Source: Caulobacteraceae bacterium
GTDB lineage: Bacteria; Pseudomonadota; Alphaproteobacteria; Caulobacterales; Caulobacteraceae
Reading direction: 5' to 3'
Assembly (NCBI GenBank): GCA_019747095.1
Contig: JAIERG010000029.1
Span: 1 to 42,537 of the forward strand
DNA length: 42,537 bases
The number at the start of each line of letters is the position of its first letter. The first letter of the stretch is position 1. The translations under genes were made by a program, and so were the position numbers. The notes under the pieces are model-generated. The model was not told where the DNA came from. It worked only from the letters and a program-made list of their open reading frames with translations, and made no database searches. Below are positions 1 to 42,537 of the stretch, piece after piece.

Positions 1-449
1 TGTTCGCCACGACCAACACCATCGGCCTGGGCGACACCTCGGGCCTGTATCACGGCACCCAGCAGATCAATCAGGGCCAGATGGACCGCTGGTCGATCGT
101 GACCACGCTGAACTACCTCGATCACGATGTGGAGGCCGAAATCGTGGCCGCCAAGGTGCCGGAGTGGGTCGACGCCGAGGGCCGCAGGAAGATAGCGGCC
201 ATGGTCCGCGTCGCCGACATGACGCGGAACGCCTTCATGAACGGCGACATTTCGACGGTCATGAGCCCCCGCACGGTCATCACCTGGGCCCAGAACGCCC
301 AGATCTTCGGCGGCGACCTGGGCCTCAGCTTCCGGCTGACGTTCCTGAACAAGTGCGACGAGCTGGAACGGCCGACGATCGCGGAGTTCTATCAGCGGGC
401 GTTTGGGGAGGACCTGCCCGAGGCAGCGGTCAGGGTGAAGGTGGGCTAG
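1..449 (+). CDS. cobS: Cobaltochelatase subunit CobS, C-terminal part (5' end outside window)
   Basis: Open frame from position 3 reads [39 protein letters not shown]...[43 protein letters not shown], characteristic of CobS AAA+ proteins. Confidence 0.9.
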
Positions 450-453
450 GCCA

Positions 454-1356
454 TTGGCTCAGAACATCTTCTATCAACAGGCAGGTCGGCGAGGGGAAGC
501 CGACTTTCCGAAATCGATCGTCGATGAGCAGGGCACTCTCCGCCGGTTCAACGCGGACTCTCTCCTTGCCGAGTTCGACTTCCCGGCGGATGTCACGTCA
601 ACTCTGCCTCGCGATGATGTCCAGGTATGGGGCGTCCCATCTGGAGCTCGCAGCTACTTTCAGAAGATGCGCCCCGGCGATGTGTTTTTGCTCATTGGCC
701 AACTAAGCAAGCATGCGCTTGAGTACGGGCAGTTCTTTTACGCCGGGCGAATCGTTCATGTGGTTGAGAGAGAGAACTTTGCACTCTCAGAACGCATATG
801 GGGTGATCAAGGCTTTCCTCTCATCTTCCTGCTCGAAGGTAGGTTGATCGACTATTCGTGGCTAGAGTTCACTTCCGACTTCGGCTTCAAGCCGGGCTTC
901 TACCTCGCTGGCCAGACGATGCGGATTGCTCCAGAAAGGGTACATGCCTCCCCATACAAAACCGTTGAGGCGTTTGCTGCAGCTTTGGGACTGGGGGATC
1001 TGCCCGTCGAGCCAGGTTCAGTCGCTCCAGAACCTGATCGAAGGGGCTTTGCGGAAGGCTCCCGAACTCTCCGAGAACACCTAAGGCTGGAGCGCTCGAC
1101 CGCGCTGGTTGGGCAATTCAAGGCGGGACTTGATGACTTTTGCTGCGCAATCTGCGGCTTCGATTTTGAGGCTACATTTGGTGAGTTGGGTAGGGGCTTT
1201 ATCGAAGCTCATCATGTTGAGCCACTTGGTGAAACGGGCGCGTCGTTCCGACATGTCGAGGATCTGTTACCGGTCTGCTCGAACTGCCATCGTATGCTCC
1301 ACCGGCGATGGCCAGCCCTACGGCCTGACGAACTCCGTGCAATAGTAAAGACCTAA
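454..1356 (+). CDS. HNH endonuclease with N-terminal PUA/EVE-like domain (putative modification-dependent restriction enzyme)
   Basis: C-terminus CAICGFDFEATFG...IEAHHVEPL...DLLPVCSNCHRMLHR is a McrA-type HNH motif. N-terminus (WGVPSGARSYFQKMRPGDVFLLIG...FFYAGRIVHVV...LSERIWGDQGFPLIFLL) looks like an EVE/PUA fold. Likely TTG start. Confidence 0.75.
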   Translation: MAQNIFYQQAGRRGEADFPKSIVDEQGTLRRFNADSLLAEFDFPADVTSTLPRDDVQVWGVPSGARSYFQKMRPGDVFLLIGQLSKHALEYGQFFYAGRIVHVVERENFALSERIWGDQGFPLIFLLEGRLIDYSWLEFTSDFGFKPGFYLAGQTMRIAPERVHASPYKTVEAFAAALGLGDLPVEPGSVAPEPDRRGFAEGSRTLREHLRLERSTALVGQFKAGLDDFCCAICGFDFEATFGELGRGFIEAHHVEPLGETGASFRHVEDLLPVCSNCHRMLHRRWPALRPDELRAIVKT

Positions 1357-1715
1357 CCGCTCCGTCGCGGCCGATCGTCCGGGATCGCCGATCCCACCAC
1401 CCAGCTGACCAACCCGGTCACAATGGCCGCCCCGACGCCCGCCCACAGGCCATCGACCTCGAACCCGCCGAGGAAGCTGGCGACCAGGCCGATGGTGGCG
1501 GCGTTCACGACCAGCAGGAACAGGCCGAAGGTGATGACCGTCAGCGGAAAGGTCAGCACCACCAGAATGGGCCGCACCACGGCATTGACGATGCCTAGCA
1601 ACACCGCCGCGGCGATCAGAGAGCCCGTCTGCGTGAACGCCACGCCCGGCACGAGGTAGGCCGCCAGCCAAAGGCCCAGCGCCGTCACCACCGCCTGGAG
1701 AATGAACCTCAGCAT
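1353..1715 (-). CDS. Phage holin family / 4-TM membrane protein
   Basis: MLRFILQAVVTALGLWLAAYLVPGVAFTQTGSLIAAAVLLGIVNAVVRPILVVLTFPLTVITFGLFLLVVNAATIGLVA: typical 'phage holin family protein' with four hydrophobic helices. Confidence 0.8.
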   Translation of the reverse strand: MLRFILQAVVTALGLWLAAYLVPGVAFTQTGSLIAAAVLLGIVNAVVRPILVVLTFPLTVITFGLFLLVVNAATIGLVASFLGGFEVDGLWAGVGAAIVTGLVSWVVGSAIPDDRPRRSG

Positions 1716-1864
1716 CGCCCTCGCTCCCGGTTTCGTCGCATTTCCGGCGTTGCATATCGCCACGGTCGGCCTCCCCCGCAACCATCGGCGTTAGCGGAAC
1801 CGTAGCGGTTGACGTGCGCTATCAGGAGCAGCCTCCCCGGCTCACGCACATGAAGGATCGATCT

Positions 1865-2176
1865 ATGAGAGAAGAACGCATCGAAGGGGCCGCGACCGGC
1901 CTGAATGGAAAACTCAAGGGCGGCCTCGGCCGTCTCACCGGCGATACAAAGCTGCAACTCGAGGGCAAGTTCGACGAGGTCAAGGGCAAGGCGCTGGACG
2001 CTTACGGTCGCGCCATCGACAAGCTGGAAACACTGAGCGATCGAGCGCCCGCTGATCTGCGCGAGCCGGTCCGGACAGGCCTGGACTTCGCCCGCAGAAA
2101 GCCGCTGGTGACGACCGGTATCATCGCGGTGCTGGCTTTCATCCTGGCCGGGTCAGGCCGCCGTCGGCGTTACTGA
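1865..2176 (+). CDS. CsbD-like stress protein with C-terminal TM segment
   Basis: MREERIEGAATGLNGKLKGGLGRLTGDTKLQLEGKFDEVKGKALDAYGRA is CsbD-like, followed by a hydrophobic segment. Confidence 0.75.
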   Translation: MREERIEGAATGLNGKLKGGLGRLTGDTKLQLEGKFDEVKGKALDAYGRAIDKLETLSDRAPADLREPVRTGLDFARRKPLVTTGIIAVLAFILAGSGRRRRY

Positions 2177-2196
2177 TCGCCCCGCACGAAAGACAC

Positions 2197-2227
2197 GAAA
2201 GGCCCGGGATCGCTCCCGGGCCTTTTG
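2197..2227. terminator. Bidirectional rho-independent terminator
   Basis: gaaaGGCCCGGGAtcgcTCCCGGGCCtttt lies between the convergent csbD-like and clpA genes. Confidence 0.85.
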
Positions 2228-2245
2228 CCTTGAAGCAGAGCGAGG

Positions 2246-4558
2246 TCAGACCGCCTCGCCGTCGACAGTCTCCTTGGCGGGCGCGCCAGCCGTTGAAGTG
2301 ATATCGAAGACGATCTTGCCGTCCTTGAGCTCCACCCGCACGTGTCCACCGCGCGTGAGCCTTCCGAACAGGATGTCGTCGGCGAGCGGCTTCTTGATGT
2401 GCTCCTGGATCGTCCGGGCCAGGGGCCGGGCCCCGTAGAGTTCGTCGAAGCCATTCTTGGCCAGCCAGTCGGTGGCGTCGTCGGTCAGTTCGATGGTGAT
2501 GTTGCGGTCCGCCAGCTGGGCTTCCAGCTGAAGCACGAACTTGGTCACCACCTGGCGGATGGTCTCGGAATCCAGCGCCTTGAAGGCGACGATGGCGTCC
2601 AGACGGTTCCTGAACTCCGGCGCGAACAGGCGCTGGATGGCCTTGTCGTCCTCGCCCTCGACCTTGCCGCGACCAAAGCCGATGGAGGCCCGGGCGTTGT
2701 CCGCGGCACCGGCGTTGGTGGTCATGATCAGGACGGTGTTCCTGAAATCGACCTTCTTGCCGACGGCGTCGGTCAGCATCCCGTTGTCCATGACCTGGAG
2801 CAGGATGTTGTAGACGTCCGGGTGCGCCTTCTCGATCTCGTCGAGCAGAACCACGGCATGCGGATGCTGGTCGACGGCGTCGGTCAGAAGCCCGCCCTGG
2901 TCATGGCCGACGTAGCCCGGAGGGGCACCGATCAGACGGCTGACGGTGTGACGCTCCATGTACTCCGACATGTCGAAACGCAGCATCTCGATGCCGAGCG
3001 TCGCCGCCAGCTGCTTGGCCACCTCGGTCTTGCCGACGCCGGTCGGGCCCGAGAACAGGAAGGCGCCGATGGGCTTTTGCGGATCGCGCAGACCGGCACG
3101 CGCCAGCTTCATGGCCGAGGAGACCTGCTCGATCGCCGCGTCCTGACCGAAGACCGCGCGATTCAGGTCGTCCTTCAGCGCCTTCAGGCTCTCGGTGTCG
3201 GACTTGGACACCGACTTCGGCGGGATGCGGGCCATCTTGGCGATGACGGCCTCGACCTCCTTCTGGCCGATGACCTTCTTTCGCTTGGATTCGGCCAGCA
3301 GCATCTGGGACGCGCCCGCCTCGTCGATGACGTCGATGGCCTTGTCCGGCAGCTTGCGGTCGGTCATGTAGCGCGCCGACAGCTCGACCGCCGAGCGAAT
3401 GGCGGAGTCGGTGTAACGTAGCTTGTGGTGGGTCTCGTAGGAGCTCTTCAGCCCCTTTAGGATCTTCACCGTATCTTCGATCGTCGGCTCGTTGACGTCG
3501 ATCTTCTGGAAGCGACGGACCAGAGCGCGGTCCTTCTCGAAGTGCTGGCGATACTCCTTGTAGGTCGTCGAGCCCATGCAGCGAAGGCTGCCGGACGCGA
3601 GCGCGGGCTTCAGCAGATTGGACGCGTCCATCGCCCCGCCCGAGGTGGCGCCCGCGCCGATCACCGTGTGGATCTCGTCGATGAACAGGATGGCGTCGTC
3701 GTGGTTCTCGAGCTCCTTGACGACCTGCTTCAGCCGCTCCTCGAAGTCGCCGCGGTAACGGGTGCCGGCCAGCAGCGCGCCCATGTCGAGCGAGTAGATG
3801 GTCGCGCCCTTAAGCACGTCCGGGACCTCGCCGTTGACGATCTTGCGGGCCAGGCCTTCGGCGATCGCGGTCTTGCCGACGCCGGGCTCGCCGACCAGCA
3901 GCGGGTTGTTCTTGGTCCGGCGGCAAAGGATCTGGATCGAGCGCTCGACCTCGGCCAGCCGGCCGATCAGGGGGTCGACCTTGCCGTTCCTCGACTTCTC
4001 GTTGAGGTCGACGCAGTAGGCCTCCAGCGCCTCTCCGCCCGACTTGACGGCGGCGGCGTCCTCCGCCTCCTCCGGCGACTGGCCGGCGGCCTTGGCGGGA
4101 CGCGTCTCGCCCTGCCCCGCCTTCTTGGCGATGCCGTGGGCGATGAAGTTGACCGCGTCGTAGCGGGTCATGTCCTGCTCCTGCAGGAAGTAGGCGGCGT
4201 GGCTCTCGCGCTCCGAGAAGATGGCGACCAGCACGTTTGCGCCGGAAACCTCTTCCCGGCCCGAGGACTGGACGTGGATCACAGCGCGCTGGATCACGCG
4301 CTGGAAGCCGGCGGTGGGCTTGGCGTCCTCGCCGTCCGACGTCGCGAGCGCGGCGAGGTCGGTATCGACATACAGGGTCAGGGCCGTCTTCAACGCCGTC
4401 AGATCGACGTTGCAGGCCTTCATCACTGCAGAGGCGTCCGGGTCGTCAACCAGGGCGAGCAGGAGGTGTTCGAGGGTGGCGTACTCATGCCGGCGCTCAT
4501 TGGCGTAGGCCACGGCGCGGTGCAGGGTCTCTTCGAGAGGACGCGAAAACGAGGGCAT
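2246..4558 (-). CDS. clpA: ATP-dependent Clp protease ATP-binding subunit ClpA
   Basis: [37 protein letters not shown]-domain, two Walker A motifs ([16 protein letters not shown]). Upstream of it on the same strand is clpS. True start is internal to the listed ORF. Confidence 0.97.
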
Positions 4559-4571
4559 GGGGAGGTTCCTC

Positions 4572-4904
4572 TCAGTCCTTTTCCATCGTGCATTGCAGGG
4601 GGTGCTGGTGGCGCCGCGCCGTCTCGACCACCTGGGCGACCTTGGTTTCGGCCACTTCGTAGGTGTAGACGCCGCACACGCCGACGCCATGCTGGTGCAC
4701 ATGCAGCATGATGCGGGTCGCGTCCTCGCGACTCTTCTGGAAGAACCGCTCCAGCACGTAAACGACGAACTCCATTGGTGTGTAGTCGTCGTTCAGGATC
4801 AGCACCCGATAGAGCGAGGGCTTCTGAAGCTTGGGCTTCGTCTCGGTGACGGTGGCGGCACCGATGCCGCCTCCGCCCTGTTCGCCGGGTCTTCGCGTCG
4901 CCAT
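4572..4904 (-). CDS. clpS: ATP-dependent Clp protease adaptor ClpS
   Basis: [64 protein letters not shown] is ClpS. Confidence 0.97.
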
Positions 4905-4997
4905 TCTCAGTCCGTCGGGGAGTCGATGGATCAGATAGGCAATGATGGCTGGATTTGAAGGCGCGTCCAGTCACGGCTTTGCGTCAAGACGCGAAAA

Positions 4998-5023
4998 GGG
5001 CCCCCGGATCGATCCGGGAGCCC
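4998..5023. terminator. Rho-independent terminator-like hairpin downstream of phasin
   Basis: aaaaGGGCCCCCGGATCGATCCGGGAGCCCttc hairpin, 3' of the minus-strand phasin gene. Confidence 0.75.
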
Positions 5024-5048
5024 TTCGATAGCCTCCAAAAAGTCAGGC

Positions 5049-5540
5049 TTAGCGAGCGGCCTGGAACTTCTCGACGGTCGCGGTCACGCGCTCGTTGATC
5101 GGCTTGAAGCTGTCCTTGACCGAAGCGGTCAGGGTCTCGGTCATCTTGGTGACTTCCGACAGGTGGGTTTCCATCGCCGACTTGGCGAAGTTGGTCTGCA
5201 GCTCGATGAGCTCCTGGATCGAACGGGCCTGGGCCATCGACTGGGCGGCGGCGACGCCGTGCTCCCAGCTGGTCTTGCCATAGGACAGGGCCTGGGCCGA
5301 CAGGGCCTCAGCGCCCTTCTGGGCGGCGGTGGCCGAAGCAGTCAGGGCTTCGAGGTTCGACTTGGAGTGAGCGGCCAGCTCGTTCAGCGAGGCGGTCGTC
5401 TTTTCCATGCCTTCGCGGACGGCCTTGACGCCAGCGGCCTGAACGGTCTCGGCCTGGGCCTTGAACTGCTCGACCTGAGCCTTCGTCGCGGCTTCGGTCT
5501 GCTTGACGGTCTTGGTGATGGTTTCGGCGGTGTCAGCCAT
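5049..5540 (-). CDS. Phasin family protein
   Basis: MADTAETITKTVKQTEAATKAQVEQFKAQAETVQAAGVKAVREGMEKTTASLNELAAHSKSNLEALTASATAAQKGAEALSAQALSYGKTSWEHGVAAAQSMAQARSIQELIELQTNFAKSAMETHLSEVTKMTE is typical Phasin_2. Confidence 0.93.
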   Translation of the reverse strand: MADTAETITKTVKQTEAATKAQVEQFKAQAETVQAAGVKAVREGMEKTTASLNELAAHSKSNLEALTASATAAQKGAEALSAQALSYGKTSWEHGVAAAQSMAQARSIQELIELQTNFAKSAMETHLSEVTKMTETLTASVKDSFKPINERVTATVEKFQAAR

Positions 5541-5615
5541 TTGGTGTCTCCTGAAGCTCGTGAACCGCGGTTGATCCGCGTGAATTCCTTCACCCCTGCT
5601 GAGGCGATGAGCGCG

Positions 5616-5644
5616 TATATGGTGCAAGTGCGAAATCTGGTCAA
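5616..5644 (-). promoter_or_regulatory. Candidate sigma70 promoter of the phasin gene
   Basis: On the minus strand TTGACC - 17 nt - CATATA, about 75-100 nt upstream of the phasin ATG. Confidence 0.5.
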
Positions 5645-5646
5645 GT

Positions 5647-5671
5647 AGATTTTGTGCAGCGCACAAAATCT
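5647..5671. promoter_or_regulatory. Perfect 11-bp inverted repeat (candidate operator) upstream of phasin -35
   Basis: AGATTTTGTGC-agc-GCACAAAATCT, perfect dyad in the divergent phasin/dac intergenic region. Confidence 0.6.
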
Positions 5672-5823
5672 GACGAGCGTCGCTCGCCCATCAGGATTCG
5701 TCCGTTCAATTCAGCGTTGACGTCTGCTTAACCGACATGAAACCTGCGGACCTCATGTTAGGCTGACACTTGCGTCGCGCCGGGGGCCGTCGTCGCGTCA
5801 CGAACGGATGAGGCTGTTTGCCG

Positions 5824-7347
5824 ATGATGCGTTTTCTCCCCAAGAGACTTTGGTCCGTTCGGCGTCGCGTCGTCGCGATGTTGGCCATGATCTCTCTGGT
5901 GCTGGGCAGTGGTTTGGGCACCCTGGACCAGGTACGGGCCCAAGCCGGCGAAAACACGCGCTATGCCGCCATCGTCGTTGACGCCACGACCGGCGAAGTT
6001 CTGTTTGCTCGCCATGCTGACAGCCGTAGGTACCCCGCCTCCATCACAAAGGTGATGACGCTTTACCTCGCGTTCGAGGCGCTGGAACGGGGACAAGTGC
6101 GCCTCGACGACGTCATCACAGTATCTCCTCTCGCAGCCTCACAGCCGCCGTCCAAGCTTGGGCTGGCCGCCGGGCAGACGATTCGACTGGACGACGCCAT
6201 GCGCGCGACCGCAGTCCGTTCGGCCAATGACATGGCGGTTGTCATTGCCGAGCACATTGCCGGGTCTGAGGCGCGGTTCGCCTCCATGATGACGCTTAAG
6301 GCTCAAGAACTGGGCATGACGCAGACCCGCTACGTCAACCCAAACGGCCTGCCCGATAGCCGGCAGCTGACTTCGGCGCGCGACCTCGCGATCCTGGCCC
6401 GGGCAGTGATGCGCGACTACCCCCAGTATTACGCCTACTTCGGGCAGCACGACTGGGTGTATGAGGGGCGGGACTTTCGTAACACAAACGGTTTGCTGCA
6501 CTCAGGGAACGGTTACGACGGGATCAAGACCGGCTTCACCAACGCTTCGGGTTACAACCTAGCGGCATCCGCGGTTCGGGATGGACGCAGGTTGATCACC
6601 ATCGTCCTCGGCGGCCGATCGAGTGCAACTCGAAATGCGCACGTGGCGGAGCTGATGGATACCGGCTTTGAGGTCGAGCGTCGGCGCGCTGCCGGAGAGC
6701 GGATCCAGGTTGCGCAAGCCTTCTTCGAATCGCGAGGCTTTGGCATCGGCGGGCCGGACACAGGCGCGCCTGTGGCCTACGCGTCACTGAACGGCGCGCC
6801 TTCGACATCCGCAGACACCAGCCAGGGCTCCAACGCCGTGGCCTACGCCTCGCTTCCCGCTGCCTCCATCGTTACGCCCACAGCCGTCGCGAACACGCCA
6901 CCGGCAGGCTACACCCGGGCAACGCCCGTCGCGGCTGGGGCGACGCAGCGCGCTGAGGCCCCTGCGCCGCGTGCCGGGGGAAATCTGACGGCCAGCCTGA
7001 ACAGCGGCGTGACTGAAACAACCTCACTCAACCGTGGCACGACCGGAGCGAGTTCCCGCCCATCGGCCGCTGCCAACACGCGACCCACAGCCCCGGCGCG
7101 ACCAGCATCAGAACGTTGGAGCGTGCAGGTCGGCGCTTTCCGCGACGAGGGCGTGGCGCGGGATTGGCTCGCCGAGGTCAATCGCCGTTTCCGCAGTCAA
7201 TTCTCGAATGCTGAGCGCACCGTGGCCTCAGCGGCCGGGTGGCACAGGTCCCGCTTCACAGGGATGACCGAGGCGGCGGCGCGGGCAGCCTGCGACGCGC
7301 TCGATGCCCGGCGCGTCACCTGCATGGTGGTGCGGCCGGGCGGCTGA
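5824..7347 (+). CDS. D-alanyl-D-alanine carboxypeptidase (PBP5/6, peptidase S11) with C-terminal SPOR domain
   Basis: SxxK (PASITKVM), SAN motif (VRSANDMAVV), KTG (DGIKTGFT). C-terminal WSVQVGAFRDEGVARDWLAEV...C is SPOR-like. Confidence 0.92.
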   Translation: MMRFLPKRLWSVRRRVVAMLAMISLVLGSGLGTLDQVRAQAGENTRYAAIVVDATTGEVLFARHADSRRYPASITKVMTLYLAFEALERGQVRLDDVITVSPLAASQPPSKLGLAAGQTIRLDDAMRATAVRSANDMAVVIAEHIAGSEARFASMMTLKAQELGMTQTRYVNPNGLPDSRQLTSARDLAILARAVMRDYPQYYAYFGQHDWVYEGRDFRNTNGLLHSGNGYDGIKTGFTNASGYNLAASAVRDGRRLITIVLGGRSSATRNAHVAELMDTGFEVERRRAAGERIQVAQAFFESRGFGIGGPDTGAPVAYASLNGAPSTSADTSQGSNAVAYASLPAASIVTPTAVANTPPAGYTRATPVAAGATQRAEAPAPRAGGNLTASLNSGVTETTSLNRGTTGASSRPSAAANTRPTAPARPASERWSVQVGAFRDEGVARDWLAEVNRRFRSQFSNAERTVASAAGWHRSRFTGMTEAAARAACDALDARRVTCMVVRPGG

Positions 7348-7352
7348 CGGTC

Positions 7353-10300
7353 CTAGCGGATCTCGACGCGGCGGGCGTTCGCCGGGATCGCCAGATCATT
7401 TCCTGACCATGATGCCGCACGGCCATCGATGCGGACCCGTTGAGGCGGCGTTGCGTCTTCCGGCCAGCGAAGGACAAAGCCACCGGGCGGGGTGGCCGCG
7501 CCCAAGAGCGTCAAGGTCGCGACACCAGCCCGGCGGCGCAGGGTGAATGAAAGGTCGCCGTAGGGCGTGCGGATCCCACGCAGCCCGATACCAGTCGGGC
7601 TGTCGATCCAGCGCAGGGGTACGCCGGCGGCGAGGATCAAGGCGTTGTCGGTGTCGCGCTCATGCACGAACAGGTCGAGTGCCGAGCGGATGTAGTCCGA
7701 GCTGATCCATGCGTGGGGCATGTCGCCGATGAAGCGGGGCTCGCGCAAGTCGCGGCCGACGACCTCGGCCCAGCCGTTCCAGGCGGAGGGACGGCGGTCG
7801 GCGAAAAAGAAGTCGAGCGCCTCCAGCGCCCGGTCGCGATGGCCGAGGCGGACAAGGGCGCCGACGTTTCTGAGCTCGTAGGGGGTGTAGTCTTTCCACT
7901 GACTGCGGTTGGCGGCGCGGGCCTGGAAACTGGACCAGTAGCGGTCGAAGGTGTTGGTCAGCAGGTTCCGGGGCAGGTCAGACTGCAGGCCGCCAGGCGA
8001 CAGGCCGATGGTGGTCGAGGTGGCGTCGAAGTCGCCCCGGTCGGCCGCGCCCGCTATCCAGTCGATCCGGTGATGGGCGGCGGTCGCCTCGATGGAAGCG
8101 AGGACGTCGGTCAGGAACTCGCGCCGGGCGGCCTCGTAGCGGTCGGCGGCGGCGGTGTCGCCCAGCGTGCGGGCGATGAAGACGGCGTCGCGATAGCCGA
8201 GCAGGCCCCAGAAGTTGTCCCAGTTCGAGTATGCGGGCCGGTCGGAATAGCCCTCGTGGCTGATGGAGGGGGGCAGCAGGCCGTAGAGGTGGCGACGGCC
8301 GGGCGTCTGGTTCTCCGGCGTGCGGGTCTGGGCGCGCAGCTCGTCCATATAGCGAATAGCGCCCTGGACCTGCGGCCAGACGGCGCGGAGCTGGGTCTCG
8401 TCGCCGGTGTAGCGGAAGGTCTCGGCGGCGAGGAAGACGAACTCGCCGTGGCTGTCGTTCTCGGGCACGGGATCGGCCCCGCGCTGGTCGACGCAGCAGG
8501 GCACCTTGCCGTTGTCGAAAACGAAGGGGGCATACCAGGCGAGGTAGTCCTGGCTGAGGGCGGCGTGGCCCAGGCGGTTCAGCCCCTCGGCCATCATGGC
8601 CCCGTCGCGGATCCAGGAGCGGTTGTAGCTACGCGTGCCGGGCTGGAGGATCGGGCCCTGGCGCGACATCAGCATGTGGGCCAGCGAGGACTTCATCGTG
8701 TCCTCGATGCGCTGGGCTTCGGGCGGGAGGATCAGGTCGAAGCGGTCGAGCTTCTCGCGCCAGGTGGCCGCGATGCGCGACTGGACGGTGTCCAGCGCCG
8801 CCTCGACAGAGCCGGTCGCGGGCAAGGCTGGGCGGACGCCCGCCAGCGCCGTGACCCAGCCGATGGTGCGGGTCTCGCCGGGCTGGAGGGTCACCGTCCA
8901 GGTCAGGGCGCCGGACATCAGGCCGGTGCGGTCGGACTCGACCACGGCGTCGCGGGGCGCGTCGGGGCCTCGGGCAAGCAGGCTCTGCGGATCGGCGCCG
9001 GCGTGGAAGGTCGCCAGCCGCGCCTCGTCGGGCTGGACCAGGGGGCGGATGCGCAGGGCGTCGTTCAGGACCAGCTCGGCGCCGTTCCACTGGATTTGCT
9101 CCAGAGGCGAGGCCCCCCCGGGGACGGCGAGGAACTGGACCGGGCCGTTGACCTGCATGGGGCGGGCCATGAGGGCCAGCGTCAGGGTGCGCGGGCGCGG
9201 CGAGGTGTTGGTCAGGTCGTAGCGGCCGTAGAGCGACGCGGCGTCAGGCGAGCCTTCGGCCATGGCCGTGACCTTCAGCGTCCAATCGTCGTGGGTCCAG
9301 GTGACCGTCGGGATCGGCAGGTCGTCGTCGATCAGCGCTTGTTCGACCCGCGCGTCGGCCCAGATGACGACACGGCCGTTGTCCAGGACGAAGGGTTCAA
9401 TGGACGGGCCGCCGCGCTTCAGCTCGATGGCACCGTCCTCCGAGATCAGGCCGCTCTCGCCGCCGCCGTCGACGCCGACGAGGGTCCAGTAGGGCTGCTC
9501 GCCCCGGAAGCCGCGCGGATACAGGCCCCGGCGGCTGCGGTCGGCAATGGCGGTCAGGAAGGCGGTGCGGCTCTCGCCGAAGGACAGGGGCTCAATGCGC
9601 AGGTCGGCAAGGCCATAGACGGCGGTCGCGCCGTCGCGCGCGCCGAAGCCGGCGCCCATCTGGGCTGAGGCCGGAGTGGGCTGGGGTTCGATGAGGTCCA
9701 GGCGGAGCCAGCGGGCCGACGCCTCGGTGGTCATCAGCCAGTCCACGCCCCCGTTCGAGCCGTCGACGCGGGCCAGCTCGCGCCACTGGCGGCGGTCCGA
9801 CGAGGCCAGCAGGCGGTAGCGGGAGGCGGCGCGGCCCTCGACCCAGGTCAGGGTCAGGCCGCCGAACTCGCGTTCGTAGCCGAGGTCGAGCGTGAGGCTC
9901 TGGGCACCGGCGCCCTCGGTGACCCAGGCGGTGCGAGGGTCATCGTCCACGGCGAGCGCGGCGACGCTCTGGCCCTGTTCGCTCGACGCCTCGGCGATCG
10001 GACGCGGCGGGACGGAGGGCTCGGGCGGCAGGGTGCGCAGCGTCAGGTCGTCGATCTCGATGAAGCCCTGCCCGCCCTCCCCGGCCACGACGACGAACTC
10101 GATCCGCTCGGTGCCCCGGAAGGTGCGGTCCGGGTTGGGGCCCCAGGCCCAGACGATCTGGCGGCGCTTGATGATCACCTCGGTCCATTCGCCTGGGAAG
10201 TCGTAGCGGGTCAGCTGACGCCAATGGACGTTCTCGCCCGACGCATCGGTGAACTTGATCTCGAAGGTGTTGGTCGGCCCCTCGCCCCGGACGCGGAAGC

Positions 10301-10562
10301 GGATCTCGTAGTTGTCGGGGGCGTCGAACGACAGGGAGCGAGCGGCGAAGGCGTAGCCCGAGCGGCCGTTGAAGTCGTAGTCCAGCCGCATCGCTTGGCC
10401 GCGCGGGCCATTGACGGAACGGATCGTCGAGGTGACGTCGGTCGAGGCGTCGGCCGTCCAGGGCGACAGATCCTCGAAAGCGTCCAGCATGCGGGTGGAT
10501 TGGGCGTGGGCGACGCTCGCTGAGAGGAGCAGGATGCCGACCAGCGACGCCACGATACGCAT
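7353..10562 (-). CDS. Secreted multidomain six-hairpin glycosidase with N-terminal carbohydrate-binding-like and F5/8 type C domains
   Basis: Signal peptide MRIVASLVGILLLSASVAHAQ; lectin-like region (FRVRGEGPTNTFEIKFTDASGENVHW...); discoidin-like (SVAALAVDDDPRTAWVTEGAGAQSLTLDLGYEREFGGLTLTW); C-terminal (alpha/alpha)6-like region (SYNRSWIRDGAMMAEGLNRLGH...). Confidence 0.75.
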   Translation of the reverse strand: MRIVASLVGILLLSASVAHAQSTRMLDAFEDLSPWTADASTDVTSTIRSVNGPRGQAMRLDYDFNGRSGYAFAARSLSFDAPDNYEIRFRVRGEGPTNTFEIKFTDASGENVHWRQLTRYDFPGEWTEVIIKRRQIVWAWGPNPDRTFRGTERIEFVVVAGEGGQGFIEIDDLTLRTLPPEPSVPPRPIAEASSEQGQSVAALAVDDDPRTAWVTEGAGAQSLTLDLGYEREFGGLTLTWVEGRAASRYRLLASSDRRQWRELARVDGSNGGVDWLMTTEASARWLRLDLIEPQPTPASAQMGAGFGARDGATAVYGLADLRIEPLSFGESRTAFLTAIADRSRRGLYPRGFRGEQPYWTLVGVDGGGESGLISEDGAIELKRGGPSIEPFVLDNGRVVIWADARVEQALIDDDLPIPTVTWTHDDWTLKVTAMAEGSPDAASLYGRYDLTNTSPRPRTLTLALMARPMQVNGPVQFLAVPGGASPLEQIQWNGAELVLNDALRIRPLVQPDEARLATFHAGADPQSLLARGPDAPRDAVVESDRTGLMSGALTWTVTLQPGETRTIGWVTALAGVRPALPATGSVEAALDTVQSRIAATWREKLDRFDLILPPEAQRIEDTMKSSLAHMLMSRQGPILQPGTRSYNRSWIRDGAMMAEGLNRLGHAALSQDYLAWYAPFVFDNGKVPCCVDQRGADPVPENDSHGEFVFLAAETFRYTGDETQLRAVWPQVQGAIRYMDELRAQTRTPENQTPGRRHLYGLLPPSISHEGYSDRPAYSNWDNFWGLLGYRDAVFIARTLGDTAAADRYEAARREFLTDVLASIEATAAHHRIDWIAGAADRGDFDATSTTIGLSPGGLQSDLPRNLLTNTFDRYWSSFQARAANRSQWKDYTPYELRNVGALVRLGHRDRALEALDFFFADRRPSAWNGWAEVVGRDLREPRFIGDMPHAWISSDYIRSALDLFVHERDTDNALILAAGVPLRWIDSPTGIGLRGIRTPYGDLSFTLRRRAGVATLTLLGAATPPGGFVLRWPEDATPPQRVRIDGRAASWSGNDLAIPANARRVEIR

Positions 10563-10564
10563 AC

Positions 10565-11380
10565 TCAACCCTTCACGCTGCCCGCGAGCATGCCGCGGAT
10601 GTAGAACCTCTGGAGCGCCAGGAACAGCGCCAGGACCGGCGCCACGGTGATCACCGCGCCCGCCATCATCATCTCGATGTCCTGCACGTGCTCGCGCGAG
10701 AGGGCCGCGAGCGCCACTGGAAGTGTGTAGTTCGACTGATCCGTCAGGATGATGAGCGGCCACAGGAAGTCGTTCCAGCTGCCCAGAAAGACGAACAGGG
10801 CCAGCGTCACCACGATCGGAGTGAGCGTAGGCAGCACGATGCGGCGGAAGATCTGGCCCTCCGTCGCGCCATCGACGCGGGCGGCCTCCAGCATCTCGTC
10901 CGGAATCGACAGGGCGTATTGGCGGACGAGGAACAGGCCGAAGATGGAGGCCAGCCAGGGAACCAGGGCACCGGCGTAGGTGTTCACCAGGCCGACCGAC
11001 TTCAGCATCAGGAACAGCGGCAGGGTGCCGATCTGGGCGGGCACGACGAGCGCGGCGACCAGCAGCTGGAACAGGCGCTCGCGGCCGGCGAACCGCAGCT
11101 TGGCGAAGGCGTAACCGGCGGGGACGGTGAACAGAAGCGCCAGGCCGGTGGCCAGCGTCGCCAAGGCGAAGCTATTGAACACGTAGCGGCCCATACCGCG
11201 TTCGACGAAGAGCTCGCGGTAATGCTCCAGGGTGGGAGCGGACGGGATGAGCCGCGGCGGGAAGTTGGCGGCCTCCCCGCTCGACATCAGACTGACGGAG
11301 ACCATCCATGCGAGCGGAAACAGGACGATCAGGCCGATCGCGGTGACGCCGAGGTTCAGGAGGAAGTCGCGCGGCTTCAC
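10565..11380 (-). CDS. Carbohydrate ABC transporter permease (MalG-type)
   Basis: GTG start overlapping the preceding stop (GTGA). EAA-like motif DEMLEAARVDGATEGQIFRRIVLPTLTPIVVTLALF. Confidence 0.92.
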   Translation of the reverse strand: MKPRDFLLNLGVTAIGLIVLFPLAWMVSVSLMSSGEAANFPPRLIPSAPTLEHYRELFVERGMGRYVFNSFALATLATGLALLFTVPAGYAFAKLRFAGRERLFQLLVAALVVPAQIGTLPLFLMLKSVGLVNTYAGALVPWLASIFGLFLVRQYALSIPDEMLEAARVDGATEGQIFRRIVLPTLTPIVVTLALFVFLGSWNDFLWPLIILTDQSNYTLPVALAALSREHVQDIEMMMAGAVITVAPVLALFLALQRFYIRGMLAGSVKG

Positions 11381-12264
11381 GTGTGCTCTCCGCCGAGGCG
11401 GCGCGACACCGCGAGCTGGAGCATCGTCACCGCGAAGATGCAGACGAACAGGACGAAGGCTACAGCGCTGGCCGAGCCCAGGTTCCACCATTTGAAGCCC
11501 TCTTCGTACATGAAGTAGAGCACGGTCACGGTCGACTGGGCGGGGCCGCCCTGGGTCATCACATAGGGCTCGGCGAACAGCTGGAAGAAGCCCGCGACCG
11601 AGATGATGGACACGAGCAGGAGCGTCGGCGCGATGGCCGGGAGCGTCACGTGGCGGAAGCGGCTCCAGGGACCGGCGCCGTCGATGCGGGCGGCTTCGTG
11701 CAGCTCGTCAGGCACGGTCTGGAGGACCGCCAGGAAGATCAGCATGTTGTAGCCGAAGGTCTTCCACACCACGAACAGAAGGATGGCGGGGATGGAGGTG
11801 GAGGGGTCGCCCAGCCAGTCGACGGCGGGCAGGCCCAGCGACGTCAGCGCCCAGTTGATGACGCCGTAGCGGGTGTTCAACAGGTAGTTCCACAGCACCG
11901 CCGTGGCGACGAGCGTCGTCACGAAGGGGGCGAAGAAGATGACCCGCCAGATCGGCCGCCACTTCACCGCGCGGGCGTTCAGCAGCAGCGCGGCGCCCAG
12001 AGACGCCGCGATCGACAGGGGCACGCCAATGACGGCGAACAGCACCGTGTTCTTCATCGCCTGCCAGAACAGGGGGTTGCCCAAGAGACGTGTGTAGTTC
12101 TCCAGCCCGATCCAGCGCAGGTTCGACAGGTCCGCCAGCGCATAGATGTCGAAGTCGGTCAGACTGAGCAGCAGCGACGAAACGACCGGCACCACGAAGA
12201 AGACCGCCAGAGCGATCAGGGCCGGCGCGATGAAGCCCCAGGCGGCGCGTTCGCGGCTCGTCAC
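11377..12264 (-). CDS. Carbohydrate ABC transporter permease (MalF-type)
   Basis: EAA motif DELHEAARIDGAGPWSRFRHVTLPAIAPTLLLVSIISV, multiple TM segments. Confidence 0.92.
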   Translation of the reverse strand: MTSRERAAWGFIAPALIALAVFFVVPVVSSLLLSLTDFDIYALADLSNLRWIGLENYTRLLGNPLFWQAMKNTVLFAVIGVPLSIAASLGAALLLNARAVKWRPIWRVIFFAPFVTTLVATAVLWNYLLNTRYGVINWALTSLGLPAVDWLGDPSTSIPAILLFVVWKTFGYNMLIFLAVLQTVPDELHEAARIDGAGPWSRFRHVTLPAIAPTLLLVSIISVAGFFQLFAEPYVMTQGGPAQSTVTVLYFMYEEGFKWWNLGSASAVAFVLFVCIFAVTMLQLAVSRRLGGEHT

Positions 12265-12267
12265 TGT

Positions 12268-12429
12268 CCTTCTCCCCTTGCGGGAGAAGGTGGCCCGGAG
12301 GGCCGGATGAGGGGTGAAAGGAAATGCCTCCGGTGGACAGCCGACCGCTCCCTCAACGCCAACCGCCGAGATTCACCCCTCATCCGACCTCGCTGCGCTC
12401 GGCCACCTTCTCCCGCAAGGGGAGAAGGG
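12268..12429. repeat. Long inverted-repeat element (REP/palindromic intergenic repeat type)
   Basis: Left arm ccttctccccttgcgggagaaggtggcccggagggccggatgaggggtgaa, right arm ttcacccctcatccgacctcgctgcgctcggccaccttctcccgcaaggggagaagg; each outer arm also holds a smaller hairpin. Confidence 0.85.
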
Positions 12430-12442
12430 CGTTGATGCTCGA

Positions 12443-13702
12443 TCATCCCCGCCCCCGATCAAGCATCCAGCGGCGCTTTTCCAGAAGGCGATCGGCGCGG
12501 CGGTCGATCTCGGCGGCGGCCTGGGGCACGGTGAACTCGCCACGCACCATGCGCTCGGCGACGATCTGCATCTCGGTGACGATGCGTTCCCACTCGGGCA
12601 CCTTGGGCACGGCCTTGGCGCGGTCCAGTTGGCCGCCGAAGGCGGTGACGTAAGGGTCGGACGCCACCTTCGGCGCGGACCAGGCCGAAGGCCTGGCTGG
12701 CAGGCTGCCGGTGATGACGTTGAACTCGGCCTGGACCGCTGGATCGGACAGGTAGCGGACCAGCTTCCACGCCGCCTCCGGGTTCAGCGAGGAGCGGAAG
12801 ACGGCGAGCGACGATCCGCCGGGGGCCGAAGCGCCGGGTCCGGTCGGGCCGGGCACGCCGGCGGTGGTCCAGTGCGGCTGAATTTCTGGCGGCAGGCGGC
12901 TCTTCATGTCGCCGATGGTCCAGGGACCGGAGAAGTAGAAGCTGAACCAGCCGCGCGCGAACTCGGTCCAGACGTTGGAGATCTGCGACGCCGAGGCGAC
13001 GGGGGCGAGGCCCTCGTCGAACAGGCTCTTGTAGAAGGCGAGCGCGGCCTGAAACGACGGACTGGAAAAGTTTCCCCGGGTCGCCTCATCCCGAAGCAAC
13101 GGTTGATCGCCCTGAAGTCCGAAGGTCAGAAGCTGCTCGAACTCATTGAGCGGCAACAGGATCGCGTAGCGGTCGGGGCCGACGCTTCGCTTGACCGCCT
13201 GCATGGCCGCCTTCCAGTCCGCCCAGGTGGTCGGCATGGCCTCGTAGCCCGCTTGGGCCAGGAGGTCGGTGCGATAAAAGATCAGGCGGGTGTCGACATA
13301 CCAGGGCGTGGCGACGGCGCGGCCGTCGATACGGTTGGTGTCGAGCACGGCCGGGAACTGGTCGGTCAGGAGGTCCGAAGCCGCGTCCGGCATGGGCGAC
13401 AGGGCTCCAATGGCGGCCATTTCCGCCACCCAGGTGTTGCCGATCTGGCTAACGTCCGGCAGCGAGTTACCTGCGTAGGCGGTGAGCAGTTTCTGGTGCG
13501 CAGCCGTCCACGGCTGGGGCTGAACCTCGACCCGTATGCCCGGATTAGCCGCCTCGAAGGCCGGGATCAGTCGGGGAACATTGGTCCCCTCGTTGCCCAT
13601 CGCCCAGAAGGTCAGGCGAGTAATGCCGTCGTCTCGCCCGCAGCCCGCCAGAGCTGCACCGGCTCCGGCCATCAGTCCCATCGCCGCCCGGCGGTGGATC
13701 AT
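12443..13702 (-). CDS. ABC transporter sugar-binding lipoprotein (family 1 solute-binding protein)
   Basis: Lipobox MIHRRAAMGLMAGAGAALAGC; ITRLTFWAMGNEGTNVPRLIPAFEAANPGIRVEVQPQPW. ATGA overlap with the upstream gene stop. Confidence 0.92.
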   Translation of the reverse strand: MIHRRAAMGLMAGAGAALAGCGRDDGITRLTFWAMGNEGTNVPRLIPAFEAANPGIRVEVQPQPWTAAHQKLLTAYAGNSLPDVSQIGNTWVAEMAAIGALSPMPDAASDLLTDQFPAVLDTNRIDGRAVATPWYVDTRLIFYRTDLLAQAGYEAMPTTWADWKAAMQAVKRSVGPDRYAILLPLNEFEQLLTFGLQGDQPLLRDEATRGNFSSPSFQAALAFYKSLFDEGLAPVASASQISNVWTEFARGWFSFYFSGPWTIGDMKSRLPPEIQPHWTTAGVPGPTGPGASAPGGSSLAVFRSSLNPEAAWKLVRYLSDPAVQAEFNVITGSLPARPSAWSAPKVASDPYVTAFGGQLDRAKAVPKVPEWERIVTEMQIVAERMVRGEFTVPQAAAEIDRRADRLLEKRRWMLDRGRG

Positions 13703-15123
13703 GCGTTCAGCCATCCGCCGGTGAAGCCGGCTGCTTCCAGCCCCCGGCGCAGGTTCGGCTCCTCGCGCATGTATCGCCAGACCAGGTCGGTGCGGGCATT
13801 CTCGATCATCACGACGATCGGCCCTTGGTCGATGCCGAGATAGTCGCCGTCGACCCAGCCGACGCCAGGCACGATGCGGCCGTGCTGAAGCCGCCCTTCC
13901 CGCTCGCTCAGAGTCGGGTTGAAGCTGTCGAGGAAGCCGTACTCGGTGTAGATCGCCTCGCCGTAGCGGGCCTTCATAGCCTTCAGGCAGGCAGTGACGG
14001 GCTCCGGCGCGAAGGGGTAGCTGGCCATGGCGGCGGTGGGCGCGATCGTCCCGTCGTCGCGGTCGCCGGGGCCGCGCGCGGAATAGCTGAAGAACTCCCG
14101 TTCGCGGGCGTCGATGACCTGTTTGAAGTCGCCCGGCCCGTCGCAGGCCGTCAGGCCCCAGACATCGGCGGAATAGCCATCCCAGCCGCCGGGATTGTCG
14201 GTCGCATAGTTGCGCTGCGCCTGAACGGCACGGACGCTGTTCTCGAAATAGTCGAACGGGCCGATCTCGGCGGATTTGGCACGCATCCAGGGATCGCGGA
14301 TGCCGCGATAGTCGACGAACATGTGGCTGTACTGGTGCCCGAACAGCGGCGGGAAGTGCAGGTGGGCGGGCCCGTAGGCGTCGGTCCAGCTGCGGTCGTA
14401 GACGCTGCACCACTCGGTCCAGACGGCGGGCGAGACGGGGTTGGTCCGGCTGCCCATGGCCAGCAGCAGCACCAGCATGCCCTCGTTGTAGACGTGCCAG
14501 TCCGCCTCGATGAAGCCGGTCTCCGGGTGCCAACCCATGCTGATGCGGTTCGGGCGGACAACGACCCAGTCCCACTCGACGCGGTCGTAGATGGCCTGGG
14601 CCAGACGGCGGATCTCGGCCTCTTCGACGTGGGCCTGATCGAAATAACGGGCGGCGAAGAGCATGCCTCCGAGCAGCAAGGTGGTGTCGACGGTCGACAA
14701 CTCCGTGCGGCCAAAGCGGTGGCCGGAGCCCATCTCCAGGAAGTGGTAGAAAAAGCCCTTGTAGCCGGTCATGCCGGTCGCGTCGGGGCCCTGGGGCGCG
14801 TCGTGGAAAAATCGCAGGGTGTTCAGCGTCCGCGCCCTCGCCTCCTCTCGGCTCATCCAGCCGTTCTCGACTCCGACGGGCCAGCAGGTGAGCGCGAAAC
14901 CGACGGCAGCGACCGAGCAGAACGACTCTGTCGGCCAGCGATCCGGCGTCAAGCCGCGCTCGATGTCGGTGACCCGCACGAACCAGTCGAAGGTACGTCG
15001 TTGAAGCTCCACCACCTCGGGGTCGAGGGGGCGGGCCGCTCCGCCTTGAGGCAGAGACGCGCAGCCGCTGCCCATGAGGGCGGCCAGAGCGCCCGAAGCC
15101 ATCAGAAATCCGCGACGATCCAT
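13699..15123 (-). CDS. Glucoamylase family protein (PF10091 type; GH144-like)
   Basis: RRTFDWFVRVTDIERGLTPDRWPTESFCSVAAVGFALTCWPVGVENGWMSREEARARTLNTLRFF...MTGYKGFFYHFLEM...STVDTTLLLGGMLFAARYF are hallmarks of the PF10091 family. Lipoprotein signal MASGALAALMGSGC. Confidence 0.9.
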   Translation of the reverse strand: MDRRGFLMASGALAALMGSGCASLPQGGAARPLDPEVVELQRRTFDWFVRVTDIERGLTPDRWPTESFCSVAAVGFALTCWPVGVENGWMSREEARARTLNTLRFFHDAPQGPDATGMTGYKGFFYHFLEMGSGHRFGRTELSTVDTTLLLGGMLFAARYFDQAHVEEAEIRRLAQAIYDRVEWDWVVVRPNRISMGWHPETGFIEADWHVYNEGMLVLLLAMGSRTNPVSPAVWTEWCSVYDRSWTDAYGPAHLHFPPLFGHQYSHMFVDYRGIRDPWMRAKSAEIGPFDYFENSVRAVQAQRNYATDNPGGWDGYSADVWGLTACDGPGDFKQVIDAREREFFSYSARGPGDRDDGTIAPTAAMASYPFAPEPVTACLKAMKARYGEAIYTEYGFLDSFNPTLSEREGRLQHGRIVPGVGWVDGDYLGIDQGPIVVMIENARTDLVWRYMREEPNLRRGLEAAGFTGGWLNA

Positions 15124-15156
15124 CTCGTCCCTTCTACGCCAACGCCCCCGCGTTAC

Positions 15157-15194
15157 AAAAAGGATGGCCGCCCCTTCGCGAGGAAGGGGCGGCC
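15157..15194 (-). terminator. Rho-independent terminator-like hairpin downstream of the TonB receptor
   Basis: Minus strand: GGCCGCCCCTTC-ctcgc-GAAGGGGCGGCC-atccTTTTTg, 12-bp perfect stem plus T run. Confidence 0.85.
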
Positions 15195-15211
15195 AGTCTC
15201 AGGAGGTGAAA

Positions 15212-18200
15212 TCAGAAGACGTAGCGCAGACCCAACTGGAAGCTCTGGGTCGGCACGAACTGTGCCGTCGGCGTGCCGAACAGCGGGTTCGGACGACGCA
15301 GCGCGGGGTTGTTCCCGTCCAGGTTGATCGTCTGGTTGTATCCGGAGTAGTTGCGGAAGTTGAACACATTGATTGCGTCCAGCGTCAGCTCCATCCGGGT
15401 GCCGTTCCACAGCTCGAACGGCCGTGCCAGACGCAGGTCGACCTGGCGGTAGGCGAAGTTCAGACCCGGCAGGAAGGCGCGCTTCTCGGGGAAGTAGGCA
15501 TTCCACTCGATGGGAGCGCCCGTAATCCCCGGGAAGCCGGTGAAGGGGCGGCCCGAGCCCAGGGTCACGATGGACGACAGCCGGAAATCGTAGGGCAGAC
15601 GAACGGTGCCCGAGGCCACGATGCGATGCCGCTCGACGCCGGCTAGATTGTAGAAGGGGCTCAGCGCCACGGTGGCATAGTCGAAGTCAAAGTTGCCCGT
15701 GCCGTCACCACGGCTGCCGTTCTGCTCGCCGTCAGCCAAGGTGTAGGCGATGTTGAAACCATAGCCCGACTCTTCCGTGTAGGGGCGGTCGATCGTCAGG
15801 TACATCGCCATGTACTCGCGCTCACGGTTGTGATCGGAGTAGAAGATGCTGTCGTTGAAAGCGTAGGGCTGGCCCGTCGCCGGGTTGGTGAACTGGCTTG
15901 GCCGGACCGTGATCTGATTGGCGTTATTGACGTTGAGGCGCGACCACTGGAACTCGTTCTCGGTCTTGGCATACGAGAACGTCAGAGCCGTCTGAATGTC
16001 CCAGAACTTCTGGCGGATCCCGATGTTGAACTGATCCGTGCGCGGCGGCGGGGCATTGTTGTTGACGAGGAAGATCTCACCGCGCCCCTGGGTACCACCC
16101 AGCAGCGCGTCCAGGCCGCCCGGCGTGGCATAGGACGGGTTCCACGCCACTGTGTTCGCCTGGCCGCCGAACGCACCGCCATTCGGCGAGAAAAAGATCG
16201 TCCGGGTGAGCTGGAACGGCTTGTAGCGCTCGTCGAACGCAAAGTTGAAGGCGATACGGTCGTAGTAGCGACCGGCACCGGCGAACAGGACCGTGCGCTC
16301 GTCGCCGAAGACATCATACGACAGGCCGATCCGGGGCTGGAAGGCTTCGGTGAAGGCGTCCCGACCACTGGTCGTGATGTAGTCATTCACATTGACCTGA
16401 GCGACGTAGTTCGGGTCGGCCACCACCCGGGCGAGCACGTCACGAACCACCTGCGGCGTGGCGTAGTCGTTGTTTACGGCATTGTCTTCATAATCCCAGC
16501 GCAGGCCGAGGTTCAGTTCGAGGCGATCCGTGATCTGCCAGTCATCCTGGATGTACAGCCCCAGAACATTGTTCTCGGCACGGGTCGCCTCGACCGGCAG
16601 GTTCAGGAAGACGCGCGTGGGGATCGTCGAGGACCCCAGGATCGAGGGATTGGCATTGATGTCGTAGGTGAACTGCGGGTTCCGGTTGAACTGCTTGTCC
16701 ACGTAGTACTCCTGCATGGAGTACTTGATGCCCATCTTGATGGTGTGGGACCCCATCCACTCGAAGTTGGTGAATGTCAGGTCGTTGCGGAAGGTCAGGC
16801 TTTCCTGCTCGATGTCCTGGTTGTTCGACCCGCCACCCCGGCTGAAGACGGTAGCCTCGGTCTGGTTGTAGTCGAACTGGAACCCGGCAGCGGTCGCACT
16901 GGCGTCACGATAGATGACGTAGGTTTGGCCAGGATCGGTGAAGTTCGCCGCCCTCGGGTTATAGACAGAGTTCAGATAATCGATCGAAAACTCGTTCAGG
17001 AAGCTGTCACCCTGATACTGGTGGCGGAAGACGACGCTGATGGTTTCCCCATTGATTTCGGTCGCACGCGTCCGGTCCGTCGGGCCGTTGCCGAAGTCAC
17101 GAAGATCCTGCTCGGTACGGTAGGTCGTGGACAGATCAACGAGCTGACGATCGTCGATCTGCCAGGACAGCTTGCCGAAGAACAAATCCTGCTCGAACGG
17201 CGCGGGGAAGGTGCCCAGACGGTCTGCGAACTGCGGCGCAAACTCGGTGCGGTTCAGGAACACCTGACGCTCGCGCGTCTCATCCTTGCGCTCGTAGCTC
17301 AGGAAATAGTGTAGCCGATCCTCGATGATCGGGCCGCCAACCGATCCCCCGTACTGCAGACGCTCCAGCGGGGCCTGCGGACGGCCCGCGCGAATGCCGA
17401 AGACGTCCTGGGCGATGAAGTCACTGGGCTGATAGTAGACGAACAGATCGCCAGAAAGATCATTTGTACCTGAGCGTGTGACCGAGGTGATGATGGCCGA
17501 CGAGGCCTGCTCGTACTCGGCCTTGAAGTTCTGGGTCAGGACCCGGAACTCTTGAACCGCGCTCTGCGGGAAGGGGTTGCCACGGCTGTCATCCTGGCCG
17601 GCGATACCTCCGTCCAGAATCGTCGACTTCTGGCTCTGGCCGTCGATGAACACATTGACCGCCAGCGAGGGTTGGCCACCGGCCGAGATCGTGCGTTCGG
17701 TGTCGCCTTCCTGGACGACCACGCCCGGTGCCAGGGCCGCGAAGTTCAGGAAGTTGCGGCTGATCTGCGGCAAATCTTCAATCTGCTGGCGCATGACGTT
17801 GGTAGCGACCTCAGATGTCCGCACTTCGAAGATACGACGACCGGTGACAACGATGTCGCCCAGCTGGGTGGCATCAGCGTCTAAAGCGGCCGTTCCACCA
17901 CCGACATCTAGGTCCAGCGTACCGACCTGACCGAGACCTAGGGTGATCGTATCAGTCGCTGTCTGGCCGTCAGCGCTCGTGACCGTCACCTCGTAGGTAC
18001 CGGGACGAAGACCGACGAGCACGTAGGCTCCATCGGCGGCCACCGAGGCTCGGCTGGTGTAGCCCGTCGAGGTATTGCGAGCGACGACAAAGCCGCCAGG
18101 CTCCAGCGCAGCGCCCTCGTACACCGTTCCCCTGAGAGTGGATGTGGTGTTCTGCGCCACGGCGGACCCCGCCCCGGCGATCGTTGTTGCTAGGGCGATG

Positions 18201-18247
18201 GCCGATGCCGCAGCCAAGGCGCGACTACGCGTAGTGAAGCGGTTCAT
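15212..18247 (-). CDS. TonB-dependent receptor with N-terminal carboxypeptidase-regulatory-like domain
   Basis: Signal peptide; STLRGTVYEGAALEPGGFVVARNTSTGYTSRASVAADGAYVLVGLRPGTYEVTVT; plug IVVTGRRIFEVRTSEVATNVMRQQIEDLPQISRNFLNFAALAPGVV; C-terminal aromatic beta-barrel end (QLGLRYVF). Confidence 0.93.
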   Translation of the reverse strand: MNRFTTRSRALAAASAIALATTIAGAGSAVAQNTTSTLRGTVYEGAALEPGGFVVARNTSTGYTSRASVAADGAYVLVGLRPGTYEVTVTSADGQTATDTITLGLGQVGTLDLDVGGGTAALDADATQLGDIVVTGRRIFEVRTSEVATNVMRQQIEDLPQISRNFLNFAALAPGVVVQEGDTERTISAGGQPSLAVNVFIDGQSQKSTILDGGIAGQDDSRGNPFPQSAVQEFRVLTQNFKAEYEQASSAIITSVTRSGTNDLSGDLFVYYQPSDFIAQDVFGIRAGRPQAPLERLQYGGSVGGPIIEDRLHYFLSYERKDETRERQVFLNRTEFAPQFADRLGTFPAPFEQDLFFGKLSWQIDDRQLVDLSTTYRTEQDLRDFGNGPTDRTRATEINGETISVVFRHQYQGDSFLNEFSIDYLNSVYNPRAANFTDPGQTYVIYRDASATAAGFQFDYNQTEATVFSRGGGSNNQDIEQESLTFRNDLTFTNFEWMGSHTIKMGIKYSMQEYYVDKQFNRNPQFTYDINANPSILGSSTIPTRVFLNLPVEATRAENNVLGLYIQDDWQITDRLELNLGLRWDYEDNAVNNDYATPQVVRDVLARVVADPNYVAQVNVNDYITTSGRDAFTEAFQPRIGLSYDVFGDERTVLFAGAGRYYDRIAFNFAFDERYKPFQLTRTIFFSPNGGAFGGQANTVAWNPSYATPGGLDALLGGTQGRGEIFLVNNNAPPPRTDQFNIGIRQKFWDIQTALTFSYAKTENEFQWSRLNVNNANQITVRPSQFTNPATGQPYAFNDSIFYSDHNREREYMAMYLTIDRPYTEESGYGFNIAYTLADGEQNGSRGDGTGNFDFDYATVALSPFYNLAGVERHRIVASGTVRLPYDFRLSSIVTLGSGRPFTGFPGITGAPIEWNAYFPEKRAFLPGLNFAYRQVDLRLARPFELWNGTRMELTLDAINVFNFRNYSGYNQTINLDGNNPALRRPNPLFGTPTAQFVPTQSFQLGLRYVF

Positions 18248-19290
18248 GGTCTCTCTCCTGAAAAGCCCGGGGTGGAGTTTGTGGTCCCGCACGACTGGCG
18301 AACAACCAGCCGGGGGACGATGATTTCGCGCTCAGCATCGTTTGCGGCCTGCGGCCGAGCCGCGTCGCCACGTTCAATCTCGGTGATCAGACGCTCGACA
18401 GCGCGACGTCCCATGCCGACGATATCGATGTTGAGGGTGGTCAGGCCGGGCCGAACCAGTTCGGCGATCGGCACATCGTCGAAGCCGACGACCGCGACGT
18501 CATCGGGGCAGCGCAGACCGGCTTCCTGGATCGCCAACAACGCCCCGATAGCCATGGCATCATTGCCGGCAAAGATCGCATCGAGCGTACGGCCGGATGC
18601 CAGAACCGCAGCAGTCGCAGCGAAACCGCTGGCTTGGGTGAACTCACCCTGGGCTAGGATCGGCTCCCGGCCGGCGAGAGCGATCGCCTCCAGGTAGCCC
18701 TGCTTGCGCTGCCGCGCCTCGACGTTTCCGGCGGGACCACCGATATGAACAATGTGGCGACGTCCCATGGCCAAAAGGTGCTCAACGGCGGCGCGGGCAC
18801 CGCCGGCGTTGTCAACCGCCATTGAGGGTTGCCGCCCATCAAGGTCCGCACCGTTCATGAGCAGAACCGGAAGACGGCCTGCCAAGCTGCCTGTCAACTC
18901 GCCTGAGTCCAGATGCGGCGACAGGACGATGAGGCCATCCACCCTGCCCCGCATGGAACGGATCGCCGCCGCCGCAACTGCGGCGTCATCGTGCGAGCTC
19001 GACACGATCAAGTGTCGTCCCTGCTGGCGACAGGCCACATCCATGCCGCGGATGAGTTCGGAGAAAAACTCGCCGAAAAGGTCAGGCAAGATCACGCCCA
19101 CGACGTCCGTCCGATTCGTCGAAAGGCTGCGTGCGCCGGAGTGCGGCACATATGACAAAGCCTCGACGGCCTCGAGCACCCTGGAGCGCGTAGGCTCCGC
19201 GACCACGCCTGCCCCGGTCAGGACGCGTGAAACCGACGCCACAGATACGCCGGCCCGTTCAGCAACATCACGGATGGTCGCCGCCTTCAT
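18244..19290 (-). CDS. LacI family transcriptional regulator
   Basis: MKAATIRDVAERAGVSVASVSRVLTGAGVVAEPTRSRVLEAVEALSYVPHSGARSL HTH plus periplasmic-binding-like domain. Stop overlaps the TonB receptor start (ATGA). Confidence 0.96.
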   Translation of the reverse strand: MKAATIRDVAERAGVSVASVSRVLTGAGVVAEPTRSRVLEAVEALSYVPHSGARSLSTNRTDVVGVILPDLFGEFFSELIRGMDVACRQQGRHLIVSSSHDDAAVAAAAIRSMRGRVDGLIVLSPHLDSGELTGSLAGRLPVLLMNGADLDGRQPSMAVDNAGGARAAVEHLLAMGRRHIVHIGGPAGNVEARQRKQGYLEAIALAGREPILAQGEFTQASGFAATAAVLASGRTLDAIFAGNDAMAIGALLAIQEAGLRCPDDVAVVGFDDVPIAELVRPGLTTLNIDIVGMGRRAVERLITEIERGDAARPQAANDAEREIIVPRLVVRQSCGTTNSTPGFSGERP

Positions 19291-19401
19291 CGGCGCAACC
19301 CGTTCACGCGGTCGGATATCTGCGGGAGCAGAAGGCCCAAGTCCTGTGTCCTGAAACGTTCCTACCGTTCCAGCCGTCTTGGCAACGGTCTGTCGGCTCT
19401 C

Positions 19402-19415
19402 TGTAATCGGTTACA
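19402..19415. promoter_or_regulatory. Candidate LacI-family operator
   Basis: TGTAATCGGTTACA, near-perfect dyad with central CG, about 110 bp upstream of the lacI-type start codon. Confidence 0.5.
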
Positions 19416-19501
19416 TGGCACAGCCATCAGCGGCCCCGCAAGGGCCAAGATTTCGCCACAAGGAAAAAACTGCGGGTTGCGGCCTCGCGGCCACGTCGGC
19501 G

Positions 19502-21013
19502 TCAGGGTCTGACACGACCGTAGTAGGCCTCGATCAGATCCAGCCTCCGGCGGTTCGGGACATCGACGACACGCGGCCCATCATTGGTGAACTCAAGGAT
19601 CTGATCTCCGACAGCTTGCGGCCATGGGACACCAGTGGCGGCCCTGGGGACGCCCGTCGTCGCGAACCCGACCCAGTACTCTGCCATGAGATTCGCCGCC
19701 GCCTGATCCCGCGCCTGCATCGGTCGGCCGACGGTATGGAGATTGTCGAACACGTAGGGCCGCTCCGACGCATGGGTTGCTCCGCCGCTAGGCTCCGGAT
19801 TGGAGGCGGCCACGACGTCAAACCGATACTGCCAGGTCGGATGGCCGGCGTTCAGGTGCAGGCGGGCCAGATGACGCGCCGGCTCATTGAAGACCAGATC
19901 GCTCACGATAGAGGCCTCATACCCGGCGCGCCCGTCGTAGGCTTCGATGAGGGAATCGTACTCCTCATCGAGAAGGGCATCATCGAGTCGCCCATAGGCT
20001 CCGGCGTCCGTCGGTCGAATCCACCAGAACTCGGCGCTGTTCGTACCGATAATCAGAGGAACCGGTGCCTGCCGCCCGGCCGCGAAGGCTTGAACAACGT
20101 CTTCTGGGACGACATGCCCGTCCACAAGGAGATTGTCGGAATAAAACGCAGGAGCCGGAGACAGGAACCTTTCGGGAGGAAGGGCCCGCAACTGCTGGGC
20201 CGTCGCATCCGGGAGCCCTGCGGATCTCGCAAACTGCGCTCCCAGCGACTGGGCGGACGGGCGACCCGGACGATCTTCGGTCAGCAGCGCGGACCGTTGC
20301 CGGCCCATTCCCGATTGCACGATTACCCCTCGAAACAGGCCACGCGCGGCGGGCGAGACCATGAGCTGGGTCGCCGCAACTCCGCCGGCGGACTCGCCGA
20401 AGATCGTGACCTGACCAGCATCTCCCCCAAAGGCGGCAATATTGTCGCGCACCCATTCAAGGGCCGCGATCTGGTCCATGACGCCATAGTTGCCGCCCGG
20501 CTCTGTGCCAGGACGCTCCGCCGCAAGGGCGGGATGGTCAAAAAAGCCTAGCCGTCCCAGCCGGTAGTTGATCGTTACCACGACGACCCCACGCCGGGCC
20601 AGATTGGACCCGTCATAGAGAGCCGCCGTACCCGACCCGTTGTTGTATCCACCGCCATGGATCCAAAGCAGGACTGGCAGGCGGTCCGCATCCGCAGGGG
20701 CCCAGACGTTCAGCGTCAGGCAGTCCTCGCTCATCGGTGGCGGGCCAACCCCCGGATCGCCGTTTGCAGGCGGCTGAACGCAGATCGCCCCGGGCACGTT
20801 CGCTGGACGAGTGCCTGCCCATGACAGGGCCGGCTGAGGGGGACGCCAACGCAACGAACCTACGGGCGCGGCCGCATAGGGGATCCCCTGAAAGGATACG
20901 ACACCCCCTTCAAGCCGCCCGGAGAGCCTTCCCTGCTGGACCTCGATTTCGGGCGCGTCACGCGGCGGCGATGACAGCAGGGACATTCCGAACACCAGGA
21001 CCGCAAGCGACAT
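19502..21013 (-). CDS. Type B carboxylesterase/lipase family protein
   Basis: EDCLTLNVWAPADADRLPVLLWIHGGGYNNGSG...GDAGQVTIFGESAGGVAATQL: classic carboxylesterase motifs. Start ambiguous (21013 or 21070). Confidence 0.93.
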   Translation of the reverse strand: MSLAVLVFGMSLLSSPPRDAPEIEVQQGRLSGRLEGGVVSFQGIPYAAAPVGSLRWRPPQPALSWAGTRPANVPGAICVQPPANGDPGVGPPPMSEDCLTLNVWAPADADRLPVLLWIHGGGYNNGSGTAALYDGSNLARRGVVVVTINYRLGRLGFFDHPALAAERPGTEPGGNYGVMDQIAALEWVRDNIAAFGGDAGQVTIFGESAGGVAATQLMVSPAARGLFRGVIVQSGMGRQRSALLTEDRPGRPSAQSLGAQFARSAGLPDATAQQLRALPPERFLSPAPAFYSDNLLVDGHVVPEDVVQAFAAGRQAPVPLIIGTNSAEFWWIRPTDAGAYGRLDDALLDEEYDSLIEAYDGRAGYEASIVSDLVFNEPARHLARLHLNAGHPTWQYRFDVVAASNPEPSGGATHASERPYVFDNLHTVGRPMQARDQAAANLMAEYWVGFATTGVPRAATGVPWPQAVGDQILEFTNDGPRVVDVPNRRRLDLIEAYYGRVRP

Positions 21014-21135
21014 GGATGCAATCCTAATCGCTGAGGTCCGCTCGGCAATGCTCGCCGACCTTCTGGCCACTTGGGATGATCTGGATTAGGGCTCGGCGGG
21101 CATGGTGGGTTGGCCGCGACGCAGGGACAGTTTTC

Positions 21136-21513
21136 ATGACCACAGGCCTGGAAGGACGCCGCGTCCTGGTCGTTGAAGACGAGTCCCTTGTCGCCCTGTT
21201 GCTGGAAACGATTCTGGAAGACATGGGGTGCTCGTCTATCGGCCCCGCAGGAACGATCGAGGAAGCACTGCAGCTTGTCTCCACCACATCCTCGCTCGAT
21301 GGCGCACTGTTGGATGTCAACGTCGCCGGGAGGGTCGTTTTCCCGGTAGCCCAAGCGCTGGCTGAGCGGGAGATCCCATTCGTCTTCTCCACCGGCCATG
21401 GTGCGGGCGGTCTACCCGATGAGTGGCGAGGCCGTCCGACAATCCAAAAGCCCTTTACAGAGGCTTCCGTCCGGGACTCTCTGCTCGGCGCGCTCGGCAT
21501 CAGCCGGGCTTGA
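21136..21513 (+). CDS. Single-domain response regulator receiver
   Basis: RRVLVVEDESLVALLLETILEDMGC...GALLDVNVAG...FVFSTGHG...IQKPFTEASV: receiver domain with no output domain. Confidence 0.9.
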   Translation: MTTGLEGRRVLVVEDESLVALLLETILEDMGCSSIGPAGTIEEALQLVSTTSSLDGALLDVNVAGRVVFPVAQALAEREIPFVFSTGHGAGGLPDEWRGRPTIQKPFTEASVRDSLLGALGISRA

Positions 21514-23098
21514 ATTGCCTGAGGATGACGCGAGCGGCATTGTGGCCGGGCGCACCCGTTACCCCTCCGCCCGGGTGCGCGCCTGATCCGCACAGATAGA
21601 GGCCTGGGACGGGCATACGGTGATCGGCATGTCCGACTACGGGGCGGGCACTGAACACCTGGTCGAGGGTGAGACGACCGTGGAAGATGTCTCCGCCCAC
21701 CAGCCCGAACCGCCTTTCCAGATCAACCGGCGAAAGCGCCAGGTGCCCAATCACCGACGCCTTGAAGCCAGGTGCCCAGCGGTCGACAGTATCAAGCATC
21801 AGGTCCGCAATGGCCTGCCGATGATCCTCCCAATCGCTCCCGTCGGTGAACTGTGGGGTAACATGCTGGCAGAACAGGCTGGCGACATGAGCACCGGAGG
21901 GCGCAAGACTGTCATCCAGCGTGGAGGGGATCAGCATTTCAATGATCGGCTGAGAAGACCAGCCATTCAGTCTTGCCTCAGCATGGGCTCGATCCATGTA
22001 AGCCAGACTGGGCGCAAGAATGATCCCGGCCGTGAGATGGTCGCCCGGCTCCGGCTTGACGGTGAAACGCGGCAGTTCTGACAGGGCAACGTTCATCCGG
22101 AAGGTTGCCGACCCTGAGGCATAGCGGCTGATCCTCTCCAGGAAGTCGGCCGGTACCACTGCGGGATCAACCAGGCGGTCAAACAGCAGACGGGGATGGA
22201 TATTGGCAACGATCGCGCGTGCACGAACGACGTCTCCCGATGCAGTGGCCACACCGACGGCCCTCCCCCGCTCCGTCAGGACCTCCGTCACCTCGGCATC
22301 CATCCGAATGTCGACGCCAACGTCCCGACAGGCCGCTCCCATGGCCTGGGTGATCGCCCCCATTCCGCCGATGGCATGACCCCACGCACCGCGCTTGCCG
22401 TTTACCTCCCCGAACACGTGGTGCAGCAACACATAGGCTGAGCCGGGGGTATAGGGGCTGGCATAGTTGCCGACCACGCTGTCGAAGCCGAACAGAGCCT
22501 TGATCGGATCACTCTCGAACCAGCCATCAAGCCAGTCACCAGCCGACTTGGCGAAGAGATCCAGAACGTCGCGTCGACCAGTCAGGTCGAGGCCGCCCAG
22601 CCTGCGCGCCAACGAGGCCGACTTCAGCAGTTCCGGCAGGACCTCCAGCCATCCGCCCCCCGGCAGATTCGGAGGCGTCTCCAGAACAAGGGCGCGCATG
22701 ACGTCCGCCACCGCTTCCAGGCGCCGCTCGTAGTCAGGAAGGCGCTCGGCGTCCCGGTGTGAGAACTGCGCCACCGAGGCCGCGGTTATGCCCTGGCCGG
22801 CCTCCAGAAAACGCCCGTCCGGCAGAGGCAAGAAGTTCGACATCCGCCGCTCGACGATCCGGAGCCCGTGCCGAGCCAGCTCCATGTCTGCGATCACCTT
22901 GGGATTTAGCAGGCTGACGGTGTAGCTGGCGGTCGAATTGCGGAAACCGGGATGGAACTCCTCGGTCACAGCCGCACCGCCGATCACAGACCGACGCTCC
23001 AGCACCACGACCTTCAGTCCGGCGCGCGCCAGATAGAAGGCGCAGACGAGGCCGTTATGGCCGCCGCCGATGATGACGATGTCGGTGTTGCTTGCCAT
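21500..23098 (-). CDS. Phytoene dehydrogenase-like NAD(P)/FAD-dependent oxidoreductase (PYROXD2-like)
   Basis: DIVIIGGGHNGLVCAFYLARAGLKVVVLERRSVIGGAAVTEEFHPGF...; C-terminal GLYLCGSGAHPGGGVTGAPGHNAARVIL. Confidence 0.88.
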   Translation of the reverse strand: MASNTDIVIIGGGHNGLVCAFYLARAGLKVVVLERRSVIGGAAVTEEFHPGFRNSTASYTVSLLNPKVIADMELARHGLRIVERRMSNFLPLPDGRFLEAGQGITAASVAQFSHRDAERLPDYERRLEAVADVMRALVLETPPNLPGGGWLEVLPELLKSASLARRLGGLDLTGRRDVLDLFAKSAGDWLDGWFESDPIKALFGFDSVVGNYASPYTPGSAYVLLHHVFGEVNGKRGAWGHAIGGMGAITQAMGAACRDVGVDIRMDAEVTEVLTERGRAVGVATASGDVVRARAIVANIHPRLLFDRLVDPAVVPADFLERISRYASGSATFRMNVALSELPRFTVKPEPGDHLTAGIILAPSLAYMDRAHAEARLNGWSSQPIIEMLIPSTLDDSLAPSGAHVASLFCQHVTPQFTDGSDWEDHRQAIADLMLDTVDRWAPGFKASVIGHLALSPVDLERRFGLVGGDIFHGRLTLDQVFSARPVVGHADHRMPVPGLYLCGSGAHPGGGVTGAPGHNAARVILRQFKPG

Positions 23099-23100
23099 CG

Positions 23101-24126
23101 TCAGGCCTGGAGCGGAGCCCGCTTCAGATCCGCCAGGTTGGTCGAGCCAGTGCAGAAACACACAGTCCGCAGTTGCCGGATCGCCAGCTGGAAATGCGCG
23201 ACTACAGCGTCCGTCGAAGCGGTTGCCGCCTCCAGCACGCCCGCCGCCTGGCCGACCAGATCGGCGCCTAGTCGGATGGCCTTGGCGGCCTCCACGCCGT
23301 TCCTCACGCCACCCGAGCCGATGATCAGCGCATCGGGGCAGGCGGCTCGCGCTTCGGCAATGGCCCGAGCGGATGGAATGCCCCAGTCCGCGAAGGCAAG
23401 GGCGTGGGCCTTGTCGGAGGGCTCGGTGGCTCGCTCACCCTCGATCAAGCCCCAGTTTGCCCCTCCCGCGCCTGCCACATCGATCGCAGCCGCGCCCATG
23501 TCGATCAGGCGTCGTGCCGTTGTTGCCGAGATGCCGGCCCCCGTTTCCTTGACGACAACCGGCGCATCGAGCTTGCGGATCAGGACCTCGAGGGCGGCAC
23601 CGACACCCCACCAGTCGCGGTCGCCCTCGGGCTGGCAGGCCTCCTGCAGCGGATTGAGATGAACGATAAGGGCGTCGGCACCGATCATCTCCATGATGCG
23701 CCGGGCCTCGTCGACGCCAAAGCCCTGGGTCAGCTGAGCCGCCCCGATGTTGGCGAGGATAGGGGTCTCAGGAGCCCGATTTCGCAGCGACGCGTTCAGA
23801 CCGCCTTGCGCGCCGCCCCCGAGTGCGCCGCGCTGGGAGCCGACGGCCAACGCGATGCCCAGCGAATGGGCGGCTTCGGCGAGGTGGGCGTTGATCGCTT
23901 CCGCTCGGGCAGGACCGCCGGTCATGGAGCTGATCAGAAAGGGCGCCTTCAGCCTGCGGCCCAGAAAGTCGACACCTAGATCGATCTTGGCGTGATCGAG
24001 GTCTGGCAGAGCCTCATGGACGAACCGGATTGCATCAAAGCCAGCATCACGGGCGTGCCGTCCCCCGCCGGACAGGACGACGTCCAGGTGCTGGTCCTTG
24101 CGATCACGGATGACGTCGTCGCTCAT
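23101..24126 (-). CDS. fni: Type 2 isopentenyl-diphosphate delta-isomerase
   Basis: RKDQHLDVVL...FLISSMTGGPARAEAINAHLAEAAHSLGIALAVGSQRG...VVKETGAGIS...IDVAGAGGANWGLIE...IIGSGGVRNGVEAAKAIRLGAD. Confidence 0.95.
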   Translation of the reverse strand: MSDDVIRDRKDQHLDVVLSGGGRHARDAGFDAIRFVHEALPDLDHAKIDLGVDFLGRRLKAPFLISSMTGGPARAEAINAHLAEAAHSLGIALAVGSQRGALGGGAQGGLNASLRNRAPETPILANIGAAQLTQGFGVDEARRIMEMIGADALIVHLNPLQEACQPEGDRDWWGVGAALEVLIRKLDAPVVVKETGAGISATTARRLIDMGAAAIDVAGAGGANWGLIEGERATEPSDKAHALAFADWGIPSARAIAEARAACPDALIIGSGGVRNGVEAAKAIRLGADLVGQAAGVLEAATASTDAVVAHFQLAIRQLRTVCFCTGSTNLADLKRAPLQA

Positions 24127-24191
24127 AGTCTCCTGCTTAGCGACGTGCGGTCGCGGTTGGAACCGTCGGCGACGCGGCGTAAAGTCGAACC

Positions 24192-24695
24192 ATGACGCTC
24201 GTCTGGTTCATCCTGCTGACGCTGGCCGTTTTCTTCCTGATGGAAGGGGTCGCCTGGACGACGCACCGCTACATCATGCACGGGCCGCTGGGTTGGGCCT
24301 GGCATCGCGATCATCACGAGCCCCACGACAAGACCTTCGAGCTCAACGATCTGTATGGCGTCGTCGGGGCCGTTGTTGGCACCAGCCTGTTTATCGTCGC
24401 CTGGCTGACGGATCTTTGGTGGGTCAGGGCGATAGCCCTAGGGGTCACTCTTTACGGCGTCGTCTATGCTTTCGTGCATGACGGCCTGGTGCACCAGCGC
24501 TGGCCGTTCCACTGGATGCCGAAAAACGGATATGCTCGTCGCTTGGTCCAGGCCCACAAGCTTCACCATGCGGTGCAGACACGCGAGGGGGCGGTGTCCT
24601 TCGGCTTCGTCTTCGCCCCGAACCCCCAGCGCCTCAGCGCCATCTTGAAAGCGCGCCGGGCAGACCGCGCAGCGACTGACATTCCGGCCGAGTGA
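24192..24695 (+). CDS. crtZ: Beta-carotene 3-hydroxylase CrtZ
   Basis: Histidine boxes HRYIMHG, HRDHHEPH, HDGLVHQRWPFHW, HKLHHA. Confidence 0.95.
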   Translation: MTLVWFILLTLAVFFLMEGVAWTTHRYIMHGPLGWAWHRDHHEPHDKTFELNDLYGVVGAVVGTSLFIVAWLTDLWWVRAIALGVTLYGVVYAFVHDGLVHQRWPFHWMPKNGYARRLVQAHKLHHAVQTREGAVSFGFVFAPNPQRLSAILKARRADRAATDIPAE

Positions 24696-25435
24696 CGCGC
24701 GCTCGGCAGACGATCATAGGCCTGAGCCTTGCTGTCCTGATCGTGGCCGGCTGGGTGACGCTGCACGTGTGGGGCGTCTTCCTTCAACCCCTGGAAAGGC
24801 CGGCGCTTTTCGTCGCGCCCGTTCTCATCCTGATCCAGAGCTGGCTGGGAGCGGGCATGTTTATTGTCGCTCACGACGCCATGCACGGGTCACTGGCCCC
24901 GGGCCGGCCACGCGTGAACGCTGTGGTCGGCCAGATCTGCGTAGGAGTCTATGCCGCCTTCTCGTATCGCAAGCTGAACGTCTGCCATCATCAGCATCAC
25001 CGGGCACCCGGCACGGCCGACGATCCAGACTTCCATGCACATCGGCCCGAGGCCTTTCTGCCGTGGTTCTACAGCTTCTTCACCCGCTACTTCGGCTGGC
25101 GTGAGTTCTCGATCGTGACGGCTGTGCTGATCGCATATCTGCTGATCGGCGCTTCAGTGGCCAATCTGGCTCTGTTCTGGGGCCTGCCCGCGATCCTCAG
25201 TGCACTTCAACTGTTCGTGTTCGGGACATGGCTTCCCCATCGTCACACCCAGAGTGACGGGTTTGTCGACCATCACAACGCGCGCACGATCGCGATGCCC
25301 TGGATCGCCTCGCTACTGACCTGCTTTCACTTCGGGATGCACCACGAGCACCACCAGACACCATCTGCACCTTGGTGGCGGCTGCCCGAGGTTCGGCGAG
25401 AAACGCTCAGACGCGCGTCCAGAGCGGGGGCCTGA
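24692..25435 (+). CDS. crtW: Beta-carotene 4-ketolase CrtW
   Basis: HDAMHGSLAPGRPRVN, CHHQHHRAPGTADDPDFH, HHEHHQTPSAPWWRLP. GTG start overlaps the crtZ stop (GTGA). Confidence 0.95.
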   Translation: MTRARQTIIGLSLAVLIVAGWVTLHVWGVFLQPLERPALFVAPVLILIQSWLGAGMFIVAHDAMHGSLAPGRPRVNAVVGQICVGVYAAFSYRKLNVCHHQHHRAPGTADDPDFHAHRPEAFLPWFYSFFTRYFGWREFSIVTAVLIAYLLIGASVANLALFWGLPAILSALQLFVFGTWLPHRHTQSDGFVDHHNARTIAMPWIASLLTCFHFGMHHEHHQTPSAPWWRLPEVRRETLRRASRAGA

Positions 25436-26345
25436 TCGCCGGCGGCTTGCCGCGATCCATCGTCTGGGTCCAGACGGCGATCAGTGCGCCACGGCCGAAC
25501 AACCAGATCTTCATGACCCGTCCGACGGACACCCGCTCACGCCAGACGCCGGGCCCGCCCCGGCGAACCTTGCGCCCGATCTCGCGGTAGACGCCGCGCG
25601 CCGCTGCGATGGCCATGGCGGAGCGGAACGGCAGACCGCGCAGGCCGTCTCGGGCACTGTCGTAGTAAGGTTCGGCGACCGCAAGCAGGCGGGTGGTGAC
25701 GGCGTGGACACGGGCGCGGTTGGCGGGATCAGCCACAGCCTCGGCCGTCGGTTCGAGCCCCGCCTCGATCAGCCATTCGGCCGGCAGATACACCCGTCCG
25801 CCCTCGGCGTCCTCGATGACGTCGCGCGAGATGTTGGTCAGCTGGAAGGCCAGGCCCAGGTCCTGGGCGCGGCGTAGCACGTCCGGATCAGTCACCCCCA
25901 TGACGCGGGCCATCATGACTCCGACCACGCCCGCGACGTGCCAGCAGTAGGCCAGCACGTCATCGATCGTGCGATAGTCTCTGTGCTCCACGTCCATAGC
26001 GAAGCCGTCGATCAGATCCATCGCCCAGCGCTCGGGCAGGCGATGCCGGATGGCCACACGCTGGAAGGCGGCGAAGACCGGGTCCGACATGGGCTCGCCG
26101 GTCATCGCGCGGCGGGTCAGGTCATAGAGCCGGGCCAGCCGGCGCTGCTGCTCCTCGGGGGACAGTTCCTCGTGGCCGAAGCCGTGGTCCTGGCCATCGA
26201 TCTCATCGTCGCAGGCGCGGCACCAGGCGTAGAGCAGCCAGGCGTCCTCGCGCACCTTGGGGTCGAACAGCCGGGAGGCCGAGCGGAAGCTCTTGGACCC
26301 CTTGACGATCGACGCCTTAGACGCGGCGAGGATGGCGTCGGTCAT
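25407..26345 (-). CDS. crtB: Phytoene synthase CrtB
   Basis: SFRSASRLFDPKVREDAWLLYAWCRACDDEIDGQ...LGLAFQLTNISRDVIEDAEGGRVYLPAEWL. Confidence 0.96.
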   Translation of the reverse strand: MTDAILAASKASIVKGSKSFRSASRLFDPKVREDAWLLYAWCRACDDEIDGQDHGFGHEELSPEEQQRRLARLYDLTRRAMTGEPMSDPVFAAFQRVAIRHRLPERWAMDLIDGFAMDVEHRDYRTIDDVLAYCWHVAGVVGVMMARVMGVTDPDVLRRAQDLGLAFQLTNISRDVIEDAEGGRVYLPAEWLIEAGLEPTAEAVADPANRARVHAVTTRLLAVAEPYYDSARDGLRGLPFRSAMAIAAARGVYREIGRKVRRGGPGVWRERVSVGRVMKIWLFGRGALIAVWTQTMDRGKPPAIRPPLWTRV

Positions 26346-27841
26346 CGGGCCTCCGCTTGCTCCAGCATCAGGCCCGCCGTCGCCTTGGCCGAACCAACCA
26401 CCCCGGGAATGCCAGCGCCCGGGTGGGTGCCGGCGCCGACGATGTAGAGATTGGGGATCACGTCGTCCCTATTGTGCGGCCGGAACCACGCGCTCTGGGT
26501 CAGGATCGGCTCCAGCGAAAAAGCCGAGCCGAGGTGAGCGTTCAGATCGTCCTTGAAGTCCTGAGGCGTCCAGATGCGGGTCGTGACGAGGTCGCGCCGC
26601 AGGTTCGGCATGTACCGCTCCTCGAGATAGTCGATGATCTTCTCGCGATACTCCGGCCCCTTGACCGACCAATCGATGTCGGCGGCGCCCAGGTGCGGCA
26701 CGGGCGACAGGACGTAGTGGCTGGACTGTCCCGGTGGGGCCATGGACGGGTCGGTGGCGCAGGGCGCGTGCAGGTAGAGCGAGAAGTCCTCCGGCAGCTC
26801 GGGGCCGGAGAAGATTTCCGAGATCAGCTCGCGATAGCGCGCGCCGAAGCAGATGGTGTGGTGCGCGAGCTGCGGCTGCGGCGTCGAGACGCCGAAGTGC
26901 AGCACGAACAGCGACATGGAGAACCGCTTGGACTTCAGCGACTTCGCCTTGGACTGGCCACGCGGCGTACGACCTAGAAGCTTGTCATAGGTGTGGACGA
27001 CGTCAGCGTTGGAAGCGACCATGTCGGCCGGGATGACCTCTCCACCCTCCAGCACCACGCCAGTGGCGCGGTCGCCCTCGGTGGTGATGTGCTCGACCGA
27101 GGCGTTCAGGCGAAGGTCGCCGCCCAGGTCGGTGAAGAACTTGCACAGCCCACCGATCAGGGCCCCGGTGCCGCCCCGCGCGAACCAGACGCCGCCGCGG
27201 CGCTCGAGCGCATGGATCAGTCCGTAGACGGAGCTTGTCTTGAACGGATCGCCGCCGACCAGCAGGGTGTGGAAGCTGAAGGCCTGACGCAGCTGGGGAT
27301 CCTTCACATGGCGCGCGACCATGGTGTGGACGCTGTTCCAGCTTTCGAGCCGCATCAGCTGGGGCGCCGCTGCCATCATCGACCAGAAGGACTGGAACGG
27401 GACAGTGCCGAGCTTGAGGTAGCCCTCCTGGTAGAGCTCCTCGGAATAGGCGTGGAAGCGGTTGTAGCCCTCGACGTCGTCGGGGTTGAAGGACGCGATC
27501 TGGCGCTCCATCGCCTCCTGATCGTCATTGTAGTCGAACGACCGGCCGTCCTCCCAGCACAGGCGGTAGAAGGGATCGACGGGCAGGAGCTCGACGTAGT
27601 CCTTGAGCACCGACCCGGTACCGTCGAAGAGCTCTTCCAGGCAGGCGGGGTCGGTGATGACCGTGGGGCCAGCGTCGAAGGTGAAGCCGTGCTCCTTCCA
27701 GACGTAGGCGCGGCCGCCGGGCTTGTCGCGCTTCTCGACCAAGGTCGTTTGCACGCCCGCCCGCTGGAGCCGGATGGCGAGCGCGATGCCGCCGAACCCG
27801 GCCCCGATGACCACCGCCCGTTTGGCTGCGACGTCTCTCAT
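26342..27841 (-). CDS. crtI: Phytoene desaturase CrtI
   Basis: AVVIGAGFGGIALAIRLQRAGVQTTLVEKRDKPGGRAYVWKEHGFTFDAGPTVITDP...NLYIVGAGTHPGAGIPGVVGSAKATAGLM. Confidence 0.97.
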   Translation of the reverse strand: MRDVAAKRAVVIGAGFGGIALAIRLQRAGVQTTLVEKRDKPGGRAYVWKEHGFTFDAGPTVITDPACLEELFDGTGSVLKDYVELLPVDPFYRLCWEDGRSFDYNDDQEAMERQIASFNPDDVEGYNRFHAYSEELYQEGYLKLGTVPFQSFWSMMAAAPQLMRLESWNSVHTMVARHVKDPQLRQAFSFHTLLVGGDPFKTSSVYGLIHALERRGGVWFARGGTGALIGGLCKFFTDLGGDLRLNASVEHITTEGDRATGVVLEGGEVIPADMVASNADVVHTYDKLLGRTPRGQSKAKSLKSKRFSMSLFVLHFGVSTPQPQLAHHTICFGARYRELISEIFSGPELPEDFSLYLHAPCATDPSMAPPGQSSHYVLSPVPHLGAADIDWSVKGPEYREKIIDYLEERYMPNLRRDLVTTRIWTPQDFKDDLNAHLGSAFSLEPILTQSAWFRPHNRDDVIPNLYIVGAGTHPGAGIPGVVGSAKATAGLMLEQAEAR

Positions 27842-29004
27842 GCGCTTCTTCCTAGACCGGTCTCGCGCAGCTGTCGAAGCGCGCGGTGGATGGGGACGGG
27901 CGGTTTTCCGGTCAGGATACGCGCCTTGTCCAGCGTCGTGCTCCGTCCTGCGTAGAAGCGCCGCACCAGCGGTTCGCGCAGGCTGTAGAAGCGGCGCATG
28001 ACGCTCCAGCGCTTCGACGGCTCGGCGGCGCGGAACAGCATGCGGTCCAGCAAGCGGTAGAAGGCGCGGTCGGCCCAGATCTTCTTGGAGTGGCCTTCCA
28101 GCAGGGTCCGGAGCCCGGCCGAAGACAAGTCGTCGGCCCCGGCCACCAGTCGCGCCGTCGCGACGGCATCAAGGAGGGAGTAGCCCGTCGTGGGGTGAAA
28201 CAGCGCCGCCGACAGGCCGGCGCGGGCGACCGGCGGCCCTTCTGCCCAGAAGGCGTCGATGTCGCCGTCCAGGGCGATGGGCAGGACGCCCTCCTCCTCG
28301 TCGACGACCGCCTCGACCGTCCAGCCCCGCGAGCGGATGTAGTCATCGATCCGTCTACGGATGATGTCGCGATCCAGACGAGGGCCGTCGACATAATAGG
28401 TGTCCTCGACCAGTACCGTGCGCTCATCGAAGGGCAGCAGGTAAACGAAGCGATAGGCGTCGCCCTGGGCCACCGTGGCGTCCATGATGGTCGGGCGTGT
28501 CAGGCCGTGGGGTTCCGTCAGCTTGACGGTGCGGCCCAGGAACAGCTGCCAACCGAGGTCGAGGTGAGGGGTCGGCGAAGGGCCTCGGGCATCGATCACG
28601 CCGCGCGCCCGGATCACGCTCTGGTCGGCGAGGGTGACGGCGTCAGGCGCGACCACGACCGCCTCTCCCTGGATCAGCCGGTCGCCTAGCAGCGGCGCTA
28701 CCGCGTCGTGCAGGCCCTGCGACGTCATGCTGTTGTAGGGCGTCCCCAGAGAGCGACTGAGGCCCGGGAAGTAGATCTCGTACCCGCCTTCCCAGCGGTG
28801 CGGTGTGGCCGGCGCGATCCAGGCGCGGTCCTCGGCCGAGATGTCGCCGTCGAAGAAGGACCAGGTGTGCTTACCACCGAGACGGCCGTCGCGCTCGATC
28901 ACGACGACCTTGAGCTCCGGCCGGTCAAGCGCCAGCCGCCACGCGATCAGGCTGGAGGCCAGGCCGCCGCCGACGAGGATCAGATCAGGGTCGCCTGAGG
29001 CCAT
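27838..29004 (-). CDS. crtY: Lycopene beta-cyclase CrtY
   Basis: DLILVGGGLASSLIAWRL...KHTWSFFDGDIS...GVIDARGPS...FHPTTGYSLLDAVATARL. Confidence 0.96.
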   Translation of the reverse strand: MASGDPDLILVGGGLASSLIAWRLALDRPELKVVVIERDGRLGGKHTWSFFDGDISAEDRAWIAPATPHRWEGGYEIYFPGLSRSLGTPYNSMTSQGLHDAVAPLLGDRLIQGEAVVVAPDAVTLADQSVIRARGVIDARGPSPTPHLDLGWQLFLGRTVKLTEPHGLTRPTIMDATVAQGDAYRFVYLLPFDERTVLVEDTYYVDGPRLDRDIIRRRIDDYIRSRGWTVEAVVDEEEGVLPIALDGDIDAFWAEGPPVARAGLSAALFHPTTGYSLLDAVATARLVAGADDLSSAGLRTLLEGHSKKIWADRAFYRLLDRMLFRAAEPSKRWSVMRRFYSLREPLVRRFYAGRSTTLDKARILTGKPPVPIHRALRQLRETGLGRSA

Positions 29005-29021
29005 AGCCGACCCTTAGAGGC

Positions 29022-29053
29022 AAAAGGGCCCCGAGGCGACTGCGCCGGAGCCC
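29022..29053 (-). terminator. Terminator/attenuator-like hairpin immediately upstream of crtY
   Basis: Minus strand: GGGCTCCGGCGCAGTCGCCTCGGGGCCC-TTTT, between the PPC-repeat gene stop and the crtY start. Confidence 0.7.
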
Positions 29054-29074
29054 TTCTGCATCATTTCGGCTGCC

Positions 29075-30943
29075 TTATTCGCGCGGCTCGATCGTCAGGG
29101 CATAGGCTCCCGACTGGCCCGGCGCAAAGCTGCGGGCCCGGATGATGTAGTCCCCATCTTCCTCGACCGACCAGTCGACCTTGGCATGGGTGTCCGACAA
29201 ACCATCGTCGTCAGAGACCACGGTCATCCAGCTCCCGTCCTGATCGCGACCGATGTCGATGAAGGTGTCGAACTCGTTCGAGACCATGGTCAGCCGCAGC
29301 TTGTCACCCGCCTTCACGCTGATGCGATAGGCGTCATAGAAGCTGCCGTCCTCGGCGATGGCGTCATCCTCGCCGAGCGTCCCGCGCGCGGTCGCGCCGA
29401 CGATGATGCTGCCAGGAGCAGGCTGAGGTCCGCGGTCGATAAGCTCGAGCGAGTACAGGCCGTCGGCGTCGGTGAACAGCGGGCCGGCACGCAAGATGAA
29501 ATCGCCGGTCGAGGGCAGGATGTAGTTCAGGCGCGAATCCGTGCCCTCGCCGAGCCCGTCATCGTCGCTGGCAAGCGCGTAGAAGTCGCCCTCAGGGCTG
29601 CCAATCTGAAGGAAGGTATCGAAATCGCCGGAGCGCATGATGACCTGGATCCGGTTGCCCTCCTGTCCCGAGATGCGGAAGGCATCGAAGCCGCGGTTGT
29701 CATCATCCCGGGGATCGTCGCTCGAAATCTCTCCCTGGATCGTCGCGCCGAAGGCCAGTGGCGTTGGGGCCGGGTCAGGGGCGGCCTCGGTCAAACCGAT
29801 CTCATAGTCTCCACGGCCATCCTCGGCGAAGCCGCGCGCATGGATCGTATAGAGGCCGTCTTCCAGCAGGGTGTAGGTCAGGCGCGAGTTCGTCCCCTCG
29901 CCTGCCCCGTCGTCGTCGGAGTCGACCACATACTGGCCGCCCCCCTCGCCTGCGTAGAGGTCGAGCCAGGTATCGAACGCGTCGGAACTCATGGTCACGA
30001 TGACCCGCTGCCCCGCCCGGCCCTCGAAGGTGTAGCCGTCAGCGATCTGGCCAGCATCATTCTGGCCATCACCGTCGGCGAGTTCGCCCGAGATAGTCGC
30101 GCCGAAACCGATCGGCTGCACCGACATCGGCGGCGGCCCCTCTTCGATGCCGATCGTATAGGCTCCGGTCTGGTTCCCGCTCAAAGGGGCCGCACGGATC
30201 AGGTACTCGCCGTCTGCGGGTGCCGTGAACACCAGATAAGAGTTCAGGTCACCGCCGCCCGGCCGATCATCATTCGCCGCCAGCTCTTCCCAGAGCCCGC
30301 TCAGGGCCATACCGCCGACCCGGACGATGGGATCAAACGCATCGCTCTGAAGCGTCACGGCGATCCGGTCGCCCTCACGCGCGGTGATGCTGTAGGCGTC
30401 GTAAAGGTAGCTGGAGAACTGATCCGCGCCGTCGTGCTCAGGATCAGCGTCCGAGATGTCACCGTCAATGGTCGAGCCGAGACGGATCGGGGTCGGAGCC
30501 GGTGGAGGCGGCGCCGGGCCGCGGTCGATGACTTTCAGAGTATAGTCACCCCCGTCGAGGCCACCGAGCGTCCTCGCTCGCAGCATATAGGTGCCGTCTT
30601 CGGTGACGGTGAAACGCAGACGTGAGTTCAGCCCCTCTCCGAGGCCGTCATCATCGGCGGCCAGAACCTCTTCGCTGCCCTCCAGCATAAGCTCCAGAAA
30701 GCTGTCGAACGCGTCCGAGCGCATGGTGAACTCCAGCCGTTGACCGGCCGAAGCGTTGATCGAGTACAGGTCGTAGACGTATTGACCCATGTCCATATCG
30801 TCGACGCGCGCATCATCCTGCGTCAGGGTGCCGGACACGTCCTGGTCGAGCCGAAGCGGCGTAGCATCCTGGGCCAGGGCGGAGCCTGCCGAGGCGAACA
30901 GCGCCAGCGCGCTGACTGTGGCGGTGATGGTCGATCGGCGCAT
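29075..30943 (-). CDS. Secreted protein with five tandem pre-peptidase C-terminal (PPC)-like domains
   Basis: Signal peptide MRRSTITATVSALALFASAGSALAQ; five repeats of the form [TP]xxxGxxxxGxxxxxD...YxxxAxxGxRxxxTMxSDxFDTxLxL...DDDGxGEGxNSRLxYxxxExGxYxxRAR. Confidence 0.85.
   Translation of the reverse strand: MRRSTITATVSALALFASAGSALAQDATPLRLDQDVSGTLTQDDARVDDMDMGQYVYDLYSINASAGQRLEFTMRSDAFDSFLELMLEGSEEVLAADDDGLGEGLNSRLRFTVTEDGTYMLRARTLGGLDGGDYTLKVIDRGPAPPPPAPTPIRLGSTIDGDISDADPEHDGADQFSSYLYDAYSITAREGDRIAVTLQSDAFDPIVRVGGMALSGLWEELAANDDRPGGGDLNSYLVFTAPADGEYLIRAAPLSGNQTGAYTIGIEEGPPPMSVQPIGFGATISGELADGDGQNDAGQIADGYTFEGRAGQRVIVTMSSDAFDTWLDLYAGEGGGQYVVDSDDDGAGEGTNSRLTYTLLEDGLYTIHARGFAEDGRGDYEIGLTEAAPDPAPTPLAFGATIQGEISSDDPRDDDNRGFDAFRISGQEGNRIQVIMRSGDFDTFLQIGSPEGDFYALASDDDGLGEGTDSRLNYILPSTGDFILRAGPLFTDADGLYSLELIDRGPQPAPGSIIVGATARGTLGEDDAIAEDGSFYDAYRISVKAGDKLRLTMVSNEFDTFIDIGRDQDGSWMTVVSDDDGLSDTHAKVDWSVEEDGDYIIRARSFAPGQSGAYALTIEPRE
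29080..30870 (-). repeat. Five-fold tandem PPC domain repeat in coding sequence
   Basis: Repeat starts in the protein: TPLRLDQDVSG, TPIRLGSTIDG, QPIGFGATISG, TPLAFGATIQG, GSIIVGATARG, each about 115-125 aa. Coordinates approximate. Confidence 0.75.
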
Positions 30944-31026
30944 GGTTTCCCCCGTTGTGCGTAGGCAACATAGACGCCGTTCCACGACGTCTGTAAATCG
31001 CCGCTGACCCTTCGGATTCTGACGAG

Positions 31027-31971
31027 ATGGAGCCCTCCGTGGCCCACAATGATGCGCGCGCCCGACTGATCGACGGAAAGGCCTTTGCCTCCGGTCTGGT
31101 GGAGCGTGTCGCCGCTGCTGCGGGGCGACTGGAGCGAGATCATGGGGTCAAGCCCGGCCTGGCCGTCGTCATCGTCGGCGAGGATCCAGCCAGCCAGATC
31201 TATGTCCGGAACAAGGGCGAGACCACGGCGCGCGCAGGCATGCGATCAGACACCTTCCGGCTTGCCGAGACGACATCACAAGCCGAGCTTCTCACGCTCA
31301 TTGCTGACCTGAACGCCGATTCCGGCCTTCACGGTATCCTTGTCCAGCTGCCTCTACCCGCTCACATCGATACCTCCGCCGTGCTAGGTGCCATCGATCC
31401 GGACAAGGACGTGGACGGCTTCCATGTCGTCAACGCCGGGAGACTTGCCGTTGGCCTGCCTGGCCTGGTCCCCTGCACGCCGCTCGGGTCAGTGATGCTG
31501 CTGAAGGATACGTTGGGCGATCTGTCGGGCCTTAACGCCGTGATCGTCGGCCGATCCACTATCGTCGGCAAACCGATGGCTCAGTTGCTGCTGGCCGAGA
31601 ACTGCACTGTAACCGTGGCCCACTCGCGCAGCCGCGACCTGCCCGCGCTCTGCCGTTCGGCCGACATCCTGGTCGCGGCGGTCGGCCGCCCCGAGATGAT
31701 CAAGGGGGACTGGATCAAGCCGGGCGCGACGGTCATCGACGTCGGCATCAACCGGGTGCCGTCGGCTGATGCAGTCAAGGCGGCGGAGGGCAGGACCCGG
31801 GTCGTCGGCGACGTCGCCTTTGCTGAGGCGGTCGATGTAGCCCAGGCGATCACACCCGTCCCGGGCGGTGTCGGGCCCATGACCATCGCCTGCCTGCTGG
31901 CCAACACCTACACCGCCGCCTGCCGCGCGACGGGCGTTGCGCCGGAACCGCTCGACGCAAGGGATGCTTGA
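31027..31971 (+). CDS. folD: Bifunctional methylenetetrahydrofolate dehydrogenase/cyclohydrolase FolD
   Basis: [23 protein letters not shown]...[12 protein letters not shown]...[14 protein letters not shown]...[11 protein letters not shown]...[18 protein letters not shown]...[18 protein letters not shown]. Confidence 0.97.
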
Positions 31972-32036
31972 AGAGGTGTCATGTTGCGACGATAGTCTGA
32001 CCTAGCGTCCGGCTGGGACGGCTCAGGGGGGTTTTC

Positions 32037-32726
32037 ATGGCTCGCGGTTCGCATCGTCTTGTCGTCACCTTGGGGATCCTGGCCGTGGGCCAGGGCGTGG
32101 CGGCCTGTGGCTACAACGATATTCCGACCAAGCAGGAGCGGGCCGAGGCGGCCTGGGCCGATGTCCAGAGCCAGTACCAACGCCGTGCTGACCTGATCCC
32201 CAATCTGGTCGCCACAGTGCAAGCTGCGGGAATTCAGGAGCGCACAACCCTTACAGAGGTGATCGAGGCGCGGAACGCCGCCGTTGCCACCCCACTGACC
32301 GCCGAGCAGCTCAGCGATCCGGCGGCGGTGCAGGCGTTCGTCAATGCCCAGGGCCGCGTGACCGCGGGCGTCCGTTCGCTGGGTGTCCTGGTCGAGGCCT
32401 ATCCTCAGTTGCGGGCCAACGAGAACTTCCTGAACCTGCAGTCCCAGCTGGAAGGCACGGAAAACCGGATCACCATCGCTCGGCGCGACTACAACGAGGC
32501 TGTCCGCGACTACAACACAAGCCTGCGAACCTTCCCGACGGTGATCTGGGCCAACACGGTCTTCTCGGGCGAGGAGCCGATGCAACTGTTTAACGCCACT
32601 GATGAGGCCCAGTCGGCACCGCGTGTCGAGTTCAACATGAACGGCGCGGCCACTCAGGCCACCAATGCCGTGCCTGGCGGCGGCTCAGCCAACGTCACGC
32701 CCGGATCGACGCCGCCGTCACAGTGA
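32037..32726 (+). CDS. LemA family protein (lipoprotein-like N-terminus)
   Basis: KQERAEAAWADVQSQYQRRADLIPNLVATVQAAGIQERTTLTEVIEARNAA...LRANENFLNLQSQLEGTENRITIARRDYNEAVRDYNTSLRTFPTVIWA. Confidence 0.95.
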   Translation: MARGSHRLVVTLGILAVGQGVAACGYNDIPTKQERAEAAWADVQSQYQRRADLIPNLVATVQAAGIQERTTLTEVIEARNAAVATPLTAEQLSDPAAVQAFVNAQGRVTAGVRSLGVLVEAYPQLRANENFLNLQSQLEGTENRITIARRDYNEAVRDYNTSLRTFPTVIWANTVFSGEEPMQLFNATDEAQSAPRVEFNMNGAATQATNAVPGGGSANVTPGSTPPSQ

Positions 32727-33550
32727 CCCTCATCGCCCGGACCCGCTTGATCCCGGCCGTGCGGGTCGCGGCATTTTTCTTCATGGCGTCGCTAACCGCG
32801 CTTGCGGGTGGTGCCATCGCGCAACCGACCTTTCCGTCGCTGAGCGGTCGGGTGGTCGATCAGGCTCGTTTGCTGACGGATGCCAAAGAGGCCGAGATCG
32901 CCGCCAAGCTCGAAGCGCTGGAGGCCGATACCAGCGACCTGCTGGTCGTCGTTACCGTCGACAGTCTTCAGGGCTTGGAGATCGAGGATTACGGCTACCA
33001 GCTGGGACGGGCCTGGGGCATCGGACAACAAAACGAGGACAATGGCGTCCTGCTCATCGTCGCACCCAATGAGCGCAAGGTGAGGATCGAGGTGGGATAC
33101 GGCCTGGAGCCCATTCTCACGGACGCCCTGTCCAATCAGATCATTCAGAACGAGATCTTGCCGCCGTTCCGCGAGGGCGGGTTCGAGCGCGGCATCACTG
33201 CCGGCGTCGATGCCATCGACACCCAGCTGAGGCTGGACCCCGCCGAGGCCCAAGCTCGGGCCGCAGCTGCTGAACCGACCGAGCCTGAGCTACCGGCATA
33301 CCCCGCAACGATCATCACGCTCATCTTCCTCTTCCTGTTCGTGAGCATCTTGCGCGCCGTGGGCAGCGGCGGCCGTCGGCGCCGTCGGCGCGACGGGCTG
33401 GACCCCGTCCTTGTGTGGACTGCGGCGGACGTCCTGGGCAGGTCCGGCCGGGACCGCTCCGGTGGGGGGTCGGATTGGGGCGGCGGGTTCGGCGGCTTTT
33501 CTGGCGGGGGTGGAAGTTTCGGAGGCGGGGGAGCGTCAGGAGGATGGTAA
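32723..33550 (+). CDS. TPM domain-containing (YgcG-like) membrane protein
   Basis: FPSLSGRVVDQARLLTDAKEAEIAAKLEALEADTSDLLVVVTVDSLQGLEIEDYGYQLGRAWGIGQQNEDNGVLLIVAPNERKVRIEVGYGLE; Gly-rich C-terminus. GTGA overlap with the lemA stop. Confidence 0.93.
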   Translation: MTLIARTRLIPAVRVAAFFFMASLTALAGGAIAQPTFPSLSGRVVDQARLLTDAKEAEIAAKLEALEADTSDLLVVVTVDSLQGLEIEDYGYQLGRAWGIGQQNEDNGVLLIVAPNERKVRIEVGYGLEPILTDALSNQIIQNEILPPFREGGFERGITAGVDAIDTQLRLDPAEAQARAAAAEPTEPELPAYPATIITLIFLFLFVSILRAVGSGGRRRRRRDGLDPVLVWTAADVLGRSGRDRSGGGSDWGGGFGGFSGGGGSFGGGGASGGW

Positions 33551-34236
33551 GGGCAATCTCACAGGCCGACCACGCGCGGATCTCCGCTGCCATCCAGGCC
33601 GCCGAAGCGAACACGTCAGGCGAGATTTTCTGCGTACTCGCCCGTCAAGTCTCGACCTATCGGGACATCAGCCTGCTCTGGGCGGCCGGCGCGGCCTTTG
33701 TCTTGCCGTTGGCGCTTATTCCATTTGGCTTTGAAGCCTCCTGGATACCGGGCATCTCTTCGGGCTGGGACGCTGCGCATCTGGCGGGCCAGGGAACGGA
33801 GAAAAGCCAGTCGCTGGCGGCTTACGCTCTCGTGCAGGCCGCGATCTTTATCTTCGCCTACGCAGCCTTGCGGCTTCCAACCCCGAAAAGACTCTTCACG
33901 CCCAGATCGATCCGCCGCGCCCGGGTCCGCAAGGCCGCCCTTCATCAGTTTCTTGCCCATGGTCTCCATGTGACCGAAGCAAGGACAGGGGTGCTGCTCT
34001 TTGCAGCGCTCGAAGATCACCAGGTCGAGGTTATCGCGGACAGCGGGATTCACTCACGGGTCGACGAAACTGTCTGGGCTGAAGCGGTCGAGGCGCTGAC
34101 AGCCGGTTTGAAGGCTCAACGGCCCGCGGATGGATTCGAGGCCGCCATAGGGCTGGTAGGCGGCGTTCTCGCCGAGCATTTTCCGCCCCGCCCCCGCAAT
34201 CCGAACGAGATCGCAGACCGGCTGGTCGAAATCTGA
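33544..34236 (+). CDS. TPM domain-containing membrane protein
   Basis: ISAAIQAAEANTSGEIFCVLARQVSTYRDISLLWAAGAAFVLP...LHVTEARTGVLLFAALEDHQVEVIADSGI. Overlaps the upstream gene end. Confidence 0.88.
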   Translation: MVRAISQADHARISAAIQAAEANTSGEIFCVLARQVSTYRDISLLWAAGAAFVLPLALIPFGFEASWIPGISSGWDAAHLAGQGTEKSQSLAAYALVQAAIFIFAYAALRLPTPKRLFTPRSIRRARVRKAALHQFLAHGLHVTEARTGVLLFAALEDHQVEVIADSGIHSRVDETVWAEAVEALTAGLKAQRPADGFEAAIGLVGGVLAEHFPPRPRNPNEIADRLVEI

Positions 34237-34277
34237 TCTCTGCCGGTCGCCAAGACCTGACAAATGGCTTAGCGCCT

Positions 34278-35021
34278 TTGGCCGTGCGGCTCATCACCTA
34301 CAATGTGCATCGATGTGTCGGCGTGGACCGGCGCTTGGACATTGACCGCATCGCCGCGGTCATCGCGGAACACGAGCCGGACATCGTCTGCCTTCAGGAA
34401 CTCGACGTCGGTCGGGCCAGGACCGGAGGGGTCGATCAGGCTCGCGGCATCGCCGACCGGCTATCGATGGCGGTGCGGTTCCATGCCGCCATGCGGATCG
34501 AAGCGGAAGAGTATGGTGACGCCATCCTGACGCGCTGGCCCGAGCGATTGATCCGGGCGGGGGCACTACCGACGGTGCAAGGCATTCCGGGGCTGGAGCC
34601 ACGCGGGGCGTTGTGGGTCAGGATAGAGATCGAAGGCGTCGAGCTGAACGTCATCAACACTCACTTGGGCCTCGTTCCTCGCGAACAGAGGCTTCAGGCG
34701 GCTGCACTGGTCGGCAAGGACTGGATCGGGCATCCGGAGTGCGTGGGGCCGACGATTCTGGCCGGCGACTTCAACGCGACGTCGATCACCCGCCCCTATC
34801 AGACGATCACCCGCAAGTTGGCGGACTGCCAGCGTCAACTTGGCCTGAAACCATCGCTGAAGACGTTTCCGTCGGGCTTTCCGGCCATCCGCATCGACCA
34901 TGTCTTCGTAACGGCGCACGTGCGGGTGACGGGGGTGAAGGCCCCCTTCTCGCCACTTTCACGAATGGCGTCAGATCACCTGCCTCTGGTGATTGATTTT
35001 GAGATTCAACCCGGGACTTGA
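34278..35021 (+). CDS. Endonuclease/exonuclease/phosphatase family protein
   Basis: VRLITYNVHRCVGVDRRLDIDRIAAVIAEHEPDIVCLQELDVG...NVINTHLGL...ILAGDFNATS...RIDHVFVT...SDHLPLVIDFEI. TTG or GTG (34284) start. Confidence 0.92.
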   Translation: MAVRLITYNVHRCVGVDRRLDIDRIAAVIAEHEPDIVCLQELDVGRARTGGVDQARGIADRLSMAVRFHAAMRIEAEEYGDAILTRWPERLIRAGALPTVQGIPGLEPRGALWVRIEIEGVELNVINTHLGLVPREQRLQAAALVGKDWIGHPECVGPTILAGDFNATSITRPYQTITRKLADCQRQLGLKPSLKTFPSGFPAIRIDHVFVTAHVRVTGVKAPFSPLSRMASDHLPLVIDFEIQPGT

Positions 35022-36475
35022 GGCCTCTGGGAGCGATTTCGTCGCTTCCATGGACGCCAGGCGTCAGCCGGAGAAATGGGATCGCCGATCTGGAACTCGG
35101 CGACTGTTCGCTCGACCACGGAGGGTGGTGTAGCGCCCAGCGGGGTCAGTCGGCCGCTTTCGAAATGTCTCATCGCCTTGCCCGTCGACCCGAGGGAGTC
35201 CTCGGTTGCCGAGAATTCGGCGACAGACGTGCCGATGAAATGCGCGATCGTCCGGTGACGAAAGCGACGGATTGTCTCCCAGCTCTCACGCGTGTGAGGG
35301 GCGACGGCCACATCGCATTCTGTGTCGAGCCCCAAGGATCGGTTGTTCAGGTTCGTGGACCCGATTCGAAGGATACGATCATCGACGATGGTCACCTTGG
35401 AATGGACGATGATGGGGTTGCCGCCCTTCGTATTCGGGCTGAATGCGAAAAATCGGTCGTGACAGTCCGCGCTCTCCAGGCGATACAGGACCTCGGCTCG
35501 GGCGGTATCCATGGTCAGGCTGTCAAACCAGCTCGGACTGCGTCCTGTGGATACAAGCACAACCTCAGGGCCGTCGGGCTCAGCGAGTCTTTCGGCCAGG
35601 GCAGCCGCGACGACCGGCGAGGTAAAGTACTGATTTTCGAGATAGATGAGCCTTCTCGCCTGGCGGATCGCCTCAAGATGGAGGCGCTCGTTTTCGCGAA
35701 CCTCAGCTCGTCCTCCGTAGCGCGGTTCCGTTCGCGCGATGCCGACGGGCACATCCCGAAAGTCCGGCTCGAGGCCGTCGGGCCAGGGATCGAGCCCGTG
35801 AGGATCCGGAATTGTCCGCTCCCAGGTCGCCTTGAACCAGCGCTCGCGGGCCAGATCACCAAGAGCTCGTGCTGCGGGTCCGTCCATGACGCACATCGTC
35901 TCATGTCGCGGCGGCGACATGGCTCCTGAAGGCATGGATCTCCGGGGATCCCAGTCAGAATGGGCTTCGGAGTCCCACCGATCCGTCGAGATGTCTCCGC
36001 CGCCACAGAAGGCGACCGCGTCATCGATGACGACGACCTTTTGATGATGACACGCTCCGAGTGGCCCGGGTTGATCCAGCCGGAACTCGACCATCCGTTT
36101 GCGAAACCAGCCCTGCGCCCGATGGGGATAAAAGCCCTGTGACGCCGCAATCAGGAGCGGCGACTTCCAGATCAGCAGCCGCACGTCCAGCTCGGGTCGG
36201 GTCTTCACGAGCATGCGCAGCTGGTGGCCAATCTCGGCCTGTCGGTCGCCAGGTCGTGTCTCGGGATCAAGTCGGGTTCGCGGGTCGAACTGCCAGCCCA
36301 GAATGACCACTGACCGCCTCGCCTTGGACAGCGCCGATGCGAGTGCATCGAAGTAGGCCTCATTCTCCATGAGGATCGCCAGTCGGCCGGCCGGCTCGAT
36401 GCGCCAGCAGGTATCGCCCGGCGTCAGCACGCTCGACGGGTCCAGGGCCGGTCGGGGATCGGCCTCCTGCGGCAT
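35006..36475 (-). CDS. Phospholipase D family protein (cardiolipin-synthase/PLD-like)
   Basis: Two HKD motifs: HHQKVVVIDDAVAFCGGGDIS and HSKVTIVDDRILRIGSTNLNNRSLG. Confidence 0.92.
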   Translation of the reverse strand: MPQEADPRPALDPSSVLTPGDTCWRIEPAGRLAILMENEAYFDALASALSKARRSVVILGWQFDPRTRLDPETRPGDRQAEIGHQLRMLVKTRPELDVRLLIWKSPLLIAASQGFYPHRAQGWFRKRMVEFRLDQPGPLGACHHQKVVVIDDAVAFCGGGDISTDRWDSEAHSDWDPRRSMPSGAMSPPRHETMCVMDGPAARALGDLARERWFKATWERTIPDPHGLDPWPDGLEPDFRDVPVGIARTEPRYGGRAEVRENERLHLEAIRQARRLIYLENQYFTSPVVAAALAERLAEPDGPEVVLVSTGRSPSWFDSLTMDTARAEVLYRLESADCHDRFFAFSPNTKGGNPIIVHSKVTIVDDRILRIGSTNLNNRSLGLDTECDVAVAPHTRESWETIRRFRHRTIAHFIGTSVAEFSATEDSLGSTGKAMRHFESGRLTPLGATPPSVVERTVAEFQIGDPISPADAWRPWKRRNRSQRPQVPG

Positions 36476-36642
36476 GTTCGGTGACTCCCCTGTCCAGAGC
36501 AGGCGCACCCCGGCAACATGACGACGCCCGGGCGGCTCTTCCGTTCCATGCGCCTGTGCCCCGGTCAACGGCACCCAGCGTCGCTGCATTGTCCGGTTCG
36601 CTGAAATCAGGCATAAGGGCGGCCTTCGCTCAGGAGACGAAC

Positions 36643-36822
36643 GTGCAGGCGCTGATTGAACTGCTTGCCGGCTTCATCATCATGCTGGCGACCGCCGCCC
36701 TGGCGCAGTTCGGGGTGTCGCTGGATCGGCCTGCCGAGCCTCAGCCGGAAGTCCGCCGTGTCGTGGACTGTGCCCCTTCAGCCTCTGTCGCTGCCGCGGC
36801 TGAAACGCCCGGCGACTGCTGA
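36643..36822 (+). CDS. Possible small single-TM protein upstream of the tipN-like gene
   Basis: GTG-initiated VQALIELLAGFIIMLATAALAQFGVSLDRPAEPQPEVRRVVDCAPSA... has one hydrophobic helix. No family recognised. Confidence 0.3.
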   Translation: MQALIELLAGFIIMLATAALAQFGVSLDRPAEPQPEVRRVVDCAPSASVAAAAETPGDC

Positions 36823-36929
36823 ATCCTGGCACCTGAATCGCACCCGACGCCTTTCGGGCCGGGGGCTTAGTCGCTAGGGTCCAGCGCTCGCATACGACTG
36901 GCCTCCGCACTCCCGAGAAACCGCGTCCC

Positions 36930-39518
36930 ATGAAGTCCCGTCACCGGCCGCCCCTGACCCTGACAGACCCCGAACCAGAGGCCGCTCTCACTGCGGAAAA
37001 TGGGAGCTCGACGGATGAGCGGGTGGCTGGCGGTGACAACGGGACGAGTGCGACGCCTGTCATGGATGGCTTGCGGCCCATGTCGGAACGCCGCCGGCGT
37101 CGGCTCCAGGAACAGCAGCGCCCGGAGCCGGAGACGCCTTCGGCCAGCAAGGTGCCGGTTGCTGCAAAAGAGCCCCCAGCGGCACCACCGGTTCGGGTCC
37201 TTGAGGAAAAGGAGAGTCAGGAGATCACATTCGCGACCAGCGCCGACACTCCCCCGGCGACGCGCGAAGCAGTCTCGCCCCCGACGCCGGTCGCCGTGAG
37301 CCGAACTGCCGCACTGCCTTCGTCGAATGGAACCTATCTGATCGCCGGTGCAGCCGCCGCCCTCTGGGTGGGCGGTGTCGCATCCTGGGCCGCCTATGAG
37401 GTCGGTGCCGGTCAGGTCACGCTCGATCCCCTTCGTCTTGCACTCTACGCCCTGATCGCTTTGGCTCCTGCTGGTTTAGCCGTGATGCTGGCCCACGCTG
37501 TTCGACAGGGTGCCGGTCTGGCCGCCGAAACGCGGAGGGCCCGGGATCTTGCCGAGGCCCTGGTCGCGCCGACGGCGCTGGCCGCTCAGCAGGCCGGTGA
37601 TGTGCTGGTCACGCTGCGAAACGATATCGATCAAGCTGCGCTGGCCGCAGAGCGGGCCCGTAGTGACATGGCTTTGCTACGCGAGGCGTTGGCGCAGGAA
37701 ACCCAACGCCTGAACGACGCCGCCGAGGTTGCAGGTCGAACAGCGCGGCGACTTGTCGAGCAACTCGGCAAGGAGCGGGAGGAGATGGCGAGCCTGGGCG
37801 GTCGTCTGGACACCCAGGCCTCGGGCGTCCTCGACGCTGTGGAGAAGCAATCCCGATTGATCGTCGATGCATCGGACCTCGCGCAGACCCAGTTGCGTGA
37901 AGCCGAAGCGGCTCTTGCCGCGCGCGCCGCTGACCTGGCCGCAGCCGCGACCGAAGCACAGGACGCCGCGCGTCTGGCCGCCGATGATTTGGCCCGCCAG
38001 ACTCTTAGGCTGGAGAATGCCGGTACCGGCGTCGCCGAACAGATCCAGTCCGTTGAGGAAGGCCTAAGCCAGCAAAGGGCCGCGCTGGTGACAGCTGCCT
38101 ATGCGCTAAGGACCGATCAGGAAGACTTCTCCGCTCAGGTTGAGAGCCAGCGGGCCCAGCTCACTGAACAGCTGTCGGCCGCTCGCACTGCGGCGGCCGA
38201 CCTGGGCGATACATCGACCCGCGCCTCGGAAGGGATTCGCGATCTGGTCGAGGCGGCGGCCGATCAGTTCCGCGCGCTGGTCGACCTGTCCCAGCGCGAG
38301 GCCGATGGGTTTGACGCTGCCACCAAGCTCTCCCTCGACAAGTTCGAGGCCTTGGCGGCCGAGGCGCGCGACACACTGATCGAAGAAACCCGCCGTGCGC
38401 TCGCCATGCTTCAGGCGGCGGCTGAAGAAAGCCGTCAGACCGCCTCGGACGCGACAACCCAGGCCCAGATCCATGCCGACCGGCTTGGAGAAGCCCTGTT
38501 CGAGGCCGCGAAGAAAGCCGACGAAGCCGCCGATGCCCGGGTCGAGGGCGCGCGTCGGATCGTTCTCGAGACCACGGATCTGGTGGACGTCGCCGGGGAA
38601 CAGGCGATCCAGAAACTTGAGTCCACGCTCGAACGCATGACCCAGGCGCTTGCTGAGGTGGACGCAGCGATCGGCGATCTGGACGAACGCGCCGCCCGCT
38701 TGCCGGAGGAGGCCCGGGCCCGAGCGGAAGCTGTCCGTGTCACGGTCGAGGATGGCCTCGCTGCGCTTGCAGCCGCGTCTCGCAAGGCCGCTGAAGACAC
38801 AGAGGCCCTTGATGCCGGGTTCCAGGAACGCGTGCGTCGAAACTACGACATGCTGACCGAGGCTGTCAGGCTGATGGGCGTCGTGTCGGGCGATCCGGCT
38901 CCCATCCGGAGGCGGGAGCCGCCCGTCGAGTCAGCCTCGTCGTTGACGTCCCAGCCCCCGTCCCCCCGTGAGCCGGAACGACCGGCACAGGACCGGGAGC
39001 GCAGTTTCGGACTTCGCGGCCGCTTGCGGCTCGCCCCAACCGCCGAAGACCCTGGTACGCGGGCCAAGCCCACGGGATCGGACCGTCTGGATTGGGCCGA
39101 TCTGGTTGATGACGCAGAAGCAGAGGCCCCGCTCGAGCTCGACACACCGGTCATGCCCGACGACTCGGAGGCGCTGGCGGATCGGATCACGGCCGCGATC
39201 CGCCGTATGGGCGTGGATCCCAACGCCCTGCTTCCGCGGTCGAGGGTTGAAGAAGCCGCCGAGGCCTTTGCGAGCAGGGACCCGGACAGGGCCCGACAGA
39301 TAGTGCGTCGCGTTGCCCCCGCAGCCGTCCGCAGCGTCTCCCGGCGGGTGATCAGCGACCACCAGCTGAGGTCCGACGCCGAGCGCTTCATCCGCCAGCT
39401 GGCCAACAGGCTCAGCCAGCAAGCTGGTGAGGGCGTAAACTCCGTCATGGCCGTCCTGGCGACCGATATGGGTCGTGCATTCATGCTCCTTGACGCGGCG
39501 ATCGGCGATCTCGCCTGA
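36930..39518 (+). CDS. tipN: TipN-like polar localisation protein: two N-terminal TM helices followed by a very long coiled coil
   Basis: 862 aa; TYLIAGAAAALWVGGVASWAAYEV / LALYALIALAPAGLAVMLAHAV TM pair, then about 450 aa of Ala/Glu/Arg heptads. Size and architecture match Caulobacter TipN; homology not verified. Confidence 0.6.
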   Translation: MKSRHRPPLTLTDPEPEAALTAENGSSTDERVAGGDNGTSATPVMDGLRPMSERRRRRLQEQQRPEPETPSASKVPVAAKEPPAAPPVRVLEEKESQEITFATSADTPPATREAVSPPTPVAVSRTAALPSSNGTYLIAGAAAALWVGGVASWAAYEVGAGQVTLDPLRLALYALIALAPAGLAVMLAHAVRQGAGLAAETRRARDLAEALVAPTALAAQQAGDVLVTLRNDIDQAALAAERARSDMALLREALAQETQRLNDAAEVAGRTARRLVEQLGKEREEMASLGGRLDTQASGVLDAVEKQSRLIVDASDLAQTQLREAEAALAARAADLAAAATEAQDAARLAADDLARQTLRLENAGTGVAEQIQSVEEGLSQQRAALVTAAYALRTDQEDFSAQVESQRAQLTEQLSAARTAAADLGDTSTRASEGIRDLVEAAADQFRALVDLSQREADGFDAATKLSLDKFEALAAEARDTLIEETRRALAMLQAAAEESRQTASDATTQAQIHADRLGEALFEAAKKADEAADARVEGARRIVLETTDLVDVAGEQAIQKLESTLERMTQALAEVDAAIGDLDERAARLPEEARARAEAVRVTVEDGLAALAAASRKAAEDTEALDAGFQERVRRNYDMLTEAVRLMGVVSGDPAPIRRREPPVESASSLTSQPPSPREPERPAQDRERSFGLRGRLRLAPTAEDPGTRAKPTGSDRLDWADLVDDAEAEAPLELDTPVMPDDSEALADRITAAIRRMGVDPNALLPRSRVEEAAEAFASRDPDRARQIVRRVAPAAVRSVSRRVISDHQLRSDAERFIRQLANRLSQQAGEGVNSVMAVLATDMGRAFMLLDAAIGDLA

Positions 39519-39678
39519 CAAGGGATTCGCGGGTCGATTGATCGGCTTGGCGACGGTTTCGACTTGACGGCGACGATCGATTTCCGACACGGTCCAGCCG
39601 CTGTCACGACTTTGTCATGCGCAGCCGGGGGTCACAGTATGGGCCGCCAGAACGCGTCAACGGCTCTTGCAAGGCTTC

Positions 39679-40252
39679 ATGCTCGACACTGCCGCCGAGG
39701 AAACGGCCGACCGCAGGCCCGCCATGTTGATCTGCGTGTACGACGACGCTGATCCTGCTTGGCCACTGAACGACACCGGACTTCCGACGGCGCGTATGCG
39801 GTCACTCGGCCCGGATGAACCCGATGCCCTCGCCCGTCGCATCGTCAACGAGCTGGCGGATGAGACCTGTCGCGCCGTGCTTTTGGTCGGTCGCTCTAGA
39901 AAGTCGGATCGGTTCCACGTGCAGTTGCGGGCAGAGAACCGGGCTCTCAAGGGCGGACGCAAGCTGGCTGTGACCGGTCCCGCTGTCGCCCGAGCCACAG
40001 CGCCGGCATCAGAGATGGTTCGTGCCATAAGCGACGTTGGCTTTATCGCTGAGGCCACGTCAGACTCTGAGGACGACGCCGGCTCATACCTGCTCTATCG
40101 GATACTGACCGCTCTGCCCGACAACGCGGATGCTGCTGCGATTGGTCTTTTGCGGACACCGGCCGGACTGGAACCGGAGGCCGCGAGGCGCGGGGTTGAG
40201 GCCGCAGCGACGGCGATTGCGCGCCACCTGTCACCGCTGCCGAGGTCTCGGT

Positions 40253-40260
<8 letters not shown>
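39679..40260 (+). CDS. Pyroglutamyl-peptidase I (C15)-like protein lacking catalytic residues
   Basis: C-terminal layout ...LLVGRSRKSDRFHVQLRAENRALKGGRKLAVTGP...SDSEDDAGSYLLYRILTALPDNADAAAIGLLRTP resembles C15, but the C15-typical SxDAGxYLCN Cys and the FIHVP His are absent. Confidence 0.5.

Positions 40261-42537
<2,277 letters not shown>

What the first reader, a model, noticed from the sequence alone, without database searches (positions are those of the whole stretch)
7353..19290. Hybrid TonB + ABC glycan-utilisation locus, hypothesised to act on beta-1,2-glucan (sophorooligosaccharides)
A contiguous minus-strand set encodes LacI regulator, TonB receptor, PF10091 'glucoamylase', sugar-binding lipoprotein, MalF/MalG-type permeases and a large secreted glycosidase, mostly with ATGA/GTGA overlaps. 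The PF10091 family includes GH144 endo-beta-1,2-glucanases, and solute-binding proteins for beta-1,2-glucooligosaccharides are known elsewhere. Outer-membrane TonB import coupled to an inner-membrane ABC importer and a GH144-like enzyme is an unusual combination. A role in scavenging rhizobial-type cyclic or linear beta-1,2-glucan is testable.
Basis: partly seen in the sequence, partly recalled or inferred. Interest (0 to 1): 0.6.

Follow-up and report, generated by a model that had tools for sequence, protein, structure and literature searches.

The report
β-1,2-glucan uptake and breakdown locus
A set of genes in a Brevundimonas-type bacterium almost certainly captures and digests a rare sugar polymer, β-1,2-glucan; the same gene set is widespread in related bacteria and in Xanthomonas relatives, and it carries one large secreted enzyme of no described family that is worth testing.

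Summary
The locus is real. The 13699-15123 product is a close homologue (495 bits over the catalytic domain) of XCC2207/XcSGL, a GH144 enzyme shown elsewhere to act on β-1,2-glucan, and it keeps the residues that define that clan. Besides a Xanthomonas protein of unknown ligand, the binding protein's best solved match is Lin1841, the Listeria sophorooligosaccharide binder. Relatives carry GH1 or GH3 β-glucosidases and a MalK-type ATPase beside the locus. In this genome the operator TGTAANCGNTTACA occurs exactly twice, before the LacI gene and before an unlinked GH3 β-glucosidase, so regulation ties them together. The substrate guess is therefore well supported by sequence, though not by assay. 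The 'unusual' TonB + ABC pairing is not unusual: the same gene order recurs across Brevundimonas, other Caulobacterales and Xanthomonadaceae, and a TonB + ABC + GH144 pathway was already proposed for Ignavibacterium. The most interesting part is the 1069-aa secreted protein at 7353-10562: no curated catalytic family, found only with GH144 in 200 Caulobacterales genomes, GH94/GH15/GH65-like fold, activity unknown. The cytoplasmic hydrolase for imported sugars was not found in this 94%-complete genome.

The parts
18244..19290 (-). LacI-family regulator, first gene of the operon, probable repressor of the locus
   Evidence: Pfam LacI 2.7e-15, Peripla_BP_3 2.4e-32; conserved operator 112 nt upstream of its start codon
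19402..19415 (-). Palindromic operator TGTAACCGATTACA (consensus TGTAANCGNTTACA)
   Evidence: One of only two sites in the 3.0-Mb genome, the other immediately before the GH3 gene on contig C227; 100 sites in 106 related loci vs 0.02 expected, 99 of them near the start of a locus gene
15212..18247 (-). TonB-dependent (Oar-like) outer-membrane receptor, 1011 aa, for the glucan or its oligosaccharides
   Evidence: Pfam OMP_b-brl_4 2.5e-63, TonB_dep_Rec 6e-9, CarboxypepD_reg; overlaps the LacI stop by 4 nt
15165..15195 (-). Terminator-like hairpin (13 pairs plus T run) in the receptor/GH144 gap, probably a partial terminator setting receptor above the other products
   Evidence: 66 of 106 related loci have one at this junction, 0-3 at the other junctions, shuffled about 0.7
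13699..15123 (-). GH144 endo-β-1,2-glucanase, Tat-like lipoprotein signal (Cys21), 474 aa; E214 acid, D146 base candidate, F261, Y347
   Evidence: phmmer 494.6 bits to 8XUL XCC2207/XcSGL; key residues invariant in 80/80 relatives; PMC12102758
12443..13702 (-). Sugar-binding lipoprotein of the ABC importer, probable sophorooligosaccharide binder, 419 aa
   Evidence: PDB 3UOR 470 bits, Lin1841 5YSB 207 bits, next 122 bits
12261..12435 (.). Palindromic, MITE-like repeat sitting in the binding protein/MalF gap
   Evidence: 35-nt arms 91% complementary, fold z -9.3; gap is only about 6 nt in the close relative L003
11377..12264 (-). MalF/UgpA-type permease (GTG start)
   Evidence: Pfam BPD_transp_1 5.4e-20
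10565..11380 (-). MalG/UgpE-type permease (GTG start)
   Evidence: Pfam BPD_transp_1 2.1e-18
7353..10562 (-). Large secreted protein (1069 aa): Sec-type signal, CBM11-like module, CBM32/F5-8C module, β-sandwich + (α/α)6 catalytic region of no curated family
   Evidence: Pfam; AF2 pLDDT 85, pTM 0.79 (full) and 0.88 (domain); Foldseek; always with GH144
19502..21070 (-). Secreted carboxylesterase, neighbour in 39 of 60 full-length loci; possible but unproven accessory
   Evidence: Pfam COesterase 8e-103

Best explanation
This is a LacI-controlled β-1,2-glucan utilisation operon. Inferred working: long or cyclic β-1,2-glucan crosses the outer membrane through the TonB-dependent receptor; the periplasmic GH144 lipoprotein cuts it internally into sophorooligosaccharides; the large secreted enzyme removes what GH144 leaves or cannot cut; the binding lipoprotein hands oligosaccharides to the MalFG-type permease, driven by a MalK/MsmX-type ATPase made elsewhere in the genome; a co-regulated periplasmic GH3 β-glucosidase (contig C227, next to an MFS sugar porter) finishes part of the material to glucose. 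Oligosaccharide binding releases LacI from TGTAANCGNTTACA. Shown here by sequence: gene identities, family membership of the GH144 enzyme, operator distribution, gene linkage. Inferred: substrate, direction of transport, order of steps, repressor mode.
For: GH144 product 494.6 bits to XcSGL (8XUL), which hydrolyses β-1,2-glucan and was inactive on the other polysaccharides seen in its Table 1 (PMC12102758). XcSGL E239/F286/Y367 map to E214/F261/Y347, and D146 sits at the base-candidate position; all invariant in 80 relatives. Binding protein: Lin1841 is the best match of known ligand, 207 vs 122 bits for the next. Operator: two exact sites in 3.0 Mb (about 0.03 expected; reversed control 0), before LacI and before GH3. 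That GH3 is 81% identical to the GH3 beside the GH144 locus of L010, and the C168 ATPase is up to 79% identical to locus-linked ATPases. GH1 or GH3 β-glucosidase genes sit in the locus of many relatives. Listeria and Streptomyces clusters with a Lin1841-type binding protein, ABC permeases and GH3 or GH1 are described as metabolising sophorooligosaccharides (PMC12369401).
Against: No biochemical data for this locus. No GH1 and no GH94 was found in the genome, and the second GH3 looks like NagZ, so the enzyme that would use imported oligosaccharides in the cytoplasm is missing, possibly because the assembly is 94% complete. GH144 also holds an exo-acting member (PMC12369401), so endo action is inferred from XcSGL. 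Three related loci lack the receptor (L101-L103), so it is not essential to the system everywhere.
Confidence: 0.86

Rival explanations
1. Starch/maltodextrin (or other α-glucan) locus: a Mal-type system whose PF10091 member is a true glucoamylase, as the family name and the 'MalE' name of the Xanthomonas homologue suggest.
For: Pfam name 'Putative glucoamylase'; MalF/MalG-type permeases; the X. citri homologue 3UOR is named MalE, with binding specificity listed as unknown (PMC7676653).
Against: The nearest characterised PF10091 enzyme is a β-1,2-glucanase specific for that glucan. NCBIfam MalE and MalFG models match far below cut-off. Linked accessory enzymes are GH1/GH3 β-glucosidases.
Confidence: 0.03
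2. Self-recycling: the locus reclaims the cell's own periplasmic β-1,2-glucans rather than foreign glucan.
For: β-1,2-glucan is the core of many osmoregulated periplasmic glucans (PMC11842490).
Against: No OpgG/OpgD (PF04349) in this genome and only one PF10091 gene, so no sign of a cyclic glucan synthase carrying that domain; a TonB receptor is for import from outside. A missing gene in a 94% complete assembly is possible.
Confidence: 0.06
3. The target is a decorated or α-1,6-cyclised β-1,2-glucan (Xanthomonas/Ralstonia/Rhodobacter type), with the large enzyme acting on the α-1,6 bridge or on a substituent and the esterase removing acyl groups. This is a special case of the best explanation.
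For: The large enzyme is kept with GH144 in Caulobacterales and Xanthomonadaceae; 9 of 34 members weakly match the amylo-α-1,6-glucosidase model (best 8e-6) and GH15 is among the Foldseek matches; such cyclic glucans exist in Xanthomonas (PMC11228985).
Against: Foldseek ranks β-acting GH94 enzymes first for the catalytic region and weak rhamnosidase-type matches are commoner (25 of 34), so the fold does not choose the anomer. Some GH144 loci lack the enzyme. No substrate evidence.
Confidence: 0.15

Closest known systems
XcSGL (XCC2207, PDB 8XUL), GH144, Xanthomonas campestris
   Same: Same catalytic domain and clan-defining residues; a relative 923 bits from it sits in the same gene order in Xanthomonadaceae locus L104
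   Different: XcSGL has an added, disordered C-terminal region; activity of the Brevundimonas protein not tested
Ignavibacterium album IALB_1177-1187 cluster (PMC8861115)
   Same: GH144 enzymes, Lin1841-type binding protein/ABC importer and a proposed TonB-dependent transporter for β-1,2-glucan
   Different: Has GH94 and GH35 enzymes, which are absent from this locus (GH94 from the genome too; GH35 was not searched for in the genome); presence of the large enzyme there was not examined
Streptomyces griseus SGR_2422-2427 cluster (PMC12369401)
   Same: Lin1841-type binding protein, permeases, β-1,2-glucanase, β-glucosidase, an esterase
   Different: No outer membrane, glucanase is GH193, β-glucosidase is GH1
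Listeria innocua Lin1839-1841 cluster
   Same: Sophorooligosaccharide ABC binding protein with a GH3 β-glucosidase
   Different: Uses a GH94 phosphorylase; no TonB receptor (Gram-positive)
GH94 / GH15 / GH65 / GH116 enzymes (for the large protein)
   Same: β-sandwich plus (α/α)6 barrel, Foldseek E down to 1e-17, TM about 0.5-0.6 for the best
   Different: About 9-15% identity, no family model over cut-off; catalytic residues not established

Membership tests
GH144 | PF10091-type (α/α)6 enzyme grouping with GH144 members rather than other clan families | tested here: met
   Best solved match is GH144 XcSGL at 494.6 bits, then other PF10091 proteins incl. endo-β-1,2-glucanase 5GZH (106 bits); 8XUK (H744_1c0222), another clan member, only 32 bits. 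dbCAN not available.
GH144 | Clan residues E239, F286, Y367 (XcSGL numbering) | tested here: met
   E214, F261, Y347; invariant in 80/80. 8XUL has Gln at the acid position, taken as an inactive mutant because relative L104 has Glu
GH144 | Acidic residue at the CpSGL E142 base-candidate position | tested here: met
   D146 in S-T-V-D-T-T, aligned with VD/VE in solved homologues; mapping to CpSGL inferred from the motif
GH144 | Hydrolysis of β-1,2-glucan | not testable with these tools
   Needs purified protein
Sophorooligosaccharide-binding protein (Lin1841 type) | Closest to Lin1841 among binding proteins of known ligand | tested here: met
   207 bits vs 122 for GacH and lower for the rest
Sophorooligosaccharide-binding protein (Lin1841 type) | Conserved ligand-contact residues and measured binding | not tested
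   Contact list of Lin1841 not available in the library; no assay
Carbohydrate ABC importer (MalEFGK type) | Two permeases, binding protein and ATPase | tested here: met
   Permeases and binding protein in the locus; ATPase on contig C168, up to 79% to locus-linked ATPases; that it serves this importer is inferred
TonB-dependent receptor | TonB-receptor barrel | tested here: met
   PF00593 and PF25183 over cut-off
TonB-dependent receptor | Plug domain | tested here: inconclusive
   No separate Pfam plug match; CarboxypepD_reg N-terminus as in Oar-like receptors
GH94 (large protein) | Match to the GH94 family model | tested here: not met
   No GH94 model among matches of 34 members; a genome search with PF17167 finds nothing, so not this protein either
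GH133/GDE_C or GH78 (large protein) | Match over the curated cut-off | tested here: not met
   Window protein: GH78-type model 13 bits vs cut-off 24.5; GDE_C only weakly in 9 of 34 members

The most novel reading that the evidence does not exclude
The 1069-aa secreted protein is a first recognised member of an undescribed glycoside hydrolase family that is a standard component of β-1,2-glucan loci in Caulobacterales and Xanthomonadaceae, acting on a part of natural β-1,2-glucans that GH144 cannot handle, such as chain ends, substituents or the α-1,6 bridge of cyclised forms.
Probability: 0.45. Interest if true: 0.62.

Novelty: new variant of a known kind. Interest (0 to 1): 0.42.

Why it matters
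β-1,2-glucans are signals and virulence or symbiosis factors, yet how Gram-negative bacteria consume them is described only in pieces. Here the pieces fall into one conserved, co-regulated system with a defined operator. It gives a likely ligand for the solved but unassigned X. citri 'MalE' (3UOR), whose close relative is encoded beside a GH144 gene in a Xanthomonadaceae locus, and it points to one unclassified enzyme that can be expressed and assayed directly.

Tried and rejected
Starch/maltodextrin reading of the PF10091 'glucoamylase' name: rejected on homology and neighbours. GH144 with chance neighbours: rejected, the gene order recurs in most of 106 related loci. Local ATPase and GH1 in this locus: not there, searched for in the genome instead (ATPase found, GH1 not). 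Cyclic glucan synthase or OpgG/D in the genome (self-recycling): none found. Foldseek against viral proteins for the large enzyme: mostly carbohydrate-binding modules, uninformative. Sequence-profile search of solved structures with the large enzyme's catalytic region: nothing significant. Rfam on 7000-21500: nothing. Promoter consensus scan: nothing above shuffles. Papers naming the guessed X. citri/X. campestris locus tags: none in the library; the 3UOR paper is not held.
Full report
What is there. The window is contig C232 of a 3.0-Mb, 94%-complete assembly. Its GH144 protein is 92-93% identical to those of Brevundimonas sp. AAP58, a B. subvibrioides MAG and B. bacteroides, so the genome is taken as Brevundimonas or a close neighbour (inference; the genome itself is unnamed). 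Three junctions overlap by 4 nt; the others are gaps of 2, 88 and 178 nt.

The enzyme. The 474-aa product has a twin-arginine-like lipoprotein signal (MDRRGFL...GSGC). phmmer gives 494.6 bits to 8XUL, XCC2207. That protein, XcSGL, is classed as GH144 and hydrolyses β-1,2-glucan but not the other polysaccharides seen in Table 1 of the paper (PMC12102758). The residues that paper uses to define the clan, E239, F286 and Y367, fall at E214, F261 and Y347 here; a 14-residue offset in the PDB chain was worked out by counting, and the chain carries Gln at the acid position, which I take to be an inactive mutant because the relative in L104 has Glu there. D146 sits at the position of the proposed base. 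All four are invariant in 80 relatives.

The binding protein. Its best solved match is 3UOR, X. citri MalE (470 bits), whose binding specificity is listed as unknown in PMC7676653. Next is Lin1841 of Listeria (207 bits), a shown binder of Sop3-5 (PMC12369401), well ahead of maltose or acarbose binders (122 bits and less). In Xanthomonadaceae locus L104 a close relative of 3UOR (732 bits) is encoded directly after a close relative of XCC2207 (923 bits). This suggests that X. citri MalE is a sophorooligosaccharide binder; that is inference, not shown.

The rest of the pathway. The locus has no ATPase gene. A MalK/MsmX-type ATPase lies on contig C168 and is up to 79% identical to ATPases found next to the locus in 24 of 60 full-length loci. 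A GH3 β-glucosidase with a signal-like N-terminus lies on C227 beside an MFS sugar porter and is 81% identical to the GH3 beside the locus of B. variabilis (L010). Many relatives have GH1 between the esterase and LacI; this genome has no GH1, no GH94, and its only other GH3 has NagZ-like sequence (family recalled from motif). The cytoplasmic fate of imported oligosaccharides is therefore not explained here.

Regulation. A palindrome, TGTAANCGNTTACA, lies 112 nt before the LacI start. In the whole genome it occurs at two places only: here and at C227:30808-30821, between the MFS gene and the start of GH3. About 0.03 would be expected from composition and the reversed control has none. In 106 related loci there are 100 sites against 0.02 expected, all but one near the start of a LacI, GH1, GH3, ATPase, receptor or GH144 gene; 76 of 99 LacI genes have one within 300 nt. 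This makes a single LacI regulon the simplest reading and ties an unlinked β-glucosidase to the locus independently of gene order. Binding of this LacI to the site is inferred from position and symmetry.

Operon fine structure. A 13-pair terminator-like hairpin follows the receptor gene. Such a hairpin is found at this junction in 66 of 106 loci and in 0-3 at other junctions, so a conserved partial terminator that favours receptor expression is likely. A palindromic repeat element sits between the binding-protein and MalF genes and appears to be a lineage-specific insertion, since the gap is about 6 nt in L003.

How unusual is the combination. Of 60 loci longer than 20 kb, 59 have the receptor, 57 the ABC genes and 51 the large enzyme with GH144. 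GH144 occurs in 79 of 150 Xanthomonadaceae genomes, and 19 of 20 loci fetched there have LacI, receptor, GH144, binding protein, MalF, MalG and large enzyme in this order. Some Sphingomonad loci (L071, L073, L080, L082) have LacI and GH144 with GH3 but no ABC genes. A GH144 + TonB + ABC pathway was proposed for Ignavibacterium album (PMC8861115). So the hybrid is a common arrangement, and the idea of it is not new.

The large enzyme. It has a Sec-type signal, a CBM11-like module, a CBM32/F5-8C module, and a catalytic region without any Pfam match over cut-off; members match rhamnosidase-type (25 of 34) and amylo-α-1,6-glucosidase (9 of 34) models weakly. AlphaFold2 gives a mostly confident β-sandwich plus (α/α)6 barrel. 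Foldseek matches GH94 phosphorylases, GH116, GH15, GH65 and GH95 enzymes, at TM about 0.4-0.6 and about 12% identity. In 200 Caulobacterales genomes it occurs in 16, all with GH144, and in none of the 178 without (Fisher p 4e-19; related genomes are not independent). Invariant acids include D653, E701, D703, E770, D782, D844, D846, E896, E933 and D947. D782 as acid and E933 as base would match the layout of GH15 as I recall it, but E933 lies in a low-confidence stretch of both models, so this is a lead only. Fold alone does not tell α from β. I hold that it acts on β-1,2-glucan-derived material and, with less confidence, that it handles something GH144 cannot.

Verdict. The β-1,2-glucan interpretation is right at the level that sequence can show. 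The combination is common rather than unusual. The new items are the regulon with its operator, the conserved intra-operon hairpin, the likely ligand of X. citri MalE, and the unclassified companion enzyme.

Noticed in passing
window 12261-12435: MITE-like palindromic repeat (35-nt arms, 91% complementary) in the binding protein/MalF gap; a gap of similar size (about 182 nt) is seen in L004 but not in L003, so it looks like an insertion inside the operon.
   Followed up: partly
window 15165-15195: Terminator-like hairpin conserved at the receptor/GH144 junction in 66 of 106 loci, including loci with a differing stem sequence.
   Followed up: yes
L104:9520-12278: Relatives of XCC2207 (GH144) and of solved X. 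citri MalE (3UOR) are neighbouring genes, so 3UOR is probably a sophorooligosaccharide binder rather than a maltose binder.
   Followed up: partly
window 19502-21070: Secreted carboxylesterase before LacI in 39 of 60 full-length loci; the S. griseus β-1,2-glucan cluster also has an esterase. It might remove acyl groups from glucans.
   Followed up: no
L077:6751-9876: A second, divergent copy (about 33% identical) of the large enzyme next to the locus in a Lysobacter genome, apparently without the CBM11-like module.
   Followed up: no
L101, L102, L103: Caulobacterales loci with LacI, GH144, ABC genes and large enzyme but no recognisable receptor gene between LacI and GH144.
   Followed up: no
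window 36930-39518: 862-aa ORF with no Pfam match at E 1e-6.
   Followed up: no
window 25407-29004: Ordinary carotenoid genes (phytoene synthase, amine-oxidase-type desaturase, lycopene cyclase).
   Followed up: no
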